From NCBI RefSeq assembly GCF_005144885.1, contig NZ_CP039690.1, positions 6,622,873 to 6,686,872 of the forward strand: a DNA stretch of 64,000 nt. Direction: 5' to 3'. The translations under genes and the position numbers were made by a program. The notes under the pieces were generated by a model. It ran no database searches. It saw only the letters and a program-made list of their open reading frames with translations, and had not been told where the DNA came from. This stretch comes from Phreatobacter stygius. GTDB taxonomy: Bacteria > Pseudomonadota > Alphaproteobacteria > Rhizobiales > Phreatobacteraceae. This document shows positions 1 to 64,000 of the stretch, one piece after another; the first letter of the stretch is position 1, and each line of letters starts with the position of its first letter.

Positions 1-618
1 GTCCGGCACCTCGGCGAGGCCGAGCAGCAGGTGTTCCGGGCCAATATAGGAATGGCCGAAGGCGCGCGAGGCGATGAAGGCGCGTTCCAGCGCGCGCTTG
101 ACCCGGGGCGAGACGCCGACCTCGCTCTGCTTCGACGACCCGGTCGCCGCCACGGCGGCCGAATGCCGATCGATCTGCTGGCTGAGCTCGGCCGGCGAGA
201 TCTTGAACTGCTTGAGGATCGCCAGCACCACATTGCTTTCGAGCAGGGCTTGCAGGAGATGCTCGGTATCGACCTCGCGCTTGCCGGATTGCACCGCCCG
301 CTCGGCGGCCCGCTGCAGCAGTTCCTTGGCCTTGTCGCTGAACCGGCGCTCCAGGTTGAGCGCATCGCGTTCGGCTCCACCGAAACCGCGCCGCGGCACC
401 GCCGGCTGCGGCTCTTGCGGTGCCTGCGACGACAGCCCGAACGCGCCGCTGCCGAACAGCGCCTCGAGCGGCGAGACGTAACGCTGGTGCCGGGTCAGCT
501 GGGCATAGTGATAGTCGCAGACATCCAGTGGCCGCCTCTCGCCGTCCTGGACGACGGTGATCCGCACGGTTGCCGGCCGCTCGCCGCAGATGTCGCACAG
601 GGAATGGGACAGAGGCAT
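1..618 (-). CDS. ClpG/ClpK-like AAA+ disaggregase, N-terminal part (runs off window)
   Basis: Only the first 206 codons are in the window; the gene continues beyond base 1. Residues 1-40 form a putative zinc module (C8, C11, C34, H37) followed by an SPLEALFG stretch. From about residue 85 there is a Clp N-domain with both repeats (GKREVDTEHLLQALL and HSYIGPEHLLLGL). A cysteine-bearing N-terminal module ahead of the Clp N-domain is, as I recall, typical of the stand-alone disaggregases ClpG and ClpK rather than of ClpA, ClpB or ClpC. Such proteins extract aggregated proteins after heat stress. The ATG at 618 has a GAGGG-type ribosome site about 8 bases upstream. The AAA+ domains are not visible, so the subfamily rests on the N-terminus alone; a ClpC-like protease subunit is the alternative. 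Confidence 0.75.
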   Translation of the reverse strand, partial: MPLSHSLCDICGERPATVRITVVQDGERRPLDVCDYHYAQLTRHQRYVSPLEALFGSGAFGLSSQAPQEPQPAVPRRGFGGAERDALNLERRFSDKAKELLQRAAERAVQSGKREVDTEHLLQALLESNVVLAILKQFKISPAELSQQIDRHSAAVAATGSSKQSEVGVSPRVKRALERAFIASRAFGHSYIGPEHLLLGLAEVPD

Positions 619-940
619 ATCATCCACCCTCACCGCTAGCCATCATCGGGCGAATTAGATAAGCAAAACGCCAGCCTGACAAGCATTATCGGCTCGCATG
701 AATAGTAATCGCCCGCGTCAAATGAGCCGGATTTTAGCCAAATATTACGGCCCGGCAGCGAGACTTGCCGAGGCGCCGGCCCGACCAATTCAGCGACATC
801 ATCAGTCTAGGCGGCGCCGGTATAATGACACGCGCCGCATCTCAACCCGGATGCCGGGATCGACGCGACCGTGAACCGCCTCTGCTCTGGTCATCGCGGG
901 GGATGGCCAGACTTCTTTCATGCGCTGGCGTCTTTCATGG
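619..940. other. Intergenic region between the LysR gene end and the Clp start
   Basis: About 320 bases without a credible gene. The part near 640-760 is AT-richer than its surroundings and carries the candidate heat-shock promoter for the Clp gene. A short CCCGG-ATG-CCGGG hairpin at 846-858 lies downstream of the LysR gene on the minus strand and could help end its transcript, though it has no T-run. Confidence 0.5.
657..683 (-). promoter_or_regulatory. Possible heat-shock (RpoH) promoter for the Clp gene
   Basis: On the minus strand CTTG (683-680) is followed after 16 bases by CTTATCT (663-657). The alphaproteobacterial RpoH consensus as I remember it is CTTG-N17-CYTATNT, so the -10 matches fully and the spacer is one base short. 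Transcription would begin about 30 bases before the ATG at 618. Confidence 0.45.
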
Positions 941-1828
941 TCAGGCGGCGACGCTCTCGCACAATTCCTGGCCAACCCAGGCCAGCAGGCGGTCGGCGGT
1001 CTTGCCGTCGCAGACCGCCGGGTCATAGACGCCGACCAGGCGCGTGCCGTCGGTCGCGACCGCCGGAAACGGCCGGGCCAGCCGGCCCTGGCGAAAGCCG
1101 GCATCGGCGAGCCAGGTCGGGCCGACGATCACCCCTTGGCCCGCAACCGCGGCTTCCAGCGCGACGTAGAAATGGGCGAAGACCTTGGGTTCGAGGTTGC
1201 CGGCCAGGCCCGCCGCGGCAAGCCAGGCCTGCAGCTCGCCGTGGCGGGTATCGGAGACCAGGAAGGTTTCGCCGGCCAGGGCCTGGAGCCCACCGGCGGC
1301 CAGGCGCGCGGCGCGTTCGGGGGCTGCGAACAGCGTCAGCCGTTCGCGGCCAAGCACCCGCCTCTCCCAGCCCGGCGGGATGCGGTCGTGCCGGAGAATG
1401 GCGACATCGAAAGGCGTTTGCCGCCAGTCGTCGGTGCTGTGCACCGGATGGACCCGGACCGGCCGGCCGCCGACCGCTTCCTGCGCCGCCACCAGCCGCG
1501 GCACCAGCCAATGCATCGTCAAGGTGGTGTGCGCCACAACGGTCAGGACAGCCGTCGACTTCACATCGGCCGCGTCCTCGCAGGCCCGGCGCAACTGGCC
1601 AATGGCGAGCCCCACCGCGCGCGCCAGGTCCTGGGCACCGGCGGTGGGTTTCAACCGATGGCCCGGCTCGAACAGCGCCGTGCCCAGTTCGTCAGCCAAT
1701 TGGGTCAGGTGCTTGCTGATGGCGCCCGGCGTGACGCCGATCTCTTCCGCCGCGCGCATGACATTGCCGTTGCGCACCACGGCTTCCAAGGCGCGCAAAG
1801 CCCGGAACGACGGAAGATGTTGCATCAT
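941..1828 (-). CDS. LysR-family transcriptional regulator (PhnR-like)
   Basis: A 295-residue protein of normal LysR size. Residues about 5-65 are the winged helix-turn-helix (FRALRALEAVVRNGNVMRAA, then VTPGAISKHLTQL); the rest is the substrate-sensing domain, with the usual late VIVGPTWLADAGFRQGRL segment. It is divergent from phnA, with a palindromic candidate operator between them. In Pseudomonas fluorescens 23F a LysR-type PhnR controls phosphonoacetate hydrolase from a linked gene, so a role as activator of the phnA-importer operon is likely. The inducer (phosphonoacetate or another organophosphonate) is inferred from context only. Confidence 0.85.
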   Translation of the reverse strand: MMQHLPSFRALRALEAVVRNGNVMRAAEEIGVTPGAISKHLTQLADELGTALFEPGHRLKPTAGAQDLARAVGLAIGQLRRACEDAADVKSTAVLTVVAHTTLTMHWLVPRLVAAQEAVGGRPVRVHPVHSTDDWRQTPFDVAILRHDRIPPGWERRVLGRERLTLFAAPERAARLAAGGLQALAGETFLVSDTRHGELQAWLAAAGLAGNLEPKVFAHFYVALEAAVAGQGVIVGPTWLADAGFRQGRLARPFPAVATDGTRLVGVYDPAVCDGKTADRLLAWVGQELCESVAA

Positions 1829-1898
1829 TCATCTTGCCAAAAACTCACATACGACAGATTTAAACTCGCTTTTCGTCAATAACAAGATCGCATATCAT

Positions 1899-1918
1899 AG
1901 TATTTGAGCGTCAATACT
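1899..1918. promoter_or_regulatory. Candidate LysR operator between the divergent genes
   Basis: AGTATT (1899-1904) and AATACT (1913-1918) are perfect inverted arms around TGAGCGTC. The site lies about 70 bases upstream of the LysR start and 80 bases upstream of phnA, in an AT-rich gap, as expected for a LysR-type binding site with T-N11-A character. Confidence 0.45.
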
Positions 1919-1996
1919 CGAACAAAACGGATGATACTAGTTGCCGCACATGTCACCCGTGTGACGCCGGCAGCCAGGCTCGAGAGCATCAACCGC

Positions 1997-3271
1997 ATGA
2001 ACGCAGCCCGAAGCAATGTCCAGGTCGAGGTCAATGGCCGCTCCTACCGCGCGCCGGGGCGGCCCGTGGTGGTGATCTGTTACGACGGCTGCGATCCCGC
2101 CTATCTCGCCGATGCCGCGATCCGCGGACTGACCCCGGCCCTGTCGGCGATGATGGCGGAAGGCTTCTACTCGAGCGCCCTGTCGGCCATGCCGAGCTTC
2201 ACCAATCCGAACAATGTCTCGATCGTCTGCGGCGCGCCGCCGCGCGTCCACGGCGTCTCCGGCAATTATTGGTTCGACCGCGACACCGGCAAGGAGGTCA
2301 TGATGACCGATGCCGGCCCCTTGCGCGCGCCGACCATCCTGGCGCGCCTCGCCGCCGCCGGCGTCAAGGTGGCGGCGGTCACCGCCAAGGACAAGCTGCG
2401 CAAGGTGCTGGCCGCCGGCCTTGCCGGCCCCGGCCTGCCGGGCCTCGCCTTTTCGGCCGAGCGCGCCGATACCTGCACGGTCGGCGAGCATGGCCTGGAC
2501 GCGGCGGAAGCGCTCGGGCCGGCCAAGGTCCCCGATCAATATTCGCCTGAGCTGTCGTTGTTCGTGCTCGACGCCGGCCTGCGCCTGCTCGGCCAGCGCG
2601 GCAGCGAGCTTGTCTATCTCTCCCTGTCGGATTTCGTCCAGCACGCCCATGCGCCGGGCGCCGCGGCTTCCGACGACTTCATCCGCGCCGTCGACGCGCG
2701 CATGGCGGCTTTCCTCGCCGCCGGCGCCATTGTCGGCGTCGTCGCCGACCACGGCATGACCGACCTGTCGCTTCACGACGGCAGCCCGAACATCCTCTAT
2801 CTCGGCGACCTCCTCGATCAGCGCTTCGGCGCCGGCCGCTTCAAGGTGATCTGCCCGATCACCGACCCCTTCGTGCGCCATCACGGCGCGCTCGGCGGCT
2901 TCGTCCGCGTCCATGTTCTCGACGGCAGCGACCCGGCGCCCTTGCGCGACTTCGTGGCCGGCCTGCCCGGCGTGCATCTGGCGCTGACCCGGGACGAGGC
3001 CTGCGCCCGTTTCGACCTGCCGCCCGAGCGCGAGGGCGATGTCACGGTGGTGGCTGAAAAAGGCGTGGCGCTCGGCACCCGGCAAGGCGAACACCGGCTG
3101 GATGAACTCGCCGGCGCGCGCCTGCGCTCGCATGGCAGCCTGGCGGAACGGCCGGTACCCTTCGTGCTGTCGCAGCCGCTCAACCCCGACTACCGCGCCA
3201 GGGCGCGGGCCGCGCCGCTCTACAATTACGACATTTTCGACTTCGCCCTGAACGGAACGGAGACCGCATGA
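1997..3271 (+). CDS. phnA: Phosphonoacetate hydrolase
   Basis: This cleaves phosphonoacetate to acetate and phosphate. It belongs to the alkaline phosphatase superfamily and uses two zinc ions. From the ATG at 1997 (424 residues) the metal and nucleophile residues are D30, T69 (in SFTNPNN), D212 and H216 (SDFVQHAH), D251 and H252 (VADHG) and H379 (RSHG). These sit almost exactly one residue away from those I recall for the Sinorhizobium meliloti enzyme (D29, T68, D211, H215, D250, H251, H377). An upstream in-frame start at 1904 is unlikely because it lies inside the palindromic operator. The stop overlaps the next gene's start in ATGA, so translation is probably coupled. The LysR gene diverges from it. 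Confidence 0.9.
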   Translation: MNAARSNVQVEVNGRSYRAPGRPVVVICYDGCDPAYLADAAIRGLTPALSAMMAEGFYSSALSAMPSFTNPNNVSIVCGAPPRVHGVSGNYWFDRDTGKEVMMTDAGPLRAPTILARLAAAGVKVAAVTAKDKLRKVLAAGLAGPGLPGLAFSAERADTCTVGEHGLDAAEALGPAKVPDQYSPELSLFVLDAGLRLLGQRGSELVYLSLSDFVQHAHAPGAAASDDFIRAVDARMAAFLAAGAIVGVVADHGMTDLSLHDGSPNILYLGDLLDQRFGAGRFKVICPITDPFVRHHGALGGFVRVHVLDGSDPAPLRDFVAGLPGVHLALTRDEACARFDLPPEREGDVTVVAEKGVALGTRQGEHRLDELAGARLRSHGSLAERPVPFVLSQPLNPDYRARARAAPLYNYDIFDFALNGTETA

Positions 3272-4566
3272 GCCCGCAAGACAAAGCGCCGGCCACCGCA
3301 CCGCGCCGGGTCATCGCCGTCATGCTCGACGGCCTCCGGCGCGATTTCATCACGCCGGACGCAACCCCCGCCTTGGCGGCGTTGCGCGCCCGCGCCACCT
3401 GGTTCGACGCTCATCGCACGGTGTTTCCATCCGTCACCCGCGTCGTCTCGTCATCCTTCGCCACCGGCTGCCGGCCGGCGCATCATGGGCTTGCCGGCAA
3501 TACCGTTGCGCTCGTCGAAGACGGACGCCTGGGGCTGCACGATGTCGGCCGGCCGGAGTTTGTCGAGACCAAGCGCCGCCTGACCGGCACCGTGCTGGCC
3601 CGGCCGACGCTTGCCGAGCGTCTCGCCGATCACGGCGGCGCCGTCATCTTCAACAATGTCTCGCCCGGCGCCGCCTATATGCACGACCCCGACGGCCACG
3701 GCCATGTCTACCACCGGGCCGGCTCCTTCGGCCCGGGCCGCCGGCCGATCCAGGGCGATCGCGCGCTCGAGGTGACGCCCGACGCGGCCGGCGACCGCGC
3801 CGCCGCCGAACGGTTCATCGCCGAGGTCGTGCACGGCGGCCGTCCGGCCTTCGGCCTCATCTGGCTGTGCGAACCCGACACCACCCAGCACGCCGCGCCG
3901 CTCGGGTCGGCCACCCACCGGGCCATCCTCGCGACCGCCGACAGCCACGCCGCCATGATCATCGCGGCGGTCGCGCGGGCGCGCGCCGAAGGCGAGGACA
4001 TCCTGCTGCTGGTCGGCTCGGACCACGGCCATCAGACCGTTCGCGCGGTGATCGACATCGACGCCGAACTGATCGAGGCCGGGCTCAAGGCGGGGCCGGG
4101 TTCGACCGACGTGGTGGTGGCGCCGAACGGCACCGCCGCGCTGGTCTATGTCGACGGATCGGCCGAGGACCGTATCGCCGCCATCGAAGGCTTCCTGGCC
4201 GAGCGTCCCTGGGTCGGCCGCCTGTTCACCCGCGACAGCCTGGCCGAGGCTGGCCTGCCCGCCGGCGGCGGCCTCGCCTTCGCCATCGCGCTCGCCGCCA
4301 GCGACGAGCCGAACGCCGAAGGCGTGCCCGGCCTGAGCTATGCCGCCAAGCCCGCCGACGGCAAGGCCGACCGGCTCGGCTGCGGCCAGCACGGCGGGCT
4401 CGGCACCTTCGAACAATTGCCGACGCTGATGCTCGACGGCGGCGGTTTCACCGCCGGCCGGACCGTCACGGCCGACACCTCGGTCATCGATATCGCCCCG
4501 ACCATTCTGCGCTTCCTCGGCCGGCCCATTGGCGGTGTCGATGGGCGCCCGCTGCAAGAGCTCTGA
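3268..4566 (+). CDS. Alkaline phosphatase superfamily phosphodiesterase (NPP type)
   Basis: A 432-residue hydrolase of the type I phosphodiesterase/nucleotide pyrophosphatase family. The full metal set is present: D21 (VMLDG), nucleophile T57 in FPSVTR, D204 and H208 (EPDTTQH), D252 and H253 (GSDHGH), and H375 (GQHGG). There is no signal peptide, so it acts in the cytoplasm, like PhnA, which it overlaps by four bases. It is only distantly like PhnA (FPSVT rather than FTNPNN), so the substrate differs. Hydrolysis of a phosphonate or phosphate monoester or diester brought in by the downstream importer is a reasonable inference; the substrate cannot be read from sequence. Confidence 0.82.
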   Translation: MSPQDKAPATAPRRVIAVMLDGLRRDFITPDATPALAALRARATWFDAHRTVFPSVTRVVSSSFATGCRPAHHGLAGNTVALVEDGRLGLHDVGRPEFVETKRRLTGTVLARPTLAERLADHGGAVIFNNVSPGAAYMHDPDGHGHVYHRAGSFGPGRRPIQGDRALEVTPDAAGDRAAAERFIAEVVHGGRPAFGLIWLCEPDTTQHAAPLGSATHRAILATADSHAAMIIAAVARARAEGEDILLLVGSDHGHQTVRAVIDIDAELIEAGLKAGPGSTDVVVAPNGTAALVYVDGSAEDRIAAIEGFLAERPWVGRLFTRDSLAEAGLPAGGGLAFAIALAASDEPNAEGVPGLSYAAKPADGKADRLGCGQHGGLGTFEQLPTLMLDGGGFTAGRTVTADTSVIDIAPTILRFLGRPIGGVDGRPLQEL

Positions 4567-4584
4567 CCCGACAAGGATTTCGTG

Positions 4585-6135
4585 ATGACCGCCCCTGTCT
4601 TCCCGTCCCTCACCCGGCGCCGTCTGCTCGCCGGTTCTGCCAGCCTCGGGCTTGGCCTTTCGGTCGCTCCTTCGGCCCTTTTCGCGCAAAGCCCGGGCCA
4701 AGCCGGCGTGCTGAAATATGCCACCCTTGGCCTCGACACCTCGGACCCGCATCGCCACACCGGCAGCATTGCCGTGCAGCAATGCTTCGTCGAAGCCCTG
4801 ACCTCGATCGGCGTCAATGGCGGGGTCGAGCCGTTCCTGGCCGAGAGCTTCGAGGTCTCGGCCGACGGGCTCACCTATCGCTTCAAGCTGCGGGCCGGCG
4901 TGAAATTCCACAATGGCGACCCGCTGACATCAGCCGACATCGTCGCCAATATCGAACGGGTCAAGACCAAGGTGCGCGGCGGCTGGCTGGTTTCGGCCAT
5001 GAAGCTGGTCGACAAGGTCGAGGCCGACGGGCCGGACGGCGTCACGCTGCGGATGACCGAGCCTTATGCCCCGCTGCTCAATCTCCTGTCCGAACTCTGG
5101 ATCCTCTCGCCCAAGTCCGAGGGCTGGGACGACACCATCAAGACCCCCATCGGCACCGGCCCGTTCACCTTCGGCGCCTGGCAGCCAAAAGTGAAATTCA
5201 CTGCGCCGGCCTTCCCGGGCTATTGGCGCGCCGGCCTGCCGGTGGTGCGTGCGGTGGAATTCGACCTGCGTGACGGCGCCGACAAGAGCCTGGCGTTGCG
5301 TGCCGGCGACCTGCATATCGCTTCCGTCGAACGCGACGCCGCCGAAGTGCTGAAGAAGGCGGGCGCCGCCGAGATCAAGACCTTGAAGGACACCGCCTGG
5401 TTCTTCCTCGGCTTCAACAACCGCCGGCCGCGCGCGCCCTTCGACGATCCGCGCGTGCGCCGTGCGCTCGCCCATGCCGTCGACAAGGCGGCGCTGATGA
5501 ATTTCATCGGCGGCGCCGAAGGCGTGGTCACCAACCAATTGGTCGCGCCCGGCAATCTCTATTTCGACCAGGCCCTGCACGACGCCGATCCGTTCCGCCG
5601 GCCGGATCTTGCCAAGGCCAAGGCGTTGCTCGCCGAAGCCGGCGTGAAACCCGAGGACCACACCATCGAATTCGTCTCCTGGCAGGGGACCTATACCCAG
5701 ATCGTCGTGCAGATGGTGCGCAAGCTCGGCTTCAAGGTGAACCACCAGGCGCTCGACGACATCGGCGCCCAGAAACGGCTCGGCCAATGGGACTGGGACA
5801 TGAACGTCATGTCCTCGGGGCCGCGCGCCGACATTTTCCTGCGTTACGTCCGGCTGATGAGCGACGGGCCGAACCCGGTTCTCTGGGGCGGCATTCAGGA
5901 CCCGGCGCTCGACCAGCTGATCACCACGGCGGTGAAGCAGCCTGACGCGGCCAAGCGCAAGGCGGCCTATCTCGAGGCCACCAAGAGGATCGCCGAAAAG
6001 TCCTATTTCGTCGTGCTCGGCCATGCCCCGGACCTGATCGCCGTGCGCAAGGAGGTGCGCAATTACGAGCCGGGCTTCACCTGGGCCTGCCATTGGGCCA
6101 GCGGCGGGGTCGCCCACGCGGCCATTTCCGGTTGA
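4585..6135 (+). CDS. ABC transporter substrate-binding protein, family 5 (Dpp/Opp-like), Tat-exported
   Basis: About 516 residues. The N-terminus carries a twin-arginine signal (LTRRRLLAG, hydrophobic stretch, then ALFA-Q), so it is exported folded to the periplasm. The body shows the family-5 layout, including the YRFKLRAGVKFHNGDPLTSAD hallmark and VRRALAHAVDK. The ATG at 4585 is preferred over the GTG three bases earlier because AAGGA lies eight bases ahead. It starts the transport part of the operon and should set the specificity of the importer. Family-5 proteins bind peptides, nickel complexes, glycosides and other ligands; linkage to two phospho-hydrolases suggests an organophosphorus compound, but this is inference. 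Confidence 0.88.
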   Translation: MTAPVFPSLTRRRLLAGSASLGLGLSVAPSALFAQSPGQAGVLKYATLGLDTSDPHRHTGSIAVQQCFVEALTSIGVNGGVEPFLAESFEVSADGLTYRFKLRAGVKFHNGDPLTSADIVANIERVKTKVRGGWLVSAMKLVDKVEADGPDGVTLRMTEPYAPLLNLLSELWILSPKSEGWDDTIKTPIGTGPFTFGAWQPKVKFTAPAFPGYWRAGLPVVRAVEFDLRDGADKSLALRAGDLHIASVERDAAEVLKKAGAAEIKTLKDTAWFFLGFNNRRPRAPFDDPRVRRALAHAVDKAALMNFIGGAEGVVTNQLVAPGNLYFDQALHDADPFRRPDLAKAKALLAEAGVKPEDHTIEFVSWQGTYTQIVVQMVRKLGFKVNHQALDDIGAQKRLGQWDWDMNVMSSGPRADIFLRYVRLMSDGPNPVLWGGIQDPALDQLITTAVKQPDAAKRKAAYLEATKRIAEKSYFVVLGHAPDLIAVRKEVRNYEPGFTWACHWASGGVAHAAISG

Positions 6136-6158
6136 CCGGCGGGAAACTGGGACAGGCG

Positions 6159-7055
6159 ATGACCGTGGCCCCCTTGCCCGCGCGCCAGGCCTGGCCATGG
6201 CCCGGCACGGGCCTGGTTCTCGCCTGTGCGGTCATCGCCGTCATGGTCGCCGCGGCGCTCGCCGCGCCGGTCATCGCGATCCAGTCGCCGCTCGACCAGG
6301 ACCTGCTGGCGATCAACCGGGCGCCCGATGGCGAGCATCTCCTCGGCACCGACAATCTCGGCCGCGATGTCTTTGCCCGGCTCGTCGTCGGCGCCCGCAC
6401 GACGCTCGCCATCGGCACGCTCGGCACGCTGTTCGCCTTTGCGCTCGGCGCCGGCCTCGGCCTCCTGGCCATGGTCTTCGGACGGGTCACCGAGACCATG
6501 CTGTTCTCGGTCATCGACCTCATTCGCGCCCTGCCGGGAACGCTCCTGGCGCTGCTGCTGGTGGTGGCGCTCGGCAGCGGCCCGGCGCCGGTCATCGCGG
6601 CGCTCGGCCTGTCCTTTGCGCCGCTGATTGCCTATGTCGCCCGCGCCGCCTACCGGCGCGAGGTCGCGCGCGACTATATCCGGGCCGCCCGCAGCTTCGG
6701 CGGCAGCCGGCTGCATCTGCTGACGCGCCACATCCTGCCCAATCTCGCGGGAACGCTGGTGACCCAGGTGGCGATCATCCTGCCGCGCTCGATCGTCACC
6801 GAATCGGTCCTGAGCTTCCTCGGCCTCGGCTCCTCGCCCGATGCCCCGACCTGGGGCCGGATGATCGCCGATGCCAGCCGGTTCATCGAGCAGGCGCCGC
6901 ACGCGATCCTTTGCCCGATGGCCGCCCTGCTCTTGGTCACCCTCAGCCTCTCGGTGATTGGCGGTGCGCTGCGCCGCCGGCTCGACCCGACCCGCGGCGA
7001 TGCCGACCGCTCCGCCATTGGCCTGACCCCGGCGACACGGACGGGCACGTCATGA
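6159..7055 (+). CDS. ABC transporter permease, DppC type
   Basis: About 298 residues. It has an N-terminal membrane segment and the DppC hallmark HLLGTDNLGRDVFARLVVGAR, then five more hydrophobic segments and the EAA loop (RAARSFGGSRLHLLTRHILPN). I chose the ATG at 6159: the longer frame upstream starts inside the binding-protein gene and encodes an arginine-rich stretch with no membrane character. Its stop overlaps the start of the next permease (ATGA). The C-type subunit precedes the B-type one here, the reverse of the common dppBC order. Confidence 0.88.
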   Translation: MTVAPLPARQAWPWPGTGLVLACAVIAVMVAAALAAPVIAIQSPLDQDLLAINRAPDGEHLLGTDNLGRDVFARLVVGARTTLAIGTLGTLFAFALGAGLGLLAMVFGRVTETMLFSVIDLIRALPGTLLALLLVVALGSGPAPVIAALGLSFAPLIAYVARAAYRREVARDYIRAARSFGGSRLHLLTRHILPNLAGTLVTQVAIILPRSIVTESVLSFLGLGSSPDAPTWGRMIADASRFIEQAPHAILCPMAALLLVTLSLSVIGGALRRRLDPTRGDADRSAIGLTPATRTGTS

Positions 7056-7960
7056 ACCGCGTCCTGCCGGTTGCAGTCACCGTCCTGCGCGGGCTGGCGC
7101 AAGCCGCCGCCATCGTGGCCCTGACCTTCTTCCTCTGCCGCGTCATTCCGGGCGACGTCGTCGACGTGCTCGGGCTCGAGGGCGGCCTGACCGAGGCCCA
7201 GCAGGTCGAGATGCGCCGCGATCTTGGCCTGGACAAGCCGCTCGCCAGCCAGTTCATCGACTGGTCGGCCAAGGCGCTTTCGGGCGATTTCGGCCAATCG
7301 CTGCGCTTCGAGCGGCCGGTCGCCGACATGCTGGTTCATGCCCTGCCGGTGACCTTCCGGCTGGCCTCGGGCAGTTTCGTGCTCGGCCTCGGCCTTGCGC
7401 TGATCATTGCGATCGGCGCTACCGCCTTCCGCTCGCGGCTCGCCGAGGGCGCGGTCGATGCGCTCAATCTCTGGTCGATCGCGGTTCCGACCTTCTGCGC
7501 CGGGGTCGCCGGCATCATGGTCTTCTCGCTCTGGCTCGGCTGGCTGCCGGTCATCGGCAGCCTGGTCCTGCCGATCCTCATCATTGGCCTCGACAATGCC
7601 GGGCAGATCGTCAAGCCGCTGCGCGAGGAGCTGAAGGAGGCGGTCACCCTGCCGCATGTCCGCACCGCCCGCGCCAAGGGCCTGACGCCCTGGCGGATCG
7701 CCACCGCCCATGTGCTGCCGGCCGCGGCCCCGGTCCTCCTGGCGCTCACCGGCCTGGTGCTCGCCGGCCTCGTCTCCGGCACGCTCACCATGGAGGTGCT
7801 GTTCGGCCTGCCGGGGGTCGGCAGCCTGATGCTCAATGCCGTCTATGGCCGCGACTATCCGGTCATCCTCGCCGCCGTCGCCACCGTGGCGGTCGCCCTG
7901 GTCGCGATCAACACCGTGGTTGATGTCCTGCACCGCCTGATCGATCCGAGGATTCGATGA
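7052..7960 (+). CDS. ABC transporter permease, DppB type
   Basis: A 302-residue membrane protein with the DppB features: an N-terminal helix, the VIPGDVVDVLG motif, the LGLDKPLASQFIDW region, GDFGQSLRF and the EAA loop (TARAKGLTPWRIATAHVLPAA). It pairs with the DppC-type protein just upstream to form the channel. It overlaps both neighbours by four bases (ATGA), which supports one tightly coupled transcript with fixed subunit ratios. Confidence 0.88.
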   Translation: MNRVLPVAVTVLRGLAQAAAIVALTFFLCRVIPGDVVDVLGLEGGLTEAQQVEMRRDLGLDKPLASQFIDWSAKALSGDFGQSLRFERPVADMLVHALPVTFRLASGSFVLGLGLALIIAIGATAFRSRLAEGAVDALNLWSIAVPTFCAGVAGIMVFSLWLGWLPVIGSLVLPILIIGLDNAGQIVKPLREELKEAVTLPHVRTARAKGLTPWRIATAHVLPAAAPVLLALTGLVLAGLVSGTLTMEVLFGLPGVGSLMLNAVYGRDYPVILAAVATVAVALVAINTVVDVLHRLIDPRIR

Positions 7961-9579
7961 GCACACCGGTTCTCGAGGTCCGCGACCTGGTCATCCGCTC
8001 CGCCGCGCGGGTGGTCGTCGACCGCCTGAGCTTCACCCTTCACGCCGGCCGCACGCTGGCGCTGATCGGCGAGTCCGGTTCGGGCAAGTCGTCCACCGCC
8101 GCCGCCATCATGGGCTTGCTTCCCGCGGGCCTGTCGATCGCGCCCGGCAGCCACGTCGCGCTTGATGGCGCGACGCTTCAGCCGGATGACGAGGCCGCCA
8201 TGCGGCCGTTGCGCGGCCGCGCCATGGCCATGGTCTTTCAGGACCCGATGAGCTGCCTCAATCCCACCATGGCGGTTGGCGGCCAGATCGACGAAGCCCT
8301 GCGCCGGTCTGGCTCGGCGGCAGCTTCGGCACGCCGCGTGCGCGCCGCGGCCCTGCTCGAAGCGGTCGAGCTGACAAACCCGGGCGCGGTCCTGCGGCGC
8401 TACCCGCACGAACTCTCCGGCGGCCAGCAGCAGCGCGTCATGCTGGCCATGGCGCTGGCGGCCGAGCCGAAACTGCTGATTGCCGACGAGCCGACCAGCG
8501 CGCTCGACGCCAGCGTCCAGGCCGACATCCTGGCGCTGCTGGAGCGGCTCCAGGCCAAATTCGGCATGGCCATGCTGTTCATCACCCATGACCTCGGCGC
8601 CGCGGCCCGCCTCGCCCATGACGTCATCGTCCTGCAGGCCGGCTCGGCCGTCGAGCAGGGGCCGGCACGGCGCGTGCTCGAACGCCCGGACCATCCCTAT
8701 GCGCGGAGCCTCGTCTCGGTCCGCCGCATGCTGGCGACGCCACCCGCGCCGGACCCGATCGATCGCCCGCTCGTCCTATCGGTCGATGATCTCCGCTTCG
8801 ACTATCCGGCGCGCCGGCTGTTCGACCGCCGCTTCCGCGCGCTCGACGGCGTGTCGCTGACGCTTGCGGCCGGCAAGACGCTCGGCATCCTCGGCGAATC
8901 CGGTTCGGGCAAGAGCACGCTGGCCGGCCTTGTCGCCGGGCTGGTCCAGGGCGCCTCCGGTGATATCAGGCTGTTCGGCACCTCGCTCGCGGCCCACGGT
9001 TTCCGCATGCCGCCGGCGCTCCGGCCGCGTTGCCAGATCGTCTTCCAGAACCCCTATGGCGCGCTCAATCCGCGGCTGACGGTGGAAGCCGCCATGCGCG
9101 AGCCGCTGCAACTGCTGCGTATCGGATCGGCGGCCGAACACCGCACCAGCATCATCGAGACGCTCGAAGCGGTCGGGCTCGGGGCGGAGCACCTCGGCTG
9201 TTATCCGCATCAGCTCTCGGGCGGCCAGCGCCAGCGGATCTGCATCGCCCGGGCGCTCCTGAGCAAGCCGGACCTGCTGGTCTGCGACGAGATCGTCTCG
9301 GCGCTCGACGCCACCATCCAGGTCCAGGTGCTGACCACGCTGAAGCGCCTGCAGCAGGAGCGCGGTTTCGCCATGCTGTTCATTGGCCATGACATCGAGG
9401 TGGTGCGCTGGGTCGCCGACGACATCGCGGTGATGCATCTGGGCCGGGTGGTCGACCACGGCCCGGCCGCGCGCGTCGTCAGCCAGCCGAGCGGCGCCTA
9501 TGCCCGGCACCTGATGGCGAGCGTCGCCTCCGGCAAGCCGGCGGCGACGCTACCGGATGCCGCGCCCGCCGCGGCCTGA
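7957..9579 (+). CDS. Fused ABC transporter ATPase (DppD-DppF type, two NBDs)
   Basis: 540 residues with two complete nucleotide-binding domains. Domain 1: Walker A GESGSGKS at 38-45, signature LSGGQQQR near 153-160, Walker B LLIADEP near 173-179. Domain 2: Walker A at 313-320, signature LSGGQRQR near 420-427, Walker B LLVCDE near 440-445. The fusion replaces the separate DppD and DppF subunits and powers import by the permeases upstream. It ends the operon; the next gene is convergent only 21 bases away. Domain 2 reads DEIVSALD instead of DEPTSALD, a change after the catalytic glutamate that should not abolish ATPase activity. Confidence 0.9.
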   Translation: MSTPVLEVRDLVIRSAARVVVDRLSFTLHAGRTLALIGESGSGKSSTAAAIMGLLPAGLSIAPGSHVALDGATLQPDDEAAMRPLRGRAMAMVFQDPMSCLNPTMAVGGQIDEALRRSGSAAASARRVRAAALLEAVELTNPGAVLRRYPHELSGGQQQRVMLAMALAAEPKLLIADEPTSALDASVQADILALLERLQAKFGMAMLFITHDLGAAARLAHDVIVLQAGSAVEQGPARRVLERPDHPYARSLVSVRRMLATPPAPDPIDRPLVLSVDDLRFDYPARRLFDRRFRALDGVSLTLAAGKTLGILGESGSGKSTLAGLVAGLVQGASGDIRLFGTSLAAHGFRMPPALRPRCQIVFQNPYGALNPRLTVEAAMREPLQLLRIGSAAEHRTSIIETLEAVGLGAEHLGCYPHQLSGGQRQRICIARALLSKPDLLVCDEIVSALDATIQVQVLTTLKRLQQERGFAMLFIGHDIEVVRWVADDIAVMHLGRVVDHGPAARVVSQPSGAYARHLMASVASGKPAATLPDAAPAAA

Positions 9580-9600
9580 TCCCGGCGGCAAGCTGGCGGC

Positions 9601-10437
9601 TCACGCCTCGCGGCTGCGTCCGGGATAATCCGGATCGGGCAGGAACGGGTAAGGCCCGGCAGCCTTCTCGACATAGGCGGTGTGGCTGATCAGCCCCGTC
9701 TCGACGCTCCAGTAATGCAGGTGGAAGGCCGCCGGTTCGAAATTGAACGCGGGCTGCGCACCCTCGCGCATGTCGAGCACCACCTGGTGGGCGACGCTCG
9801 GCGCGATCATCGCCAGAGTGCCGGCGAACATCGTCTGGATCGGCCGGTGATGATGGCCGCACAGAATGCGCACGACCTGGCTGTTGGCGCGAATGATCGC
9901 GGCGAGTTCATCGACACCTTCGACCAGCATGATGTTGTCCATGAGCTGCAGGCCGCAGGCAAAGGGCGGATGGTGCATGACGATGACGGTGGGTTTGGCC
10001 TTGTCCTCGGCCAGCCGTTCGGCGAGCCATTCCAGGCGCCGCGGGCAGAGCCGGCCGGCACCCGAACCGGGGATCACCGTGTCGAGGCCGATCAACCTGA
10101 GGGGCCCGAGGTCGGTGGCCCATTGGGCATATTTGTCGTGCTGGGCAAGGCCCGGAAAGTCGGCCAGCACGGCCTTCAGGTTCTCGCGCCGGTCGTGATT
10201 GCCGGGGATCAGCCAGACCGGCATGGGCAGCCGCGCCAGGAGGCGCTTCAGGTTCTCATATTCGGCGACGAGACCATTATCGGTCAGGTCGCCGGAAATC
10301 ACCACGACATCGGGGCGCGGGGCCAGCGCCAGCACCGCTTCGAGCGCCCTTTCGGTCAGGGCATTGGTCTCGGCGGTGCGATAGGCCGGCAGGCCGACAG
10401 GGCGGATGTGGAGATCGGTCAGATGGGCAATCAGCAT
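9601..10437 (-). CDS. GpdQ-like binuclear metallophosphodiesterase
   Basis: 278 residues. The metal ligands fall at D8, H10, D50, N80, H156, H195 and H197, with H81 as the active-site histidine. These are the very positions I recall for Enterobacter aerogenes glycerophosphodiesterase GpdQ, and the flanks (LIPGNHD, MHHPPF, CGHHH) agree. It should cleave glycerophosphodiesters or other small phosphodiesters in the cytoplasm; cyclic-nucleotide phosphodiesterase (CpdA-like) activity is the main alternative. The ATG at 10437 is used because the upstream extension contains heptamer-repeat sequence. It is convergent with the organophosphorus importer operon and probably part of the same scavenging function. 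A CTGTCAT half-box lies upstream. Confidence 0.82.
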   Translation of the reverse strand: MLIAHLTDLHIRPVGLPAYRTAETNALTERALEAVLALAPRPDVVVISGDLTDNGLVAEYENLKRLLARLPMPVWLIPGNHDRRENLKAVLADFPGLAQHDKYAQWATDLGPLRLIGLDTVIPGSGAGRLCPRRLEWLAERLAEDKAKPTVIVMHHPPFACGLQLMDNIMLVEGVDELAAIIRANSQVVRILCGHHHRPIQTMFAGTLAMIAPSVAHQVVLDMREGAQPAFNFEPAAFHLHYWSVETGLISHTAYVEKAAGPYPFLPDPDYPGRSREA

Positions 10438-10479
10438 GATGAGCTCGCAAGGGTGATGGCCGTCGCCTAGCCCTCGGTG

Positions 10480-10497
10480 ATGACAGAACGACGACGA
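10480..10497 (-). promoter_or_regulatory. Weak candidate Pho box upstream of the GpdQ-like gene
   Basis: On the minus strand TCGTCGT is followed after four bases by CTGTCAT. The second unit matches the PhoB repeat perfectly and the first matches four of seven, at the correct 11-base period. It lies about 45 bases upstream of the start at 10437. Suggestive only. Confidence 0.25.
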
Positions 10498-10504
10498 TGC
10501 GAGT

Positions 10505-10525
10505 GGCAAGTGGCAAGTGGCAAGT
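10505..10525. repeat. Heptamer tandem repeat (3 x GGCAAGT)
   Basis: Three perfect GGCAAGT copies are followed by a linker (10526 onward, GTGCCGCAAGCGCGTCGCGCG) and then a palindromic repeat. The same arrangement with GGCGAGT units recurs at 20631. Confidence 0.85.
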
Positions 10526-10548
10526 GTGCCGCAAGCGCGTCGCGCGAA

Positions 10549-10581
10549 AACCCTCACCCTAAGAAGACGCGGGCGAGGGTT
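10549..10581. repeat. Palindromic intergenic repeat (REP-like)
   Basis: An imperfect palindrome with outer arms AACCCTC and GAGGGTT, the same family as the elements at 20695, 26694, 33338 and 39421. It lies between the divergent GpdQ-like and SnoaL-like genes. Confidence 0.7.
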
Positions 10582-10676
10582 GGTGCGCCGCCCTCGCCGC
10601 GACTTGACCTCCGCGGTAATGGGAGCCCGCCGGCCGCCGCGTCATGATCCGTGCCTTCCGCCGTGAGGAGACGAGC

Positions 10677-11462
10677 ATGAGAACCACCGCCGAATTCGCC
10701 GATCGTTATGTCGCCATGTGGAACGAGACGGACGTCGGCCCGCGCCGAAACTTGGTCACCGAGATCTGGATGCCCGACGCCCATTTCACCGGCTCGCTCG
10801 CCGAAGGCCGTGGCCATGACCGGATCGATGCGGCGCTCGCCGCGGTCCAGCGGCGCTTTGCCGGCCATTCATTGCGGCTTGCCGGTCCCGCCGACGCCAT
10901 CGGCGCCTATCTGCGCCTGCCCTGGATCCTGGCGGAAGTCGACGGGTCGACCGTTGCGAGAGGGACCGATATCGGCACCCGGTCGCCGGACGGCAGGCTG
11001 GAGGCCGCCGTCAGCTTCTTCGACCTCCAGCCGCACAAGGCGGACGCCGGCAAGCCGGCCTGGTCGGCCGCGAGCTGGGCGGCGTTCTGGGCCAATCCGG
11101 ACCCGGAGGTGGCGCGCCGCCGCGTCCCCAATGTCGTCAGGCCGGATGTGACGGCCCATTGGCCGCACCGCAGCGCGCCGGTGCGCGGCGTCGACGACTA
11201 TCGCGACTATATCCTGCAGCTGCTGGCGCTGGTGCCGGATCTCCGCCTGACCATGGAGGAGCACGTCACCGAGGGCGACAGCACCTTCATCCGCTGGAGC
11301 GGCAAGGGAACCGGCGTCGAGGGCCCCTTCCATTGCACCGGCGTCGATCGCATCCGGGTCTCGCAAGGACGGGTCATCGAGAACCGGATCTATTCCGACC
11401 ATCTGATCTTCCAGGCCTTGGCCGCCAAGGTCGATGACGCCTGGGCGAGCCGCGCGGCCTGA
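10677..11462 (+). CDS. Tandem SnoaL-like (NTF2-fold) protein
   Basis: 261 residues made of two NTF2/SnoaL-like halves: residues about 1-120 (AEFADRYVAMWNE, then HFTGSLAEGRG) and about 140-255 (RPDVTAHWPH, GVDDYRDYILQLLALVPDLRL, VIENRIYSDHLI). The second half has the WSGKGTG strand usual for SnoaL-like hydratases and cyclases. The ATG at 10677 is chosen for its strong GTGAGGAG site. No catalytic reaction can be assigned. It precedes the TetR-linked cluster in the same direction but has no copy of that cluster's palindrome upstream, so it may not belong to the regulon. Confidence 0.72.
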   Translation: MRTTAEFADRYVAMWNETDVGPRRNLVTEIWMPDAHFTGSLAEGRGHDRIDAALAAVQRRFAGHSLRLAGPADAIGAYLRLPWILAEVDGSTVARGTDIGTRSPDGRLEAAVSFFDLQPHKADAGKPAWSAASWAAFWANPDPEVARRRVPNVVRPDVTAHWPHRSAPVRGVDDYRDYILQLLALVPDLRLTMEEHVTEGDSTFIRWSGKGTGVEGPFHCTGVDRIRVSQGRVIENRIYSDHLIFQALAAKVDDAWASRAA

Positions 11463-11522
11463 CGATGCCGTGGCGGGCCCCGGCGACTTCGGACGTCTTG
11501 GGCCCGTCATCCGCATTGACAT

Positions 11523-11539
11523 TGACTGACCGCCAGTCA
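11523..11539. promoter_or_regulatory. TetR-regulon operator, copy 1 (MHS transporter)
   Basis: TGACTGACCGCCAGTCA: perfect six-base inverted arms around five bases. The left arm overlaps a TTGACT that could serve as a -35 element. It lies about 60 bases before the transporter ATG. The same palindrome occurs upstream of three other units in this cluster. Confidence 0.75.
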
Positions 11540-11600
11540 TTATCATGAATGGAAACCGGCCTGTATCGGCGGACCAAGAATCAACAATGAGGAGAGGGGA

Positions 11601-12899
11601 ATGAGCGTCGCAATCCATTCGACAACCACCGTCGAGCAGCCGTCACGAACCCGCGCGATCGTCGCCGGATCGGTCGGCAATGTCCTGGAATGGTATGATT
11701 TCGCGGTCTACGCCTTCCTGGTGCCGGTCATTTCGTCCCTGTTCTTTCCGGCCAAGACCGAGCTCCTCTCGATCCTGTTCGCCTTTGCTGCATTCGGTGC
11801 CGGTTTCGTCACGCGTCCGCTCGGCGCGATCCTGTTCGGCATCTACGGCGATCGCGCCGGCCGGCGCGCAAGTCTCGCGGCGATATCGATCCTGATGGGG
11901 CTCGCGACGCTCACGATAGGACTGTTGCCGACCTATGAGACCGTCGGAGTCTGGGCAACCGTCGCTCTGGTCTGCGCCCGGCTCCTGCAAGGCCTTTCCG
12001 CGGGCGGAGAATATGGCGGCGCCATCCCCTTCCTGGTCGAATTCGCCGCGAAGGGGAAGCGAGGCGTCGTCGGCAGCTGGCAGCAGATCGGCAATGGCCT
12101 GGGGCTGCTGCTCGGCGCGCTCTTTGCTTATGCGCTCACCGCCAGCCTGTCCGCCGAGGACCTGAAGAACTGGGGATGGCGCATTCCCTTCATCCTCGGC
12201 GCCCTGCCCGCGGTCGTCGGCATCTATCTTCGCCTGCGCCTGCCCGACACGCCGGTCTTCGAGAAGCTCGAATTGCAATCCGCCAAGGCGGTCACCCCGC
12301 TTCGGGCGGTCGCCACCACCTATCGCAGCAACACGCTTCTGGTCTTCGCCATGGTCCTGCAGCTCGCCGTCGGCTTTTACATCGTCCTCACCTTCATGCC
12401 GACCTATCTCGGCCTGGTCAGCCGGCTGACCCGCGCCGATGCCCTGCTCATCACCAGCGCGGGCCTGGTGTCCTACATGGTCTTCTGCTTCATCGCCGGC
12501 GCACTGTCCGATCGCTGGGGCCGAAAGCCGCTCCTGCTGATCTCGAGCATCGGTTATGTCGTTCTCACCTACCCGCTGTTCCTGCTGGTCGCCTCGGGCC
12601 AATTCGCCCTGGCTCTGTTCGCCGAGATCGTCATGGCCGCCCTTCTCGGTTTCGCCGGCGGGCCGATCTCGGCGGCTTGCGCCGAGGCCGCCCCGGCCAA
12701 GGTCCGTTCGACCGTGGTGGCGATCGGCGTGGCCTTTTCGATCACCATCTTCGGCGGCTTCGCGCCGTTCCTCGGCACCTATCTGATTGCGACGTTCAAC
12801 ACGCCGCTGGCGCCGGCGTTCTACGCCATCGCGGCCGCCGCGATCACCTCCGTCGTCGTGTTCAGGATGCGTGAAACGGCCTTCGACGAGATGACCTGA
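11601..12899 (+). CDS. MFS transporter, metabolite:H+ symporter (MHS) family
   Basis: 432 residues with about twelve membrane segments and the hallmark start of the MHS family (GNVLEWYDFAVYAF). The loop after TM2 has GDRAGRRASL and the central repeat has DRWGRKPLL. MHS members import organic acids, osmolytes and aromatic acids with protons (ProP, KgtP, ShiA). The start has an excellent GGAGAGGGG site. It is the first gene of the TetR-linked cluster, directly behind operator copy 1, and is probably the entry route for the compound taken apart by the amidohydrolases downstream. The substrate is not predictable. Confidence 0.88.
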   Translation: MSVAIHSTTTVEQPSRTRAIVAGSVGNVLEWYDFAVYAFLVPVISSLFFPAKTELLSILFAFAAFGAGFVTRPLGAILFGIYGDRAGRRASLAAISILMGLATLTIGLLPTYETVGVWATVALVCARLLQGLSAGGEYGGAIPFLVEFAAKGKRGVVGSWQQIGNGLGLLLGALFAYALTASLSAEDLKNWGWRIPFILGALPAVVGIYLRLRLPDTPVFEKLELQSAKAVTPLRAVATTYRSNTLLVFAMVLQLAVGFYIVLTFMPTYLGLVSRLTRADALLITSAGLVSYMVFCFIAGALSDRWGRKPLLLISSIGYVVLTYPLFLLVASGQFALALFAEIVMAALLGFAGGPISAACAEAAPAKVRSTVVAIGVAFSITIFGGFAPFLGTYLIATFNTPLAPAFYAIAAAAITSVVVFRMRETAFDEMT

Positions 12900-12968
12900 G
12901 GCCCCGCCCGCGCCTCGCGGCCGGACCGGGCGACACGCCGCGGCTTCGGCGGATCCGGGCCGGTATTT

Positions 12969-12985
12969 TGACTGACGATCAGTCA
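12969..12985. promoter_or_regulatory. TetR-regulon operator, copy 2 (hydrolase-ligase-amidase unit)
   Basis: TGACTGACGATCAGTCA is perfect over seven bases on each side of CGA. A TTGACT at 12968-12973 overlaps the left arm, as in copies 1 and 3. It lies about 115 bases before the hydrolase ATG at 13101. Confidence 0.75.
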
Positions 12986-13100
12986 CACGACGAATGCCGC
13001 GACGGCCGACCAGGCCGCCGACGGCACCGCCATGCGCGGGCAACACCACACCCTCGCAAGCCCGCTGCATTCGGGCCTGGAGGCAACAAGGACACCGGCC

Positions 13101-14048
13101 ATGACCATGGAAACCAAGGCGGCATCGCCGAACATTCTCGACCTGTTCGCCGCCGCTTTCACCGAGATCCGCGCGATACGGAATTCCGAAATGGTCGAGA
13201 TGACCGACGACATGCGCCGGAGCGCGAAGGCAAGCACGGTCAGCCTGTCGCGCGGCGCGCTTCACTACGAACTGGTCGGCCCGGACGATGGCCCGGTCGC
13301 GGTTCTGCTCTCGGGCGCGACATTGCCCATGTGGGTCTGGGATCCCGTCATGGCGCCGCTCGCCGCCGTCGGGTTCCGGGTGCTGCGCTTCAACTATTAC
13401 GGCCGTGGCTGTTCCGATTGTCCGTTCGATCCGCAGGATCCGGCCTTTTTCAACGCCCAGATCACCGAACTCACCGAAGCGCTTGCGCTCCGGCCGCCTT
13501 TTCACATCGTCTCGATCGCCTTCGGTGCTCTCGTCGGCCTGCTCTACGCCGAACAGGCCCCCGCCAGGGTCGCGTCTCTGACGCTCATTGCCCCCGACGG
13601 CATGGGCACCAATGTCTCGCCGGGGCTCGGCCTGACGCTCACGCCCGGGCTCGGCGACTATCTGTTCGACCTCGTCGGCAACGACCTCCTGCTGCAGCGC
13701 ATGCCGACCTATTCCGACGACCGCGCCGTGGTCGCCGATCTCACCCGGCGCATCAGCGAGTGCTTTGCGGTCAAGGGTTACAAGCGTTCGGTCCTGTCCT
13801 CGATCCGCGAGATGCCGATCCATACGGCCGAAGCCTCCTATCGCGCGGTCGCCGCCAACCGGACCAGGACCCTGGTCCTGTGGGGGCGTCGCGACGGCAC
13901 CACGCCGGTCGCGATCATGGATCGCATCAGGCCGGTCATGCCCGATGCCGAATACCGCGTGCTCGAGGCCGCGCACCTGCCGCCCTACGAGGATCCGGAC
14001 CTCTTCCTCAGCGCCCTGCTGCCATTTCTGCGGTCGGCCGTCGGCTGA
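13101..14048 (+). CDS. Alpha/beta-hydrolase-fold protein with alanine at the nucleophile position
   Basis: 315 residues with a normal fold: oxyanion region LLSGATLPMWVWDP, RFNYYGRGCSD loop, acid D265 (LWGRRDG) and histidine H292 (AAHLPPYEDPD). The nucleophile elbow, usually G-x-S-x-G, reads S138-I-A140-F-G142-A, so the serine is replaced by alanine. It therefore cannot work as an ordinary serine esterase. Possible roles are a nucleophile-independent reaction such as a lyase or decarboxylase, or a ligand-binding role. The ATG at 13101 is favoured by AAGGA eight bases upstream. It heads a unit with the acyl-CoA synthetase and the amidase behind operator copy 2. Confidence 0.82.
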   Translation: MTMETKAASPNILDLFAAAFTEIRAIRNSEMVEMTDDMRRSAKASTVSLSRGALHYELVGPDDGPVAVLLSGATLPMWVWDPVMAPLAAVGFRVLRFNYYGRGCSDCPFDPQDPAFFNAQITELTEALALRPPFHIVSIAFGALVGLLYAEQAPARVASLTLIAPDGMGTNVSPGLGLTLTPGLGDYLFDLVGNDLLLQRMPTYSDDRAVVADLTRRISECFAVKGYKRSVLSSIREMPIHTAEASYRAVAANRTRTLVLWGRRDGTTPVAIMDRIRPVMPDAEYRVLEAAHLPPYEDPDLFLSALLPFLRSAVG

Positions 14049-14106
14049 GGTCGCCGGCCCACGGCCCCGTCGCCCGGCATTCCAGAACAACCTTCAAGAG
14101 GAACCC

Positions 14107-15756
14107 ATGTTTGGACTCATGCAGGAGCAGCCGCTCCTCATCTCGTCGCTGATCGAACATGCCGCCGAGGCGCATGCCGATCGACAGGTCGTGTCGCGCG
14201 ACGCCGAGGGGCGCATCCGTGCCTTCGGCTATCGCGAGCTGGCGGCGCGCGCGCGGGCACTGGCGCGGGCCTTGATCGAACTCGGCGTCAGACCTGGCGA
14301 CCGGGTCGCGACACTGGCCTGGAACGACCACCGCCACATGGAGCTCTATTATGCCGTCTCCGGCATCGGCGCGGTGATCCATACCGTCAACCCGCGCCTG
14401 TTCCCGCAGCAGATCGGCTTCATTCTGAACCATGCGGAGAGCGTCTGCCTGTTCTTCGATCCGGGCTTCGGTGCCATGGTCGCTGAACTGGCCCCTGGCC
14501 TTTCCGGTCTTCGCCATGTCGTCGAGATGGCCGACGACGCCACCGTCCCGCCGCTGGGCGACCATGTCGTCCGGCACAGCTATGAGCGGCTGCTGGCGGG
14601 CCATGCCGGCGAATTCGCCTGGCCGCAGCTCGACGACCGCGCCGCTTCCGGGCTCTGCTACACCTCCGGGACGACAGGCGACCCCAAGGGCGTCCTCTAT
14701 GCGCACCGCTCGACGGTTCTGCATGCGCTGAGCGCAGGCGGACCCGGCGGTTTCGACGTGACCCGGGATGACGTCGTGCTCGCGGTGGTACCGCTGTTCC
14801 ACGTCAACGCCTGGGGCCTGCCTTATGTCTGTGCGCTGAGCGGCGCGACGCTCGTGCTCCCGGGCCCGAGGCTCGACGGCGCCAGCATCTACGAGCTGAT
14901 GCGCAGCCAGCTCTGCACCGTGGCCTTCGGCGTCCCGACGGTCTGGATGGGACTGCTCGATCATGTCAGCAACAATCCGCAGCTCCGCCCGCGCGACGAG
15001 CTCAGGCTGCAGCGCATCGTCATCGGCGGCGCCGCGGCTCCCGCCGCGCTCATCGACGGCCTTCAGGACCTTCTGGGCTGCGACGTCATTCTCGCCTGGG
15101 GCATGACCGAACTCAGCCCGCTCGGCAGCATCGGCCGCGTCCCACGCAAGGGCGAGCTGGCCGATGAGGACGAAAGGCGCCGGCGCCTCGCCAAGCAGGG
15201 ACGCGCCGTGTTCGGCGTCACGATGAAGATCGTCGATGCCGACGGGCGCCCCCTGCCCCGCGATGGCCGCGCCGCCGGCCGGCTGCTGGTTCGCGGCCCG
15301 TGGGTCACGTCCGGCTACTTCCGCCACGACGAGCCGTTGCTCGACGCCGATGGCTTCTTCGAGACCGGCGACATCGCGACGATCGATCCTTCCGGTGATC
15401 TCGAAATCACCGATCGCATGAAGGACGTGATCAAGTCCGGCGGCGAATGGATTTCCTCCATCGAGCTCGAAGGCGTGGCGGCGAGCCATCCGGCCGTCGC
15501 CGAGGCCGCCGTCATCGCCATGGCTCATCCGAAATGGCAGGAGCGGCCACTGCTGATCGTCCGGCTGCGCGCGGGCATGGCCGCCTCGGCGAGCGACATT
15601 CTCGGCCATATGGCGCCGCGCGTCGCCAGGTGGTGGCTGCCCGACGACATCGCCTTCGTCGACGACATCCCGCACACCGCGACCGGCAAGATCCAGAAAA
15701 CCAAGCTGCGCGAGCGGTTTGCACGACACCAGGCCCTGCAGCCCGAGCCGAGCTGA
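14107..15756 (+). CDS. Acyl-CoA synthetase (AMP-forming, fatty/aryl acid type)
   Basis: 549 residues of the ANL superfamily. It has the P-loop [11 protein letters not shown] (185-195), WGMTELSP (A5), [20 protein letters not shown] (A7/A8) and the C-terminal lysine in TATGKIQK. It activates a carboxylic acid to its AMP ester and then to CoA thioester. The [23 protein letters not shown] insert resembles medium- or long-chain synthetases, but the acid is unknown. An AGAGGA site precedes the ATG, and the hydrolase ends 58 bases earlier. In context it probably activates the acid released by the amidohydrolases for beta-oxidation-like breakdown. Confidence 0.88.
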
Positions 15757-15798
15757 CGGGCCGGGCCACGCACCCACAAGCGAGAGAGGATGACACCC

Positions 15799-17199
15799 AT
15801 GACCACATCGTCAACCGGCGCCTTCGACAGCGTCGCGGATATCATCGCGGCGGTCCGGTCAGGCCGGACGTCGCCGCGCGACGTCGTCGACGCCGCCATT
15901 CAGCGGGCACGCGCGGCGAGCCCGCTGAATGCCTTCATCTCGATCGCCGATGCGATCCCCGACGCGTTGATCGCGGCGGCCGCGGACAAGCCCCTGGCCG
16001 GCATTCCGATCGCGGTGAAGGACAATACCGATGCCGTCGACTTCCCCTGCACCGGCGGCACGCCGGCGCTCCGCGACTGGCGGCCGGCGACCGACGCAAC
16101 CGCCGTGGCGCGCCTGAAGGCGGCCGGCGCCATCGTCATCGGCAAGGCCAATCTGCACGAACTGGCCGCCGGCATGACTTCGAACAACCCGACCTTCGGC
16201 CCCGTGCTCAACCCCTATGATCGCCGCCTGATCGCCGGTGGCAGCAGTGGCGGCAGCGCCGCGGCGGTTGCCGCCGGCATCGTGCCGGCGAGCCTCGGTT
16301 CGGACACCGCCGGCTCGAACCGGGTTCCCGCTTCGCTTTGCGGCTGTGTCGGGTTTCGTCCCACCGTCGGTCGTTATCCGACCGATGGCGTGATCCCGCT
16401 ATCGCTGACCCGCGACACCATCGGGATTTTCGCCCACACGGTCAGCGATGCCCAGCACCTCGACGGCATCGTCGCCGGGCGTCCGGCGGCAGCGAAACGG
16501 TCGGGCCTGAAGGGCCGCCGGCTCGGCGTGCCGCGCCCCTATTTCTACGAAGCGCTCGACAGCGAGACACAGGCCGTCATCGAGACGGCACTCGGGCGGC
16601 TGAGCGAGGCCGGAGCGGTCCTGGTGGACACCGAGGTCAGGGACATCGGCGCGCTGGTCGGCCCGATCACGCTCGGCCTGATCTTCTACGAGACCCTGCG
16701 CGACATTTCGGTCTACCTGGCCCGCAGCCGCTGCCCGGTCCGGGCCTGGGAAATCGTCGACCAGATGGCAAGCACGGTGGAGCGCGGCTGGCTCGAGGCC
16801 GAGATCTGGGGCGAGAGCCTGCCGACCAGCGCCTATAACGACATTCTCGCGCGCGGCCGCCCGGCGGTTCAGCAAGCTTATCGCGACTGCTTTGCCAGGC
16901 ACGATCTCGACGCACTGGTCTTGCCGACGACCGCCATCCCGGCCCGGCCGGCGGGCCAGGACGAGACGGTGAAACTCAACGGCCGGGACGTGCCGACGCT
17001 CGCGACCTATATGCGCAACACCGACCCGACTTCGGTCGCCGGCATGCCCAGCATTTCCGTCCCGGCCGGCCTGACCGTTTCCGGCCTGCCTGTCGGCCTG
17101 ATGTTCGACGGCCTTGCTGGCAGCGACGGCGACCTGCTCGACATCGCCGCCGGCTTCCAGGCCCTGGCGCCGAGATTGCCGCGCCCGACCGCAAGCTGA
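15799..17199 (+). CDS. Amidase signature family enzyme
   Basis: About 466 residues with the complete amidase triad: lysine K74 (IAVKDNTD), cis-serine near S149 (GGSSGGS) and nucleophile S173 (SDTAGSNRVPAS). It hydrolyses an amide to acid and ammonia or amine. The RVPASLCGCVGFRPTVGRYP region resembles indoleacetamide and mandelamide hydrolases, but the substrate is open. The ATG at 15799 is chosen because GAGAGG lies nine bases upstream; the ATG at 15790 abuts that site. It follows the acyl-CoA synthetase by 42 bases and is probably cotranscribed with it. Confidence 0.88.
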   Translation: MTTSSTGAFDSVADIIAAVRSGRTSPRDVVDAAIQRARAASPLNAFISIADAIPDALIAAAADKPLAGIPIAVKDNTDAVDFPCTGGTPALRDWRPATDATAVARLKAAGAIVIGKANLHELAAGMTSNNPTFGPVLNPYDRRLIAGGSSGGSAAAVAAGIVPASLGSDTAGSNRVPASLCGCVGFRPTVGRYPTDGVIPLSLTRDTIGIFAHTVSDAQHLDGIVAGRPAAAKRSGLKGRRLGVPRPYFYEALDSETQAVIETALGRLSEAGAVLVDTEVRDIGALVGPITLGLIFYETLRDISVYLARSRCPVRAWEIVDQMASTVERGWLEAEIWGESLPTSAYNDILARGRPAVQQAYRDCFARHDLDALVLPTTAIPARPAGQDETVKLNGRDVPTLATYMRNTDPTSVAGMPSISVPAGLTVSGLPVGLMFDGLAGSDGDLLDIAAGFQALAPRLPRPTAS

Positions 17200-17213
17200 C
17201 GGCTCGACGCGCC

Positions 17214-17232
17214 GCCCTCTTGTCCCGAGGGC
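17214..17232 (+). terminator. Possible terminator after the amidase gene
   Basis: GCCCTC-TTGTCCC-GAGGGC forms a six-base stem 15 bases after the amidase stop. There is no T-run, so this is weak. Confidence 0.3.
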
Positions 17233-17339
17233 CGCACGAAACAGCGCGTCCGCACCATGCCATCCACCGCGGCCACACCGGAATGCCGCCTTCCCACGGA
17301 GGTACCGCCAGCTCGCTGATCCAGACCCACGCGCATTAT

Positions 17340-17356
17340 TGACTGGCTACCAGTCA
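17340..17356. promoter_or_regulatory. TetR-regulon operator, copy 3 (creatininase-family gene)
   Basis: TGACTGGCTACCAGTCA is perfect over seven bases on each side of CTA. It overlaps a TTGACT at 17339-17344 and lies about 95 bases before the ATG at 17449. Confidence 0.75.
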
Positions 17357-17448
17357 TATCGAAGCAATCATGTCGCGCGGATGGCCGCGCGGCAATCCAG
17401 TCCTGTCGAGATGTCCCCTCGAGAGGCAAACCCTGAGGGAATTGGTCC

Positions 17449-18231
17449 ATGTCTGTCTTTGAACTGGCGAAAATGACGGCACCCGAGGTGCGCAAGGCGA
17501 TCGACGACGGACATGACACCGTCGTCTGTCCGTTCGGCTCGCTCGAACAGCACTCCGCTCACCTGCCGATCGGCACCGACGCCATGCTGGGCGACGCATT
17601 CGGCCGGCGCCTGGCCGATCAACTCGACGCCTTTCTCGTGCCGACCGTGAGCGTCGGCTGCGCCGAGCACCACATGCCCTTCGCGGGCACCATGACGGTG
17701 AGCCACGAAACCATTCAGCGCATGGCCGGTGAATATGCCCGATGCCTCGCACGCCACGGCTTCAAGCAGATCATCCTGCTCGGCACCCATGGCGGCAACT
17801 TCAAGCCGCTCGACGATGCCGCCAAGGACTGCGCCGACATCGAAGGCGCCACCGTCATTGCCCCCATGAAGGATTTCGATCTTGATGTTCTGGACCCTTG
17901 TCATGCCGTTTCGGCGAAATTCGGCATTGGTAAGGGAGAAAGCGGCGGTCATGCTGGCGAATGGGAGACCTCTATCATGCTGGTTCTCACGCCCGACCTG
18001 GTGCACATGGATCGAACGGTAGAAGGTTTCGTCGGCAACATGTCGGATGCCGTGAAGCGGTTGCTCCAGGACCGGCAAGGCATCGACGTGGTGACCCATG
18101 GCACCGGCATTCTCGGCGATCCGCGCCGGGCCGATGCCGAGCGCGGCAAGCTCCATTTCGACGCGCTCGCCGGCGCGATGATGCGCGGTGTCCGCCGGGA
18201 ATGGCCGGCTGGCCGGCCGGCGCCGAAATAG
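17449..18231 (+). CDS. Creatininase-family amidohydrolase
   Basis: 260 residues, normal for the family. Metal-binding residues are visible: E33 and H35 (GSLEQHSAHLP), D44 (GTDAMLG), H114 (GTHGGN) and the H168/E171/E173 group (GHAGEWETS). The family opens cyclic amides or cleaves formamides (creatinine, formylaminopyrimidine and similar) with two metal ions. It has its own operator copy and a GAGGGA ribosome site. Its presence with an amidase and an M20 amidohydrolase suggests stepwise amide cleavage of one compound. True creatinine hydrolysis is unproven. Confidence 0.88.
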   Translation: MSVFELAKMTAPEVRKAIDDGHDTVVCPFGSLEQHSAHLPIGTDAMLGDAFGRRLADQLDAFLVPTVSVGCAEHHMPFAGTMTVSHETIQRMAGEYARCLARHGFKQIILLGTHGGNFKPLDDAAKDCADIEGATVIAPMKDFDLDVLDPCHAVSAKFGIGKGESGGHAGEWETSIMLVLTPDLVHMDRTVEGFVGNMSDAVKRLLQDRQGIDVVTHGTGILGDPRRADAERGKLHFDALAGAMMRGVRREWPAGRPAPK

Positions 18232-18245
18232 GCGCCGCGACCGGC

Positions 18246-18305
18246 CAGGACACTTGGAAGCAGGACACTTGGAAGCAGGACATCTGGAAGCCGGACATCT
18301 GGGGC
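18246..18305. repeat. 15-bp tandem repeat (four copies)
   Basis: Four consecutive 15-base units starting CAGGACACTTGGAAG: two identical, a third with two changes and a fourth more diverged. They begin 14 bases after the creatininase stop and end at a hairpin. In one frame the unit would read QDTWK, but no gene fits there. Confidence 0.85.
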
Positions 18306-18329
18306 CGGGGATGCCCCCCGGCCGCCTTT
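18303..18329 (+). terminator. Intrinsic terminator-like hairpin after the creatininase gene
   Basis: GGCCGGGG (18303-18310) pairs with CCCCGGCC (18316-18323) over a five-base loop, followed by GCCTTT. It would separate this transcript from the tetR gene. Confidence 0.5.
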
Positions 18330-18409
18330 GAGGGCGGCGGGCCCGGAAAGATTCGGCCGCCGGCCTGCCCGCATCGAACGAACATGCGACAAGCCGTCGA
18401 CTTTCGGTT

Positions 18410-18418
18410 AGTCAGTCG
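18410..18418. promoter_or_regulatory. Possible TetR half-site upstream of tetR
   Basis: TAGTCAGTCG contains one good arm of the cluster palindrome (TCAGTC), with no matching second arm at the proper distance. It lies about 45 bases before the preferred tetR start, so weak autoregulation is possible. Confidence 0.3.
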
Positions 18419-18462
18419 AATGTCTTCGCGGTGGCGTGTCCGCCGTGGTGCGGGATCGGAGA

Positions 18463-19143
18463 ATGCGGGTGGTCGACAAGCAGATGGCCTTGAAGCGCAA
18501 GCGCGTGGCGAAACCGCAAGAGGAGCGGCTCGACGACCTGCTCGCCGCCGCCGCCGCGATCTTCGGCGAACAGGGTGTCACCGGCGCCAAAGTCGAGGAC
18601 ATCACCGAAAAGGCCGGCGTTTCCAAGGGCACGTTCTACCTCTACTTCACGTCCAAGGAGCATGCCGCCGACATGCTCTGGCAACGCTATATCGATCGCT
18701 ACCTGAGGATCGGCGAGGACATCCTCGCGCGCGACCACGGCTCGCATCTGGACAGGCTGGTCGCCGTCTTCGAGGCACTGACCGAATATGTTCTGGCCAA
18801 TGCCGGCCTGCACCGCACCGTGTTCTACGCCACGCATAGCGAAGAGCGGCGGGCGATGACGCAGAAGTTCATATCCGCCATCGCGGCTGCGGTGCGGCAG
18901 GGCATTGCGGCGGGCGAGCTTCATGCCGACGAGCCCGAACTCATGGTCGAGGTCCTCTACCATGGCATCGGCACGTCGCTGCACGACGCCATCGCCGGCG
19001 GGCAACCGCTGCGGGCCGACGCGCGCATCCGGACGGCCGGCGAACTGGCGCGCCTGACATTCTCGCCGCAGTCCCTGCCCCGAACAGCCTTCGCGCCGAA
19101 AAGCGCCGCGCCGGCAGGAAAGAAGGTCCGGCGGAACGCCTGA
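18463..19143 (+). CDS. TetR/AcrR-family transcriptional regulator
   Basis: About 226 residues from the ATG at 18463; GTG 18436 and ATG 18484 are in-frame alternatives. The N-terminal DNA-binding domain is typical (LLAAAAAIFGEQGVTGAKVEDITEKAGVSKGTFYLYF), followed by a C-terminal ligand domain ending in a basic tail. It sits within the catabolic cluster, and one palindrome of the size expected for a TetR dimer is repeated before the transporter, hydrolase, creatininase and M20 genes. It is therefore the likely repressor of all four units, released by the substrate or a CoA ester. That link is inference. Confidence 0.88.
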   Translation: MRVVDKQMALKRKRVAKPQEERLDDLLAAAAAIFGEQGVTGAKVEDITEKAGVSKGTFYLYFTSKEHAADMLWQRYIDRYLRIGEDILARDHGSHLDRLVAVFEALTEYVLANAGLHRTVFYATHSEERRAMTQKFISAIAAAVRQGIAAGELHADEPELMVEVLYHGIGTSLHDAIAGGQPLRADARIRTAGELARLTFSPQSLPRTAFAPKSAAPAGKKVRRNA

Positions 19144-19307
19144 TGGCGCCGCCTCACGCGTGTGCCGCGCTCCATCGGCGGCCCCACTCATTCGCTCGCG
19201 CCGCTACCTGCCGATGCGGCTTCGACGGGCCCCAGCGCGAGGCGGCGCGGCCAGCGAACCACCCGGCTCGGGCAAGCCGCGCAATGACCGCTCGTCAAAT
19301 CATCTAT

Positions 19308-19328
19308 TGACTGACTGACGGTCACTCA
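19308..19328. promoter_or_regulatory. TetR-regulon operator, copy 4, doubled (M20 amidohydrolase)
   Basis: Two overlapping versions of the palindrome, offset by four bases: TGACTGACTGACGGTCA (19308-19324) and TGACTGACGGTCACTCA (19312-19328), each with one mismatch to the perfect arms. A TTGACT at 19307 overlaps the left arm as in the other copies, with TAAAAC 17 bases further as a possible -10. Confidence 0.65.
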
Positions 19329-19425
19329 TTAAAACTCACGCATGGGAGCGAAGCCGCGCGCGATCTGCCATCCCGCAGCGTGTCCGTCCCGACCGCCAAT
19401 CAACAAACCTCCGGGAGGACGTCCC

Positions 19426-20598
19426 ATGTCGGATCTCGAAATGCTGAAACGGCAGGCCTGCGAACGGGTCGATGCCGTCGCCGACCGGCTGATCGCGGTG
19501 AGCCGCGAGATTCACGCCAACCCCGAACTGGCCTTTCAGGAGCACAGGGCCTGCGCCCTGCTTGCCTCCATCGCCGAGGCGGCCGGCATGGCGGTCGAAC
19601 GCCGGGCCTATGGCCTCCAGACCGCCTTTGCCGCCGAATTCGGCAATGGCGAGGGGCCGGTGATCGCGGTTCTGTCGGAATATGACGCCTTGCCCGGGAT
19701 CGGCCATGGCTGCGGCCACAATATCATCGCCGCCACTGGCCTGGGCGCCGCGCTGGCCCTGAAGGGAATGCCGGCCGGACTGCCCGGCAAGGTGCGCTAT
19801 ATCGGCACGCCTGCCGAGGAACGGGGCTGCGGCAAGGAGATCATGGCGCGCAACGGCGCCTTCGACGGCCTGGACGCGGCCATGATGGTGCATCCCGCCT
19901 GGGTCAACGCCAAGGCGTTCCGGACACTGTGCCTCGGCGAAGTCCATGTCGACTATATCGGCCAGTCCGGTCACGCGGCGCTGGCGCCCGAGCAAGCCCG
20001 GAACGCCCTCGACGCCGTCGTCATGTCCTACCAGGCGATCGCCAATCTGCGCCAACACCTGAAGCGGGGCGAACATGTTCACGGCGTCATCACCGATGGC
20101 GGCGATGTCCCCAACGTCTTCACGGTCTCGACCAGGGCGCACTATTTTGCCCGGGCCGCCACGATAGAGGACCTCGCGGTACTCAAGCGGCGTGTCGATG
20201 CCTGCCTGCAGGCCGGCGCGACGGCGACCGGCTGCGAAGCACGGATCGCCTGGTCGGATGCGGACTATCAGCAGATGAAGGTCAACCTGCCGCTCGCCGA
20301 TGCCTTCGAAGCCAATGCCAGCCGGCTCGGTCGGGAGTTTACCGACTACCTTCAATTGCCGATCGGCGGCGCCGACATGGGCAATGTCAGCCAGCGCGTG
20401 CCGGTGCTGCACGCCCTGATCTCCTGCGCGCCTGCTGACGTGATCATCCACACGCCGGAATTCACCCGCTGGGCCGGCTCCGAGCAGGGCGACCGGGCCG
20501 TCGTCGACGGCGCGAAGGCGCTCGCCATGACCGCGATCGACATGCTGGTCGATGGCGCCTTCCGGTCACGCGTGGCGACGGCTCAGGCCACGCTCTGA
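19426..20598 (+). CDS. M20 family amidohydrolase (AbgB/M20D-like)
   Basis: 390 residues. The metal-site region LSEYDALPGIGHGCGHN (about 84-99), the catalytic PAEERGCGK and the dimerisation domain with GQSGHAA are present, as in aminobenzoyl-glutamate hydrolase AbgB and related N-acyl-amino-acid hydrolases. It cleaves an amide between an acid and an amino acid or amine. The ATG at 19426 has a strong GGGAGGA site; the longer frame upstream overlaps the operator region. It forms its own unit behind the doubled operator copy 4 and is probably the third amide-cleaving step of the TetR-linked pathway. Confidence 0.87.
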   Translation: MSDLEMLKRQACERVDAVADRLIAVSREIHANPELAFQEHRACALLASIAEAAGMAVERRAYGLQTAFAAEFGNGEGPVIAVLSEYDALPGIGHGCGHNIIAATGLGAALALKGMPAGLPGKVRYIGTPAEERGCGKEIMARNGAFDGLDAAMMVHPAWVNAKAFRTLCLGEVHVDYIGQSGHAALAPEQARNALDAVVMSYQAIANLRQHLKRGEHVHGVITDGGDVPNVFTVSTRAHYFARAATIEDLAVLKRRVDACLQAGATATGCEARIAWSDADYQQMKVNLPLADAFEANASRLGREFTDYLQLPIGGADMGNVSQRVPVLHALISCAPADVIIHTPEFTRWAGSEQGDRAVVDGAKALAMTAIDMLVDGAFRSRVATAQATL

Positions 20599-20630
20599 AC
20601 CCCACCGGTACGACAGGGCGAATGGCTGAT

Positions 20631-20672
20631 GGCGAGTGGCGAGTGGCGAGTGGCGAGTGGCGAGTGGCGAGT
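20631..20672. repeat. Heptamer tandem repeat (6 x GGCGAGT)
   Basis: Six perfect GGCGAGT units. They are followed by a linker nearly identical to that after the three-copy heptamer array at 10505 and then by the palindromic repeat at 20695, so the three parts behave as one composite element. Confidence 0.9.
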
Positions 20673-20694
20673 GTGCCGCAACCGCGTCGCGCGT

Positions 20695-20862
20695 AAACCC
20701 TCGCCCGCTTGCGGGAGAGGGTGGCGCCGTCAGGCGCCGGGTGAGGGCGTGAAATAGGCCCCGCCCGTCATTGGCGCCCGGAATGCACGTCACGCACCGG
20801 CGCAACCACCCTCACCCGGCCGCTCCGCGGCCACCCTCTCCCGCGAAGACGCGGGCGAGGGT
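20695..20862. repeat. Composite palindromic intergenic repeat
   Basis: Two palindromic modules in opposite orientation: AAACCCTCGCCCGCTTGCGGG with GGCGCC arms, a spacer of about 60 bases, then CCGGCCGCTCCGCGGCC and CTCTCCCGCGAAGACGCGGG ending in CGAGGGTT. It fills most of the gap 20599-20974, which holds no gene; the remainder carries the Pho box before the ABC ATPase. Confidence 0.8.
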
Positions 20863-20880
20863 TCCTGCTTCGTCACCGGA

Positions 20881-20909
20881 CTGTCGTCCTCCTGTCGGTG
20901 AATTGTCAT
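20881..20909 (+). promoter_or_regulatory. Pho box (three repeats) upstream of the Ugp-like operon
   Basis: CTGTCGT, CTGTCGG and TTGTCAT are separated by four bases each, giving the 11-base period of PhoB-binding repeats (consensus CTGTCAT). It lies about 65 bases before the ATPase start, so this importer is probably induced by phosphate starvation. Confidence 0.7.
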
Positions 20910-20974
20910 CGCGGCGTCGCCGGACTGTCGCCCCGTCCGCGTAACCGGAGCTCCATCCTCGGAGTTCCACAGTC

Positions 20975-22120
20975 ATGGCCGGCATCATTCTCGACCGGAT
21001 CGAGAAGTCATTTGGCGCGACCCGCGTCCTCGGCGGCGTCAGCCTGTCTTTCGCGGCCGGCGAGTTCGTCTCGCTGGTCGGTCCGTCCGGCTGCGGCAAG
21101 ACCACGCTCTTGCGCATCATCGCCGGGCTCGAGACCGCCGACCAGGGCCGGGTGTCGATCGGCGGCGCCGATGTCACCGGCCGGCGGGCCGCCGACCGCG
21201 ACGTCGCCATGGTGTTCCAGAACTACGCACTCTATCCGCATATGACGGTGGAGCAGAACATCGCGCTGCCGCTGGTCATGCGAAGGCTTCGCGCGCTGGA
21301 GCGGGCGCCTCTCCTCGGCCGCCTGGTGCCCGGCACCGATCAGCGCCGCCAGGCGATCCTCGCCGAGGTGCGCGAGGCCGCGCGACTCTTGTCGATCGGC
21401 CATCTGATGCAGCGCCGGCCCGGGCAATTGTCCGGCGGCCAGCGCCAGCGTGTCGCCCTTGGCCGCGCCATCGTGCGCCATCCGCAAGCCTTCCTGATGG
21501 ACGAGCCACTGTCGAACCTCGACGCGGCGCTGCGCCACGACATGCGCAAGGAACTGGTCGAGCTGCACCGCCGGGTCGGCGTGACCACTGTCTATGTCAC
21601 CCACGACCAGGCCGAGGCGATGACCATGTCGGACCGCGTCGCGGTCATGCTCGGCGGCAAGGTGCTGCAATTCGGCACGCCGAGAGAAGTCTATGACCAG
21701 CCGGCGACCATCGATGTCGCGGGCTTCATCGGCTCGCCGCGCATCAATGTCCTGCCCGCCGAAACCGACGGGCGCGGCGCGCTCGCCTTTGCCGGGCGCC
21801 GCACCGGTGCCGCGGTCGATCAGGCGAGAGCCAAGGTCAGGCTCGGCATTCGCCCGGAACATCTCAGCCTGCAGGCCGACGGCATCCCCTGCACCATCCG
21901 CCATGTCGAATTTCTCGGCGCCGAGGTGCTGGTCTATGTCCGCGAGGCGACGACCGGCGTCGACCTGATTGCCCGGCTGACGCCGGAGGCCTGGGCCAAG
22001 GTCGATCGAAACCGCGCGGTTGGCCTCGCCTTCGCTGCCGCCAGGCTGCTCGCTTTCGACGGCGACGGCCTGCGGCTGGCGATCGGTATCGACGAACCGG
22101 CGGTGAAAGCCGTTGTCTGA
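20975..22120 (+). CDS. ABC transporter ATPase, MalK/UgpC type
   Basis: 381 residues: nucleotide-binding domain with Walker A GPSGCGKTT, Q-loop VFQNYALYPHM, signature LSGGQRQR and Walker B FLMDEPLSNLD, then a C-terminal regulatory OB-fold domain (LGIRPEHLSL). An insertion of about 25 residues after QNIALPLVMRR lengthens the helical subdomain. This type energises sugar and glycerol-3-phosphate importers. It is first in a five-gene operon behind a Pho box, which argues for a phosphorylated or phosphate-linked substrate such as glycerol-3-phosphate or glycerophosphodiesters. Confidence 0.88.
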   Translation: MAGIILDRIEKSFGATRVLGGVSLSFAAGEFVSLVGPSGCGKTTLLRIIAGLETADQGRVSIGGADVTGRRAADRDVAMVFQNYALYPHMTVEQNIALPLVMRRLRALERAPLLGRLVPGTDQRRQAILAEVREAARLLSIGHLMQRRPGQLSGGQRQRVALGRAIVRHPQAFLMDEPLSNLDAALRHDMRKELVELHRRVGVTTVYVTHDQAEAMTMSDRVAVMLGGKVLQFGTPREVYDQPATIDVAGFIGSPRINVLPAETDGRGALAFAGRRTGAAVDQARAKVRLGIRPEHLSLQADGIPCTIRHVEFLGAEVLVYVREATTGVDLIARLTPEAWAKVDRNRAVGLAFAAARLLAFDGDGLRLAIGIDEPAVKAVV

Positions 22121-23045
22121 TCTCGCCCTCTCCCACGCCGCCGCCCTGCCCGCTCCGGCCGCCGACCGCGCCGGCACCGGCGAGGCGCTTGCCGCCTGGC
22201 TGCTGTCGCTGCCGGCGATCATCGCCTTCGTCGTGATGCTGCTGCTCCCGACCGCCGCCGTGGTCGCCATTGCCTTCACCGATTACGAGCTCGGCGCCCG
22301 CTCGCTGAGGTTCGTCGGCCTGGCCAATTTCGCCGAGCTGCTCGAAGACCGCGGCTTCGTCACCTCGTTCCGCAACACCGCCTTCTTCGTTGCCGTCACC
22401 ACGCCGGTCTCGCTGTTCGGCGGGCTTGGCCTCGCCATGCTGATCGAGGGCGGCACGCGCGGCCGCGCCGTGTTCCGGGCGGTGTTCTTCCTGCCGGTGG
22501 TGTCGCTGATGGTCGCGATGGCGACCGCCTTCCAATACATGTTCCACCCGACCATCGGGCCGGTGAACGCGGTGCTGCGCACGCTTGGCCTGGTCGGGCC
22601 GAACTGGCTCGGGTCCTCCGACAGCGTCATGTGGACGCTCGCGATCATCGGCATCTGGGAGCAGATCGGCTTCAACATGGTGCTGTTCCTGGCCGGGCTG
22701 ACCGCCATCCCGCGCGATCTCTATGCCGCGGCCGAAATCGACGGCGTCCGGTCGGCGTGGTCGCGCTTCGTGACCGTCACCTGGCCGCTGCTCGGGCCGA
22801 CCACGCTGTTCGTCCTGACCATCACCATGATCCGCTCGCTCCGGGTCTTCGAGATCGTCGCGACGCTGACCCAGGGCGGGCCGAACAAGGCCTCCGAAGT
22901 GCTGCTCTACACCATGTATAGCGAGGCCTTCACCTTCTTCCGCATGGGCTATTCGGCGGCCATCACCGTGGTTTTTCTCATCGCCGTGGTGGTGCTGATG
23001 CTGCTGCAGACGCGCCTCCTCGACCGCCGCGTCCATTACGGGTGA
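22113..23045 (+). CDS. ABC transporter permease, UgpA/MalF type
   Basis: 310 residues starting with TTG inside the end of the ATPase gene (eight-base overlap), an arrangement that suggests translational coupling. Six membrane segments and the EAA loop (AAEIDGVRSAWSRFVTVTWPLLGP) mark it as the first inner-membrane subunit of a carbohydrate-type importer. It pairs with the permease encoded next. Confidence 0.88.
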   Translation: MSDLALSHAAALPAPAADRAGTGEALAAWLLSLPAIIAFVVMLLLPTAAVVAIAFTDYELGARSLRFVGLANFAELLEDRGFVTSFRNTAFFVAVTTPVSLFGGLGLAMLIEGGTRGRAVFRAVFFLPVVSLMVAMATAFQYMFHPTIGPVNAVLRTLGLVGPNWLGSSDSVMWTLAIIGIWEQIGFNMVLFLAGLTAIPRDLYAAAEIDGVRSAWSRFVTVTWPLLGPTTLFVLTITMIRSLRVFEIVATLTQGGPNKASEVLLYTMYSEAFTFFRMGYSAAITVVFLIAVVVLMLLQTRLLDRRVHYG

Positions 23046-23052
23046 ACAGGTC

Positions 23053-23904
23053 ATGAAACCCCGTACGGTCCACGACAAGAGCCTGATCGCCGACCTGCCG
23101 CGGCTCGCCCTGCTGAGCCTGCTCGGCATCCTGTTCCTGATGCCTTATCTCTGGATGATCTCGGTTTCGCTGAAGCCGATGGACGAGGTCTGGCGCGCCT
23201 CGATGTCGCTGATCCCCGAGAATTTCGCCATTGCCAAGAATTACGGCCGGGTGTTCCGCGAGGTGCCGATCGGCCGCTATCTCCTGAACGGCGTCATCGT
23301 CTGTTTCGGCATCCTGGCCTTTCAGCTCGCCTTCGCCATTCCCGCCGGCTACGCGCTCGCCAAGCTGCGCTTCCGCGGCCGCGACACGCTGTTCGTCTTC
23401 GTCATGCTCGGCCTGCTGATCCCGGCGCATGTGCCGGCCATCCCGCTCTATATCGGCCTGGCCCAGACCGGCCTGCTCAACAGCTACGCGGCGCTGATCG
23501 CGCCGTCGACCATCTCGGTCTTCGCCATCTTCATGTTCCGCCAGTTCTTCCGCGCCATGCCGGACGAGCTGATCCAGGCCGCGCGCATGGACGGCTTGGG
23601 CGAATGGTCGATCGTCTGGCGCATCGTGCTGCCCAATGCCTGGCCGGCCGCCACGGCCTTCGCCATCTTTTCGGTCGTCGCCCATTGGAACGACCTGTTC
23701 TGGCCGCTGATCGCGGTCTCCGGCAAGGGCGAGCTCGCCACTCCCGCGCTCGGCGTCATCTATTTCCGCACCGAAGAGGCCGGCGACGACTTCGGCGCGC
23801 TGATGGCCGCCGCCACCCTGACCACCATTCCCCTCGTCGCCGCCTTCTTGTTCGCCCAGCGGCGCTTCGTCGAGGGCATCACCATGACCGGCCTCAAAGG
23901 CTGA
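23053..23904 (+). CDS. ABC transporter permease, UgpE/MalG type
   Basis: 283 residues with six membrane segments, the PYLWMISVSLKP motif near the N-terminus and the EAA loop (AARMDGLGEWSIVWRIVLPNA). It is the second permease of the Pho-box-linked importer, eight bases behind the first. The C-terminus QRRFVEGITMTGLKG is the standard ending of MalG-type subunits. Confidence 0.9.
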   Translation: MKPRTVHDKSLIADLPRLALLSLLGILFLMPYLWMISVSLKPMDEVWRASMSLIPENFAIAKNYGRVFREVPIGRYLLNGVIVCFGILAFQLAFAIPAGYALAKLRFRGRDTLFVFVMLGLLIPAHVPAIPLYIGLAQTGLLNSYAALIAPSTISVFAIFMFRQFFRAMPDELIQAARMDGLGEWSIVWRIVLPNAWPAATAFAIFSVVAHWNDLFWPLIAVSGKGELATPALGVIYFRTEEAGDDFGALMAAATLTTIPLVAAFLFAQRRFVEGITMTGLKG

Positions 23905-23972
23905 GCTCCACGACACCAAGACAAGACCGGCAAGCATCCGCCCGCCGTCTCAGCCGCCAGGAGCCCTGACAG

Positions 23973-25250
23973 ATGACGATCAGCCTGACCCGCCGCGCAG
24001 CCCTTGGCGCGGCCGCCGCTCTCGCAAGCCCCCGCCTCGTCCGCGCCGCCGCGGTCGAGATCGTCGTTCATTATTCCCAGCCGGTCATCTTCAAGGATTC
24101 CAAGGAACAGCTCGCCGCAGCCTTTGCCAGCCGCCATCCGGATATCAAGGTCTCGTTCATCAGCAACACGCCCAACTACGAAGAAGGCGTGCAATATGTG
24201 CTGCGGCAGGCCATCACCGGAACGCTGCCGGACCTCAGCTATCAGGGCTTGAACCGCGTCCGGGCGGTTGCCGAGCGGGGCCTTGCGACCGATCTGGCAC
24301 CCTTGATCGCCCGCGACGGCGGCGCGGCGAAGCTCGGCTATTCCCCTGCTATCCTTGGCCAGGGCCGGGTTGGCGAGGCGCAGGTCGGCCTGCCCTACGC
24401 CATGTCGAACACCATTCTCTATATCAATGCCGATCTCGTCCGGCGTGCCGGCGCGGATCCCTTAGCCCTCGGCGCCAGCTGGGACGCGATCCTGCCGCTT
24501 GCCCGCGCGATCAAGGATGTCGGCAGCGGCGTCGACGGTTTCTACATCGACTGGATGCCGGGCCAGGAATGGATGTGGTCGTCGCTGCTCTATTCCCACG
24601 GCGGCAGGATGATGTCGGTGGACGAACGCGAGATCGCGTTCGATGGACCGGAAGGGCTTTCCGCCACGCGCCTCATCGATCGCATGGTCAAACAAGGCGG
24701 CATGTCCGGCTTCACCTCGGGGGCGGCGCAACAGGCCTTTTTCGCCGGCAAGCTCGGCATCATGATGCGCTCGACCGCGGCGCTGCGTGGCATGATCTCG
24801 GGCGTCGCCGGCAATTTCGAACTGCTCACCGCAACCGTGCCGATCCCCGGCGCGGCGCAGGGGCGGCTCGCCACCGGCGGGTCCTGCGGCATGATTCTGG
24901 CGCGCGACCCGGCCAGGCGCGAGGCCGCCTGGACGTTCCTGAAATTCTCCACCAGCGCCGAAGGCACGGCCATCATGGCCAAGGCCACCGGCTATGTGCC
25001 GTGCAACCAGATCGCGGTCGACGACCCGGCCTATCTCGCCGACTTCTACCGGACCAACCCGCTCTTCCTGCCGGCCACCAGGCAATTGCCGCTGAGCCTG
25101 CCCTGGTATGCCTTTCCGGGCGCCAACGGCGTGCGCATCGGCCAGGCCTTCGTCGACAATCTCGCCCGCGTGGTCGAGCAGAAGGCGGCGCCGGAACAGG
25201 TGCTGACCGATATCGCGCGCGAAACCCGGCGTCTTCTGGCGCGCGCCTGA
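23973..25250 (+). CDS. ABC transporter substrate-binding protein 1 of tandem pair (family 1)
   Basis: 425 residues with a twin-arginine-like signal (SLTRRAALGAAAALA, cleavage near VRA-A). The mature protein has the family-1 layout (VHYSQPVIFKDSKEQLAAAF, LPDLSYQGLNRV, GLPYAMSNTILYIN, GTAIMAKATGYVPCN). The AGGAG site fits the ATG. It is clearly paralogous to the next gene along its whole length, so one importer has two binding proteins. The ligand is probably a phosphate-containing polyol, judging by the Pho box; a sugar is possible. Confidence 0.87.
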   Translation: MTISLTRRAALGAAAALASPRLVRAAAVEIVVHYSQPVIFKDSKEQLAAAFASRHPDIKVSFISNTPNYEEGVQYVLRQAITGTLPDLSYQGLNRVRAVAERGLATDLAPLIARDGGAAKLGYSPAILGQGRVGEAQVGLPYAMSNTILYINADLVRRAGADPLALGASWDAILPLARAIKDVGSGVDGFYIDWMPGQEWMWSSLLYSHGGRMMSVDEREIAFDGPEGLSATRLIDRMVKQGGMSGFTSGAAQQAFFAGKLGIMMRSTAALRGMISGVAGNFELLTATVPIPGAAQGRLATGGSCGMILARDPARREAAWTFLKFSTSAEGTAIMAKATGYVPCNQIAVDDPAYLADFYRTNPLFLPATRQLPLSLPWYAFPGANGVRIGQAFVDNLARVVEQKAAPEQVLTDIARETRRLLARA

Positions 25251-25329
25251 CCGCTTTTGCCTTGCCGCCAGGGCCGGTGGGGCGGCCCTAAGCGGACCCT
25301 TGCCTTGATCGACCCCTCTGGAGGACGTG

Positions 25330-26625
25330 ATGTCCAATCTTCATAACCGCCGCTCGGCGCTCGGCCTGATGGCCGGCGCGGCGACCCTTGCCATGCCGCA
25401 TGTCGCGCGCGCCCAGACCATCGAGGTCGTCGCGCATTATTCCATGCCGCCGATCTTCAAGGAGGCCCAGGAGACGCTCGCCGAAGCGTTCAACAAGAAG
25501 AGCGACAAGGTGAAGGTCACCTATGTCAATCCGACCCCGACCTATGAGGACGGCGCCCAGCTGATCCTGCGCCAGGCGACCACCGGTGGCCTGCCCGATG
25601 TCTCGTTCCAGGGCCTGAACCGGCTTCGGCTGTTCTCCGAGCGCGGCATCGCCGCCAATCTGAAACCCTTCCTGGAGCGCGAAGGCGATGTGAAGAAGCT
25701 CGGTTATTCCGATCCGCTGCTGGGCCTCGGCTTCCATGGCGGCGTGCAATGCGGGCTCGCTTTCGCCACCTCCAATCCGATCAGCTATCTCAATGCCGAT
25801 CTCCTGAAGCGGGTTGGCCAGAACGCCGCGGAGTTCCCGACCAATTGGGACGACGTGATCAAGCTGTCGGCCAGGATCAACGCGCTCGGCGACGGCAATG
25901 AGGGCATGTTCTTTCGCTGGCCGGGCGACGACTGGATGTTCTCCGCCCTGCTCTACGGCCATGGCGGCCGCATGCTGACGGTGGACGAAACCAAGGTCGC
26001 CTTCGACGGCCCCGAGGGTCTCGCCGCCCTGAAACTGCTCGACCGCATGGTGAAGGAAGGCAAGATGCCGAATTTCGGCGCTTCCGCCACCGCGACCGCC
26101 GATCTCCAGGCTTTCGGTGCCGGCAAGCTCGGCACCATGTTCCGCACCACCGCCCAGGTCCGCCAGGTCTCCGGCATGGTCGGCAGGAATTTCGAACTGA
26201 AGACCACCACCTTGCCGGTGATCGATCCGGTCAAGGGGCGCCTGCCGACCGGCGGCGCCGGCGTGATGTTGACCGCCAAGGATCCGGCCCGCCAGGCCGC
26301 CGCCTGGGAGTTCATGAAATTCGCCTCCTCCGCCGAGGGCACCTCGATCATGGCGCGCAACACCGGCTATGTCCCGTGCAACCAGCTCGCCATCGACGAT
26401 CCCGGTTATCTCGGCGAGTTCTACCGGGCCAATCCGCTGTTCCAGGCGGCGACCAGGCAGGTCCACCTGATGATCCCGTGGTACGCCTTCCCGGGCCAGA
26501 ACTCGGTCAGGGTGACCCAGATCATGGTCGACAACCTCGCCCGCATCGCCGAACAGAAGGCGAGCCCCGAAGAGGTGCTGCGCGACATGGCGCGTGAGGT
26601 CGGCCGGCTCATTCCGCGGGCGTGA
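25330..26625 (+). CDS. ABC transporter substrate-binding protein 2 of tandem pair (family 1)
   Basis: 431 residues with a signal peptide (HNRRSALGLMAGAATLAMPHVARA-Q). It aligns end to end with the preceding protein: both share VVHYS/VAHYS near the start, TYEDGAQ/NYEEGVQ, FDGPEGL, ATGYVPCN/NTGYVPCN and WYAFPG..VRI/V. I use the ATG at 25330 with GGAGG seven bases upstream rather than the GTG at 25327. It probably broadens or tunes the specificity of the same UgpA/E-like channel. A hairpin and a repeat array follow. Confidence 0.88.
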   Translation: MSNLHNRRSALGLMAGAATLAMPHVARAQTIEVVAHYSMPPIFKEAQETLAEAFNKKSDKVKVTYVNPTPTYEDGAQLILRQATTGGLPDVSFQGLNRLRLFSERGIAANLKPFLEREGDVKKLGYSDPLLGLGFHGGVQCGLAFATSNPISYLNADLLKRVGQNAAEFPTNWDDVIKLSARINALGDGNEGMFFRWPGDDWMFSALLYGHGGRMLTVDETKVAFDGPEGLAALKLLDRMVKEGKMPNFGASATATADLQAFGAGKLGTMFRTTAQVRQVSGMVGRNFELKTTTLPVIDPVKGRLPTGGAGVMLTAKDPARQAAAWEFMKFASSAEGTSIMARNTGYVPCNQLAIDDPGYLGEFYRANPLFQAATRQVHLMIPWYAFPGQNSVRVTQIMVDNLARIAEQKASPEEVLRDMAREVGRLIPRA

Positions 26626-26656
26626 TCGCACATCGGGCCCTGCCCGATCGTTGGTC

Positions 26657-26683
26657 CGGCCGGAGCTGTCATGGCTCCGGCCG
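26657..26683 (+). terminator. Hairpin at the end of the Ugp-like operon
   Basis: GGCCGGAGC (26658-26666) pairs with GCTCCGGCC (26674-26682) over a seven-base loop, about 30 bases after the last stop. The downstream tract is only weakly T-rich (GTCATTT). Confidence 0.5.
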
Positions 26684-26693
26684 CGTCATTTGG

Positions 26694-27076
26694 CGGGCGA
26701 GCGCTGCGCGTAAACCCTCTCCCGCTTGCGGGAGAGGGTGGCGCCGCCAGGCGGGCGAGCGCTGCGCGTAAACCCTCTCCCGCTTGCGGGAGAGGGTGGC
26801 GCCGTCAGGCGCCGGGTGAGGGTCTGAAGAGGGCCGGCCCATCATTTCCAGGGGGAATGCACGGCGCGCATCGACGCAACCACCCTCATCCGGCCGCTTC
26901 GCGGCCACCCTCTCCCGCGAAGGCGCGGGCGAGGGTGCCGGCGGAGCCGGCGGGTGAGGGTCTGAAGAGGGCCGGCCCGTCATTTCCAGCGGGAATGCAC
27001 GGCGCGGGCCGACGCAACCACCCTCACCCGGCCGCTCCGCGGCCACCCTCTCCCGCGAAGGCGCGGGCGAGGGTTC
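26694..27076. repeat. Tandem array of palindromic intergenic repeats
   Basis: A forward module with CTCTCCCGCTTGCGGGAGAG is duplicated with a 58-base period (GCGCTGCGCG at 26701 and 26759). A unit running from GGGTGAGGGTCTGAAGAGGG through the GCGGCC palindrome to CGAGGGT is duplicated with a 138-base period (26814 and 26952). The array fills most of the 617-base gap 26626-27242; the rest holds a terminator hairpin and the pst Pho box. No gene is present. Confidence 0.88.
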
Positions 27077-27163
27077 GCGCAGCCCGCTTCATCAGGCCGC
27101 GCTTGCCTATTCCCCATACGCTATTCGCCCCTCGCTATTCGCCATTTGCGGCTTTTGTCACGA

Positions 27164-27181
27164 TCGTCACACACCTGTCAT
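27164..27181 (+). promoter_or_regulatory. Pho box upstream of pstS
   Basis: TCGTCAC-ACAC-CTGTCAT has the 11-base period of PhoB repeats, with a further TTGTCAC slightly out of phase just upstream. It lies about 60 bases before the pstS start. Confidence 0.6.
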
Positions 27182-27242
27182 CGAGTGTCGCCAGACGTGT
27201 GCGAGCAGATCGCTCAATCTTTCGACACTCGAGGTACCCACA

Positions 27243-28301
27243 ATGTTCAAGCGGATTTCAGCTGCGGCGGTTCTGGCCGCTGCAACACTCTTCGCTCAGC
27301 CGGCCGCTGCGCAGGGCGTCGAGTTCACTGGCGCTGGCGCCACCTTCCCCGCCCCGGTCTATGCCGCCTGGGCCGCCGCCTACAAGCAGGCGACCAACAA
27401 CACGCTCAACTACCAGGCCATCGGCTCCGGCGGCGGCATCAACCAGATCCAGAACCGCACGGTCGATTTCGGCGCCTCCGACGCGCCGGTTCCCACCGAC
27501 CGCCTGACCCAGCAGAAGCTGGTCCAGTTCCCGGCGGTGATCGGCGCGGTGGTGTTCATCGTCAATCTCGACGGCGTCAACAAGAACCAGCTGAAGCTGA
27601 CCGGCGAAATCGTCGCCGACATCTATCTCGGCACCATCAAGACCTGGAACGACCCGCGCATCCTGGCGATCAATCCGGGCGTCACCCTGCCGAGCCTGGC
27701 GATCCAGCCGATCTATCGCTCGGACGCGTCGGGCACCACCTTCGTGACCACCAGCTACCTGTCGGAAGCCAGCGCCAAGTGGAAAGCCGAAGTCAGCGCC
27801 GCCACCTCGGTGCAGTGGCGGACCGGTGCCGGTGCCCGCGGCAATGACGGCGTGGCTGGCGCGGTGCGCAACACCAAGGGCGCCATTGGTTATGTCGAAT
27901 ATGCCTTCGCCGCCGAGAACAGCCTGACCACCACCCAGCTGCAGAACGTCGCCGGCCAGTTCGTCGAGCCGACCACCCCGAACTTCCAGGCCGCAGCCGC
28001 GGCCGCGGATTGGGAAAACGCCCGCGACCTCGCCGCCTCGATGATCAACAAGCCGGGCGCCCAGAGCTGGCCGATCGTCAGCCCGACCTACATCCTGTTC
28101 CCGCGCGACCCGCGTGACGCCGCCCGCGCCAAGGCGGCGCTCGACTTCTTCTCCTGGTCGTTCGCCCAGCAGGGCGGCCAGATCGCCGAGCGTCTGCATT
28201 ACATCCCGCTCCCGGCCGCCGTCGTCACCCGCGTCAAGGCAGCCTGGGCCAATGTCCACAACGCCCAGGGCCAGCCGGTCTGGACCGGGCCGTCCCAGTA
28301 A
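27243..28301 (+). CDS. pstS: Phosphate ABC transporter substrate-binding protein PstS
   Basis: 352 residues with a Sec signal peptide (cleavage near AAAQG, residue 24). Phosphate-binding segments are visible: GAGATFPAP, GSGGGINQ, DFGASDAP and RSDASGTT. It captures phosphate in the periplasm for PstCA. It is the first gene of pstSCAB-phoU, behind a Pho box, and is followed by a hairpin that should keep its mRNA more abundant than that of the membrane subunits. Confidence 0.96.
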   Translation: MFKRISAAAVLAAATLFAQPAAAQGVEFTGAGATFPAPVYAAWAAAYKQATNNTLNYQAIGSGGGINQIQNRTVDFGASDAPVPTDRLTQQKLVQFPAVIGAVVFIVNLDGVNKNQLKLTGEIVADIYLGTIKTWNDPRILAINPGVTLPSLAIQPIYRSDASGTTFVTTSYLSEASAKWKAEVSAATSVQWRTGAGARGNDGVAGAVRNTKGAIGYVEYAFAAENSLTTTQLQNVAGQFVEPTTPNFQAAAAAADWENARDLAASMINKPGAQSWPIVSPTYILFPRDPRDAARAKAALDFFSWSFAQQGGQIAERLHYIPLPAAVVTRVKAAWANVHNAQGQPVWTGPSQ

Positions 28302-28313
28302 GCCGTCCAAATC

Positions 28314-28348
28314 CCGTGCCTGCGCTCAACGGCGCAGGCACGGTTGTT
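28314..28348 (+). terminator. Hairpin between pstS and pstC (attenuator or mRNA stabiliser)
   Basis: CCGTGCCTGCGC (28314-28325) pairs perfectly with GCGCAGGCACGG (28332-28343) over a six-base loop, followed by TTGTT. It would end part of the transcripts after pstS or protect the pstS 3' end, giving excess binding protein. Confidence 0.7.
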
Positions 28349-28396
28349 CCGACAGTCGCAGCCATCCAATCCCGATCGAGCTTGTGAGACCCATCC

Positions 28397-29377
28397 GTGA
28401 CAACTGTCGCCGAGCCTTCGCTAGCAAGTGACCGAAGTTCGAGCCTGGCGCGCACCATCCGCCGCGGCCAGATGGCCGACGCCGTCTTCCACGCCCTGCT
28501 CTGGGCCTCCGGCGCGCTGGTTCTCTTGATCCTCGGCGCGATGATCGCCATGCTGGCCTATGATGGCTGGCCGGCGCTGCGCCACTTCGGCGTCGCCTTC
28601 TACACCACCGCCATCTGGAACCCGGTGACCGAGCGCTTCGGCGCGGCATCCATGCTGTTCGGCACCCTGGTGACCGCGGTCATTGCCGTGGTGGTGGCGG
28701 TTCCGGTGTCCTTCGGCATTGCCTTCTTCCTCACCGAAGTCTGCCCGCAGGCCCTGCGCAAGCCGATCGGCGTGACCATCCAGCTGCTCGCGGCCGTCCC
28801 CTCGATCATCTACGGCATGTGGGGCGCGCTCGTCGTCGCCCCCTTGATCGCCGCCTATATCCAGGCGCCGCTGGTTGCCTTGCTGTCCTGGCTGCCGGTT
28901 GTCGGCGAGGTCTTCGCCGGCCCGCCGCAGCAGTTCAGCGTGTTCACCGCCGGCATCATCCTGGCGCTGATGATCCTGCCCTTCATCACCGCCATGTTCG
29001 TCGAGACGCTGGAATCCGTGCCGGCCATGCTGGCCGAATCCGCCTATGGCATCGGCGCCACGACCTGGGAAGTGTTCCGCAACGTGCGCGTGCCCTATGG
29101 CCGCACCGCCATGGTCGGAGCCGGCATGCTCGGGCTTGGCCGGGCGCTCGGCGAAACCATGGCGGTGACCTTCGTCATCGGCAACGCCAACCGCATCAGC
29201 ACGTCGATCTTCGCCCCGGGCTCGTCGATCGCCTCGGTGATCGCCAACGAGTTCGGCGAGGCCCAGTCCGGCAGCCTGAAGCTCTATTCGCTCCTGCAGC
29301 TCGGCTTCGCGCTGTTCGTCATCTCCTTCATCGTGCTGGCGATCTCGCGCTGGCTCGTGCGCAGCCGTCTGGACTGA
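28397..29377 (+). CDS. pstC: Phosphate ABC transporter permease PstC
   Basis: 326 residues starting with GTG, with about six membrane segments. The PstC features are SFGIAFFLTEVCP, AVPSIIYGMWG and the EAA loop (AESAYGIGATTWEVFRNVRVP), followed by LGRALGETMAVTFVIGN. It forms the phosphate channel with PstA, encoded eight bases downstream. Confidence 0.95.
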   Translation: MTTVAEPSLASDRSSSLARTIRRGQMADAVFHALLWASGALVLLILGAMIAMLAYDGWPALRHFGVAFYTTAIWNPVTERFGAASMLFGTLVTAVIAVVVAVPVSFGIAFFLTEVCPQALRKPIGVTIQLLAAVPSIIYGMWGALVVAPLIAAYIQAPLVALLSWLPVVGEVFAGPPQQFSVFTAGIILALMILPFITAMFVETLESVPAMLAESAYGIGATTWEVFRNVRVPYGRTAMVGAGMLGLGRALGETMAVTFVIGNANRISTSIFAPGSSIASVIANEFGEAQSGSLKLYSLLQLGFALFVISFIVLAISRWLVRSRLD

Positions 29378-29385
29378 GGATCATC

Positions 29386-30234
29386 ATGACCACGCTATCG
29401 ACTGGTCGCATGAACCGGCGCCTCGCCACCGACAAGGTCGTCAAGGGCATTTCGACCACCTTCGCCGTGATCGCCCTGGTGCTGCTGTTCTGGATCATCT
29501 GGACGCTGCTCTACAACGGCCTCTCGGCCATGGGATTGTCGACCTTCACCAATGACGCCTTCGGCCGGCCGCAGGGCCTGATGAACGCCATTGTCGGCTC
29601 GCTCCTGCAGGTCGGCATCGCCACTGTCATCGCCACCCCGATCGGCGTGCTGGCCGGCACCTATCTCGCCGAACAGGGCAAGGGTTCCTGGATCGCCGAG
29701 GCCATCCGCTTCGTCAACGACGTGCTGCTGTCGGCACCGTCGATCCTGATCGGCCTGTTCGTCTACACGCTGATCGTCATCCCCATGGGGCGGTTCTCCG
29801 GCTGGGCGGGCGTCATTGCCCTGGCGATCATCATCCTGCCGGTGGTGCTGCGCGCCACCGAGGACATGCTGCGCCTGGTGCCGACCCAGCTGCGCGAGGC
29901 CGCCTTCGCACTCGGCGCCTCGCATTGGACCGTCGTGTCGTCGGTCCAGTGGAAAGCCGCCCGGGCCGGCATCCTGACCGGCCTGTTGCTCGCCATCGCC
30001 CGCGCGGCCGGCGAGACCGCGCCGCTGCTGTTCACCGCCTTCGGCAATCCGCAATTCACCGCCAATCTCAATTCGCCCATGGCGACCTTGCCGGTGCAGA
30101 TCTTCAACCTGACGCTGAGCGCCGATCCGTCATCGATCGCGCTGGCCTGGGCCGGCGCACTGATCATCACGCTTGGCGTGCTCGCGCTCAACATCACCTC
30201 GCGTCTCATCATCGCCCTCGGACAGAGGAAATAA
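29386..30234 (+). CDS. pstA: Phosphate ABC transporter permease PstA
   Basis: 282 residues with six membrane segments, including TPIGVLAGTYLAEQ, LLSAPSILIGLFVY and the EAA loop (REAAFALGASHWTVVSSVQW), then the PstA motif ARAAGETAPLLFTAFG. The ATG at 29386 follows pstC by eight bases. It is the partner permease of PstC. Confidence 0.95.
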   Translation: MTTLSTGRMNRRLATDKVVKGISTTFAVIALVLLFWIIWTLLYNGLSAMGLSTFTNDAFGRPQGLMNAIVGSLLQVGIATVIATPIGVLAGTYLAEQGKGSWIAEAIRFVNDVLLSAPSILIGLFVYTLIVIPMGRFSGWAGVIALAIIILPVVLRATEDMLRLVPTQLREAAFALGASHWTVVSSVQWKAARAGILTGLLLAIARAAGETAPLLFTAFGNPQFTANLNSPMATLPVQIFNLTLSADPSSIALAWAGALIITLGVLALNITSRLIIALGQRK

Positions 30235-30237
30235 GCC

Positions 30238-31056
30238 ATGACCGTCGCCGTCTCGGACACGCTGATCAACAAGGCCCGCACCGTCTCGTCGCTCGAGGGC
30301 GTGCCGGCCCGTGTCAGCGTCAAGAACCTCAATTTCTTTTATGGCCAGTCGCAGGCCCTGAAGAACATCAATTTCGACATGCTCGACCGGCGCGTCACCG
30401 CGATGATCGGCCCGTCGGGTTGCGGCAAGTCCACCTTGCTGCGCGTCATCAACCGCATGTTCGAGCTCTATCCCGGCCAGCGCGCCGAGGGCGCGATCCT
30501 GGTCGATGGCGAGAACATCATCGACAAGAAGACCCCGGCGGCGATGACCCGGGCGAAGATCGGCATGGTGTTCCAGAAGCCGACGCCGTTCCCGATGACC
30601 ATCTACGACAACATCGTGTTCGGCATTAAGCTGCATGAGCGGCTGTCCCGCGAGGACCTCGACGAACGGGTCGAATGGGCGCTGCGCAAGGCGGCGATCT
30701 GGGACGAGGTCAAGGACCGCCTGAAATCCTCGGCGCTCGGCCTGTCCGGCGGCCAGCAGCAGCGCCTGTGCATCGCCCGCACCATTGCGGTGAAGCCCGA
30801 CGTCATCCTGCTCGACGAGCCGACCTCGGCGCTCGACCCGATCTCGACCTCGCGCATCGAGGAGCTGATCGACGAATTGAAGCGCGAGTTCACCATCGTG
30901 ATCGTCACGCACAACATGCAGCAGGCCGCCCGCTGCTCCGACGTCACGGCCTTCTTCCTGCTCGGCGAACTGATCGAGCAGGGACCGACCAACGACATCT
31001 TCGTCAATCCGAAGAAGCGCGAAACCCTCGACTACGTGACCGGCCGGTTCGGCTGA
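30238..31056 (+). CDS. pstB: Phosphate ABC transporter ATPase PstB
   Basis: 272 residues. Walker A is GPSGCGKST, the Q-loop [14 protein letters not shown] is diagnostic for PstB, the signature is LSGGQQQR and Walker B is [12 protein letters not shown]. It ends with the family's [11 protein letters not shown]. An AGAGGAA ribosome site lies at the pstA stop, so the two genes are coupled. It energises PstCA. Confidence 0.97.
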
Positions 31057-31118
31057 TCCTGCCGGGATCTGCCTTAAAGCGAGCCCTGCAAGCAGATAAG
31101 TGGAACCGAGCGACGCCC

Positions 31119-31832
31119 ATGAAGGACCATATCGTCACCGCGTTCGATACCGAACTGAAGAGCCTGGCCCACAGCATCGAGGAGATGGGAACGCTCGCCC
31201 GGCAGAGCACCACGATCGCGATCGCTGCGCTCGGCCAGCGCTCGCCCGATCTGGCCCGTCAGGTCGGCACGCTCGAACGCCAGATCGATGCCTTGCAGCG
31301 CGAAATCGAGGAATCCGGCATCCTGGTCATCGCCCGGCGCCAGCCGGTGGCCTTCGACCTGCGCGAAGTGGTCTGCGCCCTGCGCATTTCCAATGACCTG
31401 GAGCGGATCGGCGATCTCGCCAACAACATCGCCAAGCGTGTCGTGGCGCTCGGCGACGTGCCGGTGCCGCATCCGCTGATCTCCGGCCTCGAAGGCCTGT
31501 CGGCGCTGGTGGTCGAGCGGCTGGAAGAGGTGCTCTCGGCCTTCGATGCCCATGATCCCGACAAGGCGGTGGCGATCTGGACCTCCGACGATGCCGTCGA
31601 CGACCTCTATACCTCGGTGTTTCGCGGCGTCCTGACCTATATGATGGAAGACCCGCGCAACATCACCGCCTGCACCCAGCTGGTCTTTGTCGCCAAAAAT
31701 CTCGAGCGGATCGGCGATCACGTCTCGAACATTGCCGAATCCGTGCATTATGCCGCGACCGGCGCATTGCTGGACGAGCCGCAGCCGGATCGGCGCGACG
31801 CGATCGGCGAGCCGGAAGTCGTCGCCGGCTGA
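31119..31832 (+). CDS. phoU: Phosphate signalling protein PhoU
   Basis: 237 residues forming two three-helix bundles, each with the metal-binding motif: SNDLERIGDLANNI and AKNLERIGDHVSNIAE. PhoU links the Pst transporter to the PhoR/PhoB two-component system and damps the Pho response when phosphate is plentiful. It ends the pst operon; phoB, often next in related genomes, is absent, and a convergent VOC gene follows 12 bases later. Confidence 0.95.
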   Translation: MKDHIVTAFDTELKSLAHSIEEMGTLARQSTTIAIAALGQRSPDLARQVGTLERQIDALQREIEESGILVIARRQPVAFDLREVVCALRISNDLERIGDLANNIAKRVVALGDVPVPHPLISGLEGLSALVVERLEEVLSAFDAHDPDKAVAIWTSDDAVDDLYTSVFRGVLTYMMEDPRNITACTQLVFVAKNLERIGDHVSNIAESVHYAATGALLDEPQPDRRDAIGEPEVVAG

Positions 31833-31844
31833 TGCCGGCGCGCC

Positions 31845-32216
31845 TTATTGGAAGACCGCCTCGAGCTTGTAGCCATCAGGATCGATCACGAAGGCCGCAT
31901 AATAGGTCGGGCTATAGTTGAGCCTGAGGCCGGGCGCGCCGTGGTCCGCGCCGCCATGCGCCAGCGCCGCGGCATGAAACCGGTCCACCGCGTCGCGCCC
32001 CGGCGCCGCGAAGGCCAGGTGGAAGCCGGGCCCGGGCGGCTGCACCGGCCCCGGCGTGAGGAACAGCGTCAGCTTTTCCTCACGCGCATTCGGGCCATAA
32101 CCGACCCCCTTGTCGGAGGTCCAGACCCTGCTATGGCCGAGCGCCGCCATGACGGCATCGTAGAAGACGGTCGTCCGGGCGAGATCGGCGACGCCGAAGG
32201 ACAGGTGCGACAGCAT
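31845..32216 (-). CDS. VOC-family (glyoxalase/dioxygenase fold) protein
   Basis: 123 residues, the size of one VOC domain with two beta-alpha-beta repeats: LSHLSFGVADLARTTVFYD at the start and AFVIDPDGYKLEAVF at the end. H4 and the terminal glutamate are positioned as metal ligands, as in many members. The family includes glyoxalases, fosfomycin-resistance enzymes and small dioxygenases; no specific function can be given. The ATG at 32216 matches the domain start. It is divergent from mazG. Confidence 0.8.
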   Translation of the reverse strand: MLSHLSFGVADLARTTVFYDAVMAALGHSRVWTSDKGVGYGPNAREEKLTLFLTPGPVQPPGPGFHLAFAAPGRDAVDRFHAAALAHGGADHGAPGLRLNYSPTYYAAFVIDPDGYKLEAVFQ

Positions 32217-32413
32217 GGCGATCTCCGAATCCGCGAGCGAGGCCGAGGCTAGCAAGGGCCAGGCGGAAGAACAATCAAAGAACATCCATGACGTTCCGGC
32301 CTGCCACCACGGCCCCGCCCGACCGCCGATCCTGTGGATCGATCGCGGTTCGGCTTGCATGCCGGCGACAATTCCAGCCCTTCTTGGCCAAGACGCGCGA
32401 CGAGTGCCCTCAG

Positions 32414-33313
32414 ATGACCGATCCCGCCAGACCAGCCCATCCGACCGAACCGCCCGGCCGCATCGAGCCGTCAGGCGACATCGCCAGATTGACCGAGATC
32501 ATGGCCTGGCTCAGAACACCCGGCCAAGGCTGCCCATGGGACCTGGTCCAGAGCTTCGAGACCATTGCGCCCTATACGATCGAGGAAGCCTATGAGGTGG
32601 CCGATGCGATCGAGCGCGGCGACCTCGCCGATCTCAAGGACGAATTGGGCGACCTCCTGCTGCAGGTGGCGTTCCATGCCCGCATGGCCGAGGAACAGGG
32701 CCTTTTCGGCTTCCCCGACGTGGTTCGCGCCATCACCGAGAAACTGATCCGCCGCCACCCCCATGTCTTCGGCGGCGCGCGCGACCTGTCGCCCGAGGCC
32801 GTCAAGGCGCTCTGGCACGAGATCAAGCTGGAAGAGAAACGCCTGAAGGCCGAAGCCCATGCCAGGGCCGGTCTGCCGGCGCGTGACGACACTGGCGCGC
32901 TGTCGGGCATTCCCGGCGCCCTGCCGGCGCTGACCCGCGCCCTCAAGATGCAGGAGAAAGCATCAAAAGTTGGATTTGATTGGAATAACTTAGACAGTGT
33001 TCTTGAGAAAATAGTCGAGGAAGCGCAGGAAATCGTCGCAGCCCGCCGTGACGATCAGGACAAGGCCGCCATCGCCGGCGAGGTCGGCGACCTGCTGTTC
33101 GCCGTGGTCAATCTGGCGCGCCACCTGGAGATCGACCCGGAGGCCGCGCTGCGCACCACCAATGCCAAGTTCGAGCGCCGCTTCGGCGAGATCGAGACGA
33201 GCCTGGCGGCGCAGGGCCGCACGCCCGGCGAGGCCTCGCTCGCCGAGATGGACGCGCTGTGGGATGAAGCCAAGCGGCGCGAGCGGGCCGCCAAGGCGTC
33301 CGGCGGCGGGTGA
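32414..33313 (+). CDS. mazG: Nucleoside triphosphate pyrophosphohydrolase MazG
   Basis: 299 residues with two MazG domains. Domain 1 has CPWDLVQSFETIAPYTIEEAYE and DELGDLLLQ; domain 2 has the EEAQEIVAA and GEVGDLLFAVVN motifs. It hydrolyses NTPs to NMP and pyrophosphate, for house-cleaning and (p)ppGpp-related control. About 20 codons at 32956-33018 use AT-rich, otherwise rare codons (TTA, ATA, AGT, GGA, TCA) although the protein sequence there is ordinary MazG. A palindromic repeat follows the stop. Confidence 0.95.
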   Translation: MTDPARPAHPTEPPGRIEPSGDIARLTEIMAWLRTPGQGCPWDLVQSFETIAPYTIEEAYEVADAIERGDLADLKDELGDLLLQVAFHARMAEEQGLFGFPDVVRAITEKLIRRHPHVFGGARDLSPEAVKALWHEIKLEEKRLKAEAHARAGLPARDDTGALSGIPGALPALTRALKMQEKASKVGFDWNNLDSVLEKIVEEAQEIVAARRDDQDKAAIAGEVGDLLFAVVNLARHLEIDPEAALRTTNAKFERRFGEIETSLAAQGRTPGEASLAEMDALWDEAKRRERAAKASGGG

Positions 33314-33337
33314 CATCTGGCGAAATGCGCAGCGCGC

Positions 33338-33370
33338 AAACCCTGTCCCGCGAAGACGCGGGCGAGGGTT
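33338..33370. repeat. Palindromic intergenic repeat between convergent genes
   Basis: AAACCCTGTCCCGCG, a short loop, then CGCGGGCGAGGGTT: the same family as the repeats near 20.7 and 26.7 kb. It sits between the ends of mazG and the convergent metallo-beta-lactamase gene and could end both transcripts. Confidence 0.8.
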
Positions 33371-33377
33371 CACGCTC

Positions 33378-34580
33378 TCACGGCCCGTGACGGGATTCCG
33401 GCATCTGGTCGATACGGTCGGGAAACGTGATGTCGAACCAGCCGCCCTCGCGCAGCGTGCGGGTATCGTCGAGATGCGCCCGGCTCGCCACCAGGGTCAG
33501 CGTGTCCGCGTCGGGCACGCCGGAATAGGCGCCCTCCCGCGTCGACACGACGGCGAAGCGCGGCTTGCCGTCCGGCGCGCGCTCGGGCAGCACCTTGTCG
33601 AGCTGGTGCCTTGGCGTGCCGTTCTTGCTGCCGTGATGGCTGATCTTCAGGAAATGCACGGGCCGGAGCCCGTTGGTCCGGTCCATCATCTCCCAGCTCT
33701 TCTCCTCGGCGTCGCCGGGGAAGAACAGCCGCCAGCCGTTCCACTCGACCTCCAGCGCCACGCTCGAATTGTTGGCGGCCTTGTCGATCGTCTTGAGATT
33801 GGCCGTCATGCCATTCGAGCGGAACTCCATGAGGTCGAAGAAGTGCCCCGCCGCGACACCGGCCGGCGGCGTGATGGCCTTCCCGTCGAGCGATAGGGGC
33901 GCCGCGCCATCGAGCACCGCGCCCAAGGTGCGCGGCGGCAAGGCGCCGTAATAGATCGAGGTGTCCTCCTCGGGCGCCAGCAACCGCACTTTCGTACGCC
34001 TGAAGGGGTGATGATCCCCCACATTGGCGGTGCGGTGCACATAGCGCGGCTTCACTCCGTCGAGGCCGCGTTCGCTGATATGCTTGACGCAATCCTTGCT
34101 GGATTGCGGATTGTTGATCGCAAGCAGCGCCAGGATGCCGATCGGCACCGGCGCGGCACTCTTCGCCAGGAAGGTCGCGACGCTGTCATAGGCGGCGAGC
34201 GCGGCGAGACGCTTCGTCTTGGCCTTGGGGAAACGGTTATAATAGGCCGGCCCCTCCGAAGAGGCGGTCATCCACAAATGTCTCGCCTTGAACTCGATGC
34301 CGAGCTTCTTCGAACCGTGGAGCAGCCCCTGGACGTGGTCCATGTGCTCATGCGTCATGATGTAGAGGTCGAGCGGCGCGTCATCGAGCTCGTCCTTGAT
34401 GTTCTCGAGCACCGCCTTGAACACCCCGTCGCGGCCGCCGTCCCCGGCAAGGGCGTTGCCGACGTCGAACAGCACGTTGATCTTGACCTCGTTGCCGGCC
34501 TCGTCGATTTCCGGAATGGTCAGCAGGATCGCGTCGCCGAACAGGACGTTGTATATCCTCACCCTGAGCTTGCTTGCCAT
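33378..34580 (-). CDS. Metallo-beta-lactamase-fold hydrolase 1 (ComEC/Rec2-like), island gene
   Basis: 400 residues, last gene of a four-gene operon. The metal motif THEHMDHVQG (HxHxDH), the later FPGDAEEKSWEM and SHHGSKNG show an intact metallo-beta-lactamase active site of the type seen in the nuclease-like domain of ComEC. There is no signal peptide. It begins one base after the protease gene ends, so translation is coupled. The fold covers nucleases, phosphodiesterases and lactonases; no substrate can be assigned. A second, different protein of this fold is the first gene of the operon. Confidence 0.8.
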   Translation of the reverse strand: MASKLRVRIYNVLFGDAILLTIPEIDEAGNEVKINVLFDVGNALAGDGGRDGVFKAVLENIKDELDDAPLDLYIMTHEHMDHVQGLLHGSKKLGIEFKARHLWMTASSEGPAYYNRFPKAKTKRLAALAAYDSVATFLAKSAAPVPIGILALLAINNPQSSKDCVKHISERGLDGVKPRYVHRTANVGDHHPFRRTKVRLLAPEEDTSIYYGALPPRTLGAVLDGAAPLSLDGKAITPPAGVAAGHFFDLMEFRSNGMTANLKTIDKAANNSSVALEVEWNGWRLFFPGDAEEKSWEMMDRTNGLRPVHFLKISHHGSKNGTPRHQLDKVLPERAPDGKPRFAVVSTREGAYSGVPDADTLTLVASRAHLDDTRTLREGGWFDITFPDRIDQMPESRHGP

Positions 34581-34581
34581 C

Positions 34582-36324
34582 TCAATGCCCCATCATGTGC
34601 AGCATCTGACCCATCGCCCGCACGCGCAGCGTACCGTTCTGGATCTGGACATTGGGCGAGCCGAGCTCCAGCAGGCCGTCGGCGATGTTGCTGGCGAGGA
34701 AAGTCTCCCGCATCGCATTGTTGCGCACGGTCGCGGCATCGCGTTGCGTCGAATGATCCGGGCTGCTTGACAGCAGGGTGCACACCTTGCGTGTCTCCCA
34801 GTCGATCGCCAGCATCGTGCCGCGCGTGACCGCCACCTCGCTGACGAAATCGCCGGACTGAAACACCTGCGCATCCTGCCAGGCGACTTTGAACAGAAGC
34901 GCCCGCGTCATCGCCGGCACGCCGTCCTTGCGCCAGGTCTTGCGGGTGACATCGAGCCGCGGCCGCACCTCGAAGGGCGTGTTCTTGGGGATCAGCAGCT
35001 CTTTGCGCCAGGTCTCGGCGAACTTGTATGCGGCCCAGTCGCTGCGCGCCAACTGCTCCAGGTCGAGGTCGGCAGGCAGGTCGAAACCGGGTTCGACCGG
35101 ATCGAGCTTGCCGGCATCCTCCACCATGCCGCGGCGCACGAACTCCTTCTTGATGAACTCCCGCGGCTCCGGATCGTCCGGGTTCGAATAGGTGTCGGCG
35201 GCGACCATGGCGCGGCCATAGTCGGCGAAGGCGATCTCGCCCGGCGGCAGATAGTCCAGCGCGCGAAAGGCGATCCGCTTGAATTTTTCGCTGGCCTTGA
35301 ACAGCGCGAAACCTGAAACGGAGAAGCGGAGGTCGTCCTTTTCCTCCGTCGTCAGCGCCGGCCGGCCGTCTTGCTTCCGCTTCGCCTTTTCCGTCTTGAG
35401 CTTGTCTTGGTAATCTTCCTCTCTGATCGTCTCATATTCGTCGACGAGCAGTGCATAGAGCGCGCCGGTGAGCACGGTGCTGAGATCGTGGGGCGCGTTG
35501 AGATCGAGCCCCCTGGGCTTCGACATCGATGCCCGGTTGAACAGCTCGCGCAACGGCCGGCCTTCACCGTAGAGCGCCTCGCCGAATTGCTGGGCGATCC
35601 GGCTGAAGGCCTCGGCCGTCCTCATCTCGCCGCCGGTTTCCAGCATCACCTGACGCAGCAGCCGATCGGTGCGCACCGCCAGCATGACTGCGCCGAGATC
35701 GGCGATCGCCTCGTGCATGGCCAGCGACTGCGGCGAGGTCGCGTTGTAGAGATCGGGCGCGATCCCGTCGAGGATCGCATGGGTCGTCTCGTGAGCGACG
35801 ATGTCGGGCGACAGGCAGGTATGGACCAGTTTGCCCGGCTTGGTCGGGTCGTCGACAAAGAAGAACTGCAGGCTGCGCGAATCCCGGTGGTAGAAGGCAT
35901 TGGCCATCTTGCCCGCACGGGGCACGACCAGCAGTTGCTCGCCGTTGAAGGCCCAACACAATTTGCGGCCGAGCACGTCGGGCGTCTCGAAGATCGACAT
36001 CATCTTCATGACCGCGGTGTACACGCTCACCTGCTTGAAGCCGGCCGAGTCGAAATCCAGTTCGCTCTTGACCTCGTAGCGCCCGGGCGTGCGGCCCTTG
36101 GGCGCAACGAAACGCGCGCCCGGCATCACCGCTCCGGTATCGGGGTCGAGGTCGATCACCGCGACGCGACGTGACACCGGTCCATCGAGCATTGGCTCGG
36201 TGGCGGTAAATTCCCAGCCCTGCATGAGCGTCTTCGCGCCCTCGGCGGCGTGGCCGGGTTCGGTGTCCATGTATTTCAGCTTGACGACTTTGGTGTCCGG
36301 CACGGGCGGCTTCTTCGCAGCCAT
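34582..36324 (-). CDS. Thermolysin-like (gluzincin) metalloprotease, no export signal; island gene
   Basis: 580 residues. Zinc motif H178-E179-T-T-H182 is followed by E205-A-I-A-D209 in the spacing of the thermolysin family (HExxH and ExxxD). Upstream strands include SRSLQFFFVDD. The start MAAKKPPVPDTKV is charged with no signal peptide, and I see no recognisable propeptide, unlike secreted M4 enzymes. The C-terminal 200 residues are not recognised. The gene lies between the lipase-like gene (12 bases) and a metallo-beta-lactamase gene (one base). An intracellular protease in such company suggests a conflict, self-killing or protein-processing role; this is inference. Confidence 0.75.
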   Translation of the reverse strand: MAAKKPPVPDTKVVKLKYMDTEPGHAAEGAKTLMQGWEFTATEPMLDGPVSRRVAVIDLDPDTGAVMPGARFVAPKGRTPGRYEVKSELDFDSAGFKQVSVYTAVMKMMSIFETPDVLGRKLCWAFNGEQLLVVPRAGKMANAFYHRDSRSLQFFFVDDPTKPGKLVHTCLSPDIVAHETTHAILDGIAPDLYNATSPQSLAMHEAIADLGAVMLAVRTDRLLRQVMLETGGEMRTAEAFSRIAQQFGEALYGEGRPLRELFNRASMSKPRGLDLNAPHDLSTVLTGALYALLVDEYETIREEDYQDKLKTEKAKRKQDGRPALTTEEKDDLRFSVSGFALFKASEKFKRIAFRALDYLPPGEIAFADYGRAMVAADTYSNPDDPEPREFIKKEFVRRGMVEDAGKLDPVEPGFDLPADLDLEQLARSDWAAYKFAETWRKELLIPKNTPFEVRPRLDVTRKTWRKDGVPAMTRALLFKVAWQDAQVFQSGDFVSEVAVTRGTMLAIDWETRKVCTLLSSSPDHSTQRDAATVRNNAMRETFLASNIADGLLELGSPNVQIQNGTLRVRAMGQMLHMMGH

Positions 36325-36336
36325 GAGCGTCTCTCC

Positions 36337-37650
36337 CTACTTGTCGGTCACGGCGAACTGGACCGGCCTTTGCGCCGACGGCTTGCCGACGAAGCGCACC
36401 CGGTAAAAGCCCGGCTTGCCGATGGCCGGCAGGCGCAGCTTCAGGATCGGGATCGGCGGGCCGGAATAGCTGACCTTCAGCGCCGCGCCGAAGGCAGTGA
36501 AGGGCTTGCCCGGCCCGTCCGAGCTCTCCAGCACCACCTTGCCCTTGACGCTGACGACGGGCGCCGAAGGCGCGATCACCAGTTCGACCTCGTCGCTCTT
36601 GCCAATGGTGAGCGACTGTACCGAAAGCGCTGCGGTCTCGGTGCCCGCCGCGCCGAGCGGCGGGGTCGGAAAATTCTTACCGAAGAGCCGAAAGAAGACA
36701 GCGTTGAACGTCGTCTCGGAGAAGAAGCTGGCATGTTCGCCGACAACCAGCTGCTTCTGCGCCGATTTCGGCAGCGCACTCCACATCGGCACGGTGCCGT
36801 CGCCGGCATCTTCGGAGCGGGTCACCTGCTTCGAGCTGGAGCCGACGTTGACGCGGGTCGCGGTCTTGTGGCCGGTTCCGGCGAAGTAGAAATAGCGGAT
36901 ATGGGCAGGCGCCTTGGCCTTGGCGAGCGTCGCATGAACCCAGGCGGCGCGTGCCACCAGGACGGGATCGAGCCCGAGGCTGCCGGCGACCGTCGGGTCG
37001 TAGATATTGAGCTCGCCGAGCGTTCCACCGGCCTTGATGTCCCAGCAGGCGGCCTCCCCGGGCGCCGGCAAGAGCTGGTATCCCGAGGGATAGCGCCGGT
37101 CGGCGGCGATCTCGCGAAAATCGGCGGCGCTGATCCCCATGGCGCTGTCGAGGCCGAGAATGCGCGCCAGCGCCAGCGGCGCGCCGAGATGCGGCGTCGC
37201 CAGCGTCATGAAGGCATTGACCTTCCTGAACCAGGGCCTGGTGTCGAACTTGCCTGCCTCCAGCGCCAGGCGGCCGACGAGGCCGCCCATGCTGTGGGCG
37301 ACGATGGCGATCGACGTCGCATTGGCGGGCAAGGCATCGAGCCGGGCGGCCAGTTGCGCGGCAAGCGCCTCGAGATCGCGCCGCCAGTCATAGGCAAAGA
37401 GGTGCAGCCGGTCGCCCGATCCGCCTTCCTTGAAGCCGATCGCTCCAAACGTGTCGAGCAACGGCTTGTAGACGTCGAAGCAGGAGACCTCCCGCACGAT
37501 ATCGCCGACGACGAGATCCTCGCGCAGCAGTTTCTGCTTGCGCTTATAGCCAAAGGCGACCTCGAGCGGCGTCGGCGGCCAAACCTCCTCGCCATCGGGG
37601 GTCGACAGGATGGAGCCCATCGTTCCCGGCACGAACACTACACATTTCAT
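36337..37650 (-). CDS. LCAT-like alpha/beta-hydrolase (lipase/acyltransferase), island gene
   Basis: 437 residues. The start VVFVPGTMGS resembles the oxyanion region of LCAT and PDAT proteins, then AYDWRRD, the nucleophile elbow AHSMGG, acid in EDAGDGTVPMWS and histidine in GEHASFF give a full catalytic triad. The last 100 residues are beta-rich and Ig-like in character. No signal peptide is visible. It would hydrolyse or transacylate lipids. It is second in the operon, 21 bases after the upstream gene. Whether membranes of its own cell or of an invader are the target is unknown. Confidence 0.78.
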   Translation of the reverse strand: MKCVVFVPGTMGSILSTPDGEEVWPPTPLEVAFGYKRKQKLLREDLVVGDIVREVSCFDVYKPLLDTFGAIGFKEGGSGDRLHLFAYDWRRDLEALAAQLAARLDALPANATSIAIVAHSMGGLVGRLALEAGKFDTRPWFRKVNAFMTLATPHLGAPLALARILGLDSAMGISAADFREIAADRRYPSGYQLLPAPGEAACWDIKAGGTLGELNIYDPTVAGSLGLDPVLVARAAWVHATLAKAKAPAHIRYFYFAGTGHKTATRVNVGSSSKQVTRSEDAGDGTVPMWSALPKSAQKQLVVGEHASFFSETTFNAVFFRLFGKNFPTPPLGAAGTETAALSVQSLTIGKSDEVELVIAPSAPVVSVKGKVVLESSDGPGKPFTAFGAALKVSYSGPPIPILKLRLPAIGKPGFYRVRFVGKPSAQRPVQFAVTDK

Positions 37651-37671
37651 CTCTGCCTCCCCATTGAACAG

Positions 37672-38982
37672 TCATTGCGTCGGGTCGAGCGTGCAGCCGC
37701 ATGCGCAGCTATGCGCTGAGCTGCTGCCGCCGGCCCAGTTCAGCCTGATATGGCCAAGGCCCGAGCCGCCGGCGCCCCCCGGCCGGTCTTCGGTGCGGCG
37801 CTCGTCCTTGCCGGCTGCGGGATGGCCGATGTGCCATCCCGACGCGGTCAGCCCTGTCAGCGAAGGCGTCAGCGGATGCCCGTAGCTATTCTTGTGACCA
37901 TAGGAGAGCGCCGCCCGCGGCGTGCTGGCGCCCGGCCTCGCCGGAGCCACGCCCGGAGCGCGGCCGCCGTGATGGGCAACGGCGAAGGCCCCGATCGCCT
38001 TTCCAGCGGCGAGTGTCGGGACATCGGCGTAACCCGCGTCTCCCGGCAGCAGGATCGGATCTTTGCCAACCGGCCCCCACACCCAGACCGAGATGCCGGT
38101 CCTGTTCTGGTTACCCGTCGGGCCCGTGCAGCGTTCGAGAGCGATCTGGCTCGTGGAGAGGATCCCATGGCCATTCCAGATCATCAGCGCGCCGCCGGCG
38201 CGGGTGATGGAGCTGGCCATTAGCGATTGCGGGCCCGGCCCGAGCCTCTGGAGCGGCGCGATCCATGTCAGCTTTTGCGCGGCCGGATAGATGTTGGCGG
38301 CTTGGAAATGATCGTAGTGCCAGTGGGTGAGGATGACCTTCGGCTGGTGGCAGAGACAAAGGCCGCCCATCGAGTTCGGCCAGGTCCCGACATCCCTGAG
38401 CACGCCGGCGCCGAGATCGACATAGGCGACCACCTCTCCGGCGGAGGTCACCAGCGCGTTGGCCGCCCCCTGCCCCACGTCGAGCACGAAGACCTGGTCG
38501 ATCGCGGATGTCGGCAGCGCCCGCTCGATCTCTGCTTCGGGCCTGATATCCGGGGTCAGGTCTGTGGCCCGCTCCAGCGCCTTCACGCGCCTCCTGGACA
38601 GGGGCCGCACCGAAATCCTGGCACGTTGCGGCGGCCCGGCGATAGTGTCGTAGACGTCGGCTGCGCCGTTCGGATCGGGATCCAGCTCGATCTGCGACCA
38701 TTCCGGCAAGCCGCCCAGCGGGTGGCGCTTGAGCCAGTCAATCGCGGCCGGCGTGCCGCCCCGGGCGTGGACCTCGACCGCATAGACCGGGGCGCGGTTG
38801 ACGCGGCTGCGCCAGTTGCCCGGCGCAATCCGATAGCCAGGCGCATAGGTCTGGTCGAAAAATTGCGCGTCGACCGCGTCGAACAGGACAAATTCGCCAT
38901 CCTCGCCTTCGATCAGGAGGGCATACATGAGCGGCGGAATCTTGAAGGGACCGCCGTCGCGCCGTCGGAAGAAGTCGTGCAT
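37672..38982 (-). CDS. Metallo-beta-lactamase-fold hydrolase 2, island gene
   Basis: 436 residues from the ATG at 38982, which has a TTGGAGGGG site; an earlier in-frame ATG at 39024 is possible. An N-terminal domain of about 175 residues (MYALLIEGEDGEFVLFD, then ALERATDLTPDIRPE) is unrecognised. The metallo-beta-lactamase domain follows: VLDVGQGAANALV, THWHYDHFQA, LLPGDAGYADVP and VAHHGG. The tail has a cysteine cluster (CACGC). It opens the island operon and, because of the extra N-terminal domain, is the best candidate for a sensing or specificity role. Function unknown. Confidence 0.72.
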   Translation of the reverse strand: MHDFFRRRDGGPFKIPPLMYALLIEGEDGEFVLFDAVDAQFFDQTYAPGYRIAPGNWRSRVNRAPVYAVEVHARGGTPAAIDWLKRHPLGGLPEWSQIELDPDPNGAADVYDTIAGPPQRARISVRPLSRRRVKALERATDLTPDIRPEAEIERALPTSAIDQVFVLDVGQGAANALVTSAGEVVAYVDLGAGVLRDVGTWPNSMGGLCLCHQPKVILTHWHYDHFQAANIYPAAQKLTWIAPLQRLGPGPQSLMASSITRAGGALMIWNGHGILSTSQIALERCTGPTGNQNRTGISVWVWGPVGKDPILLPGDAGYADVPTLAAGKAIGAFAVAHHGGRAPGVAPARPGASTPRAALSYGHKNSYGHPLTPSLTGLTASGWHIGHPAAGKDERRTEDRPGGAGGSGLGHIRLNWAGGSSSAHSCACGCTLDPTQ

Positions 38983-39066
38983 AGCCCCCTCCAAGTAATC
39001 CCTCTGCTCACCGGTTCCGCGCAAGCCACTCCAACATCTGCATCACTTCGGTGTCATGATTTCTCT

Positions 39067-39294
39067 ATGAATAATCAAATTTTCAATTCGTTTATAGTAG
39101 CCAGACTGGAAGCTTTGCCGGCCATCCGATGGCTCACTATTCGGGACGCTGAACTTGCTCAACGCGCACGGGTCAAGCAGACAATGCTCTTGAACCAGCC
39201 CCCACCGCCATTCGAAGAGATTGATCCCGGTCGGCCCGCAACTGTCGTGGCGATCGGCCTGATCGCTATCAACTTCAGCGTGAATTCAGCGTGA
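39067..39294 (+). CDS. Small AT-richer hypothetical ORF divergent from the island operon
   Basis: 75 codons beginning MNNQIFNSFIVARLEALPA and ending VNSA. The first 60 bases are AT-rich and use codons rare in this genome (ATA, AGA, TTA-like), unlike every neighbour except the mazG patch. I recognise no family. There is no strong ribosome site, so it may be a gene remnant or simply the promoter region of the island. Confidence 0.3.
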   Translation: MNNQIFNSFIVARLEALPAIRWLTIRDAELAQRARVKQTMLLNQPPPPFEEIDPGRPATVVAIGLIAINFSVNSA

Positions 39295-39420
39295 GTTACC
39301 GTGGGATCCGTCGCCGTCGCGTTCGGCCATCGTTCGCCCGATGCCGGCGAGGCTCGTCAGCCCTCAGATCCGCGTGGCCGGAGGCATCGGCTTCGGGTGG
39401 GTCCCGGTGAAACGCGTGGC

Positions 39421-39462
39421 GCATCGACCCTCTCCCACGAAGGCGTGGGCGAGGGTCGATGC
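39421..39462. terminator. Long hairpin repeat downstream of hflX
   Basis: An 18-base stem, GCATCGACCCTC(T/G)CCCAC paired with GTGGGCGAGGGTCGATGC, with one mismatch and a six-base loop. It belongs to the palindromic repeat family but has extended arms. It lies 55 bases after the hflX stop (minus strand) and at the edge of the accessory island, so it may terminate hflX transcription. Confidence 0.65.
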
Positions 39463-39516
39463 GCCGCCCGCACGGCATCATCCCTATCAGCTACTCGCTA
39501 TCAGCCACTGGCTGTC

Positions 39517-40893
39517 TCAGGCCGCCTCGCCCGGCTGTCGGAGCCGCCGCTCCAGCTGCGACCGCTTGGCCGGCGCGATCCTGAGCGTCACCAGGGTTTC
39601 GCCGCTTTCCAGCGCCTGCCGGCTTTCGACCTCGGCATTCTCGTGGATCCAGTTGAGCGTACGCCCGTCGGCCGCCGAGACGGTGACGGTCAGCCGGTCG
39701 TGGCCGGCGACGACACGCTCCTCGATCGCCGCCAGAAGCTCCGGCAAGCCCTCGCCGGTGACCGCCGAGACGAGATAGGGGCGCTTCTCCTGATCGTTGC
39801 GGGCTGCCCGGTTCAACGCCTCGGTGCGGGCCTCGCCGTCGAGCAGGTCGACCTTGTTCCAGACCTCGATCAGGGCCCGCGTCTCGGCAATGCCGAGTTC
39901 GCCGAGGATCGCCGCGACATCGGCGGCTTGGGCTTCGGTGTCGCCATGGCTGACGTCGCGCACATGCAGGATGACGTCGGCCTCGATCACCTCTTCGAGC
40001 GTCGCGCGAAACGCCGCCACCAGCATGGTCGGCAGGTCCGAGATGAAACCGACGGTGTCGGACAGGATCGCCTTGGCGCCGTGCGGCAGCCGCAATTGCC
40101 GCAGCGTCGGATCAAGTGTCGCGAACAGCATGTCCTGGGCCAGCACGCCGCCGGTGGTCAGCGCGTTGAACAGGGTCGACTTGCCGGCATTGGTGTAACC
40201 GACCAGCGCGATGATCGGATAAGGCACGCGCTTGCGGCTTTCCCGGTGCAGGCGGCGGGTCCGGGTGACCTGGGCCAGTTCACGCTCGATCCGGGTGATC
40301 CGTTCCTGGATCATCCGCCGGTCAGCCTCGATCTGGGTTTCGCCGGGGCCGCCGAGGAAGCCGAAGCCGCCGCGCTGGCGCTCCAGATGGGTCCAGGAGC
40401 GGACCAGCCGGCTCTTCTGATAGCTGAGATGGGCGAGTTCCACCTGCAGCGCGCCTTCCTTGGTGCGCGCCCGCCGGCCGAAAATCTCCAGGATCAGGCC
40501 GGTGCGGTCGACCACCTTGGCCTTCCAGGCCTTTTCGAGATTGCGCTGCTGCACCGGCGACAATGCCGCGTCGACGAACACCAGGCCGGTCTCGTAGGCC
40601 GTCACCAGGCCGGCGATCTCCTCGACCTTGCCCTTGCCGAGCAGTGTCGCCGGCCGCGGCATGGCGAGCGTGACGATCAGGGATTCGACCACGTCCAGGT
40701 CGATGGCGGCGGCAAGCCCGGCCGCCTCGTCGCGCCTGGCCTCGGCCGAGCGCACGGTTTCCGGCCCCTCGCTGGTACGGCCGCGCAACGGCCGTACCGG
40801 AACCACGACGAGCACGCGCGTCGGTTCGCCACGCGGCTCTTCCGGCGCACCGGACTGGGAAAGCGAGATGATGTCGGGACGTCGTATTTCCAA
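39517..40893 (-). CDS. hflX: Ribosome-associated GTPase HflX
   Basis: 458 residues. The N-terminal HflX domain (ATLLGKGKVEEIAG, LSPVQQRNLEKA, GPGETQIEADRR) is followed by a G domain with G1 GYTNAGKST, G3 DTVGF and G4 NKVD, and a C-terminal extension. HflX splits stalled ribosomes during stress. It lies 20 bases after hfq on the same strand, the classic hfq-hflX pair. Confidence 0.95.
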   Translation of the reverse strand: MEIRRPDIISLSQSGAPEEPRGEPTRVLVVVPVRPLRGRTSEGPETVRSAEARRDEAAGLAAAIDLDVVESLIVTLAMPRPATLLGKGKVEEIAGLVTAYETGLVFVDAALSPVQQRNLEKAWKAKVVDRTGLILEIFGRRARTKEGALQVELAHLSYQKSRLVRSWTHLERQRGGFGFLGGPGETQIEADRRMIQERITRIERELAQVTRTRRLHRESRKRVPYPIIALVGYTNAGKSTLFNALTTGGVLAQDMLFATLDPTLRQLRLPHGAKAILSDTVGFISDLPTMLVAAFRATLEEVIEADVILHVRDVSHGDTEAQAADVAAILGELGIAETRALIEVWNKVDLLDGEARTEALNRAARNDQEKRPYLVSAVTGEGLPELLAAIEERVVAGHDRLTVTVSAADGRTLNWIHENAEVESRQALESGETLVTLRIAPAKRSQLERRLRQPGEAA

Positions 40894-40913
40894 GCCAGGC
40901 CTCGAGAGTGGTC

Positions 40914-41165
40914 TCAGCCCTTTTCGCCTTCCCCGTCCTGCGGTTCGAACAGCTGGACCGGTGCGCCGGGCATGATAGTCGATATGGCGTGCTTGTAGAC
41001 CAATTGCGAGTGGCCATCGCGCCGCAGAAGTACGCAGAAGTTATCGAACCAGGTGACGACGCCCTGAAGCTTTACGCCGTTGACGAGGAAGATGGTGAGA
41101 GGAACCTTGTTCTTGCGGACGTGATTGAGAAAGGTGTCCTGGAGGTTCTGGGCTCGATCCGCCAT
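40914..41165 (-). CDS. hfq: RNA chaperone Hfq
   Basis: 83 residues. Sm1 ([17 protein letters not shown]) and Sm2 with the diagnostic YKHAIS motif are complete; the acidic tail is short, as in other alphaproteobacteria. The hexameric protein pairs small RNAs with mRNAs. The start [14 protein letters not shown] is canonical. It is cotranscribed with hflX. Confidence 0.97.
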
Positions 41166-41277
41166 TGTGTTTTTCCGTTGTTGCCGCGGCAGAAAGTGCG
41201 CCGCGAAGGTTGAAGAACCGGCTTTTCGACCGGCTCCGAGCTTCTTCTTGACTGCCTATTAGAGGCCGATCGGTCCT

Positions 41278-41293
41278 CCCCGCGCAAGCGGGG
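41278..41293. terminator. Short hairpin between dat and hfq
   Basis: CCCCGC-GCAA-GCGGGG, about 40 bases after the aminotransferase stop on the minus strand, with a stable tetraloop but no T-run. It could limit read-through into hfq. Confidence 0.35.
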
Positions 41294-41332
41294 CGGCCGT
41301 CACGGCCTCGTGTGGTCCTCATGCCTCGCGCT

Positions 41333-42190
41333 TCAAGCGATCTCCGCCACCTCGTGAAATTTCGAACGCAGATCGGTGGCGATCGAGCCGGGCGCGCCGT
41401 TGCCGACCGGCCGGCCGTCGATCGCCACGATGGGCATGACGATGGTCGTCGCCGAGGTCAGGAAGCACTCGCGCGCCTCCTGGGCCTCGGCCACGCTGAA
41501 CTGGCGCTCCTCGATCCGGACGCCCTCGCGGGCGCACAGATCGAACAGTGTCGTGCGGGTAATGCCCTTGAGGATGCCGTTATCGGCATAACGGGTCACC
41601 AGCACGCCGTCCTTGGTGACGATCCAGGCATTGGTTGACGATCCCTCGGTGACGAAGCCGTCCTTGTCGACCAGCCAGGCCTCGTAGGCGCCAGCCTCGC
41701 GCGCCGCCTGCTTGGCAAGGCAATTGGGCAAGAGCCCGACCGACTTGATGTCGACCCGCTCCCAGCGATTGTCGGGCAGGGTAATGACCTTGACGCCCTT
41801 GGCGGCATTGGCGTCGCCCTTGGACATGTCGACCGATTTGGCGGTGATCACCAGGGCCGGCGGCGTGCCGGGCTTCGGAAAGGCGTGATCGCGCCGCGCC
41901 ACGCCGCGGGTCACCTGCATGTAGACGAGGCCCTCGCGCACCCGGTTGCGCCGGACCGTCTCGCGCAGCACCACGCTGAGCGCGCCGCGCGACATCGGCG
42001 AGGCGATCTTCAATTCGTTCAGCGAGCGCTCGAGCCGGTTGAGATGGCGCGTCTCGTCGACCAGCCGGCCGCCCGTCACCTCGCAGACCTCATAGACGCC
42101 GTCGGCGAACTGATACCCGCGATCCTCGATATGGACGGCTGCCGAACCATGAGGCAGGTAGCTGCCGTTGACATAAGCGATGCGGGACAT
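41333..42190 (-). CDS. dat: D-amino-acid aminotransferase (fold-type IV PLP enzyme)
   Basis: 285 residues of the Dat/BCAT family. The N-terminus AYVNGSYLPHGSAAVHIEDRG, the PLP lysine in VDIKSVGLLPN and the phosphate-binding GSSTNAWIV and GITRTTL segments are typical of D-alanine aminotransferases. It interconverts D-amino acids and 2-oxo acids, supplying D-glutamate or degrading D-alanine. It lies between ntrX and hfq, a recurrent position in related genomes. A branched-chain or aminodeoxychorismate enzyme is a less likely alternative. Confidence 0.85.
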   Translation of the reverse strand: MSRIAYVNGSYLPHGSAAVHIEDRGYQFADGVYEVCEVTGGRLVDETRHLNRLERSLNELKIASPMSRGALSVVLRETVRRNRVREGLVYMQVTRGVARRDHAFPKPGTPPALVITAKSVDMSKGDANAAKGVKVITLPDNRWERVDIKSVGLLPNCLAKQAAREAGAYEAWLVDKDGFVTEGSSTNAWIVTKDGVLVTRYADNGILKGITRTTLFDLCAREGVRIEERQFSVAEAQEARECFLTSATTIVMPIVAIDGRPVGNGAPGSIATDLRSKFHEVAEIA

Positions 42191-42272
42191 GGTCGGGCTC
42201 CTGTTCGGGCTTGCCGATCGTCAGTTGGGACAACGCTCGCAGCGCGGGCCGCCTGACGCCTTGCAGAACGCG

Positions 42273-42289
42273 GTGCGGTTGCACCGCAC
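42273..42289. other. Hairpin upstream of dat
   Basis: GTGCGG-TTGCA-CCGCAC forms a six-base stem about 85 bases before the dat start. It may be a transcript-leader structure; no function is clear. Confidence 0.25.
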
Positions 42290-42380
42290 TGCAACACCAA
42301 TCTGACACGGTTCCGCCGGTCAGCGAAGGCCGGACATGCCCGGCCCGCGCAAAGCCGCCCTGACGAATTTGCGGGACGCC

Positions 42381-42400
42381 GCCGCGGGGATCGCCGCGGC
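42381..42400 (-). terminator. Possible ntrX terminator hairpin
   Basis: GCCGCGG-GGATCG-CCGCGGC forms a seven- to eight-base GC stem 33 bases after the ntrX stop, without a T-run. Confidence 0.35.
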
Positions 42401-42432
42401 GCGGGCCCCGGACGGCGGCGATCGCCGGCGAA

Positions 42433-43800
42433 TCAGCCGACGCTCAGCGCCTTCAGTTTGCGGTGCAGCGCCGAACGCTCCATGCCGATGAACTCGGCGG
42501 TGCGCGAGATATTGCCGCCGAAGCGATTGATCTGGGCTGCCAGATATTCGCGTTCGAAGGCTTCGCGCGCCTCGCGCAGCGGCAGGGCCATCAGGTGTTC
42601 GCCCCCCTGGCCCTGCGGCATGGAGGGCACCGCCGAGCCGACATCGGGCGGCAGCATGGAGACATCGACCACCGCGTCGGGATCGCCGCCGGCGAGGATC
42701 AGCACGCGTTCGATATTGTTGCGCAATTGGCGCAGATTGCCCGGCCAGTCATGCGATTGCAGCACCGCCATGGCGTCTTCGCCGATCTTGCGCTTGGACA
42801 GGCCCGTGCCGGCCGAGATCTGGTCGAGGAAATGCTCGACCAGATCCGGGATGTCCTCGCGCCGCTCGGCCAGCGACGGCACCCGGATCGGCACCACGGC
42901 CAGCCGGTGGAACAGGTCTTCGCGGAAGCGCCCTTCGGAGATTTCGGTCTGGATGTCGCGCGCCGTCGACGAAATGATCCGGACATCGACCTGCACGCGG
43001 GTCGCCCCGCCGACGCGCTGGAAGCTCTGCTCGACCAGCACCCGCAGGATGCGGTTCTGCGTCTCGCGCGGCATGTCGGCGATCTCGTCGATGAACAGGC
43101 TGCCGCCATGGGCCTCTTCGAGTGCGCCGACCTTGCGTCCCCCGCCGTTCTGGCTCTCGGCCCCGAACAGCTCGATTTCCATGCGCTCCGGCGTGATCGC
43201 CGCGGCATTGATCACGATGAACGGCCCATTGGCGCGCACCGAGGTCGTGTGGATGGTGCGGGCGGTCAATTCCTTGCCGGCGCCGGAGGCGCCGAAAATC
43301 ATGATCCGGCTGTTGGTCGGCGCCACCCGCTCGATCGTCTGGCGCAGCTGGTTCATCGCCGAGGAGCGGCCGACCAGCCCGGTGGCCTGCCCGGAAATCT
43401 GCCGCAGCGCCTTGACCTCGCGCCTCAGCCGGGAGGTTTCGATGGCGCGCTCGGCGACCAGCACCAGCCGGTCCGACTTGAACGGCTTTTCGATATAATC
43501 ATAGGCGCCGCGCTTGATCGCCGAGACGGCGGTCTCGATATTGCCGTGGCCGGAGATCATCACCACCGGCACGTCCGGATGGCGTTCCTTGACCACGTCG
43601 AGAAGCTGCAGGCCGTCGAGCCGGCTGCCCTGCATCCAGATGTCGAGGAAGATCAGGTTGGGCCGACGCGCCTCGATCACCGCCAGCGCCTCGTCGGAAT
43701 TGCGGGCGGTGCGGGTTCGATAGCCTTCGTCGTCCAGAATACCCGCGACGATGTCACGGATATCCACCTCGTCATCGACCACCAGAATATCGCCTGCCAT
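42433..43800 (-). CDS. ntrX: Nitrogen-regulation response regulator NtrX
   Basis: 455 residues: receiver domain (phosphorylation site in FLDIWM), AAA+ domain (Walker A GASGAGKE, Walker B GGSLFIDE) and C-terminal Fis-type helix-turn-helix (GGNISRTAEFIGMERSALHRKL). The GAFTGA loop needed to contact sigma-54 is missing: the stretch reads GAESQNGGGRKVGALEEA. This is normal for alphaproteobacterial NtrX, which works with sigma-70 promoters. It follows its kinase gene ntrY by 21 bases. Confidence 0.94.
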   Translation of the reverse strand: MAGDILVVDDEVDIRDIVAGILDDEGYRTRTARNSDEALAVIEARRPNLIFLDIWMQGSRLDGLQLLDVVKERHPDVPVVMISGHGNIETAVSAIKRGAYDYIEKPFKSDRLVLVAERAIETSRLRREVKALRQISGQATGLVGRSSAMNQLRQTIERVAPTNSRIMIFGASGAGKELTARTIHTTSVRANGPFIVINAAAITPERMEIELFGAESQNGGGRKVGALEEAHGGSLFIDEIADMPRETQNRILRVLVEQSFQRVGGATRVQVDVRIISSTARDIQTEISEGRFREDLFHRLAVVPIRVPSLAERREDIPDLVEHFLDQISAGTGLSKRKIGEDAMAVLQSHDWPGNLRQLRNNIERVLILAGGDPDAVVDVSMLPPDVGSAVPSMPQGQGGEHLMALPLREAREAFEREYLAAQINRFGGNISRTAEFIGMERSALHRKLKALSVG

Positions 43801-43821
43801 ACTACGAAACCCGTTCCGATC

Positions 43822-46068
43822 TCACTCGGCCGCCGTGGCGGATGCCACGACGACTTTCTGGTCCTTGAAACTCAAGCGGATGCACGCCCCTCGTATCCGT
43901 CCCTCGGCATCTGGCGGCGCGTCGAACAGGCCGAGGCCGCCGCCATGCTCTTCGAGGATCTTGCCGACGATCGCGAGCCCCAGTCCCGTTCCCTTGGTGC
44001 GGGTGGTGACATAGGGCTCGAGCAGCCGGTGACGGTTCTCCTTAGGTAAGCCCATTCCGTTGTCGATCACGTCTATCGCAAAGAAAGGCGGATTTGCGAC
44101 CAGGCGCACCATGATGCGTCCCTTGCCGCGCTCATCCTCAGGAACCGCCGCGATCGCCTCGGTTGCGTTCTTGATGATATTCGTCAGGGCCTGGCTGATC
44201 AGGCGGCGATCGAACGAGGCCGGCCACGGGCCTTCGGCAATATCCGCGGCGATATCGATCTCGGGATAGCCGATGCGCATCATGAACACGGCTTCGCGCA
44301 CGGTCTCGGCGACGTCCTCGCGCTCGAACACCGGCTTCGGCATGCGGGCGAAGGAGGAGAACTCATCGACCATCCTGCCGATGTCGCCGACCTGGCGGAT
44401 GATCGTGTCGGTACACTGGTCGAAAACCTCGCGGTCCTCGGTGATCACCCGGCCGTATCGCCGCTTCAGGCGCTCGGCCGACAGCTGGATCGGGGTCAGC
44501 GGGTTCTTGATCTCATGGGCGATGCGGCGCGCGATATCGGCCCAGGCCGAGGTGCGCTGGGCCACCACCAGGTCGGTCACGTCGTCGATGGTGACGACCG
44601 CGCCATGGGCACCCTCCTCGTCGGCCTCCAGCGCGACCCGCACCACCAGGGTTCGTTCGCGCCCGCCGCGCACCAGCATGACCTGGCCCTGGACCAGATT
44701 GGCGCCGCCCTGGCCCGCGCGGCCGATCAGGTCGGCGAGCTCGGGCACTTTCTCGGCCAGCACCGCCCCCGACAGTTCGGCACTGGCAAGGCCCAGAATG
44801 TCGGCGGCCGAGCGGTTCATCAAGGTGACGTGGCCGGCCTCGTCCAGGCCGAGCACGCCGGCGGTCACGCCCGACAGCACGGCTTCGGTGAAACGCCGGC
44901 GGCTGTCGATCTGGTCGCGGGCGCTGATCAGATCCTCGCGCTGCTGGCGCAATTGCGCGGTCATCTTGTTGAACGTGTCGCCGAGATTGGCGAGATCGCC
45001 CTCCGACTTGCGGATATGGACTTCGACGGCGAGATCGCCGGCCGCGACCTGGTCGGCGGCGCCGATCAGGCGCCGGATCGGCTGGACCAGGCGGTTGGCG
45101 AAGCTCAGGCCCAGGAACACCGACGACAGGGTCACCAAAAGCGCGATCAGCGCGAACATCAGGGCGAAGGCGATCTGCAGGCCAAGCCTGCGGTCCTGCA
45201 GCTGCTGATATTCGAACAGCCCGAACTGGGTTGCCCTGAGGTGCTCGCCAATGCGCGGATTGATCGGCCGGACAATGTAGAGGAACTCGTCGATCCCGCG
45301 CTTGAGCCTGAGGATCGCCTCGATGAAGTCGCGCTCGCCGCGCGAGGCGACATTGACGATGATGTCGTCGGTCTTGCTCACCTCGTCGAGAATCGACGCC
45401 GGAATGCTGAAATCGACCTGCACCGGCAGGTCGGCCGCCTCGACCACGCTGCCGTCGGGGCGGACCAGCCTGACCACCGCGAAACCGCGCACCAGCGCCT
45501 GGGCGGTCAGGAACCGTTTGAAATCGACCTGCCGGCTGTCCAGCGCCCGGATCCGCTCGATATCCTGGGTCAGCGCGCCGGCTTCCGCCCGGACCAGCTC
45601 GATCTGCTCGCCGACATAGGCATTGGCGACCTGCGCCGAGGCCTCGACGGCGCGTCTCACACCGCCGGAGAAAATGCCCTCCATGCCCCGGTCGAGCGTC
45701 ACCGAGGCGGCCACCGCCAGCACCGCCACGGGAATAGAGGCGACGAAGGCGAACAGCCGCACGACCCGTTCGTGCAGGCGCGAGGCGGCCTGGCCGCTGC
45801 GCCGGGCGCGCCTCAGCGCCAGGATCTCCCGGACGATCATCAATACCAGCAGCAGCACCAGGACGGCATCGACCACCAGGACGCTGAGCACGACCTCGTG
45901 GGTCGGCGTCACCGGCGAGAGCCCGGTGACCAGCAGGAAGGTGACGAGCCCCGCCAAGAGGGCGACGCCGACCATGACGGGCCCTGCCCGCCCGGAACGC
46001 AGGCGCGGCATGCTCGCCGCGCTGTCGATGACACGGATCGCGGGATCGGGCGGTGCTTGAGCCGTCAT
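43822..46068 (-). CDS. ntrY: Membrane sensor histidine kinase NtrY
   Basis: 748 residues. Three or four N-terminal membrane segments flank a periplasmic region, then HAMP (about residues 300-355), PAS (VLGLDEAGHVTLMNRSAADILG), the H-box HEIKNPLTPIQLSAERL and an ATPase domain with GMGLPKENRH and GTGLGLAI. It phosphorylates NtrX in response to nitrogen or redox state. I used the ATG at 46068, with GGAGAG upstream; a start 22 codons earlier is possible but adds nothing membrane-like. Confidence 0.93.
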   Translation of the reverse strand: MTAQAPPDPAIRVIDSAASMPRLRSGRAGPVMVGVALLAGLVTFLLVTGLSPVTPTHEVVLSVLVVDAVLVLLLVLMIVREILALRRARRSGQAASRLHERVVRLFAFVASIPVAVLAVAASVTLDRGMEGIFSGGVRRAVEASAQVANAYVGEQIELVRAEAGALTQDIERIRALDSRQVDFKRFLTAQALVRGFAVVRLVRPDGSVVEAADLPVQVDFSIPASILDEVSKTDDIIVNVASRGERDFIEAILRLKRGIDEFLYIVRPINPRIGEHLRATQFGLFEYQQLQDRRLGLQIAFALMFALIALLVTLSSVFLGLSFANRLVQPIRRLIGAADQVAAGDLAVEVHIRKSEGDLANLGDTFNKMTAQLRQQREDLISARDQIDSRRRFTEAVLSGVTAGVLGLDEAGHVTLMNRSAADILGLASAELSGAVLAEKVPELADLIGRAGQGGANLVQGQVMLVRGGRERTLVVRVALEADEEGAHGAVVTIDDVTDLVVAQRTSAWADIARRIAHEIKNPLTPIQLSAERLKRRYGRVITEDREVFDQCTDTIIRQVGDIGRMVDEFSSFARMPKPVFEREDVAETVREAVFMMRIGYPEIDIAADIAEGPWPASFDRRLISQALTNIIKNATEAIAAVPEDERGKGRIMVRLVANPPFFAIDVIDNGMGLPKENRHRLLEPYVTTRTKGTGLGLAIVGKILEEHGGGLGLFDAPPDAEGRIRGACIRLSFKDQKVVVASATAAE

Positions 46069-46195
46069 GCAGTGAATGCTCTCCGGACGGAGCGTCGAGC
46101 AGCCCTTATTGGCAGCTCGACAGCCCAATCGCAAAGGAATCCTGCGGCCCTCTTACAACAACTGTGTCCGAAAAGTCACGTAATCGGGCTTCACG

Positions 46196-47638
<1,443 letters not shown>

Positions 47639-47650
47639 AGGTGAACCTCG

Positions 47651-48783
47651 TCAAAGAGCTTTGCGGCCGTTGATGTCGCCGTGCGACACGCGCGCCATGG
47701 GCAGGAGAATCCGGAACAGGGTCTTCCGGGGCTGACTGTCGCATTCGACAATGCCGCCATGGTCGCCGACGATCTTGGCGACCAGGGCGAGCCCGAGGCC
47801 GGAGCCCGAGCTCTTGGTGGTGACGAAGGGGTCGAACAGGTGCGGCAGCAGGTCGTCGGGCACGCCTGGGCCGTTGTCGCGCACGCAGACCTCGAGCGGC
47901 AGCGCGACCCGGGTCGCCGTGCCCGGCATGGTCAGCCGGACACCCGGGCGGAAGGCGGTGGAGAGCATGATCTCGCCCTCGCCGGTGTGGTCGCCGATCG
48001 CCTCGGCCGCATTCTTCATCAGGTTGAGGAAGACCTGGATCAGCTGATCGCGATTGCCGAACACCGGCGGCAGTGACGGGTCATATTCCTCGGCGAAACG
48101 GATGTGCCGGGCAAACCCCGATTGCGACAGCTTCTTCACATGTTCCAGCACGACATGGATATTGACCGGCTCGCGCTCCACCGGCCGCTCGTCGGAAAAC
48201 ACCTCCATGCGGTCGACCAGCTTGACGATGCGATCGGCCTCGTCGCAGATCAGCCGCGTCAGGGTGCGGTCCTGGTCGTCGACCGAGGTTTCCAGAAGCT
48301 GGGCGGCGCCGCGAATGCCCGACAGCGGGTTCTTGATCTCGTGCGCCAGCATGGCGGCGAGCGCCGTGACCGAGCGCGCCGCTCCGCGATGGGTCAATTG
48401 CCGGTCCATCTTGTCGGCAATGGTCCGTTCCTGAAGCATGACGACGACGGCGCCGGCACGCTCCGGCATCGGCGCGACATAGATGTCGACCACCCGCTCC
48501 GCGCCGTTGCGCGGCGTGCCGAGATCGACCTTGTATTCGTTGACCGGCGCGCCGCGATCGCGGACCTGCTCGATCAACGCCAGCAACGGGCTGCCGAAGG
48601 GCACCAGCTCGCGCAGGGCGTGGCGCTGCAGCACCGGAATCGAGGCCTGGAAGAAGGCTTCCGCGGCGGCATTGCCGTCGAGGATCGTGCCATCAGACGA
48701 AACGCTCACCACGGGATGCGGCAAGGCGTTCAGAATCGAATCATGCGCCTCCATCGACGAGGCGGCAGGCTTGGTCGCAAGCG

Positions 48784-48787
<4 letters not shown>
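47651..48787 (-). CDS. ntrB: Nitrogen-regulation sensor kinase NtrB
   Basis: 378 residues: N-terminal PAS domain ([22 protein letters not shown]), H-box [18 protein letters not shown] and ATPase domain ([27 protein letters not shown]). It is soluble, as expected, and its kinase/phosphatase balance is set by the PII protein. It overlaps dusB by four bases. Confidence 0.96.
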
Positions 48788-49824
<1,037 letters not shown>

Positions 49825-50093
49825 CCGAATGCCTATTTCCTGTGCGTCTAACTGAGTGCCTACAGTTTAGACATCATTGCCGCACTGCACAAGAGGATTG
49901 CTGTGCTGATCGACAGGAAGACAGCCGCGGCCCGGGCTGCCGGCGCGGAATTCCCGCCCGGGCCATGGCCTCATCATGCGGCCAAGGCGGACCGGCGCCG
50001 GAAGGCCGGCGTCACCGGCGCAGTCTCTGGTCCCGGCCGGCCGTAGCCGGTTGGAGAATTCCGGGCTAGGTAACGGGTGAACGGGCCCGACGC

Positions 50094-51290
50094 ATGATGA
50101 AACCGACCAGAACCATTGCCGCGCTGATCGTCGCGGCCGGACGAGGCAGCCGGGCCGGCGATGGCCTGCCCAAGCAATACCGCCGCGTCGGGCAAAGCCC
50201 GCTGCTTGCCCATTCCGTGGCGATTTTCGCCGGGCATCCGGCGATCTCGACGGTGCGGGTGGTGATCGATCCGGCCGACCAGCAGCTCTACCGCGAATCG
50301 GTCGCGCAGGCCGCGACGCTCGGCGCGCCGGTCCCCGGCGGCCCGACGCGGCAGGCCTCGGTGCGGGCCGGGCTCGAGGCCCTGGCGGCCGACGCCCCCG
50401 ACCTCGTCCTGGTGCATGACGCGGCCCGCCCCTTCGTGTCGTTCGACCTGATCGATCGGGCGCTGGCCGCCCTGTCCGTGCCGGGCAGCCTTGCCGCGGT
50501 CCCCGGCACGGCCTTGGTCGACACGATCAAGAGCGTCGACGCCGCCGAGACCGTCACCGGCACCCCTGCCCGGCTCGCCCTGCGCGCCATCCAGACGCCG
50601 CAGGCTTTCGATTTCGCCGCCCTGCTCGCCGCCCACCGCCGCGTTGCCGGCGAGCCCGGCTTCGCGGCGACCGACGACGCCGCGGTGATGGAATGGGCCG
50701 GGCATCCCGTCCGGGTGTTTCCGGGCGATCCGGCCAATGTGAAACTGACCTATCCAGCGGATTTCGCGGCGGCCGAGCGCCTGATGACACGGACCATCGC
50801 AATGAATGATGTGCGCATCGGCCAGGGCTACGACGTCCACGCCTTCGGCCCCGGCGACCATGTCTGGCTCGGCGGCGTCAGGATCGCCCATGACCGCGGC
50901 GTGATCGCCCATTCGGACGGCGACGTCGTCCTGCACGCGCTGACCGACGCCTTGCTCGGCGCCATCGCCGACGGCGATATCGGCAGCCATTTCCCGCCGA
51001 GCGATCCGCAATGGCGCGGCGCGTCGTCCGACCGGTTCCTGGCCCATGCCGGCGCGCTGATCGCCGCGCGCGGCGGCCGGATCGGCAATATCGACATTAC
51101 CGTGGTCTGCGAGGCGCCGAAGGTCGGGCCGCATCGCGATGCCATGCGGGCCCGCATCGGCGCGATCCTCGGACTTGAGGCGGAGCGCGTCGCCATCAAG
51201 GCGACAACCAGCGAACAGATGGGCTTTGTCGGCCGCCGCGAGGGCCTGGCGGCCCTGGCGGTCGCAACCGTCAGGCTTCCGGGAGACTGA
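50094..51290 (+). CDS. ispDF: Bifunctional IspD/IspF enzyme of the MEP pathway
   Basis: 398 residues. Residues 1-230 are IspD ([30 protein letters not shown]), the CDP-ME synthetase; residues about 238-398 are IspF ([11 protein letters not shown] metal site, [21 protein letters not shown]), the cyclodiphosphate synthase. Fusion of these two non-consecutive steps is typical of alphaproteobacteria. An ATG three bases later is an equal start. It is divergent from dusB. Confidence 0.96.
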
Positions 51291-51291
51291 C

Positions 51292-51801
51292 ATGGACGAG
51301 GCAAGGATCCGCGCGGCCGCCAGCGAAGTGCTCGACCTCTGCCGCGCCAGGAAACTCATGGTGGCGACCGCCGAGAGCTGCACCGGTGGCCTGGTCGCCG
51401 GCGCGCTCACCGCCATTGCCGGTTCCTCCGACGTGGTCGACCGCGGCTTCGTCACCTATACCAATGACGCCAAGCACGAGATGCTCGGCGTTCCCCAAGC
51501 CGTGCTGGCAAGTGTCGGGGCGGTGTCGCGCGAGACCGCCGAAGCCATGGCGCGTGGCGCGCTCGGGCGGTCGAAGGCGCATCTTGCCGTGGCGATCACC
51601 GGCATTGCCGGCCCGGGCGGCGGCAGCGACGCGAAACCGGTGGGACTGGTCCATTTCGCCGCCGCCGCGCGCGACGGGCGGCTGGTCGCCGAGGAGCGCC
51701 GGTTCGGCGCGATCGGCCGCGACGCGGTGCGCGCCGAGAGCGTGGCGGTCGCGCTCGGACTGCTCAAGACCCTGGCGGTCAGCGCCGGTAGTGCGCGATG
51801 A
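51292..51801 (+). CDS. pncC: CinA C-terminal-type nicotinamide-nucleotide amidohydrolase
   Basis: 169 residues, a stand-alone CinA C-terminal domain. It has the motifs ATAESCTGGLV (catalytic serine), YTNDAKHEMLGV and ITGIAGPGGGSDAKPVG. It converts nicotinamide mononucleotide to nicotinate mononucleotide for NAD recycling. It starts one base after ispDF. Its last 23 bases overlap the end of the convergent membrane/synthase-like gene. Confidence 0.9.
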   Translation: MDEARIRAAASEVLDLCRARKLMVATAESCTGGLVAGALTAIAGSSDVVDRGFVTYTNDAKHEMLGVPQAVLASVGAVSRETAEAMARGALGRSKAHLAVAITGIAGPGGGSDAKPVGLVHFAAAARDGRLVAEERRFGAIGRDAVRAESVAVALGLLKTLAVSAGSAR

Positions 51802-54040
51802 TCGCGCCGAGAATGTTCGAATAGTCGTCGGTCCAGGGCCGCACCGTGCCGCCGTCCTGGTCATGCCAGCCACGCGCGGCATCGAGCGCCCCGAAGGCTG
51901 TCGGCTGCTCGGCGACGATCGCGGCGATCACGCCGAATTTCATCTCCTCGAGTTGGTCGGGCGACGCGGTATAGTCGTTGACGCGCACCGCCATGCCCTG
52001 GTCGGCCGCGATCGCCGCGACCACGGGGCCAAGACGCATGTGCCGGTTGGAAATGTGCATGACGATCATGCCGCCGGGGGCGATCTTCTTCCGGTAGATC
52101 GCCATCGCCTCGCGCGTCAGCAGATGGCCGGGGATCGAATCGGATGAAAAGGCATCGATCACCAGCACGTCCAGGGCGCCTTGCTCGCCCTCCGCGAGCG
52201 TCAGCCGGGCGTCGCCCAGGATGACCGGCGCGCGCGGCGTGCAACTGCGCAGGAACGAAAAATCGCGGCGCGCGATGCGCTCGATTTCGCTGTCGATCTC
52301 GAAGAAGCGCCAGTCGTCTCCAGCCTCGGCGTAACAGGCGAGGCTGCCCGAGCCCAGGCCGACGACGCCGACGCGGATCGGCCGGCCGAGCCTTTCGCGG
52401 GTGGCGACAAGCGCGCCGCCCAGCGGTCCGGCGGAATGGTAATAGCTGAGCGGCTCCGGGCGCCCGGCCGGCGGCCGTCCGCTGGCGTCGGCCAGCCGTT
52501 CGGCGCCGTGGAATGTCGTGCCATGCTGGAGCAGCCGGAACTGGCCGTCGCCACGGGTCACCACCCGATGCACGCCGAAGAAGCTGCGGGTCGTCCGGGT
52601 ATCGCCCGAATCGTTCTGGTAGACGCGCACGACGCCGAGCGCCAGCACGAGCGACAATGCCAGGCGAAGCGGCTTGCCGCGCCAGAGCATGGCGGCGACC
52701 AGGGCAAGACCCATGACCGCGGTTGCCGCGACCACCAGGGCGAGCCGCGGCGCCACGCCGAAGAGGCTCGCCGGCACGAGCAGGATGACGCAGGCGACCG
52801 CCAGCCCCTGCGCGATCCGGTCGGTCCTGATCGCCTGCCACGACGCGCCCGGCCGGCACAGCACGGCCAGCACCAGCATCAGCGGATATTCGACCACCCA
52901 GTTGAACAGCTGCGGCGCCAGGAGGCCGGCGAAGACCCCGCCCACGACGCCGCCAAAGGACATCCACAGATAGAAGGCGGTCAGGTGGCGGGGCGCCGGC
53001 CGGCGGTTGGCCAGCTCGCCATGGCAGACCATGGCGGTGACGAAGAAAGCGGCCAGGTGCAGACCGATCTGGACCGCCAGCGAACCGAGCAGCGCCGGTT
53101 TGGCGAGCGAAAGGATCACCGCCACCAGCAGGAACGGCTGAACCATGACCATCAGGCGGTGCGGGATGACCGGCCGGTCCTGGAACACCACGACGAAAGT
53201 GAGCAGAAACAACCCGAGCGGCAGCACCCACAGGAACGGCGCGGCGGCGACATCGGTCGACAGATGTGCGGTCACCGCAACCAGCAGGGCGGACGGGACG
53301 CAGGAGAGGCCGATCCAGCCGATGATCGCCTTGATCCGCGGCGCCGGCGCGGCGCTTGCGCTCGCGCGATCGCGGTCGAGCTCCCGGCCGTCCGGACCAA
53401 GGGCGCGGACCAGGGTCACGCCGCAGGCCGCGACCAGCGCGATCAAGAGATAGAAACCCTGGGACCAGGCGGTGATCTGGACACCGAGCGTCGACAGGGG
53501 TTCGATCAGAAACGGATAGGCAAACAGCGCCAGGAACGATCCGACATTCGACGCGGCATAGAGCACATAGGGATTTCGGGCCTGGACGTGGCCGGTCCGG
53601 GCAAACCAGGCCTGCAAGAGCGGCCCATTGGCGGACAGGGCAAAGAACGGCAGCCCGATCGATGCCGCGAACAGGCCGAGCAGCCAGAACGCTTCGCCAC
53701 TGGCGGGCGGACGCCCCCAGCCGGCGGCAATGCCGAGCGGCAGTGCGAGCGACGCGCCGGCCAGCACCATGACATGCAGGATCACCGCGACGCGCGGGTT
53801 CAGCCACGTGGTCAGGGCATGGGCATAGGCATATCCGAACAGCAGAACCGTCTGGAAGAACACCATGGCGACCGACCAGACGCCCGGGCTGCCGCCGAGC
53901 ACCGGCAGCACCATCTTGGCGAACAGCGGCTGCACCGCGAACAGCAAGGCCGCGCTGGTGAAGACCGCGCCGCCGAAGACCGCCATGACCCAAGGTCCGG
54001 TCGAGCTCAGCAGCGAGGCGCGCGCGTCGGCGAGGCTCAT
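51779..54040 (-). CDS. Fused MFS-like membrane/spermidine-synthase-like protein
   Basis: 753 residues. The first 450 or so contain about twelve membrane segments (PLFAKMVLPVLGGSPGVWSV, NVGSFLALFAYPFLIEP). The C-terminal 280 residues form a spermidine-synthase-like Rossmann domain (VGVVGLGSGSLACYA, FFEIDSEIERIAR, VILGDARLTLAEG, LVIDAFSSDSIPGHLLT). The putrescine-binding residues of true spermidine synthases are not obvious, so the methyltransferase-like domain may use another amine or none. Such fusions are widespread and poorly characterised. Confidence 0.85.
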   Translation of the reverse strand: MSLADARASLLSSTGPWVMAVFGGAVFTSAALLFAVQPLFAKMVLPVLGGSPGVWSVAMVFFQTVLLFGYAYAHALTTWLNPRVAVILHVMVLAGASLALPLGIAAGWGRPPASGEAFWLLGLFAASIGLPFFALSANGPLLQAWFARTGHVQARNPYVLYAASNVGSFLALFAYPFLIEPLSTLGVQITAWSQGFYLLIALVAACGVTLVRALGPDGRELDRDRASASAAPAPRIKAIIGWIGLSCVPSALLVAVTAHLSTDVAAAPFLWVLPLGLFLLTFVVVFQDRPVIPHRLMVMVQPFLLVAVILSLAKPALLGSLAVQIGLHLAAFFVTAMVCHGELANRRPAPRHLTAFYLWMSFGGVVGGVFAGLLAPQLFNWVVEYPLMLVLAVLCRPGASWQAIRTDRIAQGLAVACVILLVPASLFGVAPRLALVVAATAVMGLALVAAMLWRGKPLRLALSLVLALGVVRVYQNDSGDTRTTRSFFGVHRVVTRGDGQFRLLQHGTTFHGAERLADASGRPPAGRPEPLSYYHSAGPLGGALVATRERLGRPIRVGVVGLGSGSLACYAEAGDDWRFFEIDSEIERIARRDFSFLRSCTPRAPVILGDARLTLAEGEQGALDVLVIDAFSSDSIPGHLLTREAMAIYRKKIAPGGMIVMHISNRHMRLGPVVAAIAADQGMAVRVNDYTASPDQLEEMKFGVIAAIVAEQPTAFGALDAARGWHDQDGGTVRPWTDDYSNILGAIIAHYRR

Positions 54041-54088
54041 GATCGTGTTCCCAGGAAATCCCTGGAGACGAAGCCTAGATCAGCCGCC

Positions 54089-54565
54089 TTAAGGACCTGT
54101 TGCCTGGCCTGGCGGGCCATAGACCGCGTCGGCACGCGCCTCGAAGGCGTCGGTGAAACGCCGGAAGGCGGCGTCGAACACCGCCCCCATCACCAGCGCC
54201 AGCGCCCGGCTGCGAAACTCGTAGTCGATGGAGAAGCTGACCAGCGTGGCATCGGCGCCATCGGCGGCGAAACGCCAGTGGTTTTCCAGCCGCGAGAACG
54301 GGCCGTCGAGATATTCGGCGAGAATGTGCAGGCGCGGCCGGTCGAGCGTCACCCGGCTGGCAAAGGTTTCCCGCAGCACTTTGTAGGCGACCGTCATGTC
54401 GGTCACCAGGATCTCGATGCCGCCATCGCCGGCATTGACCCGGCGGCGCACCCGCAATTGCTGGCAGAGCGGCACGAATTCCGGGTATTTTTCGACATCG
54501 GCGACCAGGTCGAACATCTCGGCCGGCTTGTGCCTGACCCGCCGCTCCGTCTTGAAGACCGGCAT
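54089..54565 (-). CDS. Coq10/RatA-type START-domain protein
   Basis: 158 residues of the polyketide-cyclase/START fold: RRVRHKPAEMFDLVADVEKYPEFVPLCQ and FSIDYEFRSRALALVMGAVF are the family signatures. Homologues bind ubiquinone (Coq10) or the 50S subunit (RatA). The quinone-binding role is more likely in alphaproteobacteria. It follows the P-loop kinase gene by four bases, and lipA precedes both. Confidence 0.85.
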   Translation of the reverse strand: MPVFKTERRVRHKPAEMFDLVADVEKYPEFVPLCQQLRVRRRVNAGDGGIEILVTDMTVAYKVLRETFASRVTLDRPRLHILAEYLDGPFSRLENHWRFAADGADATLVSFSIDYEFRSRALALVMGAVFDAAFRRFTDAFEARADAVYGPPGQATGP

Positions 54566-54569
54566 CGCC

Positions 54570-55100
54570 CTAAGCTCTCGCGCTGGCGCGAAGGCCGGTC
54601 AGGAAGTCGACGGCCTGGCTGCGGGCGGTGAAGCCGACGAGCCGCTGGTCGGCGCGCAATCCGTCGAAATAGGCCAGCAATTTCGGCCTTTGCTGCTGCC
54701 GGTAGGTCCAGACATAGCGCAGGAACGTGAGATCCACGCGCTCCGGACAGCCGGGCGCCATTTCCGGTCTGACCTGGCCATGGCTGGCGGCGATCCGCCT
54801 GATGACGCCGGACAGGCAGGCCAGCCGCGGCAGGTCGAACCAGAGGATGCTGTCGGCGCGCGACCGGCGCAGTTGGCCGGCGCCGTGGCTGACATAGTTG
54901 CCGTCGATCACCCAGGCCGGCCCGTCGGCGACCTCGGTGACCCTGGCCGAAAATTCCGCCGGTTCCGATTCGCGCCAGCCCGGTTTCCAGAACAGCGCGT
55001 CGAGCGAAACCAAGGGCAGACCGAGCTTATCGGCGAGCGCGCGGGCAAACGTGGTCTTGCCGGAGCCCGAACAGCCCATCACCAGAACCCGCTGCATCAT
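54570..55100 (-). CDS. Small P-loop kinase (adenylate-kinase/FlaR-like)
   Basis: 176 residues with Walker A GCSGSGKTT, DALFWKPGW and the ADSILWFDLPR strand, as in proteins annotated as topology-modulation or FlaR-like kinases. Conserved WTYRQQQRPKLL follows. The substrate is unknown. It sits between lipA (11 bases upstream) and the Coq10/RatA-like gene (four bases downstream) on the same strand. Confidence 0.8.
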   Translation of the reverse strand: MMQRVLVMGCSGSGKTTFARALADKLGLPLVSLDALFWKPGWRESEPAEFSARVTEVADGPAWVIDGNYVSHGAGQLRRSRADSILWFDLPRLACLSGVIRRIAASHGQVRPEMAPGCPERVDLTFLRYVWTYRQQQRPKLLAYFDGLRADQRLVGFTARSQAVDFLTGLRASARA

Positions 55101-55111
55101 GGCCCGACCGC

Positions 55112-56071
55112 TCAGCGGCCGAGCTTGGCGAAACGCGCAGCCTTCAACCGGGCGAAATCCTCGCCGGCATGATGCGACGACCGGGTCAGCGGGCTCGACG
55201 ACACCAGCAGGAAGCCCTTGGCATTGGCGATCGTCTCGAAACCCTTGAACTCGTCGGGCGTCAGGAACCGGATCACCTCGTGATGCTTGCGGGTGGGCTG
55301 CAGATATTGGCCGATGGTCAGGAAATCGACCTCGGCCGAGCGCAGGTCGTCCATCAGCTGGAGCACTTCGTTCCGCTCCTCGCCGAGGCCGACCATGATG
55401 CCGGACTTGGTGAAGATGGTCGGGTCCATCTCCTTCACCCGCTGCAACAGCCGGATCGAGTGGAAATAGCGCGCGCCGGGACGAACCTTCAGATATTTCG
55501 ACGGCACGGTCTCGAGATTGTGGTTGAACACGTCGGGACGGGCCGCCACCACCACCTCGAGCGCGCCATCCTTGCGCAGGAAATCGGGGGTGAGGATCTC
55601 GATCGTGGTTTTCGGCGCGCGCGCCCGGATGGCGTGGATCACCTTGGCGAAATGGTCCGCCCCGCCATCGGCGAGGTCGTCGCGATCGACCGAGGTGATG
55701 ACGACATGCTCCAGGCCGAGCTTCTCGACCGCGATCGCGGTGTGCTCCGGCTCATGCGGATCGAGCGCGCCGGGCATGCCGGTCTTGACGTTGCAGAACG
55801 AACAGGCGCGCGTGCAGGTGTCGCCCATGATCATGAAGGTGGCGTGCTTCTTTTCCCAGCACTCGCCGATATTCGGGCAGCCGGCCTCCTCGCAGACGGT
55901 GACCAGGCCGTTTTCCTTGACGATCCGGTTGGTCTCGGCCCATTTCGGCGAGCCCGGCGCCTTGACCCGAATCCAGTCCGGCTTGCGCTGGATCGGCTGA
56001 TCCGGCCGATGCGCCTTTTCAGGATGCCGCGGACGGTTGTCTCGGCTCAGGGTGTCGATCAGCGTGGCCAT
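55112..56071 (-). CDS. lipA: Lipoyl synthase LipA
   Basis: 319 residues. The auxiliary cluster motif [12 protein letters not shown], the radical-SAM motif [10 protein letters not shown] and the C-terminal SSPLTRSS serine are all present. It inserts two sulfurs into octanoyl groups on lipoyl domains of 2-oxoacid dehydrogenases. The start MATLIDTLS is conserved among alphaproteobacterial LipA proteins. Confidence 0.97.
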
Positions 56072-56171
56072 GGCTCATCCCGACGCGATTGTCGTGTCTC
56101 ATTAGGCGGCTTGGCGCCGGTTTCGCAAGGCCCGCAGCCCCGTCCAATGGTCGCGTCTGCCCTGCCGCCGC

Positions 56172-57446
56172 TCAGGCCCGGTGTCCGGCCGGATCGAAAT
56201 TCTCGATGAATGTGATCAGCGCCGCGACCGCCAGCCCCATATCCCTGATGCCGGCGAACTCCGCCGGATTGTGGCTGATACCGCCCTTGCAGCGCACGAA
56301 CAGCATGGCGAAATCGGTGAGCTTGCTCATCGACTGGCCGTCATGGCCGGCCCCCGAGACCAGCCGCGGCGCCGGCAGGCCGAGCTGTTCCAGGCTGCGC
56401 GCCAGGCCCTGTTGCAGCCAGGGCGCGCAGGCCGCGGTCGCACAGTCGTGATAGGTCTCCAGCGTGACCGAGCAGCCCCGCGCCGCGGCGATCTTCTCGC
56501 ACCGGTGGGTGAATTCGGCGAGCGCCTTCACCCGGGGCGCATCCGACGAGGCCCTCAGGTCGAGCACGAATTCGACGATGTCGGGCACGACATTGGCGGC
56601 ACCCGGCATGACCTTCATGGTGCCGACGGTCGCGACCATCGCCGCCTCCGGGCGCTCCCTGGCGATGGCCTCCGCGGCAACCACCATTTCGGCTGCCGCG
56701 ACCAGCGCATCCTGGCGCATCGCCATCGGCACCGTGCCGGCATGGCCAGCCATGCCGCGCACCGTGACACGCGAGCGGAACTGCCCGGCGATCGAGGTGA
56801 CGACGCCGAGCGGCGCGTCCTGATGTTCCAGCACCGGCCCCTGCTCGATATGGACCTCGACATAGGCGAGCGCCTCGTCGCGCCTCATGGCGGCCGCGGC
56901 GACGGCCTGCGGATCGAGGCCATAGTCGCGCATCGCCTGCTCGAGCGGGATGCCGTCGCCGTCGAGGCCAGGCAGCCAGCGGCTCTCGAACTGTCCGGCC
57001 AGAGCGGCCGACGACGACAGCACGGTCGGAAAGCGGCTGCCCTCCTCGTCGCCGAAGGCCAGCACGTCGACCGCGAAGGGAAAGCGCCGGTCCTGATCGC
57101 GGAAATGCTCGACCGCCAGGATGCCGGCCACCACGCCGAGCATGCCGTCATATTTGCCGGCATTGATCACCGTATCGATATGCGACCCGACCAGCAGCCG
57201 GGGCACGGCATTGGCGCCGGCGGCCTCGCCCTCGCCGGCATAATGGCCGCGGACGGTGGCCAACGCATCCTCGGCGACGCTCATGCCCGCTTCGGCCATC
57301 CACTGGCCGACCAGATGGGCCGCGCGCTTGTGTTCCGGCGTCAGGAAGCGCCGGGTCAGCCGGTCCGGTTCCTCGGAAATCGCGGCCAGTTCTTCCAGCA
57401 TGGCCTCGGCGCGGGCGCCGAGCCGTTCGATATCGTGGCTGGCCAT
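56172..57446 (-). CDS. Allantoate amidohydrolase-like Zn-dependent hydrolase
   Basis: 424 residues of the hydantoinase/carbamoylase M20 family. Metal residues lie in GSHIDTV, FGDEEGSRF and HIEQGPVLE; GHAGTVPM marks the dimerisation domain. In E. coli AllC and its relatives, such enzymes convert allantoate to ureidoglycine or ureidoglycolate and ammonia. The ATG at 57446 overlaps the puuD stop by one base, so it is the last enzyme of the purine operon in this window. N-carbamoyl amino-acid hydrolase is the alternative, but the context favours allantoate. Confidence 0.85.
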   Translation of the reverse strand: MASHDIERLGARAEAMLEELAAISEEPDRLTRRFLTPEHKRAAHLVGQWMAEAGMSVAEDALATVRGHYAGEGEAAGANAVPRLLVGSHIDTVINAGKYDGMLGVVAGILAVEHFRDQDRRFPFAVDVLAFGDEEGSRFPTVLSSSAALAGQFESRWLPGLDGDGIPLEQAMRDYGLDPQAVAAAAMRRDEALAYVEVHIEQGPVLEHQDAPLGVVTSIAGQFRSRVTVRGMAGHAGTVPMAMRQDALVAAAEMVVAAEAIARERPEAAMVATVGTMKVMPGAANVVPDIVEFVLDLRASSDAPRVKALAEFTHRCEKIAAARGCSVTLETYHDCATAACAPWLQQGLARSLEQLGLPAPRLVSGAGHDGQSMSKLTDFAMLFVRCKGGISHNPAEFAGIRDMGLAVAALITFIENFDPAGHRA

Positions 57447-58636
57447 TACCGGGCGCTCGCCAGGAAGGCACCGAGCTCGGCGCGTTCGGGGTCGGTCATG
57501 CCGGTCTCGTTGCCGAGCGGCATGGCTTTCGATTGCACGGTCTGCTGCACGATGGCTCCCGAAAAACGCCTGAGGTCGGCTGACGTCTCCAGAGTGACGC
57601 CTTTCGGCGCTTCGGTGAAGCCCGCATGTTTCGGCTGGCGCGCATGGCAGGCGGCGCAGTGCCGGATCGTGATGTCGAGCGCCCGCGCCTCGCTCACCTT
57701 GCCGGCGGCGGCAAGGTCGAGCTGCGGCCGCTGGGCGGTGACGAAAATCATGCAGATCAGGGCGATCGCCGCCACCGGCACCGCCCAGCCATAGCTGGCC
57801 CAGGGGTCGCCGGCCTCGTGGCGGTTGATCGTGTGCTGCACCAGCGCGCCGCAGACGACGATGAAGGCGACCACCAGCCACGACGCCGGATGCCCGTAGA
57901 GCATCGGATAATGGTTCGACACCATCATCAGGAGCACCGGCAGGGTCAGGTAATTGTTGTGGGTCGAGCGGGTCTTGCCGATCTTGCCATATTTCGGATC
58001 CGGCCGGCGCCCGGCGATCAGGTCGCCGACCACGATCTTCTGGTTCGGAATGATCACCAGGAAGACATTGGCCGCCATGATCGTGCCGATGAACACGCCG
58101 ACATGGATGAAGGCGCCGCGGCCGGAAAAGACCTGGGAGAAGGCCCAGGCGGCACCGACGATCAGGACGAACACGATCACCGACAACAGGGTCGGGTAAT
58201 TGGCCACGCCCGAACGGCAGAGCGTGTCGTAGACGAGCCAGCCGGCCACGATCGACGCGAGCGACAGGCCGATCGCCTGCCAGGGCTCCAGCGCCGCCAC
58301 CGCCGGGTCGATCAGGAACCCGCGGGCGTTCCAGTAATATTGCACGGCCAGCAGGATGAAGCCGGAAACCCAGGTGAGATAGGCCGCCCAACGGTGCCAG
58401 ATCAGGTCCGGCGGCAGGTTGGCGGGGGCCACCAGATATTTGTCGACATGATAGAAGCCGCCGCCATGGACCTCCCAGGCGGTGCCGTCGGGTCCCGGCG
58501 CGCCGGCGGGTTTGGCCTTCAGCTGGTAGTCGAGCGACATGAAATAGAAGCTCGTGCCGATCCAGGTAATGCCGACCGTCATGTGAAACCAGCGCGACAG
58601 CAGGTTGAGCCAATCGGCGGCGAGGGCAAAATCCAT
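57446..58636 (-). CDS. puuD: Membrane urate hydroxylase PuuD with C-terminal cytochrome c domain
   Basis: 396 residues. About eight membrane segments include HMTVGITWIGTSFYFMSLD and WHRWAAYLTWVSGF; a C-terminal domain carries one c-type haem site, C327-A-A-C330-H331. PuuD oxidises urate to 5-hydroxyisourate and passes electrons to the respiratory chain, in place of soluble uricase. It lies between xdhC (27 bases) and the allantoate hydrolase (one-base overlap). Confidence 0.93.
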   Translation of the reverse strand: MDFALAADWLNLLSRWFHMTVGITWIGTSFYFMSLDYQLKAKPAGAPGPDGTAWEVHGGGFYHVDKYLVAPANLPPDLIWHRWAAYLTWVSGFILLAVQYYWNARGFLIDPAVAALEPWQAIGLSLASIVAGWLVYDTLCRSGVANYPTLLSVIVFVLIVGAAWAFSQVFSGRGAFIHVGVFIGTIMAANVFLVIIPNQKIVVGDLIAGRRPDPKYGKIGKTRSTHNNYLTLPVLLMMVSNHYPMLYGHPASWLVVAFIVVCGALVQHTINRHEAGDPWASYGWAVPVAAIALICMIFVTAQRPQLDLAAAGKVSEARALDITIRHCAACHARQPKHAGFTEAPKGVTLETSADLRRFSGAIVQQTVQSKAMPLGNETGMTDPERAELGAFLASAR

Positions 58637-58663
58637 GATGGGTCCAGGAACGGCTCTAGGGGG

Positions 58664-59635
58664 TCAGGCGGGTCGGCGGGCGTGAAGTCTGGTGTGGCCC
58701 GGCGCGGCCAGTGCCTCGCGCAGGATGAGGCATTCGGCGGCGATCGAGGCGGCGATGACAGCCGGTTCCTTGCCTGAAATCCCGGCCATGCCGATCGGGC
58801 AGCGCAAGGCGCGGATGCGCTGCGCCGGCACGCCCATCTCGGCCAGGCGCTTGGCAAAGCGCGCCCGTTTGGTGGCCGAGCCGATCAACCCGACGCCGGC
58901 GACGCCGGCATGGGTGAGCGCGGCGGCGACAATGTCGAGATCGAGCTGATGGCTATGGGTCATCACCAGCACCTGGACGCCGGCCCCGGCCTTGGCCAGC
59001 ACCGCGCGCGCCGGCCCGGCGGTCGGTTCGACATGGCCCGGGATCGGCGCTGGAAAGGCGCCGGGCCGCTCGTCGCACCAGACGACCCGGAACGGCAGCG
59101 GCGCCAGCGCCAGCACCAGGGCCCGGCCGACATGGCCGGCGCCGAACAACAGGATGGTGGGTGGCCGCTCGCCGAAGCTTTCGATATCCCGGTTGGCGAT
59201 CGCCGGACCCTCGCCCACCTCAGGCTCGACCATGCGCCGGATCGTCCGGCCGCCAGGGTCCCGCCGGACGGCGACCGAAAAGGGCCCGGCGCGCTCGGCC
59301 GCGGCAAGCAGGCCGATCTCGGCGAGGTCGCTGACATCGAAGGCCTCGATGGTCAGCCGCACATGGCCGCCGCAGCATTGGCCAAGATCCGGCCCCAGCG
59401 CCTGGTCGATCGTCACGGTCGACCGCTCGGCCTGCGCCAGCACCGCCTGGGCCCTGGCCAGCGCCTGCCATTCCAGCGCGCCGCCGCCGATCGTGCCGTG
59501 AAACGCCCCGTCGGGCCTGACGATCATGCGCGCGCCGGCCTCCCGCGGGGTCGAGCCGCGGGCGGCAACAAGGCTGACCAGGGCGCATGAACCATGCGCC
59601 TTGATCATCGCCTCGATGCGCGGCCAGATCTCCAT
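58664..59635 (-). CDS. xdhC: Xanthine dehydrogenase accessory protein XdhC
   Basis: 323 residues: XdhC N-domain (LVSLVAARGSTPREAGARM, TIGGGALEW, LGQCCGGHV) and a Rossmann-like C-domain (LLFGAGHVGRALVLAL, MTHSHQLDLDIV, GLIGSATKRARF). It binds the molybdenum cofactor, supports its sulfuration and inserts it into XdhB. It starts three bases after xdhB ends. Confidence 0.94.
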   Translation of the reverse strand: MEIWPRIEAMIKAHGSCALVSLVAARGSTPREAGARMIVRPDGAFHGTIGGGALEWQALARAQAVLAQAERSTVTIDQALGPDLGQCCGGHVRLTIEAFDVSDLAEIGLLAAAERAGPFSVAVRRDPGGRTIRRMVEPEVGEGPAIANRDIESFGERPPTILLFGAGHVGRALVLALAPLPFRVVWCDERPGAFPAPIPGHVEPTAGPARAVLAKAGAGVQVLVMTHSHQLDLDIVAAALTHAGVAGVGLIGSATKRARFAKRLAEMGVPAQRIRALRCPIGMAGISGKEPAVIAASIAAECLILREALAAPGHTRLHARRPA

Positions 59636-59638
59636 GTC

Positions 59639-61978
59639 TCAGCCTCCACGCGCGGCGCGCTGCGCCTCGCAGGCAAACAGGATGGCCTCAGGCGTGGCGG
59701 GCGCGTCAAGATCGACAGCATGAGCCGGATTCAAGGCATGAATAGCGTCGCCAATGGCCGAGAACACCGCATTGGCGAGCATCAGCGGCGGCTCGCCGAC
59801 CGCCTTCGACCGGTAGATCGTCGCCTCGCGATTGGCGTGATCGAAAAAGGCGACGCGAAAATCGGCCGGCACGTCGCGCGCCGTCGGGATCTTGTAGGTC
59901 GACGGCGCATGGGTCCGGAGCCGGCCCTTGGCGTCGTAGACCAGCTCTTCCATGGTCAGCCAGCCCATGCCCTGCACGAAACCGCCTTCGATCTGGCCGA
60001 TATCGATCGCCGGGTTCAGCGATTTTCCGACATCATGCAGGATATCGACGCGGTCGAGCGTGAATTCGCCGGTCCAGCTGTCCACCGTCACCTCGGCGCA
60101 GGCCGCGCCATAAGCAAAATAGAAGAATGGCCGGCCGGTCGCCTTGGGCCGGTCCCAGGTGATCTTGGGCGTGGCGTAGAAGCCGGCGGCGGAGAGATGG
60201 GTGCGCGCCAGATAGGCCTTTTTCACCACCTCGCCGAAAGACAGGACCTGATCGCCGGAGCGGACCTGGTCGTCGCCGAACAGGATGGTGCTGACCGGCA
60301 CCTGCCAGTCGCGGGCGATGAACTCGGCGAGCCGCGCCTTGATCTCGGCCGCCGCGTTCTTCGCCGCCATGCCGTTCATGTCGGTGCCCGAGGAGGCCGC
60401 GGTCGGCGAGGTGTTCGGCACCTTGCCGGTATGGGTCGCAGTGATCTTCACCCGGTCGAGCGCGATGCCGAATTCCTCCGCCACCACCTGCGCCACCTTG
60501 ATGAACAGGCCCTGGCCCATCTCGGTGCCGCCATGGTTCAGATGCACCGAACCGTCCTGATAGACATGGACCAGGGCGCCCGCCTGGTTGAGGAAGGTGG
60601 TGGTGAAGGAGATGCCGAATTTGACCGGCGTCAGCGCCAGCCCCTTCTTCAGCACCGTATTGTCGGCATTGAAGGCGGCGATGCCGGCGCGGCGCGCGCG
60701 ATAATCCGCCGTCGTCTCGAGCTCGCGCATCACCTCGGCCGCGATATTGTCCTCGACCGTCATGCCATAGGGCGTGATGTTCCGGTCGCCGGTGCCATAG
60801 AGGTTGCGGTAGCGCACATCGAGCGGATCGAGGTCGAGCGCCCAGGCGATCCGGTCCATCAGGCGTTCGGCGAACAGCATGCCCTGCGGGCCGCCGAAGC
60901 CGCGAAACGCCGTATTCGACACGGTATTGGTCTTCATCCGGCGCGAATGGATCGCGACATCGGGGTAATAATAGGCATTGTCGGCGTGGAACATGGTGCG
61001 GTCGTTGATCGACGACGACAGGTCGTGGCTGTAGCCGCAGCGGCTGGCGAAATCGACCGCCACCGCGGTGACCCGGCCGTCAAGGTCATGGGCACAACGA
61101 TAACCGGCGATGAAATCATGCCGCTTGCCGGTCATGATGAAATCATCGTCGCGGTCGAGCCGGACCTTGCACGGCCGTCCGGTCAGCCGCGCGGCCAGCG
61201 CCGCCATGGCGGCCCAGCCGCTCGCCTGGCTTTCCTTGCCGCCGAAGCCGCCACCCATGCGCCGGACCTCGACCGCCACCGCCGCATCGGCGATGCCGAG
61301 AACCCGCGCGACCACATGCTGCACTTCGCTCGGATGCTGGGTGGAGGAATGCACGGTGTAGCAACCGCCCTCCTCCGGCACGGCCAGCGCCGCCTGGCCC
61401 TCCAGGTAGAAATGCTCCTGGCCGCCGATCCTCAAACGTCCGTCGATGCGCTGCGCCGCTGCCGCCAGGACCGCCTCGGCGTCGCCGCGCCGGAACGCGT
61501 AATCCGCCATGATATCGGCATTGGCCGCCAGGGCGTCGTCGACCGAGACGAGCGACACCTCCTCGTCGATCTCGATGATCGCCCGCGCCACCGCGCGGCG
61601 CGCCGCGTCGCGCGTTTCGGCCACCACGGCAAAGATCACCTGGCCCTGGAATTCCACCCGGTCGACGGCGAACAGCGGATCGTCGCCGGCCACCGGGCTG
61701 ACGTCGTTGACATTGGGAATGTCCCTGGCGGTCAGCACGGCGACGACGCCGGGCGCGGTCGCCACATCGGCGAGCTCGAGCCGCCTGATCCGCCCGCAGG
61801 CGGCCGGCGAGCCGCCGGGCGCGACGTGCAGCGTCCCCTCGGGTTCCCTGACATCGTCGATATAGGGCGCCGAGCCCTGCACATGCCGCTCGGCGGCATC
61901 ATGCTGCACGGCCTGATGGACATGACGCTCAGCGGTCTGGCGTTTCTCGACGTTGCCAGGGGCGGGTTCAGGCGGCAT
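59639..61978 (-). CDS. xdhB: Xanthine dehydrogenase molybdenum subunit XdhB
   Basis: 779 residues. The molybdopterin-binding segments GGGFGGKESQA, FRGFGGPQG and GGTEMGQGLF and the catalytic glutamate in AVGEPPLML are present. It hydroxylates hypoxanthine and xanthine to urate. The ATG at 61978 overlaps the end of xdhA by 11 bases; longer upstream starts would run inside xdhA. Confidence 0.95.
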   Translation of the reverse strand: MPPEPAPGNVEKRQTAERHVHQAVQHDAAERHVQGSAPYIDDVREPEGTLHVAPGGSPAACGRIRRLELADVATAPGVVAVLTARDIPNVNDVSPVAGDDPLFAVDRVEFQGQVIFAVVAETRDAARRAVARAIIEIDEEVSLVSVDDALAANADIMADYAFRRGDAEAVLAAAAQRIDGRLRIGGQEHFYLEGQAALAVPEEGGCYTVHSSTQHPSEVQHVVARVLGIADAAVAVEVRRMGGGFGGKESQASGWAAMAALAARLTGRPCKVRLDRDDDFIMTGKRHDFIAGYRCAHDLDGRVTAVAVDFASRCGYSHDLSSSINDRTMFHADNAYYYPDVAIHSRRMKTNTVSNTAFRGFGGPQGMLFAERLMDRIAWALDLDPLDVRYRNLYGTGDRNITPYGMTVEDNIAAEVMRELETTADYRARRAGIAAFNADNTVLKKGLALTPVKFGISFTTTFLNQAGALVHVYQDGSVHLNHGGTEMGQGLFIKVAQVVAEEFGIALDRVKITATHTGKVPNTSPTAASSGTDMNGMAAKNAAAEIKARLAEFIARDWQVPVSTILFGDDQVRSGDQVLSFGEVVKKAYLARTHLSAAGFYATPKITWDRPKATGRPFFYFAYGAACAEVTVDSWTGEFTLDRVDILHDVGKSLNPAIDIGQIEGGFVQGMGWLTMEELVYDAKGRLRTHAPSTYKIPTARDVPADFRVAFFDHANREATIYRSKAVGEPPLMLANAVFSAIGDAIHALNPAHAVDLDAPATPEAILFACEAQRAARGG

Positions 61979-63455
61979 GACCGGCATCCCTGAGATGACT
62001 GATCCGCGTCTCGTCGCGCCGGCCCGAGACGATTTCCGCCAGCGCCTTGCGCAGCAGGTTGACCGCGACGAGGCTGCGATAACGCGCTGACGCCCGGTGG
62101 TCGTCCATCGGCTGGAAATCATCGGCAAGCCGCGATATCGCCGCGTCGCAGGCCGCGCGATCGTCGATATCGAGCCCGGTCAGCGCCGCCTCGACGGTCG
62201 CAGCCCGCTTCGGCACACCGGCGAGGCCGCCAAAAGCCACCCGCACCGCCCGAATCCTGCGGCCATCAAGGCTGAGCTTCAGCGCACCCATGACCGAGGA
62301 AATGTCCTGGTCGTTGCGCTTGGCGATCTTGAAGGCGCGCAAATGGTCGTCCGGGCCGGGCCGCGGCACCACGACATGGGTGACGATCTCGTCGGCCGCG
62401 CGGTCCTGCCGGCCATAGGCCAGGAAGAAATCCTCCAGCGGCAGCGACCGTTCGGCAGCGCCGCGCCTGAGATGCAGCGTCGCGCCGAGCGCGATCAGCA
62501 AGGGCGGGCTGTCGCCGATCGGCGAGCCATTGGCGATATTGCCGCCGATCGTGCCGGTGGCGCGAACCTGGACCGATCCGAGCCGGTTGGCCCAGACGGC
62601 GACATCCGGGTCGAAGGCGGCAAGCGCCTGCTCGGCCTCGGCATAGGTCACCGCGGCACCGATCGTGAGACCCTCGGCGGCGTCGACGACCTGCCGGAGT
62701 TCGGCCACCCGTCCGGTGTGAACAAGCCTTGGCAAGGTCTTGAGTTGCTTGGTGATCCACAGGCCGACATCGGTCGCGCCGCCGACCAGGACAGCGTCGG
62801 GGTGACGGGTCATCAGGGCGCAAAGGCCGTCGAGCGACCGGGGCGCGGCAAAAAACGATGCTTCGTCGCCGACCAGCACGTCCCGGTCGTCGGCGAGAGC
62901 CGACAGCGCCTGTGCCGTCGCGGCTTCGCGTGCATGAAAGACATCGCCCGCCGGCGCGGCGCAGGCCTCCAGCGCCGCATCGACGATCGGCCGGTAGCCG
63001 GTGCAACGGCAGAGATTGCCGGCGATCCGCGTCAGCACCGCCTCGCGGCCGCCGGTCACCGCGCCGCCGTCCTGGTAGAGCGTGAACAGGCTCATCACGA
63101 AGCCCGGCGTGCAGAAACCGCATTGTGAGCCGTGATGCCTGACCATGGCGTCCTGCACCGGATGCAGCGCACTGCCCTCGGCCAGGTCCTCGACGGTCAC
63201 CACCTCGCAGCCGTCGACCTGGCCGAGCAGCAGGATGCAGGCATTCACCGGCTCATAGACAAGGCGGCCGGCCTTGATGCGGCCGAGCGCCACCGTGCAG
63301 GCGCCGCAGTCGCCTTCGCCGCAGCCTTCCTTGGTTCCGGTCAGGCGCTTCTCGATGCGCAGCCAGTCCAGCAGCGTGGTCATCGGCTGGAACCGGTCGA
63401 TTTCGACGGTCTGGCCCCGATGCAGGAAGCGGAGCGGGCGTGTTGCGCGCGTCAT
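61968..63455 (-). CDS. xdhA: Xanthine dehydrogenase Fe-S/FAD subunit XdhA
   Basis: 495 residues. [2Fe-2S] site 1: C45, C50, C53 (CGEGDCGAC) plus a later cysteine; site 2: CGFCTPGF and CRCTGYRP. The FAD domain has LVGGATDVGLW and GTIGGNIANGSPIGD. It carries electrons from the molybdenum site in XdhB to NAD. The ATG at 63455 overlaps the uraH stop (ATGA). Confidence 0.95.
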   Translation of the reverse strand: MTRATRPLRFLHRGQTVEIDRFQPMTTLLDWLRIEKRLTGTKEGCGEGDCGACTVALGRIKAGRLVYEPVNACILLLGQVDGCEVVTVEDLAEGSALHPVQDAMVRHHGSQCGFCTPGFVMSLFTLYQDGGAVTGGREAVLTRIAGNLCRCTGYRPIVDAALEACAAPAGDVFHAREAATAQALSALADDRDVLVGDEASFFAAPRSLDGLCALMTRHPDAVLVGGATDVGLWITKQLKTLPRLVHTGRVAELRQVVDAAEGLTIGAAVTYAEAEQALAAFDPDVAVWANRLGSVQVRATGTIGGNIANGSPIGDSPPLLIALGATLHLRRGAAERSLPLEDFFLAYGRQDRAADEIVTHVVVPRPGPDDHLRAFKIAKRNDQDISSVMGALKLSLDGRRIRAVRVAFGGLAGVPKRAATVEAALTGLDIDDRAACDAAISRLADDFQPMDDHRASARYRSLVAVNLLRKALAEIVSGRRDETRISHLRDAGHAA

Positions 63456-63808
63456 GATCCCCGATAGGTCGAATAGCCATAGGGCGAGAGCAGCAAGGGC
63501 ACGTGGTAATGCTGGTCGAGGGCGGAAACGCCGAACCGCAGTTCGACGACATCCAGGAACGGCGGGTCGGTCAGCGCCACCCCGGCCGACCGGTGATAGG
63601 CCGCGACGTCGAACTCTAGGGCATAAGGCCCGGGCGCGATCGTCTTCGGCGTCAGCAGCGGCGTGTCGGCGCGGCCATCGGCATTGGTCGCGCCCTCGGC
63701 GACCAGGCTGCGGCCGGCGCCGTCGAGCCGGTACAGCCGGTAGCTGATCCCCGCCCCCGGCCGGCCGGCCGCGGTATCGAGAACATGGGTCGTCAGATAT
63801 CCCGGCAT
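63452..63808 (-). CDS. uraH: 5-hydroxyisourate hydrolase
   Basis: 118 residues, transthyretin-like. The hallmark start LTTHVLDTAAGRPG and the C-terminal HYHVPLLLSPYGYSTYRGS are intact, so the active-site histidine, arginine and YRGS tail are present. It converts 5-hydroxyisourate, the PuuD product, to OHCU. An AGAGGA site precedes the ATG at 63808. It is the first gene of the purine operon inside the window. Confidence 0.96.
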   Translation of the reverse strand: MPGYLTTHVLDTAAGRPGAGISYRLYRLDGAGRSLVAEGATNADGRADTPLLTPKTIAPGPYALEFDVAAYHRSAGVALTDPPFLDVVELRFGVSALDQHYHVPLLLSPYGYSTYRGS

Positions 63809-64000
63809 GGCATTCCTCTGAGCGCAAAATGTGCCGGAGATCAGGGGCCGCGCAAAGCGGAATCTGTGGCCCGCCCGATCGCCGCCGCGATCTCTCGCCG
63901 CCTCCGGTATGACCCGGAAGCAGCGGCTCCGGCGCCAGCCGCTAGGCTCATGGGCACCGCCACCGATTCGCGCCATGCCCCCCGTCCGTCCGGTCCAACC
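63809..64000. other. Right-end region upstream of uraH
   Basis: About 190 bases that should hold the promoter of the purine operon, unless an upstream gene beyond the window continues the transcript. I see no credible gene and no clear operator. Confidence 0.4.

Follow-up and report, generated by a model that had tools for sequence, protein, structure and literature searches.

The question raised by this locus is whether a group of adjoining genes for a transporter, a CoA ligase and several putative amide-bond hydrolases, in part preceded by one and the same palindrome, constitutes a single regulon and, if so, which regulator and what kind of compound might hold it together. The features of the cluster, which lies in a window of 64 kb (that is, the whole stretch of DNA analyzed), are collected in Table 1. 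Profile searches agree with the gene content described in an earlier note on this DNA, including the TetR gene inside the cluster, except that the alpha/beta protein, there called a hydrolase, has no nucleophile. The start codons of this protein and of the M20 enzyme (whose frame is open from 19342) were chosen by comparison with a close relative, and the TetR homologue searches used a shorter start, at 18490.

Table 1. Genes, predicted operators and promoter elements of the cluster (positions in the window).
Feature	Positions	Strand	Remarks
Sigma-70-like promoter of the MHS gene	11516..11543	+	-35 TTGACA, 16-base spacer, -10 CATTAT; block mostly conserved in the relative
Predicted operator 1, TGACTGACCGCCAGTCA	11523..11539	.	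16/17 bases kept in the relative, change in the spacer
MHS-type (metabolite:H+ symporter) MFS transporter	11601..12899	+	TIGR00883 351.7 bits, under the cut-off of 443.45; Sugar_tr, MFS_1
Predicted operator 2, TGACTGACGATCAGTCA	12969..12985	.	17/17 kept in the relative
Alpha/beta-hydrolase-fold protein, Ala at the nucleophile position	13101..14048	+	SIAFG; acid and histidine positions present
Acyl-CoA synthetase	14107..15756	+	nearest models PRK07008, PRK06018; solved chain 6ihk (AMP-binding domain protein)
Amidase-signature enzyme	15790..17199	+	best model indoleacetamide hydrolase; motifs KDN, GGSSGGSA, DTAGSNRVP
Predicted operator 3, TGACTGGCTACCAGTCA	17340..17356	.	15/17 kept in the relative, both changes in the spacer
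Creatininase-family amidohydrolase	17449..18231	+	motifs EQHSAHLPIGTD, HGGN, GGHAGEWET
34 bases directly 5' of tetR	18398..18431	+	identical in the relative; starts with a 3-mismatch operator-like site, 18398-18414
TetR-family regulator	18436..19143	+	PF00440 E 5.4e-14; solved TetR relatives matched
Predicted operator 4, imperfect double-register TGACTGACTGACGGTCACTCA	19308..19328	.	20/21 kept in the relative; change in an arm of the second register
M20 amidohydrolase	19426..20598	+	TIGR01891 197.2 bits, over the cut-off of 153.75

A pattern scan of the window found TGACTG-N5-CAGTCA three times in exact form, at predicted operators 1 to 3; the last of the four copies originally claimed is imperfect, consisting of two overlapping registers with one mismatch each. 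These three are the only exact copies in the whole 7.35-Mb genome, for which 0.2 occurrences would be expected. With up to two mismatches the genome count shows no excess (81 vs 83 for a reversed control pattern), and with three mismatches the count in the window is near chance (21 vs a shuffle mean of 15.5, with 12 of 100 shuffles reaching 21), so that only matches with no or one mismatch were regarded as informative and any meaning of the three-mismatch matches was rejected. Two further one-mismatch sites lie outside the cluster, one within a thiolase-like frame and the other at the stop codon of a malic-enzyme-like frame, 41 bases 5' of an EAL-domain-like frame (all names being readings of the translations). 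As a check on the post hoc choice of the word, 36 out of 200 first-order Markov windows contained some palindrome with six-base arms in at least three copies within 6 kb; the bare number of copies is therefore not extreme, which would suit a chance gathering, that is, unrelated catabolic genes adjoining one another and repeated palindromes having no common function. Against this idea, none of 200 simulations reached the observed value of 3.6e-13 in a frequency-weighted palindrome test, the minimum under the null model being 1.0e-9.

The search for the palindrome near orthologues, proposed in the earlier note together with a check of gene co-occurrence, revealed one close relative in which all eight genes are present in the same order and all four sites are in place; since the regulon was found in this relative only, its conservation is a single comparison. 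In the relative, each TGACTG and CAGTCA arm of these three exact sites is preserved, and its exact palindromes are confined to this cluster just as those of the source genome are, as expected of a local regulator. In the footprint comparison between the two genomes, the counts outside the operators take in gap columns; for the creatininase promoter, where the bases of the relative run from the operator onwards only, 140 of these 232 columns are unmatched and 73 of the remaining 92 agree. Predicted operator 1 sits between the -35 and the last bases of the -10 of the MHS promoter and ends 61 bases 5' of the MHS start codon. The promoter scan placed a correctly oriented promoter at one of the four sites, and the promoter-like matches in the region (2) are hardly above the chance mean of 1.1. 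The presence of a shared palindrome at each promoter, conserved in the one relative, the embedded TetR gene and the co-occurrence of the genes make a local TetR-controlled regulon a well-supported prediction. This part of the original proposal stands, whereas the amide pathway attached to it is supported in part and has to be amended on two points discussed below, the alpha/beta protein and the creatininase.

The palindrome might instead be bound by another regulator, the embedded TetR controlling something else, and this would fit the fact that tetR itself is preceded by a three-mismatch site only (18398-18414, a possible weak autoregulatory site). However, the eight cluster genes examined include no regulator besides this TetR, and the confinement of the exact sites to this cluster in both genomes also argues against it. 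Among the solved proteins matched by the cluster TetR is 3vuq, which we take to be SbtR. According to PMC4948773, SbtR of Thermus thermophilus (TTHA0167), a member of the TetR family, selects TGACTGGCCAGTCA in vitro, which makes TGACTG a proven TetR half-site; its site, TGACTG-GC-CAGTCA, has identical six-base arms and differs from the cluster palindrome in its spacer, of two bases instead of five. We thus consider control by another regulator quite improbable. A single-sequence structure prediction of TetR (pLDDT 45.5) was too poor to use.

The cluster appears to be rare. The creatininase was found in 2 of 397 sampled genomes of the order, including the source, and both belong to one genus, a restriction that might also be expected from a chance gathering; against the latter stand the location of the sites at promoters and their retention in the relative. 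Of 279 genomes of the order and 279 of the phylum, none but the source genome yielded a close M20. Alpha/beta homologues at E 1e-40 were present in 8 of 162 class-sample genomes (source included) and, in the order sample (n = 170), in the source alone. One class-sample genome harbors a 54% identical M20 about 5 kb from its alpha/beta homologue, but this homologue is of the Ser type and unrelated genes lie between the two, and the pair was rejected as a module; none of the other cluster genes was found in that genome at E 1e-6. A scan of viral contigs yielded a single M20 (33% identity), which had none of the other cluster genes nearby.

As for the enzymes, the M20, amidase and creatininase proteins carry the expected active-site motifs. 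The creatininase-family enzyme exceeds the cut-off of PF02633 (202.3 vs 31.3) and falls below those of TIGR04448 (creatininase; 105.7 bits vs 235) and TIGR03964 (MftE; 128.1 bits vs 172); since the amidase, too, is below its curated cut-off, the families give no substrate. On plasmids, creatininase identity is at most 40.5% among the best 20 of 410 matches, and that of the amidase reaches 44.6% among the 25 of 176 matches listed and is below 60% in all 176. The acyl-CoA synthetase scores 733.8 bits against 3-(methylthio)propionyl-CoA ligase (NF005426), whose curated cut-off is 822, and the solved proteins nearest to the M20 enzyme are dipeptidases (Xaa-Arg dipeptidase) followed, more weakly, by HmrA, YxeP and an IAA-amino acid hydrolase. 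Serine alpha/beta hydrolases carry Ser, Cys or Asp in a G-x-Nuc-x-G elbow, and Ser occupies this position in all six proteins from three other plasmids and in all seven class-sample homologues; the elbow of the cluster protein reads SIAFG in the source and in the relative, and AMAFG in the Streptomyces described below. With Ala in place of the catalytic serine, the protein is no ordinary serine hydrolase, and it may differ from typical hydrolases. In the elbow comparison and the structure prediction the window protein was one codon short, and in the former that of the relative was two codons long, whereas the RutD alignment, the tree and the class- and order-sample analyses used the starts of Table 1; the predicted structure (mean pLDDT 35.8, two-row alignment) was too poor to use.

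A similar gene set is harbored by plasmid NZ_CP109164.1 of Streptomyces sp. NBC_01727, where MFS, TetR, CoA ligase, amidase, alpha/beta and M20 genes lie in one stretch (583111-591905). Its alpha/beta protein is of the Ala type, like that of the cluster, but the set has no creatininase, which is therefore not a fixed part of the set and was rejected as the core of the pathway. Identity to the cluster proteins is 57% for M20, 37% for the alpha/beta protein and only 32-33% for CoA ligase, amidase and MFS, so that comparable functions apparently came together on two occasions. The Streptomyces TetR gave no BLAST match, and a repeat search and pattern scan of the stretch found no shared operator or such palindrome. 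The recurrence of the functional set also speaks against a chance gathering, which we regard as extremely improbable. The set is absent from the five other plasmid neighbourhoods inspected, each around a single homologue (Rhodococcus fascians, Shinella, Burkholderia anthina, Methylobacterium currus and R. erythropolis).

Overall, it appears likely that TetR, through the palindrome at four promoters, controls the import and degradation of an amide-linked carboxylic acid, and the gene set probably serves the use of one amide-containing compound. In the mechanism we propose, TetR (18436-19143) would bind TGACTG-N5-CAGTCA at the four promoters and repress them, predicted operator 1 filling the gap between -35 and -10 of the MHS promoter as a repressor site would. 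Release would come from an inducer, for which the compound taken up, or something formed from it early on, for instance an acyl-CoA, is the probable candidate. The induced units would supply a proton symporter and three amide-bond hydrolases (M20, amidase and creatininase family), and the CoA ligase would activate the freed acid; the alpha/beta protein probably handles a labile intermediate, either by hydrolyzing a carbamate or enamine in the manner of RutD or by a decarboxylation, and jointly the units would degrade the amide-linked acid. More tentatively, we speculate that the alpha/beta clade that lost its nucleophile might serve an undescribed pathway, where it would have acquired a new reaction, that of a lyase or decarboxylase or one resembling that of RutD, linked to the M20 enzyme. 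Such a pathway would have arisen separately in an actinomycete and in a proteobacterium, and in the latter a single TetR would switch it by means of this palindrome. Since the four-promoter regulon is self-contained and an operator of its TetR has been predicted, the substrate becomes searchable, by screening amides with an operator-driven reporter. The linked alpha/beta protein without a nucleophile, in turn, allows one to test whether an old fold has been given a new reaction.

The earlier statement that no named pathway has this gene set agrees with our literature search, in which none was found among the open-licence papers listed. Piperine catabolism in Rhodococcus ruber No. 14, encoded by a cluster of 48 genes, is similar in that amide cleavage is followed by CoA-type acid breakdown, but, according to PMC12753220, its amidohydrolase PipM belongs to subtype VIII of the amidohydrolase superfamily and is not an M20, amidase or creatininase enzyme. 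The amidase resembles the indoleacetamide hydrolase (IaaH) family, in that the IaaH model fits it best among the curated ones and several of its top plasmid matches bear this name, but it scores 499.9 bits against a cut-off of 532 (NF005688).

A further comparison concerns the Rut pathway of E. coli (RutR, RutA-G), since the regulon might be real and its substrate a cyclic amide or ureide. The creatininase would then open the ring, the M20 enzyme or the amidase would cleave off an amino-acid or carbamoyl group, and the loss of carbamate or of an enamine would be accelerated by the alpha/beta protein, as proposed for Rut. Creatininases act on a cyclic amide, and allophanate hydrolase and AtzE models are among the amidase scores. 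RutD, moreover, has been modelled as accelerating a spontaneous carbamate step (PMC8113886). On the other hand, none of the eight cluster proteins scanned matched a RutA, RutB or RutC model, the M20 enzyme is closest to dipeptidases, and the Streptomyces set has no creatininase; RutD and the alpha/beta protein show weak similarity (32% over 100 residues, E 3e-4) and occupy different parts of the tree, although the RutD branch is long. A cyclic amide or ureide thus seems to us rather unlikely, and an amide-linked carboxylic acid remains the preferred substrate. The Rut pathway, whose regulator RutR is of the TetR type, differs from the cluster, which has several amide hydrolases and a CoA ligase instead, and resembles it in combining a transporter, an amide hydrolase and an alpha/beta protein with Ala at the nucleophile, the VVGHALGALVG of RutD aligning with IVSIAFGALVG.

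The palindrome TGACTG-N5-CAGTCA, for which the earlier note had claimed four copies, occurs in the window in three exact copies; the fourth is imperfect and can be read in two overlapping registers, either of which has one mismatch. A scan of the whole genome, a single contig of 7,354,671 bases (window, 6,622,873-6,686,872), revealed three exact sites, all in this cluster, versus 0.2 expected from base composition; when up to two mismatches are allowed, the genome holds no excess (81 sites versus 83 for the reversed pattern). Since the word had been picked after it had been seen, all six-base-arm palindromes with gaps of 0-10 in the window were compared with 200 first-order Markov simulations. 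By itself, the copy number within 6 kb is unremarkable (at least three copies in 36/200 simulations); once words are weighted by how often they should occur, the observed family lies beyond all 200 (3.6e-13 versus a minimum of 1.0e-9). The observation of the palindrome is sound.

Features of the window and of compared stretches (window positions unless a stretch is named; start, bases from operator end to preferred start codon; kept and outside, bases agreeing with the relative within and outside the operator, gap columns counted)
Feature	Position	Content	Comparison or reading
Phosphoesterase genes	1904-10557	Two type I phosphodiesterase/nucleotide pyrophosphatase genes, peptide-type ABC transporter, calcineurin-like phosphoesterase; adjoin the regulon	Looks, by its genes, like a separate organophosphodiester uptake locus
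SnoaL-like protein gene	10644-11462	Directly 5' of operator 1; no operator upstream	Same place in the relative, 81% identical; may or may not be part of the pathway
Operator 1	11523	Exact; start 61; MHS transporter	Kept 16/17; outside 78/126
Operator 2	12969	Exact; start 115; alpha/beta protein, acyl-CoA synthetase, amidase	Kept 17/17; outside 82/192
Operator 3	17340	Exact; start 92; creatininase-family enzyme, tetR	Kept 15/17; outside 73/232, with 140/232 columns lacking a counterpart (relative's bases from the operator onwards only)
34-base block	18398-18431	Directly 5' of tetR; starts with a 3-mismatch site	Identical in the relative
Operator 4	19308-19328	Two registers; start 97; M20 amidohydrolase	Kept 20/21; outside 116/267
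Sugar-type ABC transporter	20975-26625	With two tandem solute-binding protein genes (23973-25250; 25327-26625, assigned from translation only)	
ABC permease, ABC ATPase, PhoU-domain genes	28397-31832	In series	Probably, by gene content, a phosphate uptake locus
Two sigma-54 response regulators, two sensor kinases	42433-48787	One kinase with NtrY N-terminal domain	Probably nitrogen regulators
Urate_ox_N-type urate oxidase	57446-59635	Adjoins XdhC-type gene	Purine breakdown genes
TGACCGTAGGGCAGTCA	L022 (same genome) 3034-3050 (genome 6333433)	One-mismatch palindrome, 41 bases upstream of an EAL-domain-like frame	Possible distant regulon member; no counterpart among the relative's one-mismatch sites
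TTGAACAG[CT]TG	L015 (Streptomyces) 10426-10472	Two near-direct repeats before tetR	Possible operator of the Streptomyces TetR
M20 and alpha/beta genes	L037 (another genome of the class) 1641-9039	A span of under 8 kb holds a 54% identical M20 gene and an alpha/beta gene of the Ser type, separated by genes whose translations look SDR- and MFS-like	

The searches yielded a single close relative (MAG contig JAFKKV010000045.1, Hyphomicrobiales bacterium); its stretch L007 and genome G279 are apparently the same by match coordinates and are counted once. All eight genes, with the SnoaL-like gene 5' of the MHS transporter included in the count, are present there in unchanged order and 81-97% identical, together with the four sites. 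In the promoter-region alignment with this one relative, the arms of the exact sites are all unchanged and the differences are confined to the spacer; the single change in operator 4 affects an arm of the second of its two registers. The relative's exact sites are also three and confined to this cluster, with three further one-mismatch sites elsewhere versus 2 for the reversed pattern.

A T precedes each of the four operators, giving TTGACT, which resembles a -35 hexamer. In the promoter scan, operator 1 sits between -35 TTGACA and -10 CATTAT, its last two bases being the first two of the latter; a complete, correctly oriented promoter was seen at this one of the four operators, and since the promoter-like matches of the region (2) barely exceed the chance mean (1.1), this placement is suggestive only. 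A local TetR regulon is very likely; TetR binding, repression and an inducer, like the reactions of the enzymes, are what we infer, and autoregulation of tetR, via the 34-base block or read-through from operator 3, is possible.

In order and phylum samples that overlap and cover part of the species, the source being counted, TetR (E 1e-25) was found in 2/297 order genomes and the creatininase-family enzyme (E 1e-45) in 2/397, the second being in both cases the relative, and in 1/398 phylum genomes; M20 (E 1e-75) was found in 1/279 order genomes, a sample in which the relative is not listed, and in 1/279 phylum genomes. The other ten genus genomes listed in the 397-genome sample gave no creatininase match.

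A search of 72,556 plasmid records placed Streptomyces sp. NBC_01727 (NZ_CP109164.1) first for both M20 (57.3%) and the alpha/beta protein (36.7%); the annotated order there is MFS, TetR, CoA ligase, amidase, alpha/beta hydrolase, amidohydrolase. Pairwise identity with the window was 32.8% for MFS, 31.9% for the ligase and 31.7% for the amidase; TetR, creatininase and SnoaL had no match at E 1e-3 in this set. Since nearer kin of the window ligase and amidase occur elsewhere (up to 55.7% and 44.6%, respectively, among the matches listed), those of the two sets appear to be distinct members of common superfamilies, taken up for one and the same function. Of all the evidence, the Streptomyces set argues most strongly for a single pathway uniting transporter, ligase, amidase, alpha/beta protein and M20, and it weighs against the creatininase being an obligatory component. 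The 31-kb Streptomyces stretch showed no TGACTG-N5-CAGTCA. A degradation pathway encoded by the window cluster is plausible.

No substrate could be deduced from the family or structure matches of amidase, creatininase, M20 and ligase. The amidase has the motifs KDN, GGSSGGSA and DTAGSNRVP, which we take to carry its catalytic residues, and its best model is indoleacetamide hydrolase (499.9 bits, cut-off 532). The creatininase-family protein, whose motifs presumably form a metal site, falls below both the creatininase (105.7/235 bits) and MftE (128.1/172 bits) cut-offs; the MHS transporter likewise scores under the curated threshold of the model that it matches best. The nearest solved chains are Xaa-Arg dipeptidase and HmrA for M20 (more weakly YxeP, IAA-amino acid hydrolase and aminobenzoyl-glutamate protein) and 6ihk/6ijb and 1ult for the synthetase.

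The alpha/beta protein, called a hydrolase in the earlier note, should not be read as a serine hydrolase, because it has Ala in place of the nucleophile: the elbow is SIAFG in the window and the relative and AMAFG in Streptomyces, versus Ser in 6/6 related proteins from three other plasmids and in 7/7 homologues from a 162-genome sample of the class. The window and Streptomyces proteins retain the acid and histidine positions. A tomato methylketone enzyme of the same fold reportedly has decarboxylase activity without the serine, and RutD has reportedly been described as a novel family. E. coli RutD (K-12 record) also has Ala at the equivalent position (VVGHALGALVG); in a 17-row tree, the Ala proteins of the window, the relative and Streptomyces group together with support (97/94), apart from RutD, whose place is unsure because of its long branch. 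According to PMC8113886, RutD is modelled as accelerating a spontaneous carbamate step and is not needed for growth on uridine.

In the open-licence literature searched (gene set, amide-alkaloid clusters, RutD, TetR half-site), no pathway was recognised as this one, in agreement with the earlier note, whose author knew of no named pathway with this gene set. Thermus SbtR selects TGACTGGCCAGTCA in vitro (PMC4948773) and has the consensus TGACYrnnyRGTCA (PMC7022988); its half-site is the same as that of the window operators, but the spacing differs, so the half-site is evidence for the type of site and not for membership. The cluster is probably a TetR-controlled catabolic cluster, a kind already known, and its most interesting part is the unusual alpha/beta protein.
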